Source: Kofleriaceae bacterium
GTDB taxonomy: Bacteria; Myxococcota_A; Polyangia; Haliangiales; Haliangiaceae
Reading direction: 5' to 3'
Assembly: GCA_024762925.1 (NCBI GenBank)
Contig: JANTGM010000028.1
Span: 1-58,881, forward strand
Length of the DNA stretch: 58,881 bases
A program made the translations under genes and the position numbers. Below are positions 1-58,881 of this stretch, in pieces (the stretch's first letter is position 1; each line of letters opens with the position of its first letter). Below the pieces are notes generated by a model that saw only the letters and a list, made by a program, of their open reading frames with translations, had not been told where the DNA came from and did no database searches.

Positions 1-104
1 CGGTGCCAATGCCAATGCAACAACACGGCTCCCAGCCGGTGCCAATGCCAATGCAACAACACGGCTCCCAGCCGGTGCCAATGCCAATGCAACAACATGG
101 CTCA
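1..104 (+). repeat. 36-bp tandem repeat inside the partial gene
   Basis: Two near-identical 36-bp units (1-36, 37-72) and a third, degraded one (from 73) encode the 12-residue repeats of the partial protein. The period keeps the frame, so unit number can change without breaking the gene. Confidence 0.85.
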
Positions 105-332
105 GCTCCTGTTCCGCTGCCACAGCAGTACGGCTCCCAACCGATTTCCACGGCGCAAAACGGCTCAGCGCCAATGCAAGTTCCCCAGTCTTACGGCTCG
201 CAACCAGGCTACGGCTCGCAACCTCCGCAGGCTAGCGCGGCACCTCAACGACGGAGCATCTTCGTCCTGTCCGCGGTATTCCTCCTGTTGTTGGCTGTGG
301 CTGCCACGCTCACGCTGATCATCACCGACTAG
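3..332 (+). CDS. C-terminal part of a membrane-anchored protein with Pro/Gln/Met-rich repeats (5' partial)
   Basis: The reading frame is open to the left edge, so only the C-terminal part is seen. It begins with 12-residue repeats of the type MQQHGSQPVPMP, continues as a Gly/Ser/Gln/Pro-rich linker, and ends with one hydrophobic span (SIFVLSAVFLLLLAVAATL) and a five-residue tail (TLIITD region). This layout, a flexible linker followed by a C-terminal anchor, is common at the end of myxobacterial Ser/Thr kinases (compare the kinase at 32497-33849), but no catalytic part is visible. The TAG stop is part of the CTAG that begins the repeat element at 329. Confidence 0.6.
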   Translation: MPMPMQQHGSQPVPMPMQQHGSQPVPMPMQQHGSAPVPLPQQYGSQPISTAQNGSAPMQVPQSYGSQPGYGSQPPQASAAPQRRSIFVLSAVFLLLLAVAATLTLIITD

Positions 333-508
333 GGGGCGATCCATGGACATTGATTCGTGATCGCGAAGTCAGCTCGTTTGCTGGCGAGGCGGGAAGAGAG
401 AGTTTGCTGGGGCAAGCGACCGATCAAGCAACGATGCGCGTTGGCTCGTCAACGCGAGCGGGCAAGAAGACCAGTGAGCGCGTTCTATATTCATGAATCG
501 CGCCCTAG
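329..508. mobile_element. MITE-like repeat, left flank of the plasmid-like element
   Basis: A 180-bp sequence bounded by CTAG on both sides, with imperfect 17-bp terminal inverted repeats: 329-345 reads ctagggggcgatccatg, and the reverse complement of 492-508 reads ctagggcgcgattcatg (15 of 17 match). It has no coding capacity. The same family is at 17472-17599, 54526-54601 and 58497-58881. CTAG ends suggest a 4-bp target duplication as made by some IS5-type transposases; that assignment is inference. The left CTAG contains the TAG stop of the upstream gene, and the right end supplies the last codons and stop of the minus-strand gene at 491-871. Confidence 0.75.
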
Positions 509-871
509 TGTCGGATCCAGAATGGTTGTTCGACGATCGCGCTCCTTGTCGCGCCTATCGACCTTGCCGACGATAATCCTGTCAACGATGGGCTCGCTGG
601 TCTGTGGGTGCTTTAGCGTGCGCTCGTAGGTCCTAGATTCGCCCTTGAAGGAGTTCGAGACGAAGAGCGGGATAGATTCGGTGTACAGCTCGGCCCTAAA
701 TGGCTGGGTAGCCACGTTAGGCATAGGAACGATGTTGCACCGCCCCTCCTCGACCTGCTGCGCAAGCTCGACCTGCACTGCCTCTTCGCGGCGAGCCGCC
801 TCTTCCTGCTGCGCTTTCTCGCGAGCCGCCTCGCTCTTGGCAGCAAGATCTACGAACTCGTTCTCGCTCAT
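491..871 (-). CDS. Small helical protein, third gene of the partition operon
   Basis: A 126-aa protein not recognised. The N-terminal third is rich in Ala, Glu, Gln and Lys/Arg (residues about 8-45) and probably forms a coiled coil; the rest is mixed and charged. Its ATG overlaps the TGA of the CopG-like gene (ATGA, 868-871), so the two are translationally coupled, and the same overlap links that gene to parA. The last residues (about LGRDS) and the stop are encoded by the terminal inverted repeat of the MITE-like element, so the native C-terminus has probably been replaced. A role in segregation is inferred only from operon position. Confidence 0.65.
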   Translation of the reverse strand: MSENEFVDLAAKSEAAREKAQQEEAARREEAVQVELAQQVEEGRCNIVPMPNVATQPFRAELYTESIPLFVSNSFKGESRTYERTLKHPQTSEPIVDRIIVGKVDRRDKERDRRTTILDPTLGRDS

Positions 872-1083
872 GCGTCGGCAAGCTCGGGGTAGTGAGTCCG
901 CAGAGCCTCAACTACCATCTCCTGCATTTCTCGATCTTGCTCCACTGAGAGCAGACGCAACTTGCGGCGAAAGCTCTGAGGTACTCGCAGGGAGATTTTG
1001 ACCTGAGACTCCTCCACGAGGGTCTTGGCGGCTACTTCGACATTCAGCGCAGGGCGCTTGGGTTTCATCTTTGCAAGTTTCAT
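868..1083 (-). CDS. Ribbon-helix-helix (CopG-like) partition/regulatory protein
   Basis: 71 aa. A basic N-terminus is followed by VKISLRVPQSFRRKLRLLSV, the beta-strand plus helix pattern of ribbon-helix-helix DNA-binding proteins, and a second helix (REMQEMVVEALRTHY). The ATG overlaps the parA stop. A small RHH protein directly after parA commonly acts as the centromere-binding ParB equivalent of type Ib systems and represses the operon; that role is inferred from context. The short GC-rich repeats at 1091-1140 and 1851-1892 are candidates for its binding site. Confidence 0.72.
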   Translation of the reverse strand: MKLAKMKPKRPALNVEVAAKTLVEESQVKISLRVPQSFRRKLRLLSVEQDREMQEMVVEALRTHYPELADA

Positions 1084-1814
1084 TTCTGTGCCTCCTGGGC
1101 TCCTAGCCCTCTAGCCCCCTGGACTCCTAGCCCGCCAGGCACCCCGCCCGACGCTGCAATCCAGAGCTGATTCATCTCTTGCGCCGGCGCGCTCTCAGGT
1201 TTCACATGCACCGTTTCGCCAGCCCCCTGCACGTGCTTAAAGAGCACGGCCCGGTGAACCCGAAGCTCGTCCCGGTAGCCTGTGGTGTCCACCATGGACT
1301 CACGAGCCATCTTCGTTAGGCGCTCCGAGTCGCGGGCTTTGTTCAACACGACAAGCCGCTCTACCGGACTCTTCTCGAGCTGCTCGCGAATCTCATCGGC
1401 AGTAGACAGCAGCGCAAAGGTGGCATCACAGGCCCACAGGTTGAAGTACTCTGGCTCGACGGGAATCACAGCCACATCCGCGAGGCAGGCGGCCGCGAGA
1501 AGCTCGCACCGCGCCTTCGGGTCCTGGGTCGCCACCTCAAGCTTCGGCGGCGTATCAATAACCACCACGTCGTAGCCTGCAGCTAGGTGCTTGAACTGCG
1601 CGGGCCTTAGCCGCACATCCACAGCAATCACATTGAGCCCAGCCAGCAGCGAACTATCTGACCGCTGGTGGTACCAGTCATACGCCGTCTTCTGCGGATC
1701 AAGGTCCAGCAGAAGCACGCGCTGCCCCGACAGATGCGCAGCGGCGGCGATGTTGGTGGCAAGGGTTGTCTTTCCCGCTCCACCTTTCTGATTCAGCACG
1801 GCAATTGTTCGCAT
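1080..1814 (-). CDS. parA: ParA-type plasmid partition ATPase
   Basis: 244 aa from the ATG at 1814, preceded by an AGGA ribosome site; an ATG at 1841 would add nine unlikely residues. The N-terminus carries the deviant Walker A box of the ParA/MinD family (LNQKGGAGKTTLATN), then the A'-like aspartates (LLDLDPQKTA) and a Walker B-like VVVIDTPP. There is no N-terminal HTH, as in type Ib ParAs. These ATPases move plasmid copies over the nucleoid with a centromere-binding partner, here probably the next gene. The last 25 residues or so are a Gly/Ala/Gln tail encoded by short GC-rich repeats and are probably not part of the ATPase fold. Confidence 0.88.
   Translation of the reverse strand: MRTIAVLNQKGGAGKTTLATNIAAAAHLSGQRVLLLDLDPQKTAYDWYHQRSDSSLLAGLNVIAVDVRLRPAQFKHLAAGYDVVVIDTPPKLEVATQDPKARCELLAAACLADVAVIPVEPEYFNLWACDATFALLSTADEIREQLEKSPVERLVVLNKARDSERLTKMARESMVDTTGYRDELRVHRAVLFKHVQGAGETVHVKPESAPAQEMNQLWIAASGGVPGGLGVQGARGLGAQEAQK
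1091..1140. repeat. Short GC-rich repeat inside the 3' end of parA
   Basis: The block contains cctcctgg (1091-1098), ctagccccctgg (1111-1122) and further tcctagccc units. The 12-mer recurs exactly at 1881-1892 upstream of parA, and a close relative (cctcctgg followed by agccccctgg) lies inside the rep gene at 16975-16998. In both genes it encodes a Gly-rich stretch. It may be a site for the RHH protein or a small spreading repeat. Confidence 0.55.
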
Positions 1815-2015
1815 GGCGATTCCTGTTCCCCTACTCGCCATCAGACGGCAGGCCTCCTGGGTTGCCAGCCATCCTGCCCCCTAGCCCCCTGGGAGGCAAG
1901 AAAGCGGCGCAACTTTCATCGGGCAGTTTTTCAACAACAGCCGTCGCGAAACTGTCCTTCATGCCGAAAGCCCGTCATTGCCCCGTACCCTCAACCCCTG
2001 CGACCATCCGAACAG

Positions 2016-2459
2016 ATGAAGCGCCTACAACAGAATGCCTTAAGATGTTTGCCGGCTGCAGGCCGGCGGCCCCTGGTGCTCCTCCTGACATGCAGCTGCA
2101 TGATTTTCTCGGGGACACTGCTTTTTGCCCCAGGAGATGTCCAGAGCTCAGAGCCTCCCCCCCTCCCAGAAGCACTGATCTCCCAGGAAGACGACCCCGT
2201 CGAGCCAGGAAGCGTTCTCCCCGAGAACATTGCGACTGGGCCACTGCTGCCTGCCAGGGAACCTTCTGCCGAATACCAAGATCGGCGCCGAGCATTTGTC
2301 GCTGCCCTAAAAGAGGGGCAGGCAGTCTGGAAAGAGCAAGGGCTCTCAATGGAGGAGCAGAAGCGACTTCGACTCCTCCTGAAGGCCAGTGTATTAGACA
2401 AGCAATCCCCCCTCAGAGACCTCTGGGACCTACTTCCAGCATCCGATGAGGAGCTTTAG
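2016..2459 (+). CDS. Small exported protein, first gene of the metalloprotease operon
   Basis: 147 aa from the ATG at 2016. A basic start is followed by a hydrophobic segment (LVLLLTCSCMIFSGTLLFA), a signal peptide or a single anchor. Next is a Pro/Glu-rich stretch, then a C-terminal helical part (about residues 85-147) rich in Arg, Lys, Glu and Leu. Family not recognised. Its stop is three bases before the ATG of the large metalloprotease gene, so the two are almost surely co-expressed. It might be a chaperone or inhibitor of the protease; this is suggested only by position. Confidence 0.6.
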   Translation: MKRLQQNALRCLPAAGRRPLVLLLTCSCMIFSGTLLFAPGDVQSSEPPPLPEALISQEDDPVEPGSVLPENIATGPLLPAREPSAEYQDRRRAFVAALKEGQAVWKEQGLSMEEQKRLRLLLKASVLDKQSPLRDLWDLLPASDEEL

Positions 2460-2462
2460 GCG

Positions 2463-5400
2463 ATGCCCAGAGCAGGAATAATCCTCGCTGGGATCCTATC
2501 CATTTGGATATCCCACTCCCAGACATCTCATGCAGGCGGCGGAGGTGGACCAACCGTCATCCCCAAGTATCGACACCATGAGAACCTGGGCACGGTTGCG
2601 ACCTATGTGGCCTCCAAGCAAGTGTGCCTGGCACCTGGCGCTTCCGTCGAATTTCACACAGGGAACCTCTCCGAGTCCTGGGCTGACCCTCAGATGCATA
2701 TCCTCAGAAGGAACGCTTCAACAAACCAGTGGGAAGAGCATTTCTTCGATGACGACTCTCTCGACGGGCGCAATCCGAGCATCTCCTTTGTAACAAGTTC
2801 CTCTGGGAGCGCCTGCACGGACTTCAAGATCTTGGTCAGAGCGCACGACAACCCTTCAGGTGGTAGCGGCGGTGCTGTCTTCACATTGTTCAGGGGGCTG
2901 TCCCCGCTGGGCACATACCCGCTAGGCGGATACGTGCTGCCAGACGCCGAGCTAGTCGGCACCACCAGAACAATAGAAACCGTTCGCGTTAACGAGGGTG
3001 CGGCCGCCTCGAAGATTTACCGCTTCGAGAAGCGACCAGGCGAGGCTCATCACAAATACAGAGCCGAGTCGACTGCAGGCGGAGTCAGCCCCTACAACAC
3101 AAAAATGTCCGGCACCATCCACTCTGGGGACAATGGCGTCTCTACCGAGTGGGTGATTTCGACGCCCTCTGCAGAAACCAAGGAAGGCCCAATCTCAGTA
3201 CTCATCAACGACGCCCAGGAGGGCGACGCCGACGGCGATGGGCTCGGCGATGGGCTCGAGGGGCTCTATGGGCTAATGACGTGCTCAGACACATCTGCCA
3301 CGCCAGTCGACTGCAGTCTGGTAGCAGATCCTACGGACACAGATGGCGATGGCATTAGCGACTACCATGAGGCCATCGGACTAGATGACGAATTTGACCC
3401 ATTGGAGCTTTACCGATGGGGGGCAAACCCTCGGCACAAGGACATTTTCGTTGAGATCGATCGCCAGGGATACACAGACCCCAGCGTTGATACGCCATAT
3501 TTGTCTGAGGCTATGCTCGCGTTCGCAGCCGCAAAGTATTCTTCTCTACCAGCTATTTCCAACCCAGACGGGCTCCCCGGCATTAACCTACACTTCGACG
3601 TAGCGTGGTACTGCAGGACAGAAGAAGGCTTTACCGACAATTCGGGCGACAGCGATAATTTCACTCATCTTTGCGGAAAGTATGGGGGAGCGGGCTTGGT
3701 TGGTACTTTCCCGGACGGAACCCCTAACGCCGTCATGGGGGCATCAAACATGTCAAACGTGCGCCGTGATGTCTTTCACTGGATGCGAACGTATGCAGGC
3801 GCTCAAGGGTATGCCAAACGTGACTGCTGGGCATCCTCTGTGGGAACTGGTGGCATGCTCGGCGACCTAGATAGCAAAAAGCGTGTGGCGGCCACCGTCG
3901 CGCATGAACTGGGACACAACCTTGGCCTCACACATCAGGGCGTACTGAGTGACCAGACAGGCTTTAACCACAATCCAATCTATCCCAGTTTGATGAACTA
4001 TGCTTACGACTTTGAAAAAGATGGGAGCATCGACAATGTTGCGTTTTCCGACGGAAGCAGGACGTGTATCAACCCTCTATCGCTGTCAGAAACGACCCCC
4101 TACTCTGCGGGCACTAACACAGCCTTCCTCGAGAATGAGCCGATGAACCTATTAGTGTCATCAACTGGCGGAGTTGATTGGAACCGTGATGGTTTTTTCG
4201 ATCCGTCTGTGCGCGCCCTCTTGCTTGCACCAGGCAGCCACCGCTTCGGAGGTGCCGAGATCCCTCTTGCAGAAGGAGCAAACGAAGTGCCAGGAGCCAC
4301 GACAAGCATCACGCCAGGTGCAGCTGAATTCTTCTCTTCGGGCCAGAACGCCCTTTGGCTCGTGCAAAGCAATCCACTGAGTGGAGTGCTCGAATATCAA
4401 CTTCGCTCCAACTCTGGTCAGTGGGGGAGTCCGGCGGCACTGGGGTTCGCTCTATTTCGACTTGACAGTGAGCCTGAAGTGATCCGGTTCACTGGGGCCA
4501 CTGGCAGCTATCTCTATATCTTTAGTATCGAAGACACGGCCACAGGGACGGTGTCAGGCTACCGAGTTGACGATAGCGGCGCCATTACTCCGATGCAGTT
4601 TACCCTTCCGCCGTCCGGCAGGCAGCTGCTCTCAGTGAGTGCAGCGAGCTCAGGAAATGCCATCTACCTGATAGGTCGTGACGCAAACAACGATCAACTG
4701 TGGATTAACCGACTAGACGATCCGCTGGGTACTGCTACCTGGGCTGGCTGGGAAGACGTTTCTGGAGGCACTCAGCCAGTACAGTCTCTTGGAACGCCCG
4801 CGCTTCAAGCTGGCCCAGATGGGCACCTCTTCATCGTATACAAGGCAACACAGTCATTTTTGTGGATGAAGCGCTATGATCCAGGCCTGCCCTTATCGAG
4901 CATATGGGAAAATGTGTCCCTCTCTAACGAGGCACTATGGAACACTCATAATGATGACTGTGTAATGGGCGAAGGGCGCCCTGGCCTAGTGTACCAATCT
5001 CATGTTGACGGAACTGGGGCACCTCTTCCTCGAGGAAATGGCTCGTTTTGGATGTGGTATCGCTCAACATGCTCAAACAACGAGACCAAAACGTTCATTC
5101 GACAGTCAACCGGCAATTTTGACGGCTCAGGAGCCGTAGCGTTCTCGATGGGAAGCTTCCACTACACACCGACACCTGGCGGACAAAGTGCTGGAGTTTT
5201 CGATATTTGCCCAGCACAGATTGATACTGGGGTCGCTTTGGTGGCGACCTCCGCAGGGCTCGAAGCGTTCACCCCGCAAGACACGACCTTCTCTAAAGAA
5301 GGTGTCAGTTGTGGCCCAGACTCCATCGTCAACTTCCCGTACGCAAGAGGATATGCTGACATAAACGTATGTGACTACGACGATGAGTCGACCATAGAGT

Positions 5401-5492
5401 ACTACCTACCAACTTCGTTGCACTTTCAAACAAGTTGCCCAGAGCCAGCATCAATGTCTGAATTCGAATATTGCAATGCGCCACCGCTCTAG
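2463..5492 (+). CDS. Secreted zinc metalloprotease with calcium-binding repeats
   Basis: 1009 aa. A signal peptide (about residues 1-24) is followed by a beta-rich region. Around residues 254-300 are two thrombospondin type 3-like calcium-binding motifs (DADGDGLGDG and DTDGDGISD). Near residue 480 is the zinc site HELGHNLGLTH, which fits HEXXHXXGXXH of the metzincins, followed by a Met-turn-like SLMNYAYDF. The remaining 450 residues look like a beta-propeller or lectin-like domain. It should act outside the cell on proteins or peptides; the substrate cannot be told. It overlaps the next gene by 17 bases. Base composition is visibly less GC-rich than the genes at 10942-15897. Confidence 0.83.
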   Translation: MPRAGIILAGILSIWISHSQTSHAGGGGGPTVIPKYRHHENLGTVATYVASKQVCLAPGASVEFHTGNLSESWADPQMHILRRNASTNQWEEHFFDDDSLDGRNPSISFVTSSSGSACTDFKILVRAHDNPSGGSGGAVFTLFRGLSPLGTYPLGGYVLPDAELVGTTRTIETVRVNEGAAASKIYRFEKRPGEAHHKYRAESTAGGVSPYNTKMSGTIHSGDNGVSTEWVISTPSAETKEGPISVLINDAQEGDADGDGLGDGLEGLYGLMTCSDTSATPVDCSLVADPTDTDGDGISDYHEAIGLDDEFDPLELYRWGANPRHKDIFVEIDRQGYTDPSVDTPYLSEAMLAFAAAKYSSLPAISNPDGLPGINLHFDVAWYCRTEEGFTDNSGDSDNFTHLCGKYGGAGLVGTFPDGTPNAVMGASNMSNVRRDVFHWMRTYAGAQGYAKRDCWASSVGTGGMLGDLDSKKRVAATVAHELGHNLGLTHQGVLSDQTGFNHNPIYPSLMNYAYDFEKDGSIDNVAFSDGSRTCINPLSLSETTPYSAGTNTAFLENEPMNLLVSSTGGVDWNRDGFFDPSVRALLLAPGSHRFGGAEIPLAEGANEVPGATTSITPGAAEFFSSGQNALWLVQSNPLSGVLEYQLRSNSGQWGSPAALGFALFRLDSEPEVIRFTGATGSYLYIFSIEDTATGTVSGYRVDDSGAITPMQFTLPPSGRQLLSVSAASSGNAIYLIGRDANNDQLWINRLDDPLGTATWAGWEDVSGGTQPVQSLGTPALQAGPDGHLFIVYKATQSFLWMKRYDPGLPLSSIWENVSLSNEALWNTHNDDCVMGEGRPGLVYQSHVDGTGAPLPRGNGSFWMWYRSTCSNNETKTFIRQSTGNFDGSGAVAFSMGSFHYTPTPGGQSAGVFDICPAQIDTGVALVATSAGLEAFTPQDTTFSKEGVSCGPDSIVNFPYARGYADINVCDYDDESTIEYYLPTSLHFQTSCPEPASMSEFEYCNAPPL

Positions 5493-6651
5493 ACAGATAC
5501 GATGGAGCATCGCGCTTTGCATGCTTTGTGCGTGTCGTGAGGCGCCAACTCCAGTTACGTCTATAGACGCACAGCCAGAGATTGACAGTTCAGCAGACTG
5601 TTTTATACCTGTTATTCCAGAGCCAGCGTCCACCTGGGCTGTGGATGTGTTGTGGGAGCAGTCGATTACAACCAAGGCAAGTGGCAACGTGGTGGGAATT
5701 ATTCGCACCTCCGATGCAATCATGACCTTCATGACCAACGGAATGGTTAGAACTTCTCTGAGTGGCGAGAATGCAATCGAGTCCTTATACGAAGACGGCA
5801 TATTCTACGAGCGGGTCATCCAAGGCGCCGATAGCGCAGTTGCGCTCATTGGCCCTGAGCTCGGGGAACCAGGACATCGTCTTTGTCACCTGAGCTTGGA
5901 TGGAGCCTTGGATATATCGACCTGTCTTGCGCTCCCCAACTCTCCTCCCATCCCCGCCCCCCCGCGATGGAATGGCAGTGCGTTTCAAGTACTCTCAAGG
6001 CAAAGTGATAACCTGGTGCTACGGGGACTCACCGCAAAGGGACTCGTTGTTGAGGACAAGAAACTAGCTCCGCAACCCGAGGCCTCAAATCTCCATGACG
6101 CGATTCCCTTGGGGGAATCGCAGCAATTCCTAACGATGACAGGCAAGCTCAGTGAGCCCATTTGCTCATCTGCCTGGGGACAGATCTTTCCAGGCAACAG
6201 TGCCCCAAGCAAGCTAAGCCCAAGCAAGAGCAAGGGCGTCAGGCTATGGAAAGCCTACTCGCCCAACGAAGTGTTCCTCTTGCACTCAGCCCTCTGTGTC
6301 CCCGACACAGATCTCTGCACTCGCACAGAAGGAGATGCCTCATTCTTTTCAAGTCGCATCCGCGAAGATGGAACTATCACAACCAAGCCTCTCCCTCAGC
6401 CAGTCTATGGCACGGCCGAGGTAGTCTGGGACGAGCAGTCTTTCGTTGCTGTAACGGCTTCTACGAATCGACTCACAGCATATATTTTTGGGGACGATCA
6501 CACCCCCTTAGAGGGTGTGATTTCGATTCCATCTGCTGATGTGTCAAATCATCCCATCGTGGTAGCCAATGCTCCTCGCGACTTACTGATTGCCTTTAGG
6601 GCGCTGACAGGTGGACATCGTCTAATGCGGATTCAGGTTCGCCCACAATAG
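5476..6651 (+). CDS. Lipoprotein of unknown function in the metalloprotease operon
   Basis: 391 aa. The N-terminus (WSIALCMLCAC) ends in a lipobox-like segment, so the mature protein is probably lipid-anchored at the inner face of the outer membrane or in the periplasm. The rest is beta-rich with Asp/Gly/Ser turns, compatible with a propeller, but no family is recognised. It starts inside the last codons of the metalloprotease gene and ends six bases before the Lnb-like gene. Confidence 0.65.
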   Translation: MRHRSRQIRWSIALCMLCACREAPTPVTSIDAQPEIDSSADCFIPVIPEPASTWAVDVLWEQSITTKASGNVVGIIRTSDAIMTFMTNGMVRTSLSGENAIESLYEDGIFYERVIQGADSAVALIGPELGEPGHRLCHLSLDGALDISTCLALPNSPPIPAPPRWNGSAFQVLSRQSDNLVLRGLTAKGLVVEDKKLAPQPEASNLHDAIPLGESQQFLTMTGKLSEPICSSAWGQIFPGNSAPSKLSPSKSKGVRLWKAYSPNEVFLLHSALCVPDTDLCTRTEGDASFFSSRIREDGTITTKPLPQPVYGTAEVVWDEQSFVAVTASTNRLTAYIFGDDHTPLEGVISIPSADVSNHPIVVANAPRDLLIAFRALTGGHRLMRIQVRPQ

Positions 6652-6657
6652 CCCTTC

Positions 6658-7863
6658 ATGTCTCGTTTCCTGGCCTGGGGCGCATTCTTCCTTTTTCTGC
6701 TACTGCAAGGCGGAAGGGCGAGCGCTGGGAACGAAGGAGCTGAAGCTCGAGTCGTACTCCTGACGATGTCACCAGGAAGCGATAGCGTCTCGCAATTTGG
6801 GCACGCTGAACTTTGCATCGTCAGCTCTACCAGGCGTCGTGGCGATTGCTTCAACTATGGCGTCCCCCTCGACAAGGCCCCGTCATCCTGGGCGATAGCA
6901 CGCGGCGGGCTGATCTATCACGTCCAACGCGAAGCGTTCGATAGGGTTGATAGGCACTACCAATCACAGGGACGAGCAGTCTGGGCTCAGGTTATCCCTG
7001 TCCCCTTGGAAGAAATCCCAGCCCTCCACAAGCAACTCATTCTGGATGCAACCCCTCGTGAATCCGAGTATGAGTATGAGCCTTTTACTGAGAACTGCAC
7101 CACCAGAGTTCGTGACATCTTAGACACTGCATTGCACGGCAGGCTGCGCTTAAGCGCCGAGCTGCCTTCGGCGCTTACGTACAGAGCTGACGCTGCTGGC
7201 GCTGTCCGCGGCAGTGCTTTCGATGCCACTGTAATGGACCTGCTCCTGGGCTCTCGCGGTGACGAAACGCTTACGGAGTGGGAGAGTCTGTATCTTCCCA
7301 GGAGACTGCGTGAGCATCTTGCGTCCAAGCTAGGGCTTGTCCCTCGGCTGCTTCCGTCTGCCGATGTAGCTCTCCTACGGCGAAAGCCCCGCCCTGAAGG
7401 GCAGCGCGGGGGTGCATGGGTTCTGGCCTGCTGTATCGCTTTTGTGGCCCTGCTGTTGCTTGGGCGGCTATGCGCTCGCCTGATCCCGAGTCTCATTGCG
7501 ATACCACTCGGCGTTTCTGGGGCTGCACTATGGTACTTGATTGCATTCGGGACTCATGAGCAGGCTTGGCCCAACTACGCAATACTGGTTCTATGTCCAC
7601 TTGATCTGGTGTTAATCACTTGCGTTCGCGGGATTGGCGTCTGGGTCTTGCGATACTTGGAAATCAGAATTTTTCTCTGTGCCCTCGTCGCAGCTAGCGT
7701 AATCGCGGAGATAGTCTCTCAACCAATTGCAACCGAAGCACTAACTGTCGGCGTAGTCCTATTTTCTGCGCTAAGAGCCGCTCGGAGAGCTTGCTCTCTG
7801 CCGGATAAGGGCCCGCATCAGGGCGACCACCTGAGCGCTAGGGAACCATCCACTGTCAAATAG
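6658..7863 (+). CDS. Lnb/DUF4105-family membrane protein
   Basis: 401 aa with a signal peptide or N-terminal span. The periplasmic domain carries the two conserved parts of the Lnb N-terminal domain (DUF4105): FGHA with His49 and TENCTTRVRDILD with Cys147. In the lipoprotein-modifying Lnb enzymes a His and a Cys of this kind act in moving an acyl chain within lipoproteins. After residue about 245 come four or so membrane spans, with HEQAWPNYAILVLCPLDLVL resembling the C-terminal membrane part of the family. Here it ends a four-gene operon of exported proteins. Acyl transfer on the operon's lipoprotein is a possible but untested role. Confidence 0.75.
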   Translation: MSRFLAWGAFFLFLLLQGGRASAGNEGAEARVVLLTMSPGSDSVSQFGHAELCIVSSTRRRGDCFNYGVPLDKAPSSWAIARGGLIYHVQREAFDRVDRHYQSQGRAVWAQVIPVPLEEIPALHKQLILDATPRESEYEYEPFTENCTTRVRDILDTALHGRLRLSAELPSALTYRADAAGAVRGSAFDATVMDLLLGSRGDETLTEWESLYLPRRLREHLASKLGLVPRLLPSADVALLRRKPRPEGQRGGAWVLACCIAFVALLLLGRLCARLIPSLIAIPLGVSGAALWYLIAFGTHEQAWPNYAILVLCPLDLVLITCVRGIGVWVLRYLEIRIFLCALVAASVIAEIVSQPIATEALTVGVVLFSALRAARRACSLPDKGPHQGDHLSAREPSTVK

Positions 7864-7963
7864 GGTCGCTATCTAAGACACCCCATAAAACACCGAGAAA
7901 CCACCCTTCCTCGCGTTTCAGCGTCCTGCCTTTACATGCCGATTAGCCTATACTCCTGATGGC

Positions 7964-8578
7964 ATGCCACGAGCGAAAGCGAAACCCAAGACCGTAGCCG
8001 CCTACTGTCGCGTCTCAACACGCGACCAGAAGAACGACAGCCAGCGCGCAGAGATCAAGCGCTGGCTTCGTGGTAACGGAATCAAAGCAGCAGACGTCTC
8101 GTGGTTCGAAGACAAGGCAAGCTCGAAGACTCTTGCGCGGCCAGCATTCGAAGAACTGCAGCGCGCCATCTTTGAAGGCACCATCAAAACCGTTGTCGTG
8201 TGGAAGCTCGATCGTATCTCGCGCGGACAGGTCGACGGCATGAACGTTCTCGCCGACTGGTGCGATAAGCGCGTGCGCTTCGTGTCGGTCACGCAGCAGA
8301 TTGACCTGCGCGGCGCCGTTGGTCGCATGCTCGCAAGCGTGCTCTTTGGCTTCGCCGAGATCGAGCTTGAGTATCGCCGCGAGCGACAAGCGGCGGGCAT
8401 TCGCCAGGCGAAGAAGCGTGGTGTTTACAAGGGCCGCAAAGCGGGCACGACGAAAGCGAAACCAGCGCGCGCGCACGAGCTGCGCGACCAAGGCCTTACT
8501 GCGCAGGAGATAGCGAACGCCATGGGCGTGAGCGAGCGTAGTGTGTTTCGCTACCTCGCAGACTTGCACGCGCCCTAA
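7964..8578 (+). CDS. Serine recombinase (resolvase/invertase type)
   Basis: 204 aa. The N-terminal catalytic domain begins AAYCRVSTRDQ, with the active serine at about residue 18, and continues with the conserved Arg segment VVWKLDRISRG and the FAEIELEYRRER helix. The C-terminus (LTAQEIANAMGVSERSVFRYL) is a helix-turn-helix, as in resolvases. The size fits a resolvase or invertase rather than a large serine integrase. A -10-like TATACT sits at 7949-7954. On this element it could resolve multimers or promote integration; no clear paired res repeats were seen in 7864-7963. Confidence 0.9.
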   Translation: MPRAKAKPKTVAAYCRVSTRDQKNDSQRAEIKRWLRGNGIKAADVSWFEDKASSKTLARPAFEELQRAIFEGTIKTVVVWKLDRISRGQVDGMNVLADWCDKRVRFVSVTQQIDLRGAVGRMLASVLFGFAEIELEYRRERQAAGIRQAKKRGVYKGRKAGTTKAKPARAHELRDQGLTAQEIANAMGVSERSVFRYLADLHAP

Positions 8579-8644
8579 TGGGCGTATAGCCGCCTGCGTG
8601 CGCGGGTGATAGCGAGAAGTGCCACAGCATGGCAACATTCACGC

Positions 8645-9322
8645 ATGCATCACCTCATCCTCGTGGTCCTGCTCTCATGCTTTAGTGGCTGCAAGTCCGA
8701 CAAGACGCCAGTGGTGGGGCAAGAACCGCCCTCTCCGCGACCCACCACATCCGACGCACGTGAGCCGATGGCTTCGCCTGTGATGTTAAACTTACTGCCG
8801 CCTGAGCTCGAAGGACTTGCGATTGGCATGAGCGTCGACAGGCTTCGTGCAGCTCGAAAAGCATCTGCCCTCAGGGTGACCTCAGCCCATCACTATCTCG
8901 AGGGCAATGCTCTAACAGGAAACGAGAACAACGACGAGCTAACGACCAAGCTAGACTCCATGAGCAAGCACCGCCGCAAGGTCGAAGCCGCCGACTGGCC
9001 CGGCATGGAAGGCCTGTACTACCTCGAAGAGACTTTCGAGAAATCACCCATCCAGAGAGCCAGCTACATGTTTCGCGACAGCGAGCTGCGAAGAGTCATC
9101 GTCTACTACGCTACTCCCGAGCAGGCCAAAGAGGCTTCACGCATACTGCTAGGCAAAGAATACACTACGAAGAAACGCTGGCTCAGCCCTGCTGGCGATG
9201 GCACTCCCGTTCTCAGTGGTTGGGTGTTTAAAGATCGATACGTCTTGGCAGCCGCTCCAAGCACAAGAGGAATAGACAAGATGGACAACGCAGGCACCCC
9301 AAAAGACGCAGCCCCGAAGTAA
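8645..9322 (+). CDS. Lipoprotein, function unknown
   Basis: 225 aa from the ATG at 8645, chosen because it starts a clean lipoprotein signal (MHHLILVVLLSCFSGCKSDK, lipid-modified Cys at about 16). The mature part is soluble and charged; the segment around LEGLAIGMSVDRLRAARKAS resembles a short repeat seen in many myxobacterial periplasmic proteins, but no family is assigned. It stands alone, 66 bases after the recombinase gene and on the same strand. Confidence 0.62.
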   Translation: MHHLILVVLLSCFSGCKSDKTPVVGQEPPSPRPTTSDAREPMASPVMLNLLPPELEGLAIGMSVDRLRAARKASALRVTSAHHYLEGNALTGNENNDELTTKLDSMSKHRRKVEAADWPGMEGLYYLEETFEKSPIQRASYMFRDSELRRVIVYYATPEQAKEASRILLGKEYTTKKRWLSPAGDGTPVLSGWVFKDRYVLAAAPSTRGIDKMDNAGTPKDAAPK

Positions 9323-9474
9323 ACGAAGCCACGCCTAAGGAGCTGACTCCTCTAGCAATGACGCTCTCTGCGGGCGGGGCTTAGTCGAGACTAGAACACT
9401 CGGAGGTGAACGGGCCAAAGAGGCATATACTCCCAGCCTTTCGCCTACGCTTGCGAAACTCAACCAGGTGCAAG

Positions 9475-9499
9475 GAGCAATAAAGGTACTTTATTGCTC
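9475..9499. terminator. Perfect 11-bp inverted repeat between convergent genes
   Basis: The arms gagcaataaag and ctttattgctc flank a 3-base loop. The hairpin lies between the lipoprotein gene (ending 9322, plus) and the Rpn-like gene (ending 9612, minus), so it is placed to end transcription from either side. It lacks a long T run, so it could instead be a protein-binding palindrome. Confidence 0.45.
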
Positions 9500-9611
9500 A
9501 TAGGAGCGCTCAATCGCAAACCACTCCGCTGCTTGCATGCAGTCGTGAACCTCACATGTTTCGGGCGTGAGAACCACACTCTTGCTCGACGATCGCGGCA
9601 CCTAAGATTTC

Positions 9612-10607
9612 CTAAGAATCATCAAATACGTCACTCAGTGTTTTGGCGATAATGATTCGCTCACTAAGACGGTCGAGCGCCACGTCGTCGGCGCCTTGGA
9701 CTCTGGCGACAACCTCAGCAGAAAGACTCCCAAAGCGCAGGTGCAGCTGCCTTAGCAGGCGCGCACGCCCTTGCTGCTGCCCTTGTCGTAGCCCCTGCTG
9801 AATCAGTCTCTGGCCGGCTGTCTTTGCGACTTCCTCTGCTTCTGGTCCAAAGTGCTTCTGCATAACGTCTCCGAGTTGCTCTTGGTCAAGCTCCGTGTTG
9901 ACCTGCAATAAGTAGCCTAGCACGGTCCTCAGCTCATCAGGGCCGCCTTTTTCCGCGAGGAGTGTTCGCACGGGCTCTTGCCACACCACCCAGAATTCTG
10001 GGTGCATGTCGGTCTTCGTGCCGTGCTTGAGTGCGGCCAAGATGAGCATGGCCCGCGCGGTTAGCTCACGGCGTTTCAGTTCTTCGTCTGGCAGCGTCGA
10101 GAGGTCATCCAGTAGAAAGGAGAAGCTCGGCATGTGCGGCGCCATGGCTTTCGCCAAGTCGGCCGGCAACTCAAAGAGGTCAGCAAACTGGGTCGACCGA
10201 TTCCAGCGACCTTCGCCGTGATAGAGGACGATGGGCACAATGGGCGGTGGCCATTCGGTTCCTCGGTTTCGCATCCAGTCATCCCAAATGCGCGCCATGT
10301 AGATGAGTAGTCGCAGGCTCATGCTCTTGTCGACAGTGCGCTGAGCCTCGAAGACGGTATAGAGAAGCGTTGGATGGTCATCCAGCGTGACGCTGTAGAG
10401 CATGTCCATTTGCCGCAGCTGCAGGTGTGAATCAATCGGCGCCTGCGGCTCGATTGCCAAGGTACTCCAGTCGACCTTCGCGGCAAGCTCGCTCGGCAGC
10501 ACGGCCTTGAGCTCGCCGGCTGCGTGCGCCACATCTCCGAAGCTTCGCTTGATGAGCGCGTCGTGTGGATGCGGAATGCCGTGAGGCTTCTTTGGGTCGT
10601 CGGCCAT
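9612..10607 (-). CDS. Rpn/YhgA-like PD-(D/E)XK nuclease (putative transposase family)
   Basis: 331 aa from the ATG at 10607 (MADDPKKPHGIPHPHDALIK); the frame stays open upstream but that part does not look coding. The start matches the Rpn family (HDALIKRSFGDVAHA, then QMDMLYSVTLDD, and VFEAQRTVDKSM at the catalytic core, then YMARIWDDW). Rpn proteins are DNA endonucleases that promote RecA-independent recombination, often on mobile DNA. The C-terminus has a Gln/Arg-rich helix (LIQQGLRQGQQQGRARLL) usual for this family. Perfect inverted repeats lie upstream (10635-10690). Confidence 0.83.
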   Translation of the reverse strand: MADDPKKPHGIPHPHDALIKRSFGDVAHAAGELKAVLPSELAAKVDWSTLAIEPQAPIDSHLQLRQMDMLYSVTLDDHPTLLYTVFEAQRTVDKSMSLRLLIYMARIWDDWMRNRGTEWPPPIVPIVLYHGEGRWNRSTQFADLFELPADLAKAMAPHMPSFSFLLDDLSTLPDEELKRRELTARAMLILAALKHGTKTDMHPEFWVVWQEPVRTLLAEKGGPDELRTVLGYLLQVNTELDQEQLGDVMQKHFGPEAEEVAKTAGQRLIQQGLRQGQQQGRARLLRQLHLRFGSLSAEVVARVQGADDVALDRLSERIIIAKTLSDVFDDS

Positions 10608-10634
10608 GAGGAAGCGCCAGTATCGGCGGCATGC

Positions 10635-10690
10635 CTCGCCTTGGCAACTTGGCGAGAGATCCGGACGTGCACTCTTTTGGAGTCCGGATC
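10635..10690. promoter_or_regulatory. Two adjacent hairpins upstream of the Rpn-like gene
   Basis: Arms ctcgcc (10635-10640) and ggcgag (10651-10656), then perfect 9-bp arms gatccggac (10658-10666) and gtccggatc (10682-10690). They lie 28 to 83 bases ahead of the Rpn start, in the region between divergent genes, and could be an operator, a transcript hairpin or a cleavage site. Confidence 0.4.
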
Positions 10691-10941
10691 TTCTTCGCGA
10701 AAAGAGGGCCCCGATAAGACCCCAGAAGAACGGTTTTCTTCTTTCTCGAAGAGCATCCCGATATCGCAAGCCGTTGTTTCCTTGCGCAAAACACGACAAA
10801 TGCGCCCGAATTAACGACCTCCCGAAGAAAATCGCCGCATTCCGCGCAACTCACCACGGCTCATCCCGATAAGGCTGGCGAACGAACTGGGAGGCGCATG
10901 CTGCGCGTCTCGGTATTTCTCTTACGAAGGAGATCCGCGCC

Positions 10942-11970
10942 ATGAACGAGACTGTCGAAGTTCTGCCACTGGGCTGGAGCGAATCTGGCGAGCCCGTCTC
11001 CGTTCCTCCGGGCGCAAGCGGCTGGCGCGTGAAGCTGCACCGGCCGGGCGCAAAGAAGCCCGCGCTGGTTCGCGACGCACGCGGCATCCCTACAGTGATT
11101 CCGCTGCAGGCGACGCCAGACGAGTTTCGCGCGGTTGTCGGCGTCGGTGGACGCTATCGCCTTGAGCCGGTGTTTTCCGACGGAAGGTCGATCGCCGATA
11201 GCGAGCCCGCCATCATTATCTTGCAAGAGGAAGAGCCCAAAGAGAAAGCTACGAGCAACCTCGGCAGTAATGATGCGCTCATCCTCAAACTTATCGAGGG
11301 GCACCACGAGAGCATTGCGCGCACGCATGAACTGATGAACGAGATGGTCGCGGACCACCGCGCGCAGGTCACAGCGCTTGCGGAGCAAAACACCAAGCTC
11401 GTCGCGTCTATGGCCGACCGCTTCGGCAGCTACCTCAGCGGTACCGCCAAACTCCTCGAGGCGACGAGCCCGCCACCGCCGCCCGAGCCGCCGCGCAATG
11501 CGCTTGAGACGCTCGGCGACTTTAAGAAGATTCGCGAGCTGTGCGCCGACCTCGGCGAGACCGCTATCACCGGCGAAGCCGAAGCGCCTTACACCGAACT
11601 CGTGACGGAAGGCGTTCGCACCGCCCTCCCCTTGCTCACGCAACTGATTCACAAATGCGTTCTCGGCCTATCGCCCGAGCAAACCGCCGCACTCACCGGC
11701 AGCGACACACCGCCCGCCGAGCAACCAAGCCCTGCCCCAGCGGCCTCGCAGCCGCAAAGCAAAGCCACCACCGATTTCGTCGCACACCTCAACGCTATCG
11801 AGAAGCACCTAACGCCCAACGAAGCCAAAGCGGTGCGCAGCGTTATCGCGACGATGAGCCCGGAGCAAATCAAGACGTGGAAAAGGCGCATCGTCGCTCT
11901 GCCACCCAAAGAAGCCGCCGCGCACATCCGCGAGCGGTTGCACGAAGAGAAGAAGGAGGCCCCCTCATGA
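10942..11970 (+). CDS. First gene of the unknown eight-gene cassette, coiled-coil protein
   Basis: 342 aa with a strong ribosome site (AAGGAG eight bases before the ATG). Residues 1-90 look like a small beta-rich domain (GASGWRVKLHRPG, then VGVGGRYRLEPVFSDGR). Residues about 108-165 form a long helix or coiled coil, followed by a Pro run (PPPPPEPP) and helical C-terminal parts separated by a Pro/Ala/Ser linker. There is no signal or membrane span, so it is probably cytoplasmic or structural. Family not recognised. Its stop overlaps the start of the next gene (ATGA), and all eight cassette genes read the same way. Confidence 0.65.
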   Translation: MNETVEVLPLGWSESGEPVSVPPGASGWRVKLHRPGAKKPALVRDARGIPTVIPLQATPDEFRAVVGVGGRYRLEPVFSDGRSIADSEPAIIILQEEEPKEKATSNLGSNDALILKLIEGHHESIARTHELMNEMVADHRAQVTALAEQNTKLVASMADRFGSYLSGTAKLLEATSPPPPPEPPRNALETLGDFKKIRELCADLGETAITGEAEAPYTELVTEGVRTALPLLTQLIHKCVLGLSPEQTAALTGSDTPPAEQPSPAPAASQPQSKATTDFVAHLNAIEKHLTPNEAKAVRSVIATMSPEQIKTWKRRIVALPPKEAAAHIRERLHEEKKEAPS

Positions 11971-13040
11971 TTGCCGCGCCCGTTAACGATGTCTCCTGCC
12001 TCTCCAGGTTCACCGACGTTGCCAAGCAAGCCACCGAGCGCGCGGAAGTGCAGCAACTCGCAAACCGCTTCCTCGCCCGCAACGCGAGCACCGACGCCGC
12101 TCTCCACGACATGCGTCGGTGGCTACGAAACAAACCGCAACTCAACGACACCGGCCATGGCCCTGAGCCCCGAGTCGATTGCGGCACCGTTCAGCAGCGC
12201 GTCGACTACCTCGGCGACCGTCCCAACTGCTCCGAGCGAACGATTCTCTACTGCGCACTCGGCGAGCACATCGATCCGGACTCCATTCGGCAGATGGCGA
12301 CCATCCGAACACCGGCCGGCCTGCACACCTTTCCGCTGGAGAACGGCGAGCCCGTCGTGCTTGACCCGCGCATGCCTCGCAACGCCCTCCTGCTTGGCGT
12401 CCACGCCATGCGCAACGGCAGCGCTTCCGAGATGCGGCCCCACGAGCTCGTCTCGTTCGCCCTCGACTTAGCCGAAGAGCCCGCACGCCAATACCGCAAC
12501 GGACGCACGCGACTCGACAGCGCCGAAACAGCCTTGCAGCGCGCCTTCCGAGGCGAGCCCGTGGCGCCGTGCCCGAGCCGCTTCCGAAATTCTCTGAGTG
12601 ATATCGCCTGGACGTTTGCCCTTGCCGAGCAAGCCGCCCGCGTCTCTGGCGGCTATGGCCTGGACGCTGTGCGCCTCTCCGCCATGGCCGTGCAATCCAT
12701 GATGGCCGCCCAAGCACGCAACCTCTCCTTTCGCATCGGCGGCCTCAAAGTCGGCGTCGACACCAAGGCCTTGCGCAAAGCGCGCAAGCAAGTCCTGCGC
12801 TCAGCCAAGCAAGTCGCGAAGACCGCAGGCCCACTCGCAGGCCCCGCACTCAAGGCGTACCTACTCACCAATGGCATCCCGCCCCAGGCGGTGGATGCGG
12901 TCGCCGGAAACGTCTTGAAAAGCGCCGGCATCCCTCCGGGTCCACTCGGATTCAGAACCCCCGACGCCGGCAGCCTGAATGCCCTCGCATTCGACACCGC
13001 CGTTCAACAACTCACGAAGACCGCCCTAACGAAAGGATAA
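11967..13040 (+). CDS. Transglutaminase-like protein of the cassette
   Basis: 357 aa from the ATG that overlaps the previous stop; the frame is open further left but only as a shadow. Residues 70-140 show the order of a papain/transglutaminase-fold active site: Cys88 in RPNCSERTILYCAL, His120 in PAGLHTFPLE, and Asp133 in VVLDPRMPRN, the last like the LDPT of that family. It could cleave or cross-link peptides or proteins, such as in peptidoglycan or virion parts. The C-terminal half (about 255-357) is basic and helical with a Gly/Pro-rich hydrophobic patch. The fold is inferred from the triad spacing, not from overall similarity. Confidence 0.6.
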   Translation: MIAAPVNDVSCLSRFTDVAKQATERAEVQQLANRFLARNASTDAALHDMRRWLRNKPQLNDTGHGPEPRVDCGTVQQRVDYLGDRPNCSERTILYCALGEHIDPDSIRQMATIRTPAGLHTFPLENGEPVVLDPRMPRNALLLGVHAMRNGSASEMRPHELVSFALDLAEEPARQYRNGRTRLDSAETALQRAFRGEPVAPCPSRFRNSLSDIAWTFALAEQAARVSGGYGLDAVRLSAMAVQSMMAAQARNLSFRIGGLKVGVDTKALRKARKQVLRSAKQVAKTAGPLAGPALKAYLLTNGIPPQAVDAVAGNVLKSAGIPPGPLGFRTPDAGSLNALAFDTAVQQLTKTALTKG

Positions 13041-13042
13041 CG

Positions 13043-13543
13043 ATGGCAAAGAAACGAGCAGCCGTACAACGAAGAGCACCCGCCCCTCGGGCCCGAGCAC
13101 GCGCGCCGGCCGCGCCTGCACGACGACGACCTGCCAGGCGTAAGAGCAACGTGGCGCTAAAGAACGGCGTTGCCGCTCTTGTCGGCGGAGCGAGTGGCGC
13201 ACTTGCCGGAGGCCTGCTCGTCAAAGCAGGCGTCAAGCCCACCACGGCCGCCGTTGGCGTCACTGTAGCCGGCGCCGTCGGCACGATGACACTCACCGGC
13301 ACAAGCCGCGCCGTCTCGGCGGGCGTTGCCTCTGCAGGCGCTGGGCAACTCGCGCTGGGATGGCTTGCAACGGTGCGCAACGCGCAGCCCGTGCAGGTGC
13401 TTCCACCGCAATTGCCCAACGCGGCCGAGATTGAGCGACTTGATGCAATCGACGTTGACGACATGTTTCGCCAAGCCCGCAACGAATTCCAATACGACGA
13501 CGAAGACGACCACGACTTCGCCTCTGTGGAAGCCGCCGCCTAA
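13043..13543 (+). CDS. Basic membrane protein of the cassette
   Basis: 166 aa, starting two bases after the previous stop. Residues 1-35 are an extreme Arg/Ala/Pro-rich tail, able to bind DNA. Residues about 40-110 are Gly/Ala-rich and hydrophobic with two or three spans (VAALVGGASGALAGGLLVK, TTAAVGVTVAGAVGTMTL). The C-terminus is acidic (YDDEDDHD). A basic head joined to Gly-rich spans recalls minor membrane proteins of lipid-containing or filamentous phages. No family recognised. Confidence 0.6.
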   Translation: MAKKRAAVQRRAPAPRARARAPAAPARRRPARRKSNVALKNGVAALVGGASGALAGGLLVKAGVKPTTAAVGVTVAGAVGTMTLTGTSRAVSAGVASAGAGQLALGWLATVRNAQPVQVLPPQLPNAAEIERLDAIDVDDMFRQARNEFQYDDEDDHDFASVEAAA

Positions 13544-13564
13544 CCCCAAACCAAAGGAAAACGA

Positions 13565-13966
13565 ATGACAGAAATCATTGATGTGGATTTTGACGATGAT
13601 GATGACGACGACGTGTACTACCGGAACGCCCGGCGCCCGGTTCCACGCCGAAGCACAAGACGCAGTACAGGACGTCGGCGCAGCAGTCGCGCCGTCATGG
13701 TCCGCCCGGTCACGACAGCCGAAGCGCCGCAAGCGCGTAGCCCTATCGTGCACAAGTACGGGCAACTGAAGTGGGGACTCATTGCTGACGCAGGTGCAAA
13801 AGCGTTAGCAGCGATTCAACCGCTCCCCGGTGCGCCGACCATGTCGGGCGACGCAACGAAGAACATGCAGAACCTCGCGGACTATCACGAGGCACTCGCA
13901 CAACACGCGAAGCGTAGTCAGCAACTCACAACGCTTGGCTCTATCGCAAAAGTGTTCTTGCCCTAG
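13565..13966 (+). CDS. Small acidic/basic protein of the cassette
   Basis: 133 aa with an AAAGGA ribosome site. It starts with an acidic run (DVDFDDDDDDDVYY), then an Arg-rich stretch (residues about 22-45), then a more ordinary helical C-terminus ending in a short hydrophobic segment (TLGSIAKVFLP). The N-terminal charge pattern mirrors the acidic C-terminus of the preceding protein. Function unknown; a structural or DNA-condensing role is only a guess. Confidence 0.58.
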   Translation: MTEIIDVDFDDDDDDDVYYRNARRPVPRRSTRRSTGRRRSSRAVMVRPVTTAEAPQARSPIVHKYGQLKWGLIADAGAKALAAIQPLPGAPTMSGDATKNMQNLADYHEALAQHAKRSQQLTTLGSIAKVFLP

Positions 13967-14036
13967 GCAAGCACCCGCAGTCGTCGCCTGAGTCGGCGAC
14001 TGCGCCACCCTTTTTTCTAAAACGAACGGAGAGACG

Positions 14037-14306
14037 ATGCCCGAGAGCATGTTTGATTGGTTTCCCTTGCCCGCGATTCGCAAAGCGACCGACGCACCAA
14101 GGCGCGTACTCGCTGATGTACTCGGGTTCCCCGCAACGCCTATCTACGCGACGAGCGACGACGAACCCACGGACGCATGCGAGCCGCGCACGCTCGCCCT
14201 CCCCGCACCAACACCAACGGCGGCGAAAGCAACGACACCGGCAACACGCACGCAGAAGCCGCGCAGCAAGAAGCGTCGACGCAAGACGCGGCGCAGGAGC
14301 CGATAG
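14037..14306 (+). CDS. Small basic protein of the cassette
   Basis: 89 aa, preceded by CGGAGAGACG ahead of the ATG. The first 40 residues are mixed (SMFDWFPLPAIRKATDAPRR), and the protein ends in an Ala/Thr/Pro linker and a Lys/Arg cluster (KKRRRKTRRRSR). Function unknown; the tail would bind nucleic acid or acidic lipid heads. It ends exactly where the next gene starts. Confidence 0.5.
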   Translation: MPESMFDWFPLPAIRKATDAPRRVLADVLGFPATPIYATSDDEPTDACEPRTLALPAPTPTAAKATTPATRTQKPRSKKRRRKTRRRSR

Positions 14307-14948
14307 GTGGACGCGCTTAGCCTTGGCGCGTTCGCGGCCGCCGCACACCCTACCCTCCGGCAAGCGTCAGCAACGAGCGCCATCCCCACGGGCATCATGC
14401 GCGTTCGCAAAGGCGACTTTGTGAGCATGCGCTTTGCCATGCGGGACGCGTTCCTCGAGGCGCGCGGCGTTGACTCGTCGAAGCAAGACGGCGTCGCCGC
14501 ACCGAAGACGACGAACGAAGATGCGCGCGCAATCGCCCGCTACTGGTCCGAAGCCTTGCAACGCTTTGGCAAAGGCGTTGGTGGCGCATGGCCACGCGAC
14601 TGGCGCACGTACGCAAAACGCGTTCAGTCGCAAACCGCTGGCAGGCCTAAGGCACAAACCTACTCAGAAAATTACCAACTCTGGCGCGAGGTCACGAAGC
14701 TTGCGATTCACCTCAATTCCATCCGCGGCGCACGCCCGAGCGAGTGGAGTTACGCATGGGAAGCGCTCAAAGAGTCCGCCGCCGAGCTCCCAGAGAATCT
14801 CGCCAGCGCCGGCCAAGCCATTGGCCGCGTGGCCGTCTCGCCAATCGCTGGCGCCGCCAAGGGGCTTGGCCTCGATACGAAGACGGTGCTCACCGGTGTT
14901 GTTATCGCGACCATCTCAGCGGTCGTTATCTCGAAGGTGCTTCCATGA
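14307..14948 (+). CDS. Tail-anchored protein of the cassette
   Basis: 213 aa starting at a GTG that directly follows the previous TAG. The body is soluble and Ala/Arg-rich; Trp/Tyr-containing helices lie at residues about 75-155. The last 25 residues are one membrane span (TVLTGVVIATISAVVISKVL), so it is a C-terminally anchored protein. Family not recognised. Its TGA overlaps the ATG of the hydrolase gene. Confidence 0.57.
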   Translation: MDALSLGAFAAAAHPTLRQASATSAIPTGIMRVRKGDFVSMRFAMRDAFLEARGVDSSKQDGVAAPKTTNEDARAIARYWSEALQRFGKGVGGAWPRDWRTYAKRVQSQTAGRPKAQTYSENYQLWREVTKLAIHLNSIRGARPSEWSYAWEALKESAAELPENLASAGQAIGRVAVSPIAGAAKGLGLDTKTVLTGVVIATISAVVISKVLP

Positions 14949-15583
14949 ACGACCGCGACACATTACTACTCGGTGGCCTCGCCCTTGTCGGACTCGGCGG
15001 CATTGCCTACGCGACTTCACGCAAGCCAAGCGGCGAATCACCAAGAACCACCGAGACGCCGAAGCAACTCGGCGGCACGAAACGACGCAAAAGCCGCCGC
15101 ATAGGAAGTGGCCCCTACTGGGCGCAAACCGGCTCTACGACGCGAACTGACGATATCGAAACCCTCGCACGGGTCATCACATCCGAGGCCGGCTCGCAGA
15201 GCCTGGCCGAGAAGCAGGCTATCGCCTGGGTTGCGCGGAACAAGTCAGTCGTGCGCCGCACGCCATTGGTAAAGTTCTTAGGACAACCATTCGGCAAGCA
15301 AGGCGCGCGCATGGCAAATGGCAAGCGCCGCACGTTCTCAACACGACAAGCGGCCACACCCGCAAGTCGCGAAATCGCCACGCAGGTGCTGAATGCGCCG
15401 CAATCGGCAGATCCAACACAGTCCGCAACGTCGGCCTTTGAGCCGAAGCTACAAGACAGGCTCTTCAACAAAAAACGGTACCGACGAAACGCCGAGATGC
15501 TCCGCGCCGAATGGCACGAGGGCGGCGGCCACCGCGTCGGACGGATAGGGAGATGGGAACTATGGGCACAACGAGCCAGATAG
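14945..15583 (+). CDS. Membrane-anchored SleB-like peptidoglycan hydrolase
   Basis: 212 aa from the ATG overlapping the previous stop; a longer open frame exists but is a shadow. Residues 8-25 are one hydrophobic span (LLLGGLALVGLGGIAYA), followed by a basic linker. From residue about 68 the segment IETLARVITSEAGSQSLAEKQAIAWVARNK fits the start of the SleB/cell-wall hydrolase family, including its catalytic Glu in the SEAG/AEA position. The domain then continues to the end. It probably cuts the glycan strands of peptidoglycan during entry, exit or secretion through the wall. Confidence 0.68.
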   Translation: MNDRDTLLLGGLALVGLGGIAYATSRKPSGESPRTTETPKQLGGTKRRKSRRIGSGPYWAQTGSTTRTDDIETLARVITSEAGSQSLAEKQAIAWVARNKSVVRRTPLVKFLGQPFGKQGARMANGKRRTFSTRQAATPASREIATQVLNAPQSADPTQSATSAFEPKLQDRLFNKKRYRRNAEMLRAEWHEGGGHRVGRIGRWELWAQRAR

Positions 15584-15897
15584 ACGATGCAATCGCGGTC
15601 GTACGAGCCGCATTCGAAGACGGAGCGACGGAATCGACGATGAAACAGGGCGCTCAGGTGCTCGAAACGATGCTTTCGTCGCTTCAGGGCGCCATAGACG
15701 CCCAGAACACGCCCGAACCTGAGCCGGAAACGGCTCAGAAGGCCGATCTGCCGCCGAAACCGGCAAAATCGCCGGGCCCAGACCTGCTCGATTACGTGAT
15801 CGGGGTGCTAAAATCGCAACTCGACGAGGACGATCGAAGCGCGGTCGACCTCGCTTCCGGCGAAGCCGGATTCTCGGTGCCGTTCATCCAGGTCTAG
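15562..15897 (+). CDS. Small acidic protein, last gene of the cassette
   Basis: 111 aa from the ATG at 15562, after a GGGAG ribosome site inside the end of the hydrolase gene; ATGs at 15511 and 15553 are possible. It is helical at the start (QIDDAIAVVRAAFEDG), has a Pro/Glu/Lys linker in the middle, and ends in an acidic helix. Function unknown; its overlap ties it to the hydrolase gene. Confidence 0.55.
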   Translation: MGTTSQIDDAIAVVRAAFEDGATESTMKQGAQVLETMLSSLQGAIDAQNTPEPEPETAQKADLPPKPAKSPGPDLLDYVIGVLKSQLDEDDRSAVDLASGEAGFSVPFIQV

Positions 15898-16221
15898 GGC
15901 GTGTTTGGCTGAAAACCGGCGCCCGTCAAAACTCCGTTCTAAGCGGCGCTTGCTGCTAGGGTCACCGGAGTGCGAAATAGAGAGATCTGACGTGTTAGCG
16001 GTGAGTTTTGGGGCCTTACAACGAGTGCTATCGGCGTTCGGTCGACCCCGAGGAACTCTGCCCGTCAGCAGACGGGCCACTTCGAGGTTTCGAGACGCGA
16101 ACGATGAAGCGGGCAGAAGGCGAGGTTTGGCTAAGATGTCGACGGTGTTTTGGTCAGACCTAACCGAGTTGCTGTTTTACAGCTGCCGGCGATTAGCCGG
16201 TCCACGTTCTTCGAGAGGGGT
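15898..16221. other. Non-coding stretch between the cassette and the origin
   Basis: No open frame here has a credible start or protein-like composition. The DNA leads into the hairpin cluster of the replication origin. I see no promoter or RNA gene that I can support. Confidence 0.4.
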
Positions 16222-16376
16222 GTCGGGGATGCTTCCCCGACCGGGGGTGGAACGGGGGCAGAGCCCCCTCACCTGTGGCGCCGGTTAGGCGCCTCCATGT
16301 GTTCCAAGTGCGAGCGGTTTTCGTGGGGGTGACGGGGGCGTGAGCCCCTGTCCGGGGTGTAAGGGGCAGAGCCCCT
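16222..16376. repeat. Cluster of hairpins beside the origin
   Basis: Five short palindromes follow one another: gtcgggga/tccccgac (16222-16241), gggggc/gccccc (16254-16268), ggcgcc twice near 16280-16295, ggggc/gcccc (16335-16348) and aggggc/gcccct (16362-16376). Three share the form ggggc-loop-gcccc. They may form structures used in replication or termination. Confidence 0.6.
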
Positions 16377-16430
16377 CGGGAGCACATAAAGAACTTAAGA
16401 GTACTAAAGAGTACATAGCGATTTTTTCTC

Positions 16431-16439
16431 TGTGGATAA
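16431..16439 (-). promoter_or_regulatory. Consensus DnaA box in an AT-rich patch
   Basis: TGTGGATAA on the plus strand is the exact complement of the DnaA consensus TTATCCACA. It sits just right of an AT-rich stretch (16381-16430) that also has an agagtac direct repeat, and 55 bases left of the iterons. A palindrome caactagttg lies at 16462-16471. Confidence 0.75.
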
Positions 16440-16493
16440 AACCCGGAAAGACGAATAGTTACAACTAGTTGCGGCGGGGCCAGATTGGTCAGG

Positions 16494-16620
16494 CTTCCCC
16501 TAGCTCCCGGGCTTCCTTCCCCTAGCTCCCGGGCTTCCTTCCCCTAGCTCGCGGGCTTCTTCCCCTAGCTCCCGGGCTCGCTTCCCCTAGCTCCCGGGCT
16601 CGCTTCCCCTAGCTCCCGAG
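16494..16620. repeat. Six iterons, likely replication origin of the element
   Basis: The 18-base core cttcccctagctcccggg starts at 16494, 16516, 16538, 16559, 16581 and 16603, a period of 22, 22, 21, 22 and 22 bases, about two helical turns. The third copy has one change (cgcggg) and the last ends in cgag. Each unit holds a CTAG. Regular iterons next to a DnaA box, an AT-rich stretch and a rep gene define an iteron-controlled origin; the Rep protein at 16656-17456 should bind them. Confidence 0.85.
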
Positions 16621-16655
16621 ATCTTTGAGGGGCAATCACACCAGCAAAAACGCAC

Positions 16656-17456
16656 CTAAACATCAACCCCGGGGAGGCTCATCTGTGGCGCAGAGCGCTC
16701 CGCCTCAAGGATAAAATCCTTCCTATCTGCAGCCTCTCGGAGCGACACGCGAAGCTTGTATTTCTCGCCCACGATCGGCTTACCGCTGAGCCTCTCAAGC
16801 GAGGGAAGTACCTTCTCCTTGCGCTTGCTCTTGTAGCGGTAGGTAGCCATCCCAAGCTCTGCGAGCAGCGTCTCTAGGCGGATGTGATAGCGGTCCTTCC
16901 CAGCCAGCTCATGATCTAGCTTTGCGTAGAGCAGCGGCGCCAATGTCGACCGTCGGCCGCCCCTAGCCACTCGGCCTCCTGGCCCCCCAGCCCCCTGGCC
17001 CCTTGTTTGATTCTCGCGATCTGTAGCGCTTAGTTCGAGATATGGCGTCAGGAGCAGCTGCTTCACGCGCTTGCGAAGGAACTGCTCAGTCACGAACGGA
17101 GAGAACGAAACGGTCACCTCTGCACGCCCGCCAGGCCGAGGAAGCATCGTCTCCTCGTCAACATTCTCAGCCACCCAGGTGGCGCCGTCGACGAGCGTGA
17201 AGTTCACGCGATCAACCTTCCCTTGCCAGCTGTACGCCTGGCTCCGCTGAATCGGAATCCCTGACAGGTCGGCCAGCAGCCGACTGGCTCGACTGTATGC
17301 CTTGGCCGAATCGTCCCCAATGAGAGCCATAACCAGCTCGTACTGGGACATCTTCAGCACGCCCATTGTCGCCTTATCGGTCTCCAGAGCGTAGCCCTGC
17401 TCGTCCCACAGCTTCAGCAGCTTGTACCAGCACTCCTGATGCTCCTGCTTGAGCAC
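16656..17456 (-). CDS. Plasmid replication initiator (Rep, winged-helix type), 5' end possibly lost
   Basis: 266 aa from a GTG at 17456. Two winged-helix-like halves are visible: residues about 1-120 (with MSQYELVMALIGDDSAKAYSRASRLLADLSGI) and about 125-255, as in iteron-binding initiators. Between them a Gly/Arg-rich insert (RGQGAGGPGGRVARGG) is encoded by a short GC-rich repeat also found in parA. The frame has a stop shortly upstream, and the MITE-like repeat begins about 15 bases beyond the start, with no room for a normal promoter, so the N-terminus and control region may have been cut off at integration. Iterons lie just past its stop. Assignment rests on context as much as on sequence. 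Confidence 0.65.
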   Translation of the reverse strand: MLKQEHQECWYKLLKLWDEQGYALETDKATMGVLKMSQYELVMALIGDDSAKAYSRASRLLADLSGIPIQRSQAYSWQGKVDRVNFTLVDGATWVAENVDEETMLPRPGGRAEVTVSFSPFVTEQFLRKRVKQLLLTPYLELSATDRENQTRGQGAGGPGGRVARGGRRSTLAPLLYAKLDHELAGKDRYHIRLETLLAELGMATYRYKSKRKEKVLPSLERLSGKPIVGEKYKLRVSLREAADRKDFILEAERSAPQMSLPGVDV

Positions 17457-17471
17457 ACCGCGATGGGAGTT

Positions 17472-17599
17472 CGTTCACTGGCAAGGCGTGAACAACGAGC
17501 TTGCCGGGACAAGTGAGGCGCTGAGCAACGCTGAGCCGAAGGCGTCCAGAGCGCGAAGAACCGAGCCAGGGCGTTCTATGCCTCTGGATCCCACACTAG
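17472..17599. mobile_element. MITE-like repeat, right flank of the plasmid-like element
   Basis: About 128 bases matching the left part of the block at 58497-58881 (the stretch around gcgctgagcaacgc and aaggcgtccagagcgcgaag is nearly identical), then a diverged right end finishing in cactag (CTAG at 17596-17599). The TAA stop of the adjacent minus-strand gene touches this CTAG. On the left the repeat comes within 15 bases of the rep start. Confidence 0.7.
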
Positions 17600-18283
17600 T
17601 TATCGAACGACCGAGTCCAAGACGAGGGACAAGCCATCCACAGGAATCGCGCCACGCACCCGTCCCTCGATATCACCAGGCTCAACGCTGCTTGCTTCGC
17701 CATCGTGATCCACACGAGCGTAGACTTCGACGTCGCCTGAGAACTCGGTTCCTGCCACCATAGAGTTGGCGCCACTCAGGTGAAAGTCAACCGGAAGAGT
17801 TCTTACATCGATTCTCTCGACTGCCAACGGTTGCCCGAGAATATCCCCGGTCACCTTGTTGATTGGCCGCACGGAGAGAAAGATGATTGCGCCTGCCTTG
17901 ATGAGGGGCGCGGTCTCAGAATTGCTCGCAATGCTGCCCGCAACAAACTGCTTTGGGTCGACAACCCGATTGGGGTCGGGTGCCATGAGCCCACCGGGGT
18001 TCTCGCCACCACTCATATCGAGGCCGGCGTGCGGATCGGCGCCCGCTCCCATGTCCAGTCCTGCATGCGGATCGCCAGCTCCGCCTATATCGAGCCCTGC
18101 GTGCGGATCGCCAGCCCCTCCCATATCCAGACCTGCGTGCGGGTCGCCAGACATCGTCGGGGCGGTCCCAACCACCGTCCCCGAACTCCAAGAATTTGCG
18201 ACAGGAAGTGATGCAGCGGGGTCGTCCTTCTTGTCCTCGCCACAAGATGCAAGGATTGCGAGAGCCATGAGGTAGCGAAACAT
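17600..18283 (-). CDS. Lipoprotein with DPHAGLDMG repeats and a CcmI/CycH-like C-terminal domain
   Basis: 227 aa. The lipoprotein signal is short (MFRYLMALAILASCGEDKK). Residues about 45-95 hold four 12-residue repeats of the type GDPHAGLDMGGA, each with one His and two Asp, so weak metal binding is conceivable. The C-terminal 110 residues (LFLSVRP-like start, then LPVDFHLSGANSMV, EVYARVDHDG, LSLVLDSVV) follow the pattern of the C-terminal domain of the cytochrome c maturation factor CcmI/CycH, which binds apocytochrome. Here it is free of the TPR part. Stands alone; the stop abuts the repeat element. Confidence 0.65.
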   Translation of the reverse strand: MFRYLMALAILASCGEDKKDDPAASLPVANSWSSGTVVGTAPTMSGDPHAGLDMGGAGDPHAGLDIGGAGDPHAGLDMGAGADPHAGLDMSGGENPGGLMAPDPNRVVDPKQFVAGSIASNSETAPLIKAGAIIFLSVRPINKVTGDILGQPLAVERIDVRTLPVDFHLSGANSMVAGTEFSGDVEVYARVDHDGEASSVEPGDIEGRVRGAIPVDGLSLVLDSVVR

Positions 18284-18362
18284 CCCTGAAAGCTAGCCAG
18301 ATCCGCCTGTCGGAACAAGGCTCGGATAGACATCTTGCCCCTGACATGTAGGATGCGGCCAG

Positions 18363-19067
18363 ATGACGTCGCATCGCATATTGGCCATGGTTTGTGGCCA
18401 ACCACCCGAAGAAATTGAACGTGAACACGGCAACTATATGCACTGGTTCGCAGAAGCGATGGGCACTCGCGTGCAACTAGAATCGTGGGATGTCCGTGAG
18501 CGGCGCCGCGAACCTGACCTTCGGGAATATGCGGGAATGGTTGTTACAGGCGCTCCTGCATCCTTGACGCAGCCAGAACCGTGGATGGAAAACGCCATCG
18601 AACTCATTCGGCAGGCTGCGGAAACCGAAGTGCCCGTGCTCGGCGTGTGTTTTGGTCATCAGCTTGTGGGTTGCGCGTTCGGCGCCCCAACGGTCCCAGC
18701 AGAAGGTCATGGTGAGCATGGCAGTCATTCAGTCAGACTGACAGAAAGCGGGAAGACGGACCCGCTCTTCGCTGACATGCCCGAAGAATTCTTGGCGCAG
18801 CTTACGCACTATGACCAAGTCGACCCGCAGGCGGTGTCCTTTAGCAATGGGCTTCGGGTGCTTGCAGCGAGTCGGAGCTGTGCGGTTCAAGCGTTGGCCG
18901 CCGGCGACCATATTCGCAGCGTGCAATATCACCCAGAGTTTTCGACGCGGCTGATGCAGAGCTACCTGAACAACCGAGACGAAGGACCACAGGCACAAGA
19001 CTGCCGAACGGCCTCACGGGTCTTTCAAAACTGGATCGATCACTGGATCGTTGGCAGAGCATCTTGA
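18363..19067 (+). CDS. Class I glutamine amidotransferase-like protein
   Basis: 234 aa. The nucleophile elbow VLGVCFGHQLVG carries the active Cys, and QYHPEFSTRLMQ holds the His-x-Glu pair, so the triad is complete. It lacks a synthase domain and resembles the free-standing GMP-synthase-like GATases, which can hydrolyse gamma-glutamyl or glutathione-type compounds. Its TGA overlaps the TTG start of the radical SAM gene, so the two are coupled, though a joint task is not evident. Confidence 0.85.
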   Translation: MTSHRILAMVCGQPPEEIEREHGNYMHWFAEAMGTRVQLESWDVRERRREPDLREYAGMVVTGAPASLTQPEPWMENAIELIRQAAETEVPVLGVCFGHQLVGCAFGAPTVPAEGHGEHGSHSVRLTESGKTDPLFADMPEEFLAQLTHYDQVDPQAVSFSNGLRVLAASRSCAVQALAAGDHIRSVQYHPEFSTRLMQSYLNNRDEGPQAQDCRTASRVFQNWIDHWIVGRAS

Positions 19068-20614
19068 GTAGTCCCACCCAGCGAGAGGAGCACCAGCGTC
19101 TTCTCAATGACGAAGAGGGCACGATCTTTAAGGACGCACCCAACCGTGTGGCTCTGTGCTATCCAAGCCCCTACCGAGCCGCGATGTCATCACTTGGCTA
19201 TCAGAGCATCTATCGGCAGGTGAACGAGTGCGAGTCGCTCGCAGCGGACCGGGCTATGCTGCCCGATGACGCGCAGGACATGCTCAAGCGTGGTGAACTG
19301 CTGCACACGATGGAGGCAAACCGCCCGGTTGCGCACTACTCAATGCTTGCGTTTAGCGTGGCATATGAGCTTGAGATAGCGGGCGTCATAGACTGCCTTC
19401 GCCTATGCAAACTTCCTCCGCTGGCCACAGAGCGCCCGGCCGATGCCCCCTTGGTGATTGCTGGTGGCCCTCTCACCTTCTCGAATCCCGTTCCTCTCGC
19501 GCCCTTTTTCGACATCATTATTGTCGGCGAAGGAGAAGAACTTTTCCTAGAGCTTTGCACTGTTGCAGCCAAGCTGGGCTTTGAACGCCGTCGTGTATGC
19601 GAGCACTTTGCAGGCAAGGCGGGGTTTTACCTTCCAGCTGTCGACGCAGACCTATGCCCGCCGATCGCTCAAGCCAGCATGGCAAGCCTGCCGGCGCGTT
19701 CGCAGATCATCACGCCGAACACCGAACTGCGGTCCATGTTTCTCACCGAGGTTGCCCGCGGATGCTCACGAGGTTGTACCTACTGTGTCATGCGTCGGAG
19801 CACCAACGGCGGCATGCGCGCGATACCGCCCGAGGAGGTACTCGCCGGCATTCCAAGTCATGCTTCGCGAGTCGGGCTGGTTGGAGCGGCGGTTACCGAC
19901 CATCCGAAAATCACTGAGATTGTCGCACATCTTGTAGATAGAGGCCTTGAAATCGGCATCTCGTCTCTGCGCGCCGACAAGCTGGATGACAACTTCGTTT
20001 CCCTCTTGGGGCGAGGTGGCTACCGTACTCTCACCGTTGCCCTCGACGCACCGAGCCAGCGTATGCGTTCGGAAATCGAGCGCGTGACCCAAGAAAGGCA
20101 CGTGATTCGCTGTGCCGAGATGGTGCGGAGGCACAAACTGCACACGCTCAAGCTCTATATGATTCTGGGGCTCCCAGGGGAAACTGATGGCGACATCGAT
20201 GAGCTCGTGGACTTCATGATGCGCCTACACAAGGTGCACGGAAAAATTGCCTTGGGCATTGCGCCCTTCGTTGCCAAACGTCACACGCCACTAGATGGCG
20301 AACCATTCGCGGGCATCAGCGTCGTAGAAAAGCGACTCAAGCGCCTGCGCAAAGGGCTAAAAGGCCAAGTCATCGTGCGCCCAACTTCCGCACGCTGGGC
20401 ATGGGTGGAGTACATGCTTGCACAGGGGACCAGCAGCGCAGGGCTGGCGCTCTATGACGCCCATCTCGCCGGCGGCCGCTTCGCCGATTACAAGCGGGCC
20501 TTCAAGGAGCGTGGCTGTGAGCCCACTGGCCCCGTGGCTCGCGTGCTCAGCTCGGCCGAGATTCAGCGCAGCAAACGGGAAGCGCTTCGCAAGCGACTTG
20601 TCGTGCAACAGTAG
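19064..20614 (+). CDS. Radical SAM protein with a B12-binding-like N-terminal domain
   Basis: 516 aa from a TTG that overlaps the GATase stop. The N-terminal 200 residues look like a Rossmann-type cobalamin-binding region (IIIVGEGEELFLEL is typical). The iron-sulfur motif is EVARGCSRGCTYC with Cys234, Cys238 and Cys241, the canonical CX3CX2C. The TIM-barrel part follows (LKLYMILGLPGETDGDI). It belongs near the family of the larger protein at 22112-24880. Substrate unknown. The gene stops just before a degraded insertion sequence. Confidence 0.82.
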   Translation: MSSPTQREEHQRLLNDEEGTIFKDAPNRVALCYPSPYRAAMSSLGYQSIYRQVNECESLAADRAMLPDDAQDMLKRGELLHTMEANRPVAHYSMLAFSVAYELEIAGVIDCLRLCKLPPLATERPADAPLVIAGGPLTFSNPVPLAPFFDIIIVGEGEELFLELCTVAAKLGFERRRVCEHFAGKAGFYLPAVDADLCPPIAQASMASLPARSQIITPNTELRSMFLTEVARGCSRGCTYCVMRRSTNGGMRAIPPEEVLAGIPSHASRVGLVGAAVTDHPKITEIVAHLVDRGLEIGISSLRADKLDDNFVSLLGRGGYRTLTVALDAPSQRMRSEIERVTQERHVIRCAEMVRRHKLHTLKLYMILGLPGETDGDIDELVDFMMRLHKVHGKIALGIAPFVAKRHTPLDGEPFAGISVVEKRLKRLRKGLKGQVIVRPTSARWAWVEYMLAQGTSSAGLALYDAHLAGGRFADYKRAFKERGCEPTGPVARVLSSAEIQRSKREALRKRLVVQQ

Positions 20615-20629
20615 CCGGTGAACCGGAGG

Positions 20630-20804
20630 GCAAAACACCTGGCGCTCCGCGGCTCGCATCGGCATCCGCTTGTTTCGCCCAGTCCCGAATCGACTTGGCC
20701 GCTACGCCAAGCTCCTTCGCGAGCTGCACGACGGGCTTGTTGCCGGCTTTAAAAAGCCGAACCGCCTCTGCTTTGAATTCCTTGCTATATCGGGGTGTTC
20801 CCAT
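20630..20804 (-). pseudogene. IS3-type transposase orfA fragment
   Basis: The frame starts MGTPRYSKEFKAEAVRLFKAGN and continues KPVVQLAKELGVAAKSIRDWAK, the helix-turn-helix start of IS3-family OrfA proteins. After about 55 residues the sequence runs into the end of the radical SAM gene and loses similarity. No orfB follows. A decayed remnant. Confidence 0.7.
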
Positions 20805-20841
20805 GACCTAGACCTCTCTAAGTGCCGTACTAACTCGCACG

Positions 20842-21426
20842 ACAGAAAGTGTCTACGGGAACGGAACAAGCCCAGGCAGCATCTACACCTCTAAGGAAAT
20901 CACCCAAATCTGTGGCCGACTCGGCTGCCTGCTCTGCCATGCACCCGTGCGCGATGGCGCGGCAAAGGGCAAGGTCGAGCGGTTCTTTCGCACGGTTCGC
21001 GAGAGCTTCCTCATTCGCAAACTCGATCTCACAAGCGTTGGCGCGCTCAACCAAGCGTTCACCAGATGGGTGGAAGAGGACTACAACGCCAGTACGCACA
21101 GCGTGCTCAAGATGCGGCCAATCGATCGCTTCGGCCTCGACCTATCGCGGGTGCGTTTCCTCCCGCCGCACGAAGTCAACGACGAGCTCTTCTACGTCGA
21201 AGAAGACCGCAAGGTGCTTGCCGACAACACCTTCTCCCTCAAGGCCATCCGCTTCGAAGCGCCACGCGATTTGCGATCCCGCAAGGTGCAAGTGTGCTTC
21301 TCGCGAATGAGTTTCGACAGGGTGGTCGTCTACTACAAAGGCGAGCGCATGGGGCAAGCTTCGCCCGTCGACTTTCGAGCAAACGATAGGCCGCCCAAGG
21401 ACAAAATCTCGGAGACCCAATCGTGA
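20842..21426 (+). pseudogene. DDE integrase-type transposase, C-terminal part
   Basis: The open frame begins inside the catalytic core (GNGTSPGSIYTSKEITQICGRLG), where family members have the second Asp as DNG or DNGS; the third catalytic residue lies in AAKGKVERFFRTVRES. The N-terminal half is missing. After the core comes the C-terminal DNA-binding part (about 21100-21426). This type usually works with an AAA ATPase such as the one decayed at 21677-22078. A GTG at 20947 gives the longest open frame with a start. Confidence 0.7.
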
Positions 21427-21676
21427 TTCGAGCGCACTTCGGAATCGATATTGAGTTCAGGTTTGATGTCACAAGCGAGCACCGAATTGGCGTCGTAAGA
21501 ATTTCTCTCAATTTCCACGCTGACATGGCATAAATATGCCTCAATGATCGTAAGCCTGAATAGACGTACGACGCCCGTGGCCGAACGAACCATCGCCGAA
21601 ACGCCGAAGAGGCCCGAGCGCATGCATTGGCGCTCGAGCCTCTGGCAGAGGTGCTGCTTCTGAGTGCTTGGGTCGA

Positions 21677-22078
21677 TTAGGCGATCAGGTCCTCCCTCTT
21701 GCGCCAATGGGGCTGCAGAAGCACACGATTGACCTGCTTTAAGTCGACGGTGTGTGTGCGGTCTCTGACGGCCTCGAGCATTGCGCCGACGCACAAGTTC
21801 TTTGTACTGCGCAGAGCGTCTTCCGAAGAGCGTGCGATGAGCGCCATGGCCTCTGGCGTGAATGTCGAATGCGCGAGGGCCACGCGGTCGAGCTGTTCTT
21901 TGATGAACGTTTCGATGTCGTCTGGAGCGAGCTTCTGCATTGTGGCGGAATAGGTAACGCGGCTCTTGATGTCCTCGTTGACACTGAGGGCGAGTCTTCC
22001 GAGAAGTTCTGGTTGTGCGATGAGGATGAGATTGTGGTTCTTCGGGAAGTCTTCGAGGAGCAGCCTGAGCCCCTCTAG
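21677..22078 (-). pseudogene. ExeA/TniB-like AAA ATPase fragment of a transposon
   Basis: Reading on the minus strand gives RLLLEDFPKNHNLILIAQPE, then ELLGRLALSVNEDIKSRV and MQKLAPDDIETFIKEQLDRV, the second half of the ATPases paired with DDE transposases. The Walker A half is absent and the frame is cut near the end of the next gene. It faces the integrase fragment, opposite to the usual co-directional order, so a rearrangement has occurred. The stretch 21427-21676 shows no gene. Confidence 0.68.
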
Positions 22079-22111
22079 TCACACAACCTCCATAGGAGCC
22101 GTAACGGGCTG

Positions 22112-24880
22112 CTACAGCGACTCTGCCGCTGCCACTGCTCCGCGCCCCCATCGCTCGTCCGCGCCCTCGAAGGCAACGCCAGCGAAGCCGAGGCGGGCAA
22201 GCCGCACCACAGGATCTCCTGGGGCTTCAGAGCCGGCAATGCCCAAGGCTCGCGACACCTCGATGGGTTTCGTGCTTCCCATTGGCGTGCTTTTGACCCG
22301 AACGCGAACCAGCGCGGGAGCGCTTGGCCAATCAAGAATCGCACACAGCTTGTTGCTGGCGCTGGCGTTCAAGACATCCACATCAGAGACAAACGAGCGA
22401 ACATCGATTTGCTTCTCCTTTCGCTCTACGAATAGTTCTGTTTTCCCAAGAAACTCAGCAGCCATCGCCCCAAGACGCTTCTCGTCCCACGGCGCCTCGT
22501 CCTCAGCAGGGCAGATCAAAACTTCGTAGCCTTCAATGAGCTTCGAGAGGCCTTTATCCTTGGGCGTTAGCTCCCACACACCCGTGAAGTTGATGCCTTC
22601 AGGGGAAACCTCGACAAGCCGCTCATGCACCTCTTTGTCGCTGAGCTCGGTCACCAAGACGACGTCGACAAGCTCGCCAAAACTCGACACACCCAACGGA
22701 AGTGCTGGAGCAAACTGCATGTTGGGCTTTGGGCTGAAGCCCTTCGTGTAGGCCACGTTGATATCCGCTCGACGGAAAAGCCGTGCAAGAACGCGCATCG
22801 TATCGAGGTGCCCTAGGTAGGAGATGCGCCCGACTTTGGCGTAGCGCAAACGCATGCGACGTGTCACCAATCCCTCGTCCTCTTTGCGCGGCTGGGGATG
22901 CTTCTGGCCATTGCGCTCCTTAGTCGCTCGAACCACCTTCTCGCGCGGTGGCGCAGGCTTCTCGGCCCCAAGACTTCGAAGCGACACTAAGCGTTCTTCT
23001 TTCATCGCGCGAAGATCACAAGCGACACCGCAGTCGTAGCAGACGAGCTTGCCCGTCTCGGCCTCAGCGTCTTGCAAGTTAGAGTGATGCACCAAGTGTC
23101 CGCGAACTTTTCCACAGGGCGGGGAAAGGCGGTTCTTGACCGCTTTGCGGTACTCGGAGAGCAAAAAGCCCTCTTCCAGTCCCACGTCAATGTGGTCCCA
23201 TGGCAAACGGGCGGTCACAGGACGTGTTCCGAGATACTCATCGGGATTTAGCCCAGTCTCTTCGATGATGGCCTGCCAATCTCGAAGATCAAAGCACTCT
23301 GTCCAGCCGTCAAAGCGAGCGCCCCGCTGCCACGCTAAGAGCAGCGCAGCGCCAACTCGGCGATCGCCGCGCGACATGACACCCTCTACCCACGAGACGC
23401 CTTTGTCATGCATCTTGAGCTTCATGCCGCGTTGATGAAGTTCCCCGCGAAGCATCTTCTGCTTGCGCGCCACTTCCTCGAGTGAGTCTTGCGCGCACCA
23501 TTGAAACGGCGTGTGGGGCTTGGGCACGTGCGTTGAGACCGAGACGGTCACCTCTGACTTGCGGCCACATTCCTTGCGACCAATGTTGAGCATCTCCTTG
23601 CCCGTGTCGGCGATTCCGATGACGTCCTCGTCCTCTTCTGTCGGCAAGCCGATCATGAAGTAGAGTTTGAGACGGTGCCAACCACGTCCGAAGATGCGGC
23701 GGGCGCTCTCTTCGATGTGCTCTTGGCCCACGTTCTTGTTCACGACATCGCGCATGCGTTGGGTGCCCGCTTCGGGCGCGAAGGTGAGCCCTGAGATGCG
23801 CATTTGGGCCATCTCGTCGAGAATTTCGGTTCCGAGGCCATACGCGCGAAGTGACGAAATCGACAGCGAGACCCGCTTGTGACGCACCTCGCCCATAACC
23901 TTTTTTACAAGGGGCGTGATGCTCGAGTAGTCGGCAGTGCTTAGGCACGTTAGCGAGGTTTCATCGTAGCCTGCCTTGTTCACACCGTCGACGATGCTCT
24001 TGACAATCGAGTCCGGTGAACGCTCGCGAACCGGTCGGTAGATCATGCCCGCTTGGCAAAAGCGACAGCCCTCGGTACAGCCACGAGCAATCTCCACGCC
24101 TGCTCTGTCAAAGATCGCTTCGGCATAGGGCACTGGCGCATCCGAGGGGAACGGATAGGCATCGAGATCGGCGACCATGGCGCGGTTGATCCGCTCGGGA
24201 ACCCCCTCGACCAAAGGCTTTCCCACAACCTGCATCCCTGTGTCTTTGTCTACGATAAGTTCGTAGAGGCTCGGAACATAGATTGGGTATTGCGCCGCAA
24301 GCTCGGCCAACAGCTCACGCCGATCGCGCCCTGCCCGGCGCCCCGCGGCAAAATCGCGAACCAGGCCCGCCAATTCTTCCTCGGCTTCTCCAATAAAGAA
24401 CGCATCGACGAAGTCCGCGATGGGCTCAGGATGCGTCGCACAGGGGCCACCTGCGAGAATCAGAGGCGCATCGTTCTTGCGCTCACTCGTCTTCTGCGCA
24501 ATGCCCCCCAGATCGAGCATCGTGAGAACATTGCTGTAGCTAAGCTCGTACTGCAGCGAGAAGCCAACGACGTCAAAATCACAAAGCGGGGTTTGGCTCT
24601 CAAGGGAAACCAGTTTGAGATCGCGGTCGCGAATCTCCTTCTCCATGTCAATCCAAGGGCAAAAACACCTCTCAGCCCAAAGGTCCTCTTCCTTGTTGAG
24701 GCCCGAGTAGAGAATCTTCGTTCCCATGTGGGACATGCCAATTTCGTAGACATCGGGAAATGCCAACACGATCCGACCGCTGACAACTTCCGGGTCTTTG
24801 TTCACGGAGAGGTATTCGCCCCCGAGGTAACGCGTGGGCTTGGCAACTTTGTCGATGAAATCTGAGTAGATGTGGCGCAT
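22112..24880 (-). CDS. Fused radical SAM / DUF2344 protein
   Basis: 922 aa. The N-terminal two thirds match the TIGR03960-type radical SAM proteins: a B12-like Rossmann region, then EIARGCTEGCRFCQAGMIYRP with Cys268, Cys272 and Cys275. The linker holds a Cys pair (CYDCGVACD). The last 230 residues (LRYAKVGRISYLGHLDTMRVLARLFRRAD, GFSPKPNMQFAPALPLG) are the DUF2344 domain that in other bacteria is a separate gene or fused as here. Function of the family is not established; a role in RNA or ribosome modification has been suspected from neighbours in other genomes. The stop lies 34 bases from the ATPase remnant. Confidence 0.88.
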   Translation of the reverse strand: MRHIYSDFIDKVAKPTRYLGGEYLSVNKDPEVVSGRIVLAFPDVYEIGMSHMGTKILYSGLNKEEDLWAERCFCPWIDMEKEIRDRDLKLVSLESQTPLCDFDVVGFSLQYELSYSNVLTMLDLGGIAQKTSERKNDAPLILAGGPCATHPEPIADFVDAFFIGEAEEELAGLVRDFAAGRRAGRDRRELLAELAAQYPIYVPSLYELIVDKDTGMQVVGKPLVEGVPERINRAMVADLDAYPFPSDAPVPYAEAIFDRAGVEIARGCTEGCRFCQAGMIYRPVRERSPDSIVKSIVDGVNKAGYDETSLTCLSTADYSSITPLVKKVMGEVRHKRVSLSISSLRAYGLGTEILDEMAQMRISGLTFAPEAGTQRMRDVVNKNVGQEHIEESARRIFGRGWHRLKLYFMIGLPTEEDEDVIGIADTGKEMLNIGRKECGRKSEVTVSVSTHVPKPHTPFQWCAQDSLEEVARKQKMLRGELHQRGMKLKMHDKGVSWVEGVMSRGDRRVGAALLLAWQRGARFDGWTECFDLRDWQAIIEETGLNPDEYLGTRPVTARLPWDHIDVGLEEGFLLSEYRKAVKNRLSPPCGKVRGHLVHHSNLQDAEAETGKLVCYDCGVACDLRAMKEERLVSLRSLGAEKPAPPREKVVRATKERNGQKHPQPRKEDEGLVTRRMRLRYAKVGRISYLGHLDTMRVLARLFRRADINVAYTKGFSPKPNMQFAPALPLGVSSFGELVDVVLVTELSDKEVHERLVEVSPEGINFTGVWELTPKDKGLSKLIEGYEVLICPAEDEAPWDEKRLGAMAAEFLGKTELFVERKEKQIDVRSFVSDVDVLNASASNKLCAILDWPSAPALVRVRVKSTPMGSTKPIEVSRALGIAGSEAPGDPVVRLARLGFAGVAFEGADERWGRGAVAAAESL

Positions 24881-24946
24881 CGTTTGACCTTGAGAAAGGG
24901 CGCGCAGGATGCACGGAGCCCAAGGTTGTGGTCAACGAAATAGCGC

Positions 24947-25312
24947 CTATCCGCCTGCAACAGCGCGCACAGCCTCACGCAGCTCATTCACTTGGAAAGG
25001 CTTGCGGAGCACCGGGACGGATGTGAGTGCCAAAAACGACTGAATCGCCACCGGAAGGGCACCGCCTGTCATGAACAGGAAGCGGCAGCGAAGCGCCGAA
25101 TCTTGGGGGAGCGATGCATAGAGTTCAGCTCCCGTCATCTCTGGCATCACAAGATCGCAAATCACGACATCAAAGTCTGTGACCGCAATGTGGGCCAATG
25201 CTTCTTGGGCGCTCGCGACCACCTGAGCCTCGCAGTGCTCCAAAGCCGCAGCCGTCGTGATCCGCATGCTTGCATCGTCGTCGACAATCAGGACTCTGCA
25301 GCGGGCTTCCAC
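24947..25312 (-). CDS. Single-domain response regulator receiver
   Basis: 121 aa from a GTG at 25312. It is a complete receiver: acidic pair in LIVDDDASM, phospho-acceptor Asp in VVICDLVMPEM, Thr in FLFMTGGAL and Lys in VLRKPFQV. There is no output domain, so it may act like CheY/SpoF-type relays or be the detached end of a hybrid kinase; a stop four codons upstream argues against a fused N-terminus here. No kinase gene is adjacent. Confidence 0.85.
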   Translation of the reverse strand: MEARCRVLIVDDDASMRITTAAALEHCEAQVVASAQEALAHIAVTDFDVVICDLVMPEMTGAELYASLPQDSALRCRFLFMTGGALPVAIQSFLALTSVPVLRKPFQVNELREAVRAVAGG

Positions 25313-25556
25313 CCGCTGACCTTACGGTGGGAGCTTCCCCTCCTGCAAGGTCGGCCTTGGTACAAGGTCGTCCAAACGATTCTCGTAGGCCCCTGTATTG
25401 GCATCTGCGTGCCCCCATGGATCTGCTCAAGCGGTGCCCCTCATTCCGCCAAGGCACGGTTTCGCCCTGTGTGATGGCCACTCCGAAACTCCGTGCGATT
25501 TTGGGGGCCTGGACAACTAGCGAAGTGCCCCACGCGACACTATGCTCGCAGGCGCT

Positions 25557-26564
25557 ATGTCCAGCAGAGCAGACATTCGAATCGAGCCAGACACCCCAGA
25601 GAATCTAGAGGCAACGACCGAGGAGGAGTTGCTTCCCCTCTACAAGACAATGCTTTCGATTCGCCGCCTTGAAGAGGCATCAGCCAAGGCCTACTCGGTT
25701 GGCAAGATCGGCGGCTTCTTGCACTTGGCCATTGGCCAGGAAGCCGTGTGTACTGGTGCGGTAGCCGCGCTTCGCCCCGAAGATTACATCACTAGCACCT
25801 ACCGCGAGCACGGGCACATCTATGCGCGTGGTGTCAGCGCTCGAGCAATTCTCGCAGAGATGTGGGGCAAGAAGACTGGTGTTGTGAAGGGGCTTGGCGG
25901 CTCGATGCACATGTTCTCTAAAGAGCACAATTTCTTGGGAGGCCATGGAATCGTCGGCGGTCATGTGCCCATCGCAGTTGGTGCCGCATTCAAGGCCAAG
26001 TACCATGGTGAGAAGCGGGTTAGCGCCGTCTTCTTCGGCGATGGCTCCGCAACGATTGGCGGGTTCGCAGAAGGGTTGGCGCTCGCTGCCCTTTGGAAGC
26101 TTCCGGTCGTCTTCATCTGTGAGAACAACCAGTACTCGATGGGGACCCCCCTGTACCGCACCACAGCGGCGCCAGACATCACACAACGCGCTCTGGCCCA
26201 CGACATGGACCGCGACCGATTCGATGGCGATGACGTTATCAAAGTGAAGCGGCGAATCGCCCTGGCAGTGGAGCGCGCTCGCGAAACCAATCGCCCCACC
26301 CTCATCGAAGTGCGTACCTACCGCTTCCGAGGCCACTCCATGTCGGATCCAGGTCTGTACCGAACCCGCGAAGAAGTTGCCGAATGGAAAAAGGGCGACC
26401 CACTCGTTCGGGCCAAGCGCCGCCTCATCGAGGAGCTCGGTGTGGACGAAGAGAAGATCAAAGCGATCGCCGCTGAAGTCAAAGACGAGATCGCCGATGC
26501 GGTCCGTTTTGCGGACACAAGCCCTGCGTCCGACTCCTACCTACCCTACGTGATCAAAGAATAG
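25557..26564 (+). CDS. pdhA: Pyruvate dehydrogenase E1 component, alpha subunit
   Basis: 335 aa from the ATG at 25557 (GCAGG nine bases upstream); an ATG at 25542 adds five residues. It shows the thiamine diphosphate motif FFGDGSATIGGFAEGLALAALWK to CENNQ, the YREHGH segment, and the phospho-loop-like RFRGHSMSDPG of E1-alpha proteins. With the beta subunit it decarboxylates pyruvate and passes the acetyl group to the lipoyl arm of E2. First gene of a pdhA-pdhB-pdhC-lpd operon (gaps of 13, 45 and 15 bases). Confidence 0.94.
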   Translation: MSSRADIRIEPDTPENLEATTEEELLPLYKTMLSIRRLEEASAKAYSVGKIGGFLHLAIGQEAVCTGAVAALRPEDYITSTYREHGHIYARGVSARAILAEMWGKKTGVVKGLGGSMHMFSKEHNFLGGHGIVGGHVPIAVGAAFKAKYHGEKRVSAVFFGDGSATIGGFAEGLALAALWKLPVVFICENNQYSMGTPLYRTTAAPDITQRALAHDMDRDRFDGDDVIKVKRRIALAVERARETNRPTLIEVRTYRFRGHSMSDPGLYRTREEVAEWKKGDPLVRAKRRLIEELGVDEEKIKAIAAEVKDEIADAVRFADTSPASDSYLPYVIKE

Positions 26565-26577
26565 TTCGGAGAACCCT

Positions 26578-27558
26578 GTGCCAATCATTAGTTATCGAGA
26601 AGCGCTAAACGCAGCCCTCCGCGAGGAAATGCAGCGCGATGAAACTGTTTTCCTTATGGGCGAAGAGGTGGGTCACTACCAAGGCGCGTACAAAGTGAGC
26701 CAAGGGCTCTTAGAAGAATTCTCAGAGCGGCGAGTCGTTGACACGCCCATTGCCGAGCTTGGATTCTCGGGCGTTGGTGTCGGTGCAGCCATGGTTGGCT
26801 TGCGCCCGGTGATCGAGTTTATGAGCTTTAACTTCTCGCTTGTGGCGATTGATCAAATCATCAACCATGCGGCAAAGATGTATCAAATGAGTGCGGGACA
26901 GTTTCACATCCCGATGGTCTTCCGTGGTCCTAGTGGCCCCGCGGTCCAGGTGGGCGCCCAACACTCACAGTCATTTGAGTCATACTACTGCTACGTTCCC
27001 GGGCTGAAAGTGGTTTGTCCCTCAACTCCCGCCGACGCCAAAGGCCTACTAAAGACCGCAATTCGCGACGACAACCCGGTCGTCTTTATGGAGAGCGAGC
27101 TGCTCTACAACTCGACAGGTGAGGTGCCTGAGGGCGAGCACTTGGTGCCTTTTGGGAAAGCGGAAATCAAGCGTGCTGGGAAAGAAGTGACCCTGATTGC
27201 CTGGTCAAAAATGGTGGAGGTTGTCCTCGAAGCTGCCACCGAGCTTGAAGCTCTGGGCATCGACGCCGAAGTCCTCGACCCTCGCTCGCTGCGTCCGCTC
27301 GACATCGACTCTATGGTGGAGAGCGTTAAGAAGACAGGGCGCTGCGTGATTGTGGAAGTGGGCTGGTCGATGTGCGGTCTGGGTGCCGAGATTGCATTCC
27401 AACTGCAGCGTGAATGCCTCGACTACCTTGACGCGCCGGTCGAGCGAGTCACCTCTGACGATGTTCCCATGCCCTATGCAAAGAACCTCGAGCAAGAGGT
27501 CATGCCCCAAGTGAAAGACATCGTCGCTGCCGTCAAGCACGTGCTCTACCTCGACTGA
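26578..27558 (+). CDS. pdhB: Pyruvate dehydrogenase E1 component, beta subunit
   Basis: 326 aa starting at GTG, 13 bases after pdhA. It carries the family marks: MGEEVGHYQGAYKVSQGL, DTPIAELGFSGVGVGAA, the pyrimidine-binding IEFMSFNFSLVAIDQI and the C-terminal EVGWSMCGLGAEIA. It completes the E1 heterotetramer with PdhA. Length is normal. Confidence 0.95.
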   Translation: MPIISYREALNAALREEMQRDETVFLMGEEVGHYQGAYKVSQGLLEEFSERRVVDTPIAELGFSGVGVGAAMVGLRPVIEFMSFNFSLVAIDQIINHAAKMYQMSAGQFHIPMVFRGPSGPAVQVGAQHSQSFESYYCYVPGLKVVCPSTPADAKGLLKTAIRDDNPVVFMESELLYNSTGEVPEGEHLVPFGKAEIKRAGKEVTLIAWSKMVEVVLEAATELEALGIDAEVLDPRSLRPLDIDSMVESVKKTGRCVIVEVGWSMCGLGAEIAFQLQRECLDYLDAPVERVTSDDVPMPYAKNLEQEVMPQVKDIVAAVKHVLYLD

Positions 27559-27603
27559 GGTTCCCCTTCCTCTCGCGAAACGCCAAACCAGAAAGACCCA
27601 ACA

Positions 27604-28959
27604 ATGGCCCAAATCATCGGACTACCAAAACTCTCTCCAACCATGGAAGAAGGCGTGCTCGTGCGCTGGGTGAAGCAAGAAGGCGACGAGGTAGAGCCCG
27701 GCGACCTGATTGCCGAAGTCGAGACAGACAAGGCCAACATGGATTTCGCCCTCGAAGATGAGGGCGTTCTACTCAAGCTCCTTGTCGAAGCAGGTGCGAC
27801 CGTCAAGCTCGGCGCACCTGTTCTCATCCTCGGTGAAGCTGGCGAAGACATCTCAGAACTTCTCGTAGAGGCGCAGAACCAGCTCTCCGCGGGTCCAGCT
27901 CCGGCGGATCCCGTAGCGTCTGCCCCCGTAGCGTCTGCCCCGGCAGCGTCTGCCCCGGCAGCGTCTGCCCCGGCAGCGTCTGCCCCCGTAACGCCCGTCG
28001 CTTCAATGCCCGTGGCGACAACACCGGCTTCAGGCGGGCGTTTACTCGCATCTCCGCTCGCCAAAACGTTGGCAATTGAGCTCGGCATTGACCTGCGCAC
28101 CGTGACGGGAAGCGGCCCTGGCGGACGTATTGTCGAACGAGATGTTCGCGCTGTCGCCGGCACGGCCCCACAAGCTGCACAAACGGCCCCACAAGCTGCT
28201 GCCGTTCTCTCAGGTGAAACGGCACTTGCAGTCATTCCCCCAGGCCCTCTTGCCGTTCCAGGAAACGATGGCGAATACGTCGACAAGCCGCTCACCAACA
28301 TCAGACGCACGATCGCTGAGCGGCTCACCGCAGCAAAGCGCGACATTCCGCACTTCCGCCTCACAACATCCTTTGAAGCTGGCCCGCTCTTGGCCTTCAG
28401 AAAACGTCTGAATGAGCTGATGGGTGGCAAAGGCAAGGTCACCATCAATGACCTGCTTATCAAGGGCATTGCCCTGGCCCTTCGCAGAGTGCCTGATGCA
28501 AACGTCGCATACTTGGGGAATGCAATCCGCTACTTCACACAGGTGCATATTGGCGTTGCAGTTGCGCTTGAGCGTGGCCTTATGACTCCCGTTGTTCGCA
28601 ACGCGGATCTCAAGGGCCTGGGTGTTATCAGCACCGAGGTAAAGGACCTGGTTGGGCGGGCAAAGGACCGCAAACTCAAGGCACATGAGATCACGGGCTC
28701 AACCTTCACCATTTCCAATCTTGGCATGTTCGGCATCGACCACTTCGACGCCATCATCAACCCGCCTGAGGGGGCCATCCTTGCGGTTGGCCGAATCGTC
28801 AAGCAACCCATCATCGACGACGATGGAAAGATTGGGCTTGGCCAGCGGATGACTATGACGATGTCGTGCGACCACCGAGTCATCGATGGAGCCGTCGGCG
28901 CACGTTTCCTTGACGAATTGGTGGAGTTGCTGGAAAGCCCCGAGTCGCTTGCACTTTAG
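27604..28959 (+). CDS. pdhC: Dihydrolipoamide acetyltransferase (E2)
   Basis: 451 aa. One lipoyl domain at residues 1-80 with the modified Lys in EVETDKANMDF, then an Ala/Pro linker of near-perfect 15-base repeats (about 27910-28000), the E1/E3-binding domain (LLASPLAKTLAIELGIDL, GSGPGGRIVERDV), a second Ala/Pro linker and the catalytic domain ending with the active His in MSCDHRVIDGAVGARFL. It takes the acetyl group to CoA. The lipoyl cofactor comes from LipA, encoded just downstream. Confidence 0.95.
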   Translation: MAQIIGLPKLSPTMEEGVLVRWVKQEGDEVEPGDLIAEVETDKANMDFALEDEGVLLKLLVEAGATVKLGAPVLILGEAGEDISELLVEAQNQLSAGPAPADPVASAPVASAPAASAPAASAPAASAPVTPVASMPVATTPASGGRLLASPLAKTLAIELGIDLRTVTGSGPGGRIVERDVRAVAGTAPQAAQTAPQAAAVLSGETALAVIPPGPLAVPGNDGEYVDKPLTNIRRTIAERLTAAKRDIPHFRLTTSFEAGPLLAFRKRLNELMGGKGKVTINDLLIKGIALALRRVPDANVAYLGNAIRYFTQVHIGVAVALERGLMTPVVRNADLKGLGVISTEVKDLVGRAKDRKLKAHEITGSTFTISNLGMFGIDHFDAIINPPEGAILAVGRIVKQPIIDDDGKIGLGQRMTMTMSCDHRVIDGAVGARFLDELVELLESPESLAL

Positions 28960-28974
28960 AAAGACCTCAAAACC

Positions 28975-30372
28975 ATGAGCATCAATTGCGATCTATGTGT
29001 CATTGGCAGCGGCCCTGGTGGCTATGTCGCCGCAATTCGAGCAGCCCAGCGTGGCCTTAGCGTAGTCTGTGTCGAGCGTGAAGAGCTTGGTGGCATTTGC
29101 CTCAATTGGGGTTGTATCCCCACCAAGGCCCTCTTGCGCTCGGCCGAGGTCTTAGAAACCTGCCAGCGCGCCGATGAGTTTGGCATCACCGTTGAAAACG
29201 TCGGCTTCGATTTTGACGCCATCATCAAGCGGTCACGGGGCGTGAGCGCAAAAATCTCGAAGGGCGTCGCCTACCTTCTCAAGAAGAACAAGATCCAGCA
29301 CGTCAAGGGCACTGGCAAACTCGCCGGCGCTGGCATGGTCAAGGTCATAGGTGAAGATGGCGAGCAAACTATCACAGCAAAGGACATCATTGTGGCGACA
29401 GGTGCGCGTGCGCGTAGCTTGCCGGGCATTGAAGTAGACGGCGATCGCATCATTGCTTACCGCGAGGCTCTGACCCTCAAGAACCGCCCCGACTCCCTCA
29501 TCATTCTTGGAGCAGGCGCCATCGGGGTTGAATTCGCCTCCTTCTATCGAAGCTTGGGAACCGAAGTCACAATCATCGAGTATCAAGACCGGCTCGTGCC
29601 AAACGAAGATGCCGAGATTAGTGCCGAACTGCTGCGCGCCTACCGCAAGCGCGGCATCAAGATAAAAACAAGCTTTGGTGTTACAAGCGCAACCGCTAGT
29701 GATTCGAGCGTCTCTGTGCAAATTGAGCCAGCTGCGGGGGGAGATCCACAGACCCTTGAGGCAGATAAACTCTTAGTCTCAGTCGGCATCACCGGGAACG
29801 TGGAGAACCTCGGTCTTGAAGACGTTGGCATTGACGTCGAGCGTGGTTTCATGAAGGTCGGCGACGACCTGCGAAGCTCTGTGGACGGTATTTGGGGCAT
29901 CGGTGATGTCACTGGCGGCATCGCGCTCGCCCACGTGGCGAGTGCCGAAGCGGTCTATGTCGCTGAGACCATCGCCGGCCACCACGCAGTACCCGTGGAC
30001 TACAGCACTGTGCCCGCATGCACCTACTGCCATCCTGAAATCGCCTCTGTCGGGCTGTCGGAAGAAAAGGCCAAGGCCGAGGGCATCGCGATCAAGGTTG
30101 GCCGTTTCCCCTTTGGCCCTCTAGGAAAAACACTGGCAGCTGGTGAGTACCCGGGCTTTGCGAAGTTCATCTGGCGAGAGGATAATGGAGCCCTTGTTGG
30201 CGCCCATCTCATTGGCCCTGCTGTCACAGATCTCATCGCCGAGCCGACCCTCGCAAAGAGCACCGAGGTCAATGCGGAGAGCTTAATCAACACGATTCAT
30301 GCGCATCCAACCTTTGCCGAGGCGCTCAAAGAAGCCGCAGAAGACGCATACGACCTCGCGATTCACATCTAG
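28975..30372 (+). CDS. lpd: Dihydrolipoyl dehydrogenase (E3)
   Basis: 465 aa, 15 bases after pdhC. FAD site IGSGPGGYVAAIRAAQRG, redox disulfide in GGICLNWGCIPTKALL, NAD site ILGAGAIGVEFASFYRSLG, and the C-terminal catalytic His-Glu pair in HAHPTFAEALKEA. It reoxidises the lipoyl arm of E2 with NAD. Complete and of normal length. Confidence 0.96.
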   Translation: MSINCDLCVIGSGPGGYVAAIRAAQRGLSVVCVEREELGGICLNWGCIPTKALLRSAEVLETCQRADEFGITVENVGFDFDAIIKRSRGVSAKISKGVAYLLKKNKIQHVKGTGKLAGAGMVKVIGEDGEQTITAKDIIVATGARARSLPGIEVDGDRIIAYREALTLKNRPDSLIILGAGAIGVEFASFYRSLGTEVTIIEYQDRLVPNEDAEISAELLRAYRKRGIKIKTSFGVTSATASDSSVSVQIEPAAGGDPQTLEADKLLVSVGITGNVENLGLEDVGIDVERGFMKVGDDLRSSVDGIWGIGDVTGGIALAHVASAEAVYVAETIAGHHAVPVDYSTVPACTYCHPEIASVGLSEEKAKAEGIAIKVGRFPFGPLGKTLAAGEYPGFAKFIWREDNGALVGAHLIGPAVTDLIAEPTLAKSTEVNAESLINTIHAHPTFAEALKEAAEDAYDLAIHI

Positions 30373-30526
30373 CGCGCGATTGACAACCATTTGCGCTGAC
30401 CGCAACGAGAAGCCCGGCCGCGCAAAGAGCAGCTGATAGTTTGTCTTAAACGTCTAGAACTCCTTTCTCTACTGGGTAACGAAGCTCCCAGTAGCCAGAT
30501 CGGCACGTTCCAGTAGCACACGGGGT

Positions 30527-31018
30527 TTACTCGTCGCATGTCGCGCATCCGCTTGCGACTCCATTGCTTTCGAGGAAGAGGCAATCACACGGCGCAGGGT
30601 GTTCGAACAAGGAGATATCCGCGCCACTGACCTCGCGTTTCCCGTGCATGGCACACGCTGGCATGTTTCCAGTTTCGACAACGGACGTAGCGACATTGAG
30701 ACCGTCAACGGTGGCCACTCCTGTCGTGTCCCTTGAGTTCGCCACTCCAAGCGGTACCAGGAATTCCCACGTTGGCTCCAATGGTGAGCTGGGTGCTCGA
30801 ACCGGGATTGCGCACCATGATGAAGTGGGGTCCGTCCACGACTCCACAGCGCGGCCGCTTTCGCCGCCAAACTTGAGCATGTAATACGCCTCAGTTGCCG
30901 TAATCGCCGTCTGACTTGAGTTGCGAGGGGCCACAAAGCCAAGCGTTTCAACGTGACTTGGGTATTCGCTGAGGTCGGCCGGAGGAAGCTCTCCGCCCAG
31001 GCACGTCACTCCACCCAC
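30527..31018 (-). CDS. Hypothetical Cys-containing protein, start uncertain
   Basis: 163 aa from a GTG at 31018, with no good ribosome site. The protein is Ser/Thr/Val-rich with eight or so Cys, several near the C-terminus (CDCLFLE, CATCDE), which suggests a secreted domain stabilised by disulfides. No signal peptide is present; the frame runs a further 20 codons upstream to a stop without an ATG, so the 5' end may be lost. It ends 150 bases past lpd and faces it. No family recognised, and it may be a decayed gene. Confidence 0.35.
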   Translation of the reverse strand: MGGVTCLGGELPPADLSEYPSHVETLGFVAPRNSSQTAITATEAYYMLKFGGESGRAVESWTDPTSSWCAIPVRAPSSPLEPTWEFLVPLGVANSRDTTGVATVDGLNVATSVVETGNMPACAMHGKREVSGADISLFEHPAPCDCLFLESNGVASGCATCDE

Positions 31019-31074
31019 GTCGCGGATAGGTCCAAGAACACATTGGCACCGCCAACATCACTGCCCTGCCCGGT

Positions 31075-32055
31075 ATGCTGCTTGAACTCACCAACGACTC
31101 GCGGTACATCAGCTCCATGTTCACTGGCGAGAAAGGCAAGGTTTCGCTGCCCGTTATGGGCCAGGCACAGGCGCCTCGCAAGCGGCGGCACCCAAACTGG
31201 ATCAAGGTGCAAATGCCAACCAAGCCCACCTACTTCGAGCTAAAGAAGCGTGTTGAGGAGCTTGAACTGCACACGGTTTGCGCCAGCGCGAGTTGCCCAA
31301 ACATCGGCGAGTGCTGGAGCCGGCGAGCCCTCACGATCATGATTCTTGGCGACATCTGCACACGCTCATGCCGCTTCTGCGATGTGGCCACAGGGCGTCC
31401 GCTGCCCGCAGATCCCGACGAGCCCAAGCGCGTCGCAACGATGCTCTCTGAACTCGATCTGGAGCACACCGTGATCACCTGCGTTGACCGCGATGATCTG
31501 GCTGATGGCGGCGCAGCGCATTGGGCCGAGACGATTACGCAAGTCAAAGCAGCCAGCCCAAACATGACTTTGGAGGTTCTCACTGGCGACTTCAAAGGCA
31601 ACACCGACGATGTCGACACTGTGCTTGCGGCCAACCCAGATGTCTTCTCGCACAACTTGGAGACAGTCCCGCGACTCTCTCGCCAAGTTCGTGTGCAAGC
31701 ATCGTATCCGCGAAGCTACAAGATCCTCGAGCACGTTCGAAATCGAGACGCTGTTACAAAGACTGGTCTCATGCTGGGGCTAGGCGAAGAAATGGACGAA
31801 GTTCGCGAGGTGATCGAGCAACTCGCCGAGATGCGCGTCGACATTCTCACGCTCGGCCAGTACCTCCAACCTTCGAAGAAGCACATGCCCATCGCCAGGT
31901 ATGTCGAACCAGAAGAATTCGTAGAGCTAGCAGAATTCGCCAAGCAATGTGGCATCGAGCGCACCGAAGCTGGACCGCTTGTTCGATCGTCCTACCACGC
32001 AGACGGTCAAGCGCAGATGATTCGCGATATTCGACGCACGAGAACCGTATCGTGA
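31075..32055 (+). CDS. lipA: Lipoyl synthase
   Basis: 326 aa if the ATG at 31075 is used; ATGs at 31117 or 31156 are also possible and no ribosome site decides. The auxiliary cluster motif CASASCPNIGEC (CX4CX5C) and the radical SAM motif CTRSCRFC are intact, as is the C-terminal RSSYHAD with the Ser that ligates the auxiliary cluster. It inserts two sulfurs into octanoyl chains to make the lipoyl arm of PdhC, fitting its place after the pdh operon. Confidence 0.94.
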   Translation: MLLELTNDSRYISSMFTGEKGKVSLPVMGQAQAPRKRRHPNWIKVQMPTKPTYFELKKRVEELELHTVCASASCPNIGECWSRRALTIMILGDICTRSCRFCDVATGRPLPADPDEPKRVATMLSELDLEHTVITCVDRDDLADGGAAHWAETITQVKAASPNMTLEVLTGDFKGNTDDVDTVLAANPDVFSHNLETVPRLSRQVRVQASYPRSYKILEHVRNRDAVTKTGLMLGLGEEMDEVREVIEQLAEMRVDILTLGQYLQPSKKHMPIARYVEPEEFVELAEFAKQCGIERTEAGPLVRSSYHADGQAQMIRDIRRTRTVS

Positions 32056-32510
32056 ACCATCGAAGACGGCTGGCACTGATGATTGTTGCCACCTTAGGAC
32101 TCGGAGCCGCGACCTGTCGACAGCGCAGTAATTCGGTAGAGACGCCCAGCACCACTGGGGACTCCGGGGTGACGCATTCCAAGCAGCCCATCGCAAGACC
32201 CGCGCCCTCTGGCATCTACCCGTGCACCGTGCAGGTAGACGAAGATGATCCGATTGCTGCAGAGTGTCTCATCTCAGCCAAACAAGAACTCACCGCAAAA
32301 ACGCCAGGCCTGGAGCTTCGCGCCAGCCTCGCCCCCGAGGCCTTTGGCTTTGCCATGAAAGGTGAGGTTACGCTTGGTGAGCAAGCGCAACGTTTTGCAA
32401 CCGACCTGTTTCGCCAAGGCGGTGGCAACCATGCGGCCGTCTTTTTTCTCACATCGGGTAAGGCCCTTCGGTTTTCGCTGCGTCAGCCAGCGAACGCTAC
32501 AACACGTTGA
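32052..32510 (+). CDS. Probable lipoprotein after lipA
   Basis: 152 aa starting at a GTG that overlaps the lipA TGA (GTGA). The long open frame upstream of this point is a shadow of lipA. The N-terminus is a signal (LALMIVATLGLGAATCRQ) whose Cys could be lipid-modified, although the lipobox is weak. The mature part (about 120 residues) is a small mixed domain. Function unknown. Its end overlaps the convergent kinase gene by 14 bases. Confidence 0.6.
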   Translation: MNHRRRLALMIVATLGLGAATCRQRSNSVETPSTTGDSGVTHSKQPIARPAPSGIYPCTVQVDEDDPIAAECLISAKQELTAKTPGLELRASLAPEAFGFAMKGEVTLGEQAQRFATDLFRQGGGNHAAVFFLTSGKALRFSLRQPANATTR

Positions 32511-33849
32511 TGATGTAGTAGGCCAAGAGGCCACCGGTGAGTAGCGCTGCGAACACAACCGCTGCCCACAGCCCAGCCTTGGGGGCGTCTGCAACCAGCA
32601 CTTCCGACCCGGCCTCGCCAGCGGGGCCTGCTGCTGCTTTCGCCATTGCCTCGATGTCAGACTCGTCGTTGCGATTTGCCGCCTGCTTGGCGGCCGCCAT
32701 GATGGCGTCGTTTGGATCGTTCTCTTCGCTGCGAAGGCGAGCCATCTCGGCCGGCGTTCGACTGGCCATTACCCGAGTCGGGTCGTCGTCACGTGTGACA
32801 GTCACCGGCGATTCGGGATCAGCCGCAACCTGTGGAGTGAGACCTGTACCCCCGCCGTGCATCAGCTTTGGTGCCTTGTCGTGGGGCACCTCCCGGGGCG
32901 AGAAGGCCTTTGGCCCTACGAGTTCTTCGTTGATGCAGCGCTCCCAAGCCTCTTCGAGAGCCGCTCTGGCTGCATGCCCATCCTTGTATCGGACATCGAT
33001 TGATGGGTGCAGTGCCGTCATACAAACTTCGGCAAGGACCTCGGGAATCGAGGGATCGTATTCACGAGGTGAGCGCGCCGTCTTCTTAAGAACGTAGCCG
33101 TTTGTGGTTCGCGTATCAGGCCCCTCGTAGGGGATGCGTCCTGAGAGAAGTTCGTAGAACACCGCGCCCCAAGCGAAGACATCTGCCTGCGGTGTGTAGC
33201 GCCCCTGACTAATGGCCTCGGGCGGTGCGTATCCGGGCGTGCCCATGAAGATTCCGACTTGTGTGAGATCGGAATCCGGCATTCGCGCGATGCCAAAGTC
33301 GGCGAGCTTCCACCGATTGTCGCCAGCGTTTAGGACGTTGGCTGGCTTGACGTCGCGATGAACGATGCGCTCGCTGTGCGCGAAGCCAAGTGCGCCGGCT
33401 AGCTCGATGGCCGTTTGCACGCCTTTGCCGAGAGGAATGCGAACCTTGTCGAGTCGATCCGCTAGAGAGTCTCCCGGCAGATACTCGAGCACCATGAAGG
33501 GCTGACCTTCCTCGGAGCCGACATCGAAAATTGTCACGATTGAGGGGTGCTGCATCTTCGCAGCTGCCTTCGCTTCTCTCTCGAAGCGCTCAAGGTAGGC
33601 CTTGCGATTGCGCCGCCCACTTCCCCGCGGAGAGACGATTGTCTTGACCGCAACGGTTCGGTCGAGCAGTGGGTCACGCGCTTTGTAGACAATCCCCATC
33701 GCCCCCTTGCCCAGGGTCTCGAGAATTTCGTAGCGCCCGATGGTCTTAAGATCATCGCGAGCATCGAGCTCCATTCCCGGGGGAGCGACGTACCGCATCC
33801 GAGTCGCGGTTCGCGATCGTTCTGCGCTCTGGCCTGTGCTCTCGCTCAT
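32497..33849 (-). CDS. Hanks-type Ser/Thr protein kinase with C-terminal membrane anchor
   Basis: 450 aa. Kinase domain about residues 40-300: Gly loop LGKGAMGIVYKA, Lys69 in VAVKT, Glu in the C-helix, catalytic HRDVKPAN (Asp166), DFG at 184-186 and the APPEAIS activation segment end. A linker of 100 residues with Asp/Thr-rich parts follows, and the protein ends with one span (LWAAVVFAALLTGGLLAYYI). No extracellular sensor follows the span, so it is tail-anchored and faces the cytoplasm. Usual layout for myxobacterial kinases; the target is unknown. Confidence 0.92.
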   Translation of the reverse strand: MSESTGQSAERSRTATRMRYVAPPGMELDARDDLKTIGRYEILETLGKGAMGIVYKARDPLLDRTVAVKTIVSPRGSGRRNRKAYLERFEREAKAAAKMQHPSIVTIFDVGSEEGQPFMVLEYLPGDSLADRLDKVRIPLGKGVQTAIELAGALGFAHSERIVHRDVKPANVLNAGDNRWKLADFGIARMPDSDLTQVGIFMGTPGYAPPEAISQGRYTPQADVFAWGAVFYELLSGRIPYEGPDTRTTNGYVLKKTARSPREYDPSIPEVLAEVCMTALHPSIDVRYKDGHAARAALEEAWERCINEELVGPKAFSPREVPHDKAPKLMHGGGTGLTPQVAADPESPVTVTRDDDPTRVMASRTPAEMARLRSEENDPNDAIMAAAKQAANRNDESDIEAMAKAAAGPAGEAGSEVLVADAPKAGLWAAVVFAALLTGGLLAYYIINVL

Positions 33850-33879
33850 TTGTAGTGCATAACGCTACCACGCTGGAGG

Positions 33880-35043
33880 CTAGCGTGGGTTCCAGATGGC
33901 AGGCGAAGGTCCAGCGATCACCACCTCAGAACGCTCGTCTCCACCGAGTTCCACCGCGACCGCATCAGAAGCGACAACATCGCCAAGGACGTAGGCCAGT
34001 TCTGGCCGTGTCGGCAAGACCACAACCGCCGGTCCATTGCCAGAAGCGATGATTTCCGGTCCAGGGTTTTTGTGTGGGTTGCCCACCCGAAGATGAGTGA
34101 ATCCGTAGGTATCGGCCACTTCGACACTCGCCAGTTTGGTCCAGCCCCACGACTTTCGCGAGGCCAGTGTAACCAGCCCCTGCGCCTTTCGCGCGTAGTG
34201 TTTGTGCCAACCGTCGGCCATCACGAGTTGTGGTGTAGCTCCTGGAAGTATCGTCAGCGCGCGGGCCCCTCGCGTCGTGGGAATCGCTAATGGCGGCTTT
34301 TTCTCTGGCAGCGCGTAAACGCCTCCAGGGGCATCAGCGGTGTCTCCGTACATCCGTGCCACCACTGGGCTGCCGTTTGGCAGGACCGCAAGATCGGCAA
34401 CCACGCGATGCTTGCCCCGTTCTTCCACCATCTCCCACGACTCAGATGTTTTCTCATACCTGCCAACCTCGACCTCGAATTTGTTGACAAAGCTGGCAAC
34501 CCAAAGCCCGGGCTTCTCACCTTTTGACACAGCGACCCCTGCGACCTGTTGGCGCGATGTCTCAGGCAGGGGTACCCGAGTTGCCTCGGCCCCTTCCCTT
34601 GAGATCTTCAGCACTTCCAGCACCACCTTGGCATCGGCAGCACCGCGCCCCATTCCCCGAGCAAAGAGCACCTCATCGCTGCCGTCTCCATTCACATCCG
34701 CCGTCCGCAGCACCTGCGGAGCACCAACCCCAAGGCGTTCGCCAAGCTGCTTGCCATTTGGAGAGAACCAGCGAATCCATCCATTGCCTGCTGCAACAAT
34801 GATGGCGGTCTCCTTCGCGCCCAAGGCTGCTACCAATGTTGCCTCACCCAACCAAGGGGCCGGCACCATTTCACCAGGCAGTCGAACGGGCTTGAGGGGC
34901 TTGTTGGCGGCTTTGGGCTCAGGGGGCGAAGGTGCGATGACTGCTGGCTTGCCTTCTTCCTTGGACTCAGAGGAGTTCTTAGCGCAGGCACCAAAGCTCA
35001 GAAGAGCCGCTGCTGCCAGCGCTGCGTGCAGTTTGCCGCCCAT
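33880..35043 (-). CDS. Lipoprotein with FG-GAP-like repeats
   Basis: 387 aa from the ATG at 35043, chosen because it begins a lipoprotein signal (LAAAALLSFGACAKN); the frame is open further upstream inside the cysE gene. After a Pro/Lys/Glu linker come repeats with Asp/Gly turns (TADVNGDGSDEVLFARG, AVELGGDERSEVVIAG) like FG-GAP/VCBS propeller blades. It starts one base past the stop of the serine acetyltransferase gene, so the two are co-transcribed. Function unknown. Confidence 0.65.
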   Translation of the reverse strand: MGGKLHAALAAAALLSFGACAKNSSESKEEGKPAVIAPSPPEPKAANKPLKPVRLPGEMVPAPWLGEATLVAALGAKETAIIVAAGNGWIRWFSPNGKQLGERLGVGAPQVLRTADVNGDGSDEVLFARGMGRGAADAKVVLEVLKISREGAEATRVPLPETSRQQVAGVAVSKGEKPGLWVASFVNKFEVEVGRYEKTSESWEMVEERGKHRVVADLAVLPNGSPVVARMYGDTADAPGGVYALPEKKPPLAIPTTRGARALTILPGATPQLVMADGWHKHYARKAQGLVTLASRKSWGWTKLASVEVADTYGFTHLRVGNPHKNPGPEIIASGNGPAVVVLPTRPELAYVLGDVVASDAVAVELGGDERSEVVIAGPSPAIWNPR

Positions 35044-35044
35044 G

Positions 35045-35932
35045 CTAGCCCCCCTCGCTGTGACAGTGCGTTGTGAAGGTCTCGCCTGCCGGGACAGATT
35101 TGGTGACCCAGCTATTGCCGCCAATGGTCGCACCAGCTCCAACCACAGTCTTGCCCCCGAGAATTGTTGCACCTGCATAAATCACCACATCATCTTCGAT
35201 CGTTGGGTGGCGTTTCGCACCACGTTCCGTCCGCTCAATTACCGAGAGAGCTCCTAGCGTGACCCCCTGATAGAGGCGCACGCGATCGCCAATCACTGTT
35301 GTCTCTCCGATCACCACGCCCGTCCCGTGATCGATGAGGAATGATGCACCGATGGACGCGCCTGGATGGATATCGATCCCCACGCGCTCGTGAGCCAGAG
35401 AGGACATCATGCGGGGGATGAGGGGCGCGCCCAGGCGGTGTAGTGTGTTGGCAATGCGGTACACGGTGATAGCAAATAAGCCCGGGTAGCAGAAAATGAT
35501 CTCATCGGGCCCGGTTGCAGCGGGGTCGCCATTGTAGTGCGCCTCGACATCACGGGCGAGGCTGCTTCGAATCGCAACGACGTTCCCCAAGAACTCTTCT
35601 GTTATCTCGTCCGCTTTCTTGGCACAAGTTGGGCAGTCGAGTTCGGCCGTACCACGCTCCATTTGCACGTTGTGGTGCAGCCCTCGATACAGCTGGCGAC
35701 GCAGCTTGATTCGCAACAGTTCGACAATCTCACGAACGTGCTCTTTAAGCTCCGTTTCCGTTGCGCGGATGAGCGTTCGATTCACATACCCTGGAAATAT
35801 GAGTTCACGGCAATGATCGAGAATCGCCGAGACCTCATCTCGGTTGGGCAAGTGATAGGAGTTTATGTGCTCCATGCTGCCAGAGAAGTAGCTCCCCAAG
35901 AGCGCGGCCACGTGTGGGTCTGTTTCAGCCAT
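35045..35932 (-). CDS. cysE: Serine O-acetyltransferase
   Basis: 295 aa. The C-terminal half is the left-handed hexapeptide-repeat helix with the family signature (GIDIHPGASIGASFLIDHGTGVVIGETTVIG) and the catalytic His in IDHGTG, followed by VRLYQGVTLGA. The N-terminal 150 residues are the helical domain, and they hold a Cys pair (ELDCPTCAKK) that is uncommon and might bind metal. The enzyme makes O-acetylserine for cysteine synthesis. No cysK is adjacent. Confidence 0.88.
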   Translation of the reverse strand: MAETDPHVAALLGSYFSGSMEHINSYHLPNRDEVSAILDHCRELIFPGYVNRTLIRATETELKEHVREIVELLRIKLRRQLYRGLHHNVQMERGTAELDCPTCAKKADEITEEFLGNVVAIRSSLARDVEAHYNGDPAATGPDEIIFCYPGLFAITVYRIANTLHRLGAPLIPRMMSSLAHERVGIDIHPGASIGASFLIDHGTGVVIGETTVIGDRVRLYQGVTLGALSVIERTERGAKRHPTIEDDVVIYAGATILGGKTVVGAGATIGGNSWVTKSVPAGETFTTHCHSEGG

Positions 35933-35952
35933 ATCGGTTCCAAGTGTCGCGG

Positions 35953-36858
35953 CTATGGCGCCGCTGCGTTATTGATGCTCTCCAACGCCTCTTCGAGACG
36001 AGATTCGGAAATTGAGACTCGAGTGGGCATGCCGCCTTCCAAGCCAAGAATCTCTAGGAAGTTCCAGCCCGAGTCGAATCCCGCTGCAAACGTCACCGCT
36101 CCTGAGTCGAGCACGGCAGCCACATCAGCAATCTTCTGTCCCATCAACAGGAGCTCGGTCTTGTCGTAGGGTGTTGCTGCATTGCTCGCATCGACAAAGG
36201 CAATCCGCCCTCGCTTCACGAACTGGGCGGCAAGCGCTGCAGTTCCGCGGTTGCTGGCGTCGAACTCTCGCTCCGCTTCATCAATGGCATCTTTGTGCAC
36301 ATCGCTCTTGCATCCGCCGACAAGCCACAGGACCACCGCCCGTTTCAGGTCGTCATCGCGAAAGCGGGCACGCAAAGCGCGATCCACCTTGATCCCAATC
36401 GGACCGCATTCGCCGAGGCGCGTGTCCACGCACCGCGCATCATCATCAGCCCCTGCATAGGGCTCCACTCCACCGAGAATCCACTTTGCGGCTGAATACA
36501 GCCCGTCGAGATCGAGGTGCGCAACAATTGTGTCCACTGGACCTGCAGCTTTGACCCGGTCGGGGGTGACAAGCTCGGGGCAAGCGCCGTGCTGTGCCTT
36601 GGTTCGCAGAGTGAAACGCTCATCCAATGTGTAGTCATCATGTCGCTCGTGGTCATGATGATCCACCCAGGCTGCCAAGCGCTCACCCAATCCATCGATC
36701 AGGGGTTTTGTCACCGTCTCGAATGACACCTTGCCCCCTGATGAGGCAGCGAATGCAATGTCTACCACCACGACCCGTCCTTGGAGCTTGTGGGCCTTGG
36801 GCAGGCCTCGAGGGGATGCAAAGACGAGCGTCGGCATCGAAGGGCTAGGTGCAGTCAC
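35953..36858 (-). CDS. DHH-like phosphoesterase family protein
   Basis: 301 aa. The segment WVDHHDHERHDDY near residue 90 is the DHH-type metal-binding signature of the exopolyphosphatase/RecJ superfamily, and VDTIVAHLDLDGLYSAAKW gives another acidic site. Later motifs are less clear (a DHHA1-like GG motif is not obvious), so the exact substrate, pyrophosphate, oligonucleotide or other, cannot be told. It lies upstream of cysE on the same strand with a 20-base gap. Confidence 0.6.
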   Translation of the reverse strand: MTAPSPSMPTLVFASPRGLPKAHKLQGRVVVVDIAFAASSGGKVSFETVTKPLIDGLGERLAAWVDHHDHERHDDYTLDERFTLRTKAQHGACPELVTPDRVKAAGPVDTIVAHLDLDGLYSAAKWILGGVEPYAGADDDARCVDTRLGECGPIGIKVDRALRARFRDDDLKRAVVLWLVGGCKSDVHKDAIDEAEREFDASNRGTAALAAQFVKRGRIAFVDASNAATPYDKTELLLMGQKIADVAAVLDSGAVTFAAGFDSGWNFLEILGLEGGMPTRVSISESRLEEALESINNAAAP

Positions 36859-37806
36859 GCGCCCGAACTTAGCTGCTTTGGTGCGGTGCGTCGCTTCTTT
36901 GTCGGTCGAAAGCCTTTCTTGACCAAACGCTTTTCTTGCCTAAAGGCCTGGCTCTTGTGACCGATTCAGGGCGCCCTCTTCGGAATATTCTGGTCGAAGG
37001 CAAGGGCACATGCGATATTTCTTCTAGAATGGGCATTGTTTCGGCATTTTGGCGACTGTGGAGACATCTCCCTGCTGCTGCTGCCGCAACCGCTCAACCA
37101 GCTAGAATTACTACCTTATCCGCCATATTCGCATTTGGGCTTCTGGCTTCGGGTGGAGATCTCCAAGCGGAAACTCCTGCTCCACGAGCCCTTCTCGCGA
37201 CGGCCACACCCTGTGAAAGCATTTTCTGCAGAAGTGTCAAAGCAGACGATCGCGGGCTTTTGAATGGAGGGCGTCCCCGAGCTCTCGGCAGTCTTTGGCG
37301 ATGTCGCGGCGTACAAGGCGCGCATTGATCACTTCTCGGCGTTGCACGTCAGCATGACATCCGAGCGAAAGCGGTTTGCGAGCGCCACCCACCAGTTGCA
37401 AGTCGCTCTCGGCCCGCAGCCTACGACTCCCAAGCGCAAGCGCCATCGGCGAAAGCGAGCGGTCTGCCCAGCGAATCATATTGCCGAGGGAGTTGCCATT
37501 GCGAGCAAGTCCCATAAGCGGTTTCGGATGCTGGGGGTGCAGTTTGAGCGCAGCTTCCACCAGATCCAGAGCCTTCACCAGCTCGGGGAGAGCACGGGAC
37601 TAACGCCCGACTACCGAGGACGGGTGCTGCCAGCGCACCGTTTCAGTGGCCCAAATCCGCGATATTTGCCTCGCTACCCATGCTCCGGACGCAGCGATGC
37701 CCACCGAGACAAGCTCAGCAGGCACGAGACCGTCGGTCGCAAAGCAACATCAGAGTTCTTCGCCTCACGGATTGCTGCGGTGGGTCGTGATACCGTCTGG
37801 CCCATA
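36859..37806. other. Long stretch with no supported gene
   Basis: Almost 950 bases without a convincing gene. A minus-strand open frame at 37237-37578 begins with a TPR-like helix (ALDLVEAALKLHPQHPKPL) but the rest has no structure and no start context, so it may be a relic. The plus-strand frame that runs into the next gene from 37264 is not credible as coding before 37807. I see no RNA gene. Confidence 0.4.
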
Positions 37807-38313
37807 ATGATGTCTCTTCAACGGTTTCTTCCCGGTGTCCTTTCGATCTCTATTGCGCTCGTTGCTGCTTGCGGCGAAGACGATCCAGACGACCCTGCAG
37901 ACGCAGCTCCTGGTGCCCCTGATGCGATGCAGCAAGATCAGCCAGACGCCATGCCACTCTCCCAGTCCTGCATGGATGCGCAAGACCACTCGGATCTGGC
38001 CTGGATTCAGGACAACATCCTCACCCCAGGCTGTGCCGGTTTTGATTCCTGCCACAAGGGAGCTGCAGCTCAGGCAGGTGGTCTCAACCTTGAGAGCGGC
38101 CAGAGCGAAGCTGCCCTGGTTGGCATCGACTCCGTGCGGTTCACTGACTGGAAGCTCGTAGTCGCTGGAGATCCGGACAACAGCTACCTGATGGTCCTGC
38201 TCACCGGTGAAGGGGGCCCGCTGGCAGATGAAGTCGGCACCATGCCGTACAACAATCCCAAACTCTGCGATCCCAAGATCGATGCGATCCGAAGGTGGAT
38301 CACCGGCCTGTAG
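37807..38313 (+). CDS. Lipoprotein with a cytochrome-like CX5CH site
   Basis: 168 aa from the ATG at 37807 (or 37810). The lipoprotein signal ends LVAACGED, followed by an Asp/Ala/Pro linker typical of myxobacterial lipoproteins. Residues about 75-92 (ILTPGCAGFDSCHKGA) form a widened heme-binding-like motif CX5CH, and the C-terminus (YNNPKLCDPKIDAIRRWITGL) matches the end of the small cytochrome-c-like domains found in these bacteria. It may carry heme on the cell surface; attachment at CX5CH is uncertain. Confidence 0.65.
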   Translation: MMSLQRFLPGVLSISIALVAACGEDDPDDPADAAPGAPDAMQQDQPDAMPLSQSCMDAQDHSDLAWIQDNILTPGCAGFDSCHKGAAAQAGGLNLESGQSEAALVGIDSVRFTDWKLVVAGDPDNSYLMVLLTGEGGPLADEVGTMPYNNPKLCDPKIDAIRRWITGL

Positions 38314-38544
38314 GGCAAATCCTGTCCCAGTGACGTTTTTCGCAAGAGCCTCCTAAAGATCGGCGCTAGGGGGCCCGATGAGCATCAATAAGATGGCGGG
38401 GTTCTTGACCACCCCCCAAAAAGCGCTGTAAAAAACGAAGACTAGGTTAGGTAGCGCCAACGTCGCACCTACGTATCGGCCTTACGAAGAGGCTGCGGAT
38501 GACTCAATTAACGCATTCCGGAGAGCGGGAGAAATAGGCATCAA

Positions 38545-39177
38545 ATGGATCGGTTAGGCGATATTTTTCAAAAGGGCGGCCCCTTCTTCATGATTAACAC
38601 CTTCTTCTTGGCGTTAGTCATCGGGCTCATTGTTGAGCGCGCGATGTACTTCCTGGGAAAAGGACACATCAACGCAGGCGCATTCCTCGACCAAATCAAG
38701 CGACTTCTTGCTGCCAACAACATCGACCGAGCCAAGAAGCTCTGTGATGCGACATCAGCTCCCATTGCCCGAGTGGCAAAGGCGGGCCTTGGAAAGATTC
38801 ACCGTGGAGAGGCCGCTGTGGCTCAAGCCATGGAAGAGTGCATGATCGATGTGACCCCCGAGGTCAAAGTCCGAATCGGTGCTCTTTGGTCCATGGCAAA
38901 CATCACGACCCTGACCGGCCTTCTTGGAACGATTACCGGTCTTATCGCCACCTTCGCTGCCGTTGGTGGCGCCGACCCTGCAGAGCGCCAAAAGGCGCTC
39001 TCTGATGGTATTGCCGAAGCTATGTACAACACCGCCTTTGGTCTTGGCATCGCCCTTCTCTGCATGATCGCCCACCTCTTGCTCAGTACAGCAAGTAAGC
39101 GCGTCATGGCCGACCTCGAGGGCTTCTCGCTCAAATTCGAGAACATGCTCGGCGACGGCAAGGAAAGCAAAGGCTAG
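38545..39177 (+). CDS. TolQ/ExbB/MotA-type proton channel protein
   Basis: 210 aa with three membrane spans: residues about 14-32, 115-140 and 155-180. The segment ITTLTGLLGTITGLIATFAAV is the conserved channel region of the family, and GIAEAMYNTAFGLGIAL holds the Thr lining. The first gene of a three-gene operon with two TolR-like genes. One TolQ with two TolR proteins is the make-up of the AglRQS motor of myxobacterial gliding; Tol or Exb roles also fit. Confidence 0.9.
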   Translation: MDRLGDIFQKGGPFFMINTFFLALVIGLIVERAMYFLGKGHINAGAFLDQIKRLLAANNIDRAKKLCDATSAPIARVAKAGLGKIHRGEAAVAQAMEECMIDVTPEVKVRIGALWSMANITTLTGLLGTITGLIATFAAVGGADPAERQKALSDGIAEAMYNTAFGLGIALLCMIAHLLLSTASKRVMADLEGFSLKFENMLGDGKESKG

Positions 39178-39266
39178 CCTGTGCATTTGCCATGAGCTGG
39201 TCTCGTGGCAGAACACGTATGCACAGCCTGCATTTGGCATGAGAATTCGGAAGAAGGGGTAAGCGC

Positions 39267-39959
39267 ATGAACTCAGCACAAGTTCGCAGCAAGGCACGAG
39301 CTGCCATGAACAGGCGCGAGGATGAGATTGAAGAAGAGGAAATCCAAGGGGGAGAAATCAACCTGGTTCCCTATCTCGATATCGTCACCAACCTCATGCT
39401 CTTTCTTCTCGCCAGTGTTTCCTCCGGCTTCATTCTCGGACAAATCGACACGACCCTTCCCGACCACGCAGCAGCAAGCACCAAACCCTCTGTTGACCCA
39501 AAGAAGACGCCCGATGAGCAGCCACTGCAGCTCATGGTTTCCGTGACCAAGAACCGCATGATTCTGTGGAGCGTTTCAGGACTTGAAGGCACGCTCCAGG
39601 AGCCAAAGATGTCTGCTGGGCTCTTGCCACCAGAAAATGCTTCAGACCCACCGAGCTTTGACTATCAGAAACTCAATCAGGCGCTCTTGGAAATCGCAAC
39701 CCGCCGCTGGGCTGGCAAGCCCCGTCCCATGGATACCTACGAGATTCTCTTACAGGCAGATGGCGACATCCCATACGAAACTGTCATCACGGTGATGGAT
39801 CACATGCGGCGTCCAATGCCCGACGTCAAGCCCTTGCCCTACGTGCGAATGCCCAAGTTCGAAGTTCAAGATGGCAAAGAAGTACCAATCGAGAACTACG
39901 ACCCGAAGAAGCACCTCCTGTTTGTTGATGTACTCTTTGCAAAGCCAAGCTTCGACTAG
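39267..39959 (+). CDS. TolR/ExbD-type protein, first of two
   Basis: 230 aa. A basic/acidic N-terminus leads to one span (INLVPYLDIVTNLMLFLLAS) whose Asp is the proton-carrying residue of the family. The periplasmic part is longer than in classical TolR, with a Pro/Thr-rich linker and a C-terminal domain. The 88-base gap from the TolQ gene contains a 15-base direct repeat (39182-39196 and 39229-39243, one mismatch). Partner of the next gene in a motor stator. Confidence 0.85.
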   Translation: MNSAQVRSKARAAMNRREDEIEEEEIQGGEINLVPYLDIVTNLMLFLLASVSSGFILGQIDTTLPDHAAASTKPSVDPKKTPDEQPLQLMVSVTKNRMILWSVSGLEGTLQEPKMSAGLLPPENASDPPSFDYQKLNQALLEIATRRWAGKPRPMDTYEILLQADGDIPYETVITVMDHMRRPMPDVKPLPYVRMPKFEVQDGKEVPIENYDPKKHLLFVDVLFAKPSFD

Positions 39960-39973
39960 GAAGGACCGGTTCC

Positions 39974-40552
39974 ATGATTAGCAAGCAAGAAGCCCGCGGC
40001 ATCATCCGCAAAGCGGTACACCGAGTTCCCGAAGGCGAGGAGATTCGTCACCTCAACATCATGCCCATGATGGATATGATGACCATTCTCTTGGTGGCGA
40101 TGATCTTCCAAGCATCGACTGCTGCTGCCATGAGTGTTGGCGACGTTGATCTACCCTTCTCGCAGAGTGATGAGGAGTTTCCCGAAACGGCAACCACTGT
40201 GACCATCGCCAAAGAGGCAATCTTGGTGGAGGGTGAGCCGATTGTTGCCGTTAAGAACGGCGATGTCGACGCTTCTGAGAAGGAAGGCGGATCGCTAGGG
40301 ATTAAGATCAATCGACTTGCTGGCACACTCGGAGCTGTGCGCAGCCTCTATGAGGATAAGCAGCGTGCTGAAGGCAAACTCAAAGCGGGTGATGGAGCGA
40401 TTCCTGAACTCTTCATCGTGGCCGACAAAACTACCCCCTATCGGCTACTCTTCGAAGTAATTGCTTCGGCGCGAGCGAAAGAGGCAGGGTATCGCAGGTT
40501 CCGGCTCATCGTGTTGGAAAAAGGCAGCGCAGCGCCGCCCCCAACCGAATAG
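39974..40552 (+). CDS. TolR/ExbD-type protein, second of two
   Basis: 192 aa, 14 bases after the first TolR gene. One span (HLNIMPMMDMMTILLVAMIF) again with the conserved Asp, then a periplasmic domain containing ELFIVADKTTPYRLLFEVI, typical of ExbD/TolR. Having both Asp-bearing subunits suggests a heteromeric stator. A terminator follows. Confidence 0.88.
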   Translation: MISKQEARGIIRKAVHRVPEGEEIRHLNIMPMMDMMTILLVAMIFQASTAAAMSVGDVDLPFSQSDEEFPETATTVTIAKEAILVEGEPIVAVKNGDVDASEKEGGSLGIKINRLAGTLGAVRSLYEDKQRAEGKLKAGDGAIPELFIVADKTTPYRLLFEVIASARAKEAGYRRFRLIVLEKGSAAPPPTE

Positions 40553-40571
40553 CGAGCCAAACCTCACGTAC

Positions 40572-40597
40572 ACGGTCACCAGTAGGTGGCCGTTTTG
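40572..40597 (+). terminator. Terminator after the TolQ-TolR-TolR operon
   Basis: Arms acggtcacc (40572-40580) and ggtggccgt (40585-40593) pair over nine bases with one G-T wobble, a 4-base loop and a following T run. Confidence 0.65.
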
Positions 40598-40673
40598 CAT
40601 TTAGGACGCAGATGGCCTCGGTTGGCCAATTCGTGCTGGCTCAAGACGCAAGAGAGCCTTATACTTAGAAATT

Positions 40674-41405
40674 ATGGGGCGATTGATTGGTGAACGACGG
40701 GCGCTAGCCGCGGCTCTTTTGGCCATGTACGGCTTTCTCTACCTTATTGTGACACTGCTGATGGCACCTGAGGGCTGGGGCATGGCCTTTGGCTCCATGG
40801 CAGCCATCTATGGAATCGGCTTTGTCGGCCTTGTCGCTGGCTACTTCTGGGCTCGCTGGTTTGTCATCGGACTGGGCCTCTCTGGTTTCATGACGGGCGC
40901 CATCTCGCTGTTTCAGATGGGGGCTTTGGAACCAACACTTGTGTTCTACACGCTCACTCACCTCGCCGTCACAGGCCTGCTCTGGGGCAACGGAATGGCG
41001 CGAACGTTTGACGGCCGCAAAGAGTGGCGAGAGCGCTTCCATCTCGACGAAAGCGCAACCAACAAGCTTGGCAAGTCAGTGATTCGCGTTGGTGTCTCCC
41101 TGCCCTACGTCGTGCTCTTTGCTCTCGCGCCTCGTGAGGATGCCATGTTGGCCCTGCTCGGTGGTACCGGAGTTGTTGCTGGAGCTTGGGCACTCACCAA
41201 GATGCGAAGTTGGGCTATTCCCGCTATGGGCGCCGGTGCCCTCACAATGCTCGCGGCAACGATCAACGAGCCGATGCTCGTGCCTCTTAAGGGCAACGTA
41301 GCGATGAATCTCGACCTTGTCGCTGTCGCTGCAATCAGTTTCACAATGCTGGCTCTGGCTCCTTTCGTCTCGCCAGTCATCAACTATCTCAAGAGCGATA
41401 GGTAG
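40674..41405 (+). CDS. Polytopic membrane protein, function unknown
   Basis: 243 aa with about seven hydrophobic spans and one central soluble loop (residues about 110-140, FDGRKEWRERFHLDESATNK). Short loops, Gly/Ala-rich helices and no signature motif. Not recognised. It follows the motor operon behind a terminator, so it has its own promoter. Confidence 0.68.
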   Translation: MGRLIGERRALAAALLAMYGFLYLIVTLLMAPEGWGMAFGSMAAIYGIGFVGLVAGYFWARWFVIGLGLSGFMTGAISLFQMGALEPTLVFYTLTHLAVTGLLWGNGMARTFDGRKEWRERFHLDESATNKLGKSVIRVGVSLPYVVLFALAPREDAMLALLGGTGVVAGAWALTKMRSWAIPAMGAGALTMLAATINEPMLVPLKGNVAMNLDLVAVAAISFTMLALAPFVSPVINYLKSDR

Positions 41406-41431
41406 TCGCCTGCTGCAGACAGCAACGAACC

Positions 41432-41463
41432 GCCGACCCTGCACACGCACGGTCGGCATTTTT
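41432..41463 (+). terminator. Rho-independent terminator of the membrane protein gene
   Basis: Seven-bp stem gccgacc (41432-41438) and ggtcggc (41451-41457) followed by attttt, 27 bases past the stop codon. Confidence 0.78.
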
Positions 41464-42040
41464 GCGTCGGTGACAATCGCCGACAACGACAACCCAAGCT
41501 ACGCGATTTCAGAACGAGGCTGGATCGAGCGAGTCGGCGACGCCCTCGCGCTGAATCCTCGACTTGAATACAACAGGACTCCTGGCCACACCTTGGGTCC
41601 TTCTGTGCTGACAGCGCAGGCCAGAGAAACGCCGATTGTTTTTGGGCTCAGGCCGCGATTTCAGAACACGCACTGACCTCAAGACTGCTGTTCGCGGTCG
41701 GGGTTTTTCTGATTGCCAACAACCCAAACGAAAGAGCCCCCCCAGAACAGCTCAGGCTCCAAAGCCGTGGGCACGGTTGGGGGCCTTGCCTAGCGAGATT
41801 GCACAGCCACCTCGGCCGAGGCGCAACCAGCGAAACCAAGCAAGCGCCTCCATCGTCACGTCGGCGAACACTGACCGCAGCCAGTCAAGGGCCCAAACCG
41901 CCAGCCCAGGCAGCACCGTGCCCCATACGCGGAAGAACAACACCACACAGACGGCCAGGACCTCAGAGGAGAACAGCCACAACAGCTCCTATTGCAAAAC
42001 CACCACGGTCTGCCAAACCAGCAAACACCGCAAACCGAAA
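41464..42040. other. Intergenic stretch with a direct repeat, no gene supported
   Basis: Open frames here are Arg/Pro/Thr/Gln-rich without starts and look like shadows. The 14-mer cgcgatttcagaac occurs twice (near 41502 and 41652). Nothing else is seen between the two convergent terminators. Confidence 0.4.
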
Positions 42041-42070
42041 CGAAAAACGCCAACCCTGCGAGGCTGGCGT
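42041..42070 (-). terminator. Rho-independent terminator of pckA
   Basis: Read on the minus strand: arms AACGCCAGC and GTTGGCGTT (eight of nine pair, one G-T), an 8-base loop and a run of Ts, 27 bases past the pckA stop. Confidence 0.8.
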
Positions 42071-42096
42071 TCTCGTATTCCTAGAACCAGAAAAAA

Positions 42097-43686
42097 CTAG
42101 GTCTTTGGCCCTGCCGCTCGGACTTCTTCTGATGCGCCATCTTCATAGGCCGTAAAGTTGCTCTTGAAGAGGTAGGCGAGTTTGCGCGCCGTCTCGTCAT
42201 AACGGGCGACATCACTCCAAGTCTCGCGAGGCATGAGCAGCTCGGCTGGGACGTTGGGACAGGACGTGGGAATCTCGATTCCAAAGAGCGGATCGATCTT
42301 GGTTTCGACATTCGCCAGGGTGCCATCGTGAATCGCATTGACGATGGCACGCGTGTACTTGAGCTTGAATCGCGCCCCTGTGCCGTACGCTCCGCCAGTC
42401 CAGCCGGTGTTGACAAGCCAAACCTGCGCGTCGTGCTTCTCAATTTTCTGCGCGAGCAACTCGGCGTACTTGGCTGGGTGCCAAACCATGAATGGTCCAC
42501 CAAAGCACGGTGAAAACGTCGCTTCTGGCTCGTCTACCCCCATTTCGGTTCCCGCCACCTTTGCGGTGTAGCCACTAATGAAGTGGTACATGGCCTGGGC
42601 CGAGTTGAGCTTCGAGACTGGCGGCAAGACGCCGAACGCATCACAGGTGAGGAAGATGACGTTTTTGGGATGCCCCGTGACACAGGGAATCTTGGCATTT
42701 TCAATGTGCTCGATAGGGTACGAAGCCCGTGTGTTCTGGGTGATGCTCGTGTTTGTGTAGTCCACCTCGCGGGTATTCTCGTCGTAGACGACGTTCTCCA
42801 GAACCGAGCCAAAGCGAATCGCCCGGTAGATGTCAGGCTCAGATTCCTCAGAGAGATTGATGGCCTTCGCGTAACAGCCACCCTCGATGTTGAAAACACC
42901 ATCATCTGTCCAACAGTGCTCATCATCGCCAATCAAATAGCGATGTGGGTCTGCAGAGAGAGTCGTCTTTCCCGTTCCGGATAGACCAAAGAGGATCGAC
43001 GAACCTCCATGATCGCGGCTCTCGGTCGCAGAGCAGTGCATCGAGAGCACGCCCATTTTGGGCATGAGGTAGTTCATGATGGTGAAGACGCCCTTCTTCA
43101 TCTCACCGGCATACTGGGTGCCAAGAATGACAAATTCCTTCTTGGCGAGGTTTAGTGTCACGCTCGTCGTTGAGGTCATTCCCGAGGTGTGCCGGTTGGC
43201 AGGGAAGCCTCCGCCATTGAACACGATGTAGTCGGGCTCGCCAAAGGTCTTGAGCTGCTCGGCGGTTGGGCGGATGAGCATGTTGTGCATGAAAAGCGCG
43301 TGGTAGGCGCGTGCACAGACGATGCGAACCTTGATCTGGTACTTCGGATCCCAACCTGCGAAGGCGTCAACGCAAAAGAGCTGGTCCCTTGTGTTCAGGT
43401 AGTCAATCGCGCGCTCACGGCTGATGTCAAAGGTGTGCTCATCCTGCTTGATGTTGACATCTCCCCACCAAATGTCGTCGCGCGATGTTGCCTCGTCGAC
43501 AATGCGCTTGTCGTTTGGGCTGCGGCCAGTCTTCTCACCAGACATGGCAACCATTGCACCGGTGTTGGTGATTGCACTGCCCTTCTCGTTGCGCAGCGCG
43601 AGTTCATAGAGGCGCGATGGAGACGCATTACGGACGATGTTCGCAACAGTGATTCCGTGAATTGAGAGATCGAATTCTTCAGGCAT
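42097..43686 (-). CDS. pckA: Phosphoenolpyruvate carboxykinase (ATP)
   Basis: 529 aa from the ATG at 43686, which has a clear AAGGAGC ribosome site; the longer frame to 43779 is not used. The kinase-1a P-loop [14 protein letters not shown], the upstream GGSSILF and kinase-2 region [12 protein letters not shown], and the ring [17 protein letters not shown] are all conserved. It converts oxaloacetate and ATP to PEP for gluconeogenesis. Length and motifs are normal. Confidence 0.95.
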
Positions 43687-43918
43687 GGGTCGCTCCTTGT
43701 GCAGGCTTGGTGGTCCAGGGCTTACGCCGGCTATACTTTGCGGCACAGCGAGCTCAGTCGCAACCACTTTGGCAAGCAAGTCCGGGCAGATAGCCCTTGG
43801 AGATCCCAGTAGTGTCAGGACTTGCTAGCGGTGCACGACGTCCGGAAATCGTATCGTCCACGCTCTGGGTCTGGTACAAGCGCTCTTGCCCTAGGCCACT
43901 GCCTTTATCGGAGTATCC

Positions 43919-44731
43919 ATGCCACGTATCTGCTCTAGCACCCTAGTATCCCTCGCCATGATTGCCGCCAGTTTCGCCATACATGGCGATGCCGAAGCAC
44001 AGCGTCGCGGCAAGAAGTCGGCAGCGAAGCCTGCGTGCAAGATGAAGTACCTGCCGTTTGTGACCGGCTACACCTGGACCTATCAGTATGTGATTCCACC
44101 AGGAGTCGAAGAACGTGCGAACGCCATCAAGGCGAAGGTCCCCGAGATGCTCACAATTACTGTAAAGAGCGTTGAGCCAAGCTCCAAAGGAACCGCCATT
44201 ACCCTAACCGAGAGCTACCGAAAGGTCTCTACCGAAACCGTTCTCACCTGCGACTCCAAAGGGCTCACGGTCCCGCTCAATAGCTTCTACTTCGCAGGTG
44301 AGTTGCCCGGCGCATTGGGCATCGATCTCGAGGGGCAGACCGACAAAGGCGAGATTTACCCATCGGCAGCGGGCCTGTCACGGGGCGCTTCAATGTACGT
44401 GGAGATCAAGTCTGACGTTATTCGCAACAGCGCACCTGGAACGAAGGCGAAGCACCCCGCCGCCAAGCTTGAGATCGAGCGGCAAATCACGATCGGGGGT
44501 TCGGAAGAAGTAGAAGTTGAGCATGGCATTCACCGAGCAACTGCTGTCGAGATTGCGCTTTCCGGGCGAGTCGCCCTTGTGACGGATCTGGAGAAAAAGG
44601 TCTCTCTGCCCGAGGGCAACGCGATGCTGTGGTTCACCAACGGAATTGGTCTCGTCCGTGCCTACAACCGGCTGGGCCAAGGTTGGGCGCTTGCTACGTT
44701 CAAAGACGCTTCTGGCGCCGACATCGAGTAG
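43919..44731 (+). CDS. Exported protein of unknown function
   Basis: 270 aa. A signal peptide ends near residue 27 (SFAIHGDAEAQ). The mature protein is beta-rich with alternating hydrophobic residues (MLTITVKSVEPSSKGTAITL, ERQITIGGSEEVEVEHGIHR) and resembles the large class of DUF-type periplasmic beta-barrel-like proteins seen in myxobacteria, without a named family. It stands alone, 230 bases upstream divergent from pckA. Confidence 0.62.
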   Translation: MPRICSSTLVSLAMIAASFAIHGDAEAQRRGKKSAAKPACKMKYLPFVTGYTWTYQYVIPPGVEERANAIKAKVPEMLTITVKSVEPSSKGTAITLTESYRKVSTETVLTCDSKGLTVPLNSFYFAGELPGALGIDLEGQTDKGEIYPSAAGLSRGASMYVEIKSDVIRNSAPGTKAKHPAAKLEIERQITIGGSEEVEVEHGIHRATAVEIALSGRVALVTDLEKKVSLPEGNAMLWFTNGIGLVRAYNRLGQGWALATFKDASGADIE

Positions 44732-44858
44732 GGAGCGAGTCGTAGCGTAGGAGCCATGCACTCCCACGCCCAGACACAAGAGTATGGCCGTAGCGCCATA
44801 GCGATGGAAGACGACTTGTGGGTTGTTCGAGGCGACAAGTTCTCGCACCGCGTTCGCG

Positions 44859-46055
44859 CTACTCGATCGCACACAAGAAGAAGCTTAGATAGCGCCCTTC
44901 AGGAAAGCCTGGACGAACTGGGTGGTCACTGGCGGCACCTCGCTCATCAGTAACAACCAAATCACGTCGCACTTCCATCGCGGCATCAGCCACCACTTCA
45001 AGCAAGTGGTCGGCTGTTACATGACTTGAGCATGAGGCGGAGCAGTAGATGCCATTGGGTGCAGCCACTCGCATGGCCATTTCGTTGACTCGGCGGTAGG
45101 CGCGCAGTCCCTTGCTTAGGGCCTTCTCAGACGAAGCAAAGCTCGGCGGATCGCAAATTACCAGGTCAAACTCTCGCTTGGCTGCAATCGCCTCTTCCAG
45201 AAAGTCAAAAACATCGGCTGCAGCGAATTCGTGTTTCCCAGGCTCCAGGCCGCTCAGCGTGAAGTTCCTCTTGGCGGCCTCAATCGCTGGTCCCGCGATA
45301 TCTACCGTAGTTGTCTTCGCCGCTCCTCCAAGGGCTGCAGCCAAAGAAAAGCCGCCCGTGTAGCTGAAGAGATTGAGTACGCGGAGCCCTTTGCTGCGGC
45401 TGCCAACCAATGCGCGATTCTCCCGCTGATCGAGAAAGAGTCCGGTTTTTTGTCCACGACGCAAGTCTACTTCCATCGTCGCAGCGCCCTCGCGAATCGT
45501 TACGGTCTGTGGGGGCGGTTCTCCAAGCCACTTGCGCTCGCGCCCTACCCTCCTTGCAGACAGCGACTTGAGTGGGTAGCCGTTCTTGCCAAGGCTGCTC
45601 TCCACAGTCTCTAGTAAGGGATACCAGAGTTTTTCTGAAGCCTCGCCATCGAGCAGCGCTATCGCATGCCCAGCATAGGCATCAACGACCAAACCCGGCA
45701 ACCCATCGGCTTCCCCATGCACAAGTCGCAACGCGTCGGTTCGCTCAAGTCGTGGATCTTGGGTTCGACGAAGCGCCGCTCGGGCAACACGCTTGGCCAT
45801 CCATTCCTCATCGATTTCGGCCCGCGTCCTTGTGTCTAAGACACGCAGCCGAATTGGCGACTCTGGGTCGGCAAAGGCAAGCGCAAAGGCCCCCTTCTCG
45901 TCCGTCACTCGTACCAGTTGGCCTGGTTTGAGCTTTGGACCAGGCACGACGCCCTGATCAAACACCCACGGATGTCCTCGCTGGATGTGGCGCCGGAGCT
46001 TCTTCTTCAAGTGCACCTGCTCGCGGTCGTGCCGCGATCTCGAATTGCGAGCCAT
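44859..46055 (-). CDS. rlmI: RlmI/RlmK-like class I SAM-dependent rRNA methyltransferase
   Basis: 398 aa. The N-terminal PUA domain (HPWVFDQGVV to RVTDEKGAFALAFADP) is followed by the central RlmI-type part and the Rossmann domain: GLRVLNLFSYTGGFSLAAAL (SAM-binding), TVDIAGPAIEAAKRN, and the catalytic-face motif FDLVICDPPSFA. The family methylates C5 of a cytosine in 23S rRNA; the exact site is assumed. Convergent with the preceding exported protein. Confidence 0.86.
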   Translation of the reverse strand: MARNSRSRHDREQVHLKKKLRRHIQRGHPWVFDQGVVPGPKLKPGQLVRVTDEKGAFALAFADPESPIRLRVLDTRTRAEIDEEWMAKRVARAALRRTQDPRLERTDALRLVHGEADGLPGLVVDAYAGHAIALLDGEASEKLWYPLLETVESSLGKNGYPLKSLSARRVGRERKWLGEPPPQTVTIREGAATMEVDLRRGQKTGLFLDQRENRALVGSRSKGLRVLNLFSYTGGFSLAAALGGAAKTTTVDIAGPAIEAAKRNFTLSGLEPGKHEFAAADVFDFLEEAIAAKREFDLVICDPPSFASSEKALSKGLRAYRRVNEMAMRVAAPNGIYCSASCSSHVTADHLLEVVADAAMEVRRDLVVTDERGAASDHPVRPGFPEGRYLSFFLCAIE

Positions 46056-46082
46056 GGGCGAAGTATACGACGATAGCTGTGA

Positions 46083-46976
46083 ATGAATCGCCTACTCATC
46101 ACCGCCGTCTTTGTGCACCTCGCATGCATGCGATCCACCCCGCACGCCACAGGCAAGGGCAGCCCCAGTCCCGAGAGCCACAAGGCTGACCAAGCAATGA
46201 TTCGCGTCGAAGCGGGGCCATTTCGCAAGGGCTCGACGGCACAAGAGCGTGAGCGCGCCTACGAAGACTACCTAGCGACGCGGGGAATCGACACAGCGCG
46301 AAATCGGCAGTGGTTTCAATTTGAGCCAGAGGCAAGCGAGGTTGCGATACCCGGCTACCGTATTGACCGAACTCCCGTCACACAAGCTGCCTATGCCGAG
46401 TATGTTGCCAACAACTCCAACGCTCGGGCACCGTCGATAGGTGAATCAGACTGGAAGGCGCAGGGGTTCACCCAAGACTATCGAACCGAAGTCGCTCGTC
46501 TAAACTGGCACAATCGGCGTCCACCTGCGACGCGATTGCAGCACCCCGTGGTACTTGTATCTTGGGCCGAGGCCTCGGCGTATTGCGCTTGGCGCGGTGC
46601 ACTTGTCGGCGAATCGAGGCGCCTTCCCGCAGCCGATGAATTTGAGAAGGCAGCCCGTGGACCAGGCGGAAGCGCGTATCCGTGGGGATCTCAATTCGAT
46701 GCAACAAAGCTGAACAGCGCTGTCTCGGGCCCCCGGGACACGATGGCGATTGAGAGTTTCCCCGAAGGCAACTCTTCCATTGGAGCATCGGATGTGGCGG
46801 GCAATGTCTTTCAGTGGACATCGACACCCTGGCCACACGGCAAAGGACGAATGACAGTAAAGGGCTCAGCGTGGGACGACATGGGGGGACTTGGACGAGC
46901 AGCGGCAGCACATGGGCGCAGAGCTACGGTGCGCCACGCGATTGTCGGCTTTCGTTGCGCAGGACCTCTTGAGTGA
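46083..46976 (+). CDS. Formylglycine-generating-enzyme-like (SUMF1) lipoprotein
   Basis: 297 aa. A lipoprotein signal (LLITAVFVHLACMRS) is followed by the FGE-sulfatase domain: GYRIDRTPVTQAAYAEYV, HPVVLVSWAEASAYCAW, RLPAADEFEKAARG, AYPWGSQFD and the end VRHAIVGFRCA. Many members lack enzymatic Cys residues and only bind substrates; the Cys pair needed for formylglycine formation is not evident here. The last 53 bases overlap the convergent propeller gene. Confidence 0.82.
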   Translation: MNRLLITAVFVHLACMRSTPHATGKGSPSPESHKADQAMIRVEAGPFRKGSTAQERERAYEDYLATRGIDTARNRQWFQFEPEASEVAIPGYRIDRTPVTQAAYAEYVANNSNARAPSIGESDWKAQGFTQDYRTEVARLNWHNRRPPATRLQHPVVLVSWAEASAYCAWRGALVGESRRLPAADEFEKAARGPGGSAYPWGSQFDATKLNSAVSGPRDTMAIESFPEGNSSIGASDVAGNVFQWTSTPWPHGKGRMTVKGSAWDDMGGLGRAAAAHGRRATVRHAIVGFRCAGPLE

Positions 46977-48027
46977 GTACTTCTCGCAAGGCGGTTTTGT
47001 AAGACTTATTCTTATGCAACATCTGGGCGTCGATAGGCCCCGGCAAGAGCCCAAGACCAATGCGCGTTTCTACTGCAGATGGGTCGTGAAGTGCGCGCCA
47101 CACAGGCACCTGTTCTTGTCGATCGAGCGCAATCACGCTGCCAAGCAGCGGCTTTCCGTCTGTCGCCGAGCGATACATCCCGATTGCAAATAGGTAGCGA
47201 CCATCACCAGACCAGCGAGGACCGGTCTCATCAGTAACTGTCGTATCCAAAACCATCTCCCGCTCTCCACCCATCTCGGGCATCACGTAGATGTCCGCAT
47301 CGGCGCGTCCAGGTACTCGAGCTGCGAAAGCAATCTCGCCCGATGACCCCCATGCTGGGGTCATGTCTGCGGGACCATTGGTGAGCGTCATTTTCGCGCC
47401 CTTGGGAACCGCGCTCGTCCAAAGCCGGCTTGCGCCTTCCTCATCCACCTCCATGTATACAACTTGGGTCCCGTCGGGCGAGACGCTGGGGCTTAGGATT
47501 TGCCCATCGCTCTCGACGACGAGGGTCGCAGTTCCCAACATGCCATCGACGCCAAGTGGCGCCCGATACAAGTTGTAGCTACCGGAGCGATTGGAGCAGA
47601 AGTAGAGCCATTCGCCGTCGGGCGACACTCGTGGGTCGCGATCGACTTGAGGCCCATCGGTGAGTTGGACAGGCTCACCACCAGCAATGCTCACCCGCCA
47701 AAGGTTGGTACCTTCAAGCCCGCTTCGCCGCCGATTGCTCGCAAAGAAGACCCAGCGCCCATCGGCCGAAACCACCGGGCTGCGATCGAGGATCACCTTG
47801 CCGCCCAAGTCGGTGAGTTCCCGCTGGCGGCTGCCATCCACAGCGACTCCAACCAACCGGCCTCCTCGGTCCGAGCGCTCGGTTGCGATTAACATGACGC
47901 CACTTGCCAGTGAAGCGCCAGATCGGGCGCCCGTTCGCGTCTCAGAATTCTTCGCAGGCCCACAAGAAAACGCCACAACCAGCAGAGGGATTGCGGCGTT
48001 CGTGGGTCTCAAAGCCAACAGGCCCAT
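46924..48027 (-). CDS. TolB-like PD40 beta-propeller lipoprotein
   Basis: 367 aa with a lipoprotein signal ending LLVVAFSCGP. At least four PD40/TolB blades show the pattern SADGRWVFFASNR, RVSPDGEWLYFCSNRSG, SVSPDGTQVVYMEVD and WSGDGRYLFAIGM. It should bind proteins or glycans at the cell surface. It overlaps the end of the FGE-like gene, so both 3' ends are constrained by each other. Confidence 0.8.
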   Translation of the reverse strand: MGLLALRPTNAAIPLLVVAFSCGPAKNSETRTGARSGASLASGVMLIATERSDRGGRLVGVAVDGSRQRELTDLGGKVILDRSPVVSADGRWVFFASNRRRSGLEGTNLWRVSIAGGEPVQLTDGPQVDRDPRVSPDGEWLYFCSNRSGSYNLYRAPLGVDGMLGTATLVVESDGQILSPSVSPDGTQVVYMEVDEEGASRLWTSAVPKGAKMTLTNGPADMTPAWGSSGEIAFAARVPGRADADIYVMPEMGGEREMVLDTTVTDETGPRWSGDGRYLFAIGMYRSATDGKPLLGSVIALDRQEQVPVWRALHDPSAVETRIGLGLLPGPIDAQMLHKNKSYKTALREVLTQEVLRNESRQSRGAP

Positions 48028-48036
48028 TGGGCCTAA

Positions 48037-48432
48037 CTATTTGCCGATAAGAGCCGTAGGTGGTGCTTTGGTGGCACCTTTGGGGGGTTCTGGAGCAGTC
48101 GCGGCCGGAGCAGCTTCTCCCTCGGCAGGGGCAGCCTCGGCCGGAGCAGCTTCTCCCTCGGCAGGGGCAGCCTCGGCAGGTGCTGGTGCTGGTGCTGGTG
48201 CTGCTTTGGGGGCGGGCGCTTCTTCCGCAAGCTCAGACTCGGGCTGGACAGCGTGAGCGCTTGGGGGCGGATCAAAGGCTGCATAAAAGATGACAGCGAG
48301 CACACCGACAATGCCTCCACAGATCATTCCGAGAGTAAGAGCCTTCTTGCCCGACTCAATCGAGGTTCGCTCGTAAATGACGAAGCTCTGCTCCTGCTCA
48401 GGGGGTAGTGACGTAAAGTTTTTGTACTCCAT
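48037..48432 (-). CDS. Single-span membrane protein with Ala/Pro/Glu repeats
   Basis: 131 aa from the ATG at 48432, where a purine-rich GAGAGAAGAAC precedes; the frame to 48531 is longer but unlikely. One membrane span at residues about 30-52 (LTLGMICGGIVGVLAVIFYA) follows a short cytoplasmic head. The outer tail is Ala/Pro/Glu-rich, with the 12-residue unit EAAPAEGEAAPA twice, a 36-bp DNA repeat. Low-complexity spacer to the cell wall is likely; function unknown. Confidence 0.6.
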   Translation of the reverse strand: MEYKNFTSLPPEQEQSFVIYERTSIESGKKALTLGMICGGIVGVLAVIFYAAFDPPPSAHAVQPESELAEEAPAPKAAPAPAPAPAEAAPAEGEAAPAEAAPAEGEAAPAATAPEPPKGATKAPPTALIGK

Positions 48433-48790
48433 GTTCTTCTCTCTAACTGTGCTGGCAGTAGCACGGTGGACTGGGACCTTAGCCTTGCCGTTGCCATTTT
48501 GACCAGGGCCGCCATGAAAAACGATCCACATCCCGCAAATGGCTACGGAATCAACTCAGAGTGTATGCTGCTCACCCATCGGACACCAAGAAGCCAATCA
48601 GGTTCCCAGAATCTCGGGTTTGGTGGGGGTTTTTCGGCCCGACGCAAAACGCGTCTTCAGTCACCAGCCCCGTGTCCACTGTTGGCCCCCTGACTTGGGC
48701 GAGCATCGTGGTCCAACCACCTAAAAGTACACAAGATCGTTCATCCTTGTAGGCGGCGCAAGATTTGCTTAGTTTCGCCTTGTGAATGGA

Positions 48791-50347
48791 ATGCGGACAC
48801 TTGTGATGGCGCTCGCTCTCGGCGCCGCCTCTTGCTCAGCCCAAGATGCCATTGGGCCATCGAAGGATAAGGCTGACGATCAGTGTGCAACCGTGGAGGG
48901 CGGAATCGGCCTCACCTTGGATTTTGGGCAACGAGCGTTCAATCAGCCGATCGCAGCGGTCCCCCACCCGACAGAGGCCGACTTCTGGTACATCGGAGAG
49001 CAGCGCGGCATCGTGTGGCGAATGGTTCTTGCCGACGGCATTGTGACACCGAGGAGATTTCTTGATGGCCGCAGCCTCGTCAACTCGGAATCTCCAGATG
49101 CGGGGCTTCTCGGCATGGCCCTGCACCCAGACTTCGACCAAAATGGCTTTTTCTACCTCTCCTACACCGCTGCAAGTGCAGACAGCCCGGTAAACCTACA
49201 GAGCCGTATCTCCCGTTTTCAGACCATCGATGGTGGGCAGTCAGCGGCCAAAGATACTGAGGTAGTGCTGCTTACAGTCGAGCAGCCTCTAGATGACAAC
49301 AATGGCGGGCAAATCGCCTTTGGCCCAGACGGATTTCTCTATATTGGTCTTGGTGATGGTGGCGGTGGCGGTGATCCACAGGGCAATGCCCAGGACCCAA
49401 ACTCGCTACTCGGAAAAGTTCTTAGAATCGACATTGACGGCGCTGGCACCAACACCAGCTATGGCATACCAGCTGACAATCCCTTCGCTCAGGGTGGTGG
49501 GCGCCCCGAAATCTACGCAAGCGGCTTTAGGCAGCCAAAACGCTTTAGCTTTGATCGTGAGACAGGCGATCTTTGGCTTGGTGATGTGGGCCAAGACGCG
49601 GTCGAAGAAATCGATGTCGTCGAGCTTGGTGGCAACTACGGCTGGAGTGTTCGAGAGGGTGACCTGTGCTTTGGCAGCTCCACATGCGAGGAGTTTGACG
49701 CCCCTATTGCCACGTACGGCCACGAGGAAGGTGTGTCGGTTTCCGGAGGCTTTGTCTATCGAGGCAGCAGCCTTCCCGAGCTTGTTGGCTCCTACATCTT
49801 CGCTGATGCGTCGGCTGGCACGATTTGGGCGCTACGCCAAGATGCAAACAGTGCCTGGGAGCGACAGCTCTTGCGCACTGACACCGGTTCCATTGTCGGG
49901 CTGGCTGAGAGCGTTGATGGCGAACTCTTTGCCATCGATCAGACCTCTGGCAACATCTTTGCGATCACAGCAGGCGAGGTGTGCCCTGAGAATTCGCCAA
50001 GCGGAGCGACCAATGGTGGTGACACTGGCCCCATTACGTCCTTTGAAGAACTCTACGACCAAGTCATCTCGATCGATTGTGCTCCCTGCCATACCCAGCG
50101 CGCATTGGGTGGCTTGCGCATGGTGGACGCTGATACGGCCTTTGCCAACCTTGTTGATGCTCCGGCAGAAACCGCGGACTGTATGGGGCGCACTCGCGTC
50201 ATTCCCGGCGATGCGGAAAACTCGGTGTTCTCTGGCAAGGTCTCAGGTGTTAATCTCTGCGGGCCCACCATGCCTCTTGGACAAACTCCAAAGGCCAGCA
50301 CGATCGAAGCGATTGCTCAGTGGATCGAGGCCGGCGCTCAGCGGTAG
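48791..50347 (+). CDS. PQQ-dependent sugar dehydrogenase-like protein fused to a cytochrome c-like domain
   Basis: 518 aa from the ATG at 48791, which starts a lipoprotein signal (LVMALALGAASCSAQ); a GTG at 48782 is possible. The body is the six-blade glucose/sorbosone dehydrogenase fold (GLLGMALHPDFDQNGFFYLSY, DNNGGQIAFGPDGFLYIGLGDGG, GGNYGWSVREGD). After a linker, residues about 420-518 contain a CXXCH heme site (SIDCAPCHTQ), so electrons could pass from the sugar site to heme. It ends 12 bases before the radical SAM gene. Confidence 0.85.
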   Translation: MRTLVMALALGAASCSAQDAIGPSKDKADDQCATVEGGIGLTLDFGQRAFNQPIAAVPHPTEADFWYIGEQRGIVWRMVLADGIVTPRRFLDGRSLVNSESPDAGLLGMALHPDFDQNGFFYLSYTAASADSPVNLQSRISRFQTIDGGQSAAKDTEVVLLTVEQPLDDNNGGQIAFGPDGFLYIGLGDGGGGGDPQGNAQDPNSLLGKVLRIDIDGAGTNTSYGIPADNPFAQGGGRPEIYASGFRQPKRFSFDRETGDLWLGDVGQDAVEEIDVVELGGNYGWSVREGDLCFGSSTCEEFDAPIATYGHEEGVSVSGGFVYRGSSLPELVGSYIFADASAGTIWALRQDANSAWERQLLRTDTGSIVGLAESVDGELFAIDQTSGNIFAITAGEVCPENSPSGATNGGDTGPITSFEELYDQVISIDCAPCHTQRALGGLRMVDADTAFANLVDAPAETADCMGRTRVIPGDAENSVFSGKVSGVNLCGPTMPLGQTPKASTIEAIAQWIEAGAQR

Positions 50348-50359
50348 CGTGTTGGCCTG

Positions 50360-52426
50360 ATGAGCCTCACCCTGGTGCTGCCACCACTAACGCAGCTAAA
50401 CACGCCCTACCCTGCGATTTCGTATCTCGCCCAGGACTTGCGGCGCCACGGTATTGGTTGCTCCCAACGCGACTTTGGAATCGAACTGGTGTTGCGGCTT
50501 TTGTCTCGAAACGGGCTAGAAGAGGTCTTCGGATACCTGGCAGAGCAAGAACGCCTTCCCGAAGAAGCATGGCGTGCGCTGAGCTTGGCTGAGCATCACC
50601 TTGAAGTTATCGATCCGGTGATTGCGTTTTTGCAAGGGCGTGCTGCCAGCTTTGCCCCGCGAATTCTCGAGACAGGCTTCCTCCCGGCGGGTCCGCGCAT
50701 GCAGCGAGCCGACCTGCGGAGCTTTGGCGTCATGGGAAGCCAAGATGCTGCTCGGTACTTGGCTACGCTCTACATCGCGGATGCAGCCGACCTCATCACA
50801 GCGTGTATCGACGAGGGCTTTGCGCTCTCTCGGTATCAAGCGCACCTTGCGACCAGTGCAAAGAGCTTCGAACCATTGTGGAAGCGGCTTGAAAGAACAA
50901 CACTGGTCGACCGCCACCTCGATGAACTCTGCGATTCAATTGATGCAAATGTCGTTGGGCTCTCCGTCCCCTTTCCCGGAAATCTCTACGGCGCACTGCG
51001 AATTGGCCGCAGACTGAAAGAACGTGGCACCTATGTCATCATCGGTGGTGGATACATCAACACCGAATTGCGCTCTGTAGACGAAGCGAGGATTTGGCAT
51101 TGTGTAGATGCCATCACCTATGACGATGGTGAAGGCCCACTACGCGCAATTCTCGAACATCGGGCTGGCGGCAAGGACTGGCGACATCGAACGCGAACCG
51201 CGGAGGGGACATTTGAGGCCCCGGTCACAAGGCCGCCATTCACCTCTGCGCCGTTTTATGGAGACCTCGACCTCTCCTGCTACTTGCAAACGATCGACAC
51301 GCTCAACCCCGCGCACAGGCTATGGGCCGATGGGCGATGGAACAAAATCACCCTAGCCCACGGATGCTACTGGAAGAAGTGTACATTCTGCGATATTTCC
51401 CTAGATTACATTGGGCACTACGAACGTGGAGTCGCATCCGATCTAGTTGACGACATTGAACGCCTCATCGAAGAAACTGGGGAGCGCGGCTTTCACTTCG
51501 TCGACGAAGCGGCTCCACCAAAGCTCCTTCGTTCGCTTGCAATTGAGCTCCTCCGGCGTGGTGTGAAGATCAGCTTCTGGGGCAACATTCGCTTTGAGAA
51601 AAGTTATGACGAAGACCTATGCCGGCTTCTCGCTGCCGCTGGACTCATCGCCGTAACAGGAGGCCTAGAAGTTGCGAACGAGAGACTCCTAAGGCGCATC
51701 GACAAGGGAGTCACCGTAGAACAGGTTGCCCGCTGCACCTCGGCATTTCAGGCAGCAGGGGTGATGGTGCACGCCTACTTGATGTACGGTTTTCCCACAC
51801 AGACCGAGCAAGAAACTATCGACAGCATGGAATTGGTTCGCCAACTCTTTGCTTGTGGTCTCATCAACTCTGCATTCTGGCATCGCTTTGTGCTCACCAG
51901 GCACGCCCCGATCTTCGCTGCGCCAGAGAGCTTTGGGGTGCAAATCGACCAGCGCACAAAATCGTTTGCGCAGAACGATGTGCCACACGTTGACAGCGAG
52001 GGCTGTGACCACAATGCCTTTGACCAAGTCTTGCCGCTGGCTCTTGAAGCTTGGCTAAAAGGCGATGACATCGACCAGCCTGTTGGCCTCTGGTTCGACA
52101 CCCCGATGCCCGCGACCACCGAAGCCCATGACCGAATCGCAAGCGCGCTCAAGACGACCAAACGTAAGACCCGTGGTCGTCTTTTGTGGTTGGGTGGCGT
52201 ACCTATGATCTCGGAAGACGGACTCGTACTGCACACACCTGATGCAGAAGGCTCGATTGCGTGTACCGCAGATGCCCGAGAATGGCTCTGCCAACTACTT
52301 GAGATGGCAAGCCCCAATGAGGATGCGCTGATGCTCAACGACGCCCTGCAGGACTTCCCTGGCGACTTTGCCGAAATACAACTGGCGTGGCAGGAAATTC
52401 GAGAACTCGGACTCCTGATTCTCTAA
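50360..52426 (+). CDS. Radical SAM protein with B12-binding domain and a CX4CX2C motif
   Basis: 688 aa. The N-terminal 300 residues look like a cobalamin-binding domain ([37 protein letters not shown]). The iron-sulfur site reads [14 protein letters not shown] with Cys336, Cys341 and Cys344: CX4CX2C in place of the usual CX3CX2C, confirmed codon by codon. The barrel continues ([18 protein letters not shown]). It should use SAM, perhaps for methyl transfer, which would yield the SAH removed by the AhcY encoded 56 bases downstream. Substrate unknown. Confidence 0.82.
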
Positions 52427-52482
52427 GACGGATCGGCACGTTCGACCTTGAGAGGCCTGATGGCCCCTGCTACAAGGAGGGC

Positions 52483-54015
<1,533 letters not shown>

Positions 54016-54048
54016 TCACGTTTCCCAAACGTACTCCAAGCCAAGCCA

Positions 54049-54070
54049 GGCGCTTTTTCCCCAAAGCGCC
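54049..54070 (+). terminator. Hairpin after ahcY
   Basis: Perfect 8-bp stem ggcgcttt (54049-54056) and aaagcgcc (54063-54070), 33 bases past the stop. There is no T run after it, so it may act as a weak or Rho-aided stop or protect the 3' end. Farther right, cacctagg (54114 region) and cctaggtg (54167 region) form a second, longer inverted repeat. Confidence 0.5.
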
Positions 54071-54189
54071 CCTCGCGAGCCCGCCATAGGGCACTTCTCT
54101 TAGAGGTGCCCTCACCTAGGCCACTCCTTGCGCTCTTCCTAGAAAGCCCAGACCAAACGTCCTAGTCCTAGGTGGAGGTGCTGCTCTTG

Positions 54190-54510
54190 CTAGGGGGGCT
54201 GTTCTGTACCAGCACGTTCGAGATGCTCCTCCACGCAGCTCACGAGCACATCGAAAACCCTCTCAAGTTCACACAGATCCGTTTGTGATTTCTCCTCCGA
54301 CCACCTTTGGACGAGTGTGGATGCAAGCGGAAATGCGGGTAGAGCCAGCAAGCCAAGAAGTGGCGTAATCGTTGCGAGTGCAATGCCGCCAACGCTTGCC
54401 GCCAACCACGCCTGCGTCAAGACGATGCTACGGCGCACCACATGCGCATTCTCGAAGTCGACCTCAAGGCTGATTGCAGTCTGCCCCTCGCCTGAGGTTA
54501 GCGACACCAC
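54190..54510 (-). pseudogene. Truncated membrane protein next to the MITE-like repeat
   Basis: 106 aa from a GTG at 54510, but the frame continues upstream (APVSVVVSLTSGEGQTAISL) into the repeat remnant at 54526-54601, so the true N-terminus is lost. One hydrophobic region of two spans (LTQAWLAASVGGIALATITP, LLGLLALPAFPLASTLV) is followed by a charged helical tail. The family is not recognised; truncation by the repeat insertion is the simplest reading. Confidence 0.5.
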
Positions 54511-54525
54511 TACCGAGACCGGCGC

Positions 54526-54601
54526 AAGACTGGCTGAGCCAGTCTCTCCAGCGGGCGAGAAGACGAGTGAGCGCGGTCTATCTTCATGAATCGCGCACTA
54601 G
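54526..54601. mobile_element. Partial MITE-like repeat
   Basis: The right 76 bases of the repeat family: ccagtctctccagcgggcga, then the end catgaatcgcgcactag. Its CTAG (54598-54601) contains the TAG stop of the minus-strand PhoD gene. The left part is missing and sequence passes into a truncated gene. Confidence 0.7.
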
Positions 54602-56694
54602 AGTGGGAAGGGCTTTGTCCCGGTAAACACCGGTGCCGTCAAACTCGCCGCATCGTCCGCATCAACACGGAAGGTGGCTGTGCCCGCGATGCCCTGCCCT
54701 GCATCGCCAAGATCCTCGATGGGGCGGTTGATCGTTACAAGCGTCACCTCGACGCCCTCTGGCGTCACCGTCATAAGCCCGTACCCCTGCGCATTGCAAT
54801 CGGCGAAGGCCAGATGCGGATTGGCATTGGGATCCGCTGCTGCGAGAATCTGCGCAGGATCTCCGGTAGCGGCTCCAACCTGCGCTGCCCCGGTGCCATA
54901 GCGAAGCATCACGTTGAGGTTGTTTTCAAGCCGTCGCTCGCCGCCAAACTCGGTAGCGTCGAAAGTCACTAGGTCGCGCAGTCCTGGAGGCTGTCCTCGC
55001 ACCGCATACTCAAAGAACGAGAAGAGGCTATTGGAGGAAATACCAGCAGCCACAAACTCGGTCGCGACCGGGACCTGAGTCTCCGCATCGTAGTTATCCA
55101 TGAGCGTACCGGCGAAGTGTGCATGCATATCGCCGGTAATCACCACAACATTCCCAATGCCTTCATCCTTCAGAAAGGTCATCAGTTCGTTGCGCTCTGT
55201 GGGCTTGTCGTCCCATGCGTCACAAAACGCAACGCGGTCGAAGAGCAAGATACCGGCAGGGCCCACTTCCACGCCAACTCGCATCATCGGCATTTCGTTG
55301 CACCAAATTTTCCAGGTCGCAGCCGAGTTCTGCATCGTCGACTTCCACCATGCCTTCTGGGCAGCTCCCAGCATCGTTCCCGGTGGGCGTTCTTTGCGCG
55401 TGTTCTCAAGGCCTAAAACGGTGTCAGGAGGATTGCCATCATTGGCGGTATTGCCCTCGTCCATGACTCTCACAATTTCCGCGGGAAGTGCCGTTCGGGG
55501 GTGGAAGAACGCAGCAGACTCATACGTCTGGTCCTCGGGAATTGTGTGGTCGCTGCGATAACTGCGCAGGTCGGTCACCACAAAGTCGATGTTCTTTCCG
55601 TAGCGCAAGCTGCGGTAAATGGTAAGGCTGGCGATAGCCGCCGCGTTGTTTGCCTCATCGGCAAAGTTGTCCGCATTGACTGCATCAAAGGGCACGTTCT
55701 CGACTTCGGTCGCCGTAAAATCGGAAGCTTCGTTGGTGACACCAGGAACGCCTTCTGCGTCACTCAGGTTGGCCGGAATAAACTCGAACCACGCCTGATT
55801 GGCCGCGACCTTGCGCTTCTGACTAGCTTCGTCGGTGGTACCGCTTCCGTCGTAGTTTGCTTGGCTCTGCCAACAGTCATCCGAAAACTCGTGATCATCC
55901 CAGGTCTGCACAAAGGGCCAACGAGCGCGAGCTGCCCGAAGATGCGGGTCACGTAGGAATTGTTTGTAGAGGTGTCGATAGTCCTCTAGTGTCTCAGCAA
56001 ACTTCTCAGTTTCCCCCTCGCCTGTGCCACCACCGCTTGGGAACGCGTCGATCTTGCGAGCGCTTCCATCCGCGTTGCGCATGTCAATTGGCTCCAGGTC
56101 TTCGTTGAGTGGCACCTGAAACTGGCCGCCAGTGGTCTCGTAAATGAAATCGCCAAGGTGAACCACAAGCTGAATTTGTTCGTCTGCGGCAGCGGCCAAG
56201 TCGTCATTGATCATCTGCCGGTACGCGCCGTAGGTGCCCGCTTCATAGTCTTGACAGCTCACCCATGCAAGGCGAACCGCGGTCGTGTCGTCATCGGCCG
56301 GAGCCGTGATCGTGCGCCCCACGATACTGTCGCCGCCTGCCACAAAGCGGTAGTAGTAGATGGTTCCAGGAGCAAGGTCTGTCACAAGAAGTCGCAACGT
56401 GTGATCGCTTGATGCATCCACTGTGACCTCCTGCTCAACGACGATAGTCCCGAATTCCTCGTCCTCCGAAACCTGGGCGGTCATCGCAATGGCCTCATTG
56501 CCTCCGGACGTCGCTTGGACGCGCGTCCAAATCATGACCGAGGTTGCCCGCGGATCGCCAGAGGCCACACCTTGGGGAAATTCGTAGACGCCTTTGGGCT
56601 CGTCGCCACCATCATCGCCGCAAGCAGGCAAGGTGCTGAGCTTGGCAGCAGCTATGAAACAACCAGAGAGACGGAGAAAGTCACGACGCTTCAT
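54598..56694 (-). CDS. phoD: PhoD-like alkaline phosphatase, Tat-exported
   Basis: 698 aa. The twin-arginine signal MKRRDFLRLSGCFIAAAKLS leads to an N-terminal Ig-like domain (VASGDPRATSVMIWTRV) and the calcineurin-type metal domain with HLGDFIYET, TWDDHEFSDDCW, VITGDMHAHFAGTLMDN and a free-Cys position near the start. It cleaves phosphodiesters or monoesters outside the cytoplasm. The stop TAG lies in the CTAG end of a MITE-like repeat, so insertion left the last codon intact. Confidence 0.9.
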   Translation of the reverse strand: MKRRDFLRLSGCFIAAAKLSTLPACGDDGGDEPKGVYEFPQGVASGDPRATSVMIWTRVQATSGGNEAIAMTAQVSEDEEFGTIVVEQEVTVDASSDHTLRLLVTDLAPGTIYYYRFVAGGDSIVGRTITAPADDDTTAVRLAWVSCQDYEAGTYGAYRQMINDDLAAAADEQIQLVVHLGDFIYETTGGQFQVPLNEDLEPIDMRNADGSARKIDAFPSGGGTGEGETEKFAETLEDYRHLYKQFLRDPHLRAARARWPFVQTWDDHEFSDDCWQSQANYDGSGTTDEASQKRKVAANQAWFEFIPANLSDAEGVPGVTNEASDFTATEVENVPFDAVNADNFADEANNAAAIASLTIYRSLRYGKNIDFVVTDLRSYRSDHTIPEDQTYESAAFFHPRTALPAEIVRVMDEGNTANDGNPPDTVLGLENTRKERPPGTMLGAAQKAWWKSTMQNSAATWKIWCNEMPMMRVGVEVGPAGILLFDRVAFCDAWDDKPTERNELMTFLKDEGIGNVVVITGDMHAHFAGTLMDNYDAETQVPVATEFVAAGISSNSLFSFFEYAVRGQPPGLRDLVTFDATEFGGERRLENNLNVMLRYGTGAAQVGAATGDPAQILAAADPNANPHLAFADCNAQGYGLMTVTPEGVEVTLVTINRPIEDLGDAGQGIAGTATFRVDADDAASLTAPVFTGTKPFPL

Positions 56695-56723
56695 GGCCTA
56701 GAAGTGTCGCACGCTGCTATGGG

Positions 56724-57989
56724 CTATAGGAAGCGCACATAGAGGTAGTACAGAGAGAGTGCGGCCTGGATGCCAATTGCCAGTGCGCTGGCTCGCATCA
56801 TGAAGCTTGAAGGACGATCTTCCTCACAGAGATCGGGGCCAAAGATCGCTCGGTGCCCAAGCCAAGCCAGTGGCGGCGCCGTGACGAGAGAAATGGTGGT
56901 TGCCAAGTCAACCAGGTCCTTTAGGTTCGCCAAGAACTGATAGAGGATGACAGTGGCTCCAACCGCCACAACCACGGCGCTAATCCAGTAGGTTCGGCCA
57001 GCACTGGTGCCAACAGGCTCACCCTCCACCTCACTGCTCTGCCAACGATCGATGAATGCCGAAATTGACCGAGGGACACCATCGACAACGGTAAGTGTGG
57101 TGGAGAACATCACGAGAAACGCGGCAAAGCCGAAGACGGGCCGCGCCCAAGCTCCGAGTGCTTCGGTGTACAAGCCAATGACGGCAGCGGAAAACGAGGC
57201 GGCCCCTGCTGGCAGCACAATTCCCCGCCCGTAGGCGACGCCTGCTCCAAGCAACACAAAACACAGACCGAGGATCGCCGTGCCAAGGTAGCCGATGTTG
57301 AAGTCAATCAGGCTCTCAGAAACGGTGGGCTTGTGGCCAGTGTCCCGACGTTTTGCCAGCGTCCACAGGGAGTGCCACACGGAAATGTCGATAGCGGTTG
57401 GCATCCAGCCAATGAGCGCCGCCACAAAGAAGAAGTTGGCGTCATTTGACAGCAATGCTTTCGATGGCCAGGGAGCCTGTCCCCAGTCAATCCGTGGGAT
57501 AACCATCAAGGCCGCGAAGACCGTCCCCACCGTGAGGAGGACAACGGCAACCTTGACGATGAGATCGAGCCAGCGATAGCTACCCAATCTCAATAGCCCC
57601 AAACACAGTGCCATGATGCCAATTGAGAGCAGCAGTGGATCCCAGCGAACATCGAGCAACGCAATGGCCAGTCCAGCTGTGACAAAGGTGACAGCAGACT
57701 GCACCGTAAAAACACTGAGAAGCGCGACAGCACCATAGAGCACGAGAGCCCAGCGCCCTTGCCGACGATAGCCCTCAAGTAGGCTCATCCCCGTGGCAGC
57801 AGAATAGCGAGGGCCAAACGAGAACGCAGGGTACTTAACCAAGTTTGCCGCGATGACCACCGCAATCAGCGCCAATCCAAAATCGGCTCCGGCCCTTGTC
57901 GATTGCACAAGGTGCGAGGCACCAATGGCAGCTCCAGCAAACAGCAGTCCAGGCCCAATGGCCTTGCCCAACGTCCTCGTCTTCTCCAC
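56724..57989 (-). CDS. NRAMP-type divalent metal transporter
   Basis: 421 aa with about 11 membrane spans. The start GPGLLFAGAAIGASHLVQSTRAGADFG is the NRAMP helix 1 region; the classical DPGN metal site is replaced by GASHL, as in the divergent NRAMP-related group. A later motif (IGWMPTAIDISVWHSLWTL) has the Pro-Thr helix break of helix 6. Transport of Mn, Fe or Mg by proton symport is likely but the altered helix-1 motif leaves the ion open. Confidence 0.78.
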   Translation of the reverse strand: MEKTRTLGKAIGPGLLFAGAAIGASHLVQSTRAGADFGLALIAVVIAANLVKYPAFSFGPRYSAATGMSLLEGYRRQGRWALVLYGAVALLSVFTVQSAVTFVTAGLAIALLDVRWDPLLLSIGIMALCLGLLRLGSYRWLDLIVKVAVVLLTVGTVFAALMVIPRIDWGQAPWPSKALLSNDANFFFVAALIGWMPTAIDISVWHSLWTLAKRRDTGHKPTVSESLIDFNIGYLGTAILGLCFVLLGAGVAYGRGIVLPAGAASFSAAVIGLYTEALGAWARPVFGFAAFLVMFSTTLTVVDGVPRSISAFIDRWQSSEVEGEPVGTSAGRTYWISAVVVAVGATVILYQFLANLKDLVDLATTISLVTAPPLAWLGHRAIFGPDLCEEDRPSSFMMRASALAIGIQAALSLYYLYVRFL

Positions 57990-58155
57990 GGCCGGAGGGT
58001 ATCAAGAGCCTTGGTTGCTAGCTGGTCTCGCCGGAGCACCTCATCGCTGACCGAGAACGCGCAAAATCCCTAAGAAGCCTGGTGGGTTGCGTGGCTATGG
58101 GCCGTTTCATAACTTAATTGCGCCAAGTTTGCACTTTTGCTTTAGGATGCCGAAC

Positions 58156-58476
58156 ATGGAGTGGTCACGTATTGCCTTGGTTGCCCTGCTCGCCTCATGT
58201 GCAACAGCAGGTTCGGACGATGACGATGGCAATGTGAAACCCGCCGCAGATGCCACGAGCTTCAGCTTTCCCGATGCTTCGCACTTTGACGCAGCTCCCA
58301 CGCCAGATGCAGCTGCGAACATTACCTACGACGCAGCTCCCATCGCCCCCGATGCGGGCGGCCCCTTCTGTGAGGACTCGGATACCTGTGGCAATGGCGA
58401 GTGCTGCCTCTCGCTCGGCGGCCCCGGGTTTTGCGTTGCTGGCCAAGAGGTGCTCGGCGTCTGTCTTCCCGACTGA
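58156..58476 (+). CDS. Cys-rich lipoprotein
   Basis: 106 aa from the ATG at 58156, with TAGGA ten bases upstream; an ATG at 58147 is possible. The lipoprotein signal is LVALLASCATAG. An Asp/Ala/Pro linker follows, and the C-terminus is a small disulfide-rich module (CEDSDTCGNGECCLSLGG, then CVAGQEVLGVCLPD) like the cysteine-knot tails common in myxobacterial surface proteins. Function unknown. Confidence 0.62.
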   Translation: MEWSRIALVALLASCATAGSDDDDGNVKPAADATSFSFPDASHFDAAPTPDAAANITYDAAPIAPDAGGPFCEDSDTCGNGECCLSLGGPGFCVAGQEVLGVCLPD

Positions 58477-58496
58477 TCCAGAGAGATTGAGATAGG

Positions 58497-58881
58497 ATCG
58501 CGAAGTACGCTTGTTCACCGGCAAGCCGCGAACAGCGAGCTTGCTGGGGGCAAGGGAGGCGCTGAGCAACGCAGAGCCGAAGGCGTCCAGAGCGCGAAGA
58601 ACCGAGCGAGCGCGAGCAAGGAATCGCACACGAGTGCGCGATCCATGGACATTGATTCGTGATCGCGAAGTCAGCTCGTTTTCTGGTGGGGCGAGAAGAG
58701 GGAGTTTGCTGGGGCAAGCGACCGAGGAACAACGAAGAAGACTGGCAGAGCCCGTCTCTCCAGCGGGCGAGAAGACGAGTGGGCGCGTTCTATCTTCATG
58801 AATCGCGCACGAGTGCGCGATCCATGGACATTGATTCGTGATCGCGAAGTCAGCTCGTTTGCTGGCGAGGCGAGAAGAGGG
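58497..58881. mobile_element. Tandem block of MITE-like repeats at the window edge
   Basis: At least two full units and part of a third. Unit A starts at 58497 (gatcgcgaagta) and resembles the copy at 17472. Units of the 329-508 type follow, with the start gtgcgcgatccatgg at 58634 and again at 58813, a period of 179 bases. Where units meet, the facing ends make a palindrome (atcgcgcac-ga-gtgcgcgat). The block runs off the right edge. Confidence 0.8.

What the first reader, a model, noticed from the sequence alone, without database searches (positions are those of the whole stretch)
10942..15897. Eight-gene cassette of unknown kind: transglutaminase-like protein, small membrane proteins and a wall hydrolase
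The genes overlap or nearly touch and all read one way. They encode a coiled-coil protein, a Cys-His-Asp protein, three small extremely charged proteins, one of them with Gly-rich membrane spans, a C-tail-anchored protein and an N-anchored SleB-like hydrolase. Such small membrane proteins with an anchored hydrolase are usual in lipid-containing phages, yet no capsid or packaging ATPase is recognised. It may be a divergent virus-plasmid hybrid, a satellite, or a contact/secretion device.
Basis: partly seen in the sequence, partly recalled or inferred. Interest (0 to 1): 0.8.

Follow-up and report, generated by a model that had tools for sequence, protein, structure and literature searches.

The report
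Mobile myxobacterial element with membrane-virus-like genes
The eight genes are the conserved core of an apparently undescribed, multi-copy family of mobile DNA elements in predatory soil bacteria; they look like parts of a small lipid-coated virus particle with its own protease and wall-cutting enzyme, but no capsid or packaging motor can be recognised.

Summary
The cassette is real. Eight intact, tightly packed genes (10942-15897) are kept in order in about 40 loci of Kofleriaceae-like Myxococcota, with up to 12 matches per genome. None was found in 50,697 phages, 72,556 plasmids or 2.9 million viral contigs. Relatives sit in integrative elements. Three are complete (27-31 kb), lie in tRNA genes and are flanked by 22-45-bp tRNA repeats. 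The family carries integrase, an excisionase-like protein, a sigma-like factor, ImmA/IrrE, and defence and toxin cargo. In the window the cassette rides a ~16.9-kb par-rep-iteron plasmid inserted into a dispersed 346-bp repeat. Gene 2 is predicted to be a transglutaminase-fold cysteine protease (invariant C88-H120-D133). Its best viral fold match fits a structural protein of SSIP-1, a membrane-containing tailless phage with a coiled-coil gene just upstream. The wall-hydrolase slot varies (M23, SLT, SleB-like) but stays membrane-anchored. The motif R-N-A is about tenfold enriched across unrelated operon proteins (hold-out 45 versus 4.6), suggesting protease processing sites. No capsid or Walker-A ATPase was recognised. 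Most likely this is the virion module of a lipid-containing virus-like element or satellite; particles, DNA packaging and cleavage are untested.

The parts
10942..11970 (+). g1: Ig/FN3-like N-terminal beta domain, long helix, disordered linker, C-terminal helical domain; counterpart of the coiled-coil gene upstream of the TGase gene in SSIP-1
   Evidence: homologues in ~37 loci; AlphaFold of the L046 homologue; best Z 4.6, FN3-like
11967..13040 (+). g2: transglutaminase-fold cysteine protease candidate, C88/H120/D133
   Evidence: A1 19/19 invariant, A4 column counts; AlphaFold pLDDT 83; PDB neighbours 3kd4, 3isr, LapG; viral hit I1ZBG7
13043..13543 (+). g3: basic N-terminus, Gly-rich hydrophobic spans
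   Evidence: family of ~33; hydropathy peak
13565..13966 (+). g4: acidic N-terminus with RN-A at residue 20, conserved C-terminal helical domain
   Evidence: RN[AGS] within residues 5-20 in nearly all homologues
14037..14306 (+). g5: small protein with very basic C-terminus; matched to relatives by position
14307..14948 (+). g6: helical repeat domain plus C-terminal membrane anchor
   Evidence: alignment A3; hydropathy 194-212
14945..15583 (+). g7: N-anchored, SleB-like wall hydrolase candidate; this slot is M23 or SLT in relatives
15553..15897 (+). g8: small helical protein; start inferred
542..17458 (.). ~16.9-kb plasmid-like insertion carrying the cassette; CGCG at both ends (538-541, 17459-17462)
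   Evidence: repeat contiguous on G000 contigs C1 and C76; kinase and 17600 gene adjacent in G001
336..541 (.). left half of a split ~346-bp dispersed repeat
   Evidence: ~50 matches in G000
17459..17602 (.). right half of the same dispersed repeat
   Evidence: ~38 matches in G000; junction
1080..1841 (-). ParA partition ATPase
   Evidence: Pfam AAA_31 2.4e-21, CbiA 1.9e-14
491..1083 (-). two small genes downstream of parA (868-1083 RHH-like, 491-871); in a circular form 491-871 would run over the junction and end 42 bases beyond it
7964..8578 (+). serine resolvase/invertase
   Evidence: Pfam Resolvase 5.7e-33
16494..16624 (+). six iteron-like 21-22-bp repeats, core CTTCCCCTAGCTC
16656..17456 (-). 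replication initiator candidate (weak RPA match)
   Evidence: Pfam RPA E 0.047; relative only in G039

Best explanation
The cassette is the particle (virion) module of a family of mobile elements that live integrated in myxobacterial genomes and resemble small lipid-containing phages or satellites of such phages. Proposed working: g3 (multi-spanning) and g6 (C-tail-anchored) sit in a lipid membrane. g1 (Ig-like domain, coiled coil, helical tail) and g4 are assembly or scaffold parts. g7 is a membrane-anchored wall hydrolase that opens the peptidoglycan at entry or exit. g2 is a maturation protease of transglutaminase fold that cuts itself and the other proteins in their linkers at R-N-[A/G/S]. 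The element is kept as a plasmid-like replicon (par-rep-iterons) in the window and by tRNA-directed integrases in relatives, and it pays its way with anti-phage and toxin cargo. Shown: conservation and order of the set, mobility of its carriers, cargo, the predicted fold and triad of g2, membrane anchors, enrichment of the motif. Inferred: particle formation, lipid content, cleavage at RN-A, entry role of g7. Unknown: how DNA is packaged and whether a helper capsid is needed.
For: Conserved order in about 40 loci. Integrase next to tRNA genes in 8 of 12 loci and three complete elements bounded by tRNA-end repeats of 22, 45 and 45 bp. AlpA/HTH_17 excisionase-like, IrrE and sigma-like genes. Anchored hydrolase slot occupied by M23 or SLT in relatives. 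g2 fold: the top nine VIA rows are transglutaminase-like cysteine proteases, a transglutaminase-like protein and endoisopeptidases. Best BFVD match I1ZBG7 (prob 1.00, E 0.097, 304 aa) agrees in length with SSIP-1 gp34, 304 aa, annotated structural protein, preceded by coiled-coil gp33; the phage also has several C-tail-anchored proteins and an anchored transglycosylase-like gp54. RN-A: 113 observed vs 12.9 in shuffles over 187 non-redundant proteins, hold-out 45 vs 4.6, protein-level not DNA-level (81 in coding frame vs 3, 3 and 4). A distant operon in another family (L094/L095) keeps a coiled coil, a TGase-like core, a C-tail anchor and an N-anchored lysin beside a serine integrase, with a CBM5/12 spike-like protein.
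Against: No capsid or packaging family by Pfam or PHROGs and no Walker A motif in 93 operon proteins. g1, the only clearly beta-containing protein besides g2, shows no jelly roll. No relative in IMG/VR or phage records, which free viruses might have given. The SSIP-1 link is structural and weak in E-value, profile comparison with the single gp34 sequence gave nothing, and I1ZBG7 was matched to gp34 by length, not by sequence. Some g2 RN-A sites (about residue 181) lie inside a predicted helix. RN-A excess shows selection, not cleavage.
Confidence: 0.55

Rival explanations
1. Satellite of an unknown tailless membrane phage: the element makes membrane, spike, lysin and maturation parts but borrows the major capsid and packaging ATPase from a helper.
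For: integrase, excisionase-like gene, tRNA att sites and defence cargo are typical of satellites (PMC11389934); no capsid or ATPase
Against: no helper seen; known tailed-phage satellites carry genes related to their helper (discussed in PMC12324425), none recognised here; own protease and hydrolase are unusual for a satellite
Confidence: 0.2
2. Domesticated or element-borne contact/killing device: the anchored hydrolase and membrane proteins deliver toxins encoded in the cargo to neighbours.
For: cargo toxins with eCIS_core, LHH, WHH/colicin-DNase domains and a SUKH immunity-family protein in one operon; hosts belong to a predatory group
Against: carriers remain integrase-borne with att sites, and copies are numerous and diverse; no secretion ATPase; cargo differs between elements
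Confidence: 0.1
3. RN-A is not a cleavage site but a docking or cross-linking signal used by g2 acting as a transglutaminase-like ligase.
For: the transglutaminase fold covers both proteases and transferases; the motif also lies in structured parts of g2
Against: the motif sits mostly in termini and linkers of g3, g4, g1, g6 and between M23 and the GIY-YIG-like part, as expected of cut sites
Confidence: 0.2

Closest known systems
[quoted passage not shown]
   Same: coiled-coil gene directly followed by a transglutaminase-fold structural protein (gp33-gp34), several C-tail-anchored small proteins, membrane-anchored transglycosylase-like gp54, an annotated integrase
   Different: SSIP-1 has two MCP types (PMC6356626), an annotated ATPase gp40 and a 44-kb genome; here no capsid or ATPase; sequence similarity not detectable
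Pleomorphic archaeal viruses (Pleolipoviridae-like, e.g. Geoglobus acetivorans pleomorphic virus 1)
   Same: small integrating elements whose virion is a vesicle with a membrane protein and a spike; the Geoglobus virus also encodes a TGase-like protein related to gp34 (E 1e-3; TGM in PMC10919331)
   Different: no VP4-like fusogen recognised here; bacterial hosts and wall hydrolases; the TGase gene of the Geoglobus virus lies away from its VP3/VP4 genes
Phage satellites (PICI, PICMI, tycheposons)
   Same: tRNA att sites, tyrosine integrase, AlpA-like excisionase, defence cargo
   Different: no terminase, capsid or capsid-redirecting gene recognised; own membrane, hydrolase and protease genes
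Charybdis elements (PMC12324425)
   Same: virus-like integrating elements with a structural and an accessory module and no hallmark gene
   Different: 4.6 kb, archaeal hosts, marine, predicted spike folds; different proteins
LapG-type bacterial transglutaminase-like cysteine proteases
   Same: predicted fold and Cys-His-Asp triad (Z 7.1)
   Different: no Pfam membership; encoded in a mobile operon

Membership tests
Transglutaminase-like cysteine protease superfamily | Cys-His-Asp triad with Cys at the start of a helix and His/Asp on following strands | tested here: met
   C88 in 33 of 33 sequences with a residue there, H120 and D133 in 35 of 35; C88 opens H88-102, H120 in E118-125
Transglutaminase-like cysteine protease superfamily | fold | tested here: met
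   model pLDDT 83; 3kd4 Z 8.4, 3isr Z 7.7 (rmsd 2.8, 117 aligned), LapG Z 7.1; Foldseek E-values weak, so this is at the edge of what the tool calls reliable and leans on the agreement of the top rows with the triad
Transglutaminase-like cysteine protease superfamily | proteolytic activity | not testable with these tools
   needs biochemistry
Membrane-containing tailless phages (Vinavirales/SSIP-1 type) | jelly-roll major capsid protein | tested here: inconclusive
   no Pfam/PHROG capsid in 85 relatives or the window; only g1 and g2 were modelled
Membrane-containing tailless phages (Vinavirales/SSIP-1 type) | packaging ATPase with Walker A motif in the module | tested here: not met
   no GxxxxGK[ST] in 93 operon proteins
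Membrane-containing tailless phages (Vinavirales/SSIP-1 type) | membrane proteins and membrane-anchored lysin | tested here: met
   (predicted from sequence)
Phage satellite | site-specific integration with integrase and att repeats | tested here: met
   three relatives; the window copy differs
Phage satellite | dependence on a helper phage | not testable with these tools
   no helper known
Pleolipoviridae | VP4-like fusogen and VP3-like membrane protein | tested here: inconclusive
   no family match in Pfam or PHROGs; folds of g3 and g6 not modelled
Conjugative or secretion module | relaxase, coupling protein or secretion ATPase in the operon | tested here: not met
   no such Pfam family and no Walker A

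The most novel reading that the evidence does not exclude
A new kind of bacterial virus-like element that builds a capsid-less lipid particle, maturing its proteins by a transglutaminase-fold protease at a shared R-N-A signal, and that spreads defence and toxin cargo among predatory myxobacteria either as a plasmid or by tRNA integration.
Probability: 0.3. Interest if true: 0.92.

Novelty: new variant of a known kind. Interest (0 to 1): 0.72.

Why it matters
If right, it adds an abundant lineage of membrane-virus-like elements (up to 12 gene-2 matches in one genome) that virus catalogues miss because hallmark genes are absent. It also gives a testable maturation system with a shared cut signal and a carrier of bacterial immunity. 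Either answer to 'where is the capsid?' would be informative: a capsid-less bacterial virus or a satellite of an unseen membrane phage.

Tried and rejected
Direct homology to known families: none in Pfam or PHROGs for the eight window proteins, none in NCBIfam for the seven scanned, none in PDB by sequence for the g1 and g2 profiles. Relatives in IMG/VR, phages and plasmids: none for g2; none in phages for g1 and g6. Conserved link with rep: rejected. RN-A as a DNA motif or codon effect: rejected; permuted controls ANR, RAN, NRA and the variant KNA are not enriched. Jelly roll in g1: not seen. Sequence profile link between g2 and gp34: not found; gp34 alone is too thin. att repeats were first missed because elements are 27-31 kb, longer than the stretches first fetched. 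No described Kofleriaceae element found in the literature library.
Full report
What was checked. The eight ORFs at 10942-15897 exist, are intact and are tightly packed, with 4-bp overlaps at g1/g2 and g6/g7. None of the eight has a Pfam or PHROG match at a meaningful score, and the seven also scanned have no NCBIfam match. The window lies on contig C28 of a 6.8-Mb assembly whose relatives are Myxococcota.

Relatives. Gene 2 finds relatives in about 17 of 30 genomes of the same family, up to 12 per genome, and in one genome of another family of the order. A profile finds 40 loci in GTDB genomes, all in deltaproteobacterial/Myxococcales assemblies, some named Kofleriaceae, and none in viral contigs. 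In 20 fetched loci the order g1-g2-(an extra ~150-aa gene, absent in the window)-g3-g4-g5-g6-hydrolase(s)-g8 is kept as far as the contigs reach. The hydrolase position holds M23 peptidases, some fused through an RN-A linker to what looks like a GIY-YIG domain (sequence reading only), or SLT transglycosylases. In the window it is an N-anchored SleB-like protein whose only sequence support is a relative in L080.

Carriers. In relatives an integrase lies against a tRNA gene in 8 of 12 loci examined. Three elements could be closed by finding the repeat of the tRNA 3' end: 22 bp exact (G014:C214, ~27.5 kb), 45 bp exact (G004:C303, ~31 kb) and 45 bp with one mismatch (G013:C59, ~27 kb). The family carries an AlpA/HTH_17 protein, an IrrE-like peptidase and a sigma-like factor. 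Cargo in these or other loci of the family includes a type I restriction enzyme, a ThsB-like TIR protein, a caspase, ShosA, PDC-M54A and PDC-M09B, and toxins with eCIS_core, LHH or WHH/colicin-DNase domains. Whether all cargo in unclosed loci lies inside the element is not established.

The window copy. Window 3-332 is the C-terminus of a kinase whose homologue in a same-genus genome is followed at once by the homologue of the gene at 17600. Window 336-541 and 17459-17602 are the two halves of a ~346-bp repeat that is contiguous on contigs C1 and C76 and has dozens of matches in the genome; the split copy has CGCG on both sides. So 542-17458 is an insertion of about 16.9 kb. It holds parA, two small genes, a resolvase, the cassette, six iteron-like repeats and rep. 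Joined end to end, parA, the two small genes and rep read in one direction, as a plasmid would. That the insertion came from a circle is inferred. Rep itself is not conserved with the cassette. Fragments of further copies lie on other contigs of the genome.

Gene 2. The AlphaFold model (pLDDT 83) has C88 at the start of a helix, H120 on a following strand and D133 just after it; all three are invariant wherever the alignment has a residue. The leading VIA-align rows are transglutaminase-like cysteine proteases and related enzymes, Z 8.4 to 5.8; Foldseek alone was weak. Against viral models the first hit was I1ZBG7, 304 aa, probability 1.00, E 0.097. SSIP-1 gp34 is 304 aa, annotated as a structural protein, shows DCDGMS...DHVYVV...LDPT, and follows a 420-aa coiled-coil gene; the phage also has many C-tail-anchored proteins and an anchored transglycosylase-like gp54. 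The identity of I1ZBG7 with gp34 is inferred from length. SSIP-1 is a membrane-containing tailless phage (PMC6356626).

The RN-A signal. The tripeptide R-N-A occurs 113 times in 187 non-redundant operon proteins against 12.9 expected from shuffling, and is enriched at least threefold in seven of eight protein families. It was noticed on loci L021-L040 and holds on new loci (45 against 4.6, never reached in 1000 shuffles); permuted motifs are not enriched. The coding-frame bias and normal codon choice show a protein-level signal. Other ORFs of the same loci show a twofold excess only. In g4 it lies at residues 5-20 and in g3 mostly at 11-33, in otherwise variable termini; in g1, g6 and the M23 fusions it lies between domains. 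The simplest reading is a processing signal for g2, but some g2 sites fall in a predicted helix and no cleavage has been shown.

What is missing. No capsid or packaging family was recognised, no Walker A motif occurs in 93 operon proteins, and the g1 model has an FN3/Ig-like domain, a long helix and a helical tail rather than a jelly roll. Only two proteins could be modelled, so a hidden capsid fold is not excluded.

Conclusion. The best-supported reading is the virion module of a lipid-containing virus-like mobile element; a helper-dependent satellite is the main rival. The family appears undescribed in the literature that could be searched.

Noticed in passing
window 336-541 and 17459-17602; G000 C1:204899-205244, C76:22259-22572: A ~346-bp dispersed repeat with dozens of matches in the genome, no Rfam match for the right half, unknown nature; it is the target of the insertion.
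   Followed up: partly
L118:9274-10697, L120:4153-12725, L064:3683-8470, L078:7502-8932: Defence genes (ShosA with a PRTase-like partner, type I RM, TIR, caspase, PDC-M54A, PDC-M09B) in or beside the elements.
   Followed up: partly
L035:4-1391, L119:11006-11974, L061:238-3987: Polymorphic toxin candidates (eCIS_core, LHH, WHH/colicin-DNase) inside two elements closed by att repeats.
   Followed up: partly
L094:8521-15247 and L095: A second, distant type of element in another myxobacterial family: TGase-like core, CBM5/12 spike-like protein, anchored lysin, serine integrase.
   Followed up: partly
L032:5117-6190, L073:14384-15301: M23 peptidase joined through an RN-A or RN-G linker to a C-terminal part that reads like a GIY-YIG nuclease.
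   Followed up: no
L123 (SSIP-1) gp39, gp52, gp54: A shared AGF motif just before the C-terminal anchors of SSIP-1 proteins; perhaps its own signal.
   Followed up: no
window 2463-7863: A reprolysin-like metalloprotease and an Lnb-like membrane protein ride in the same insertion.
   Followed up: no
window 18015-18150: 36-bp tandem repeats inside the 17600-18283 gene.
   Followed up: no
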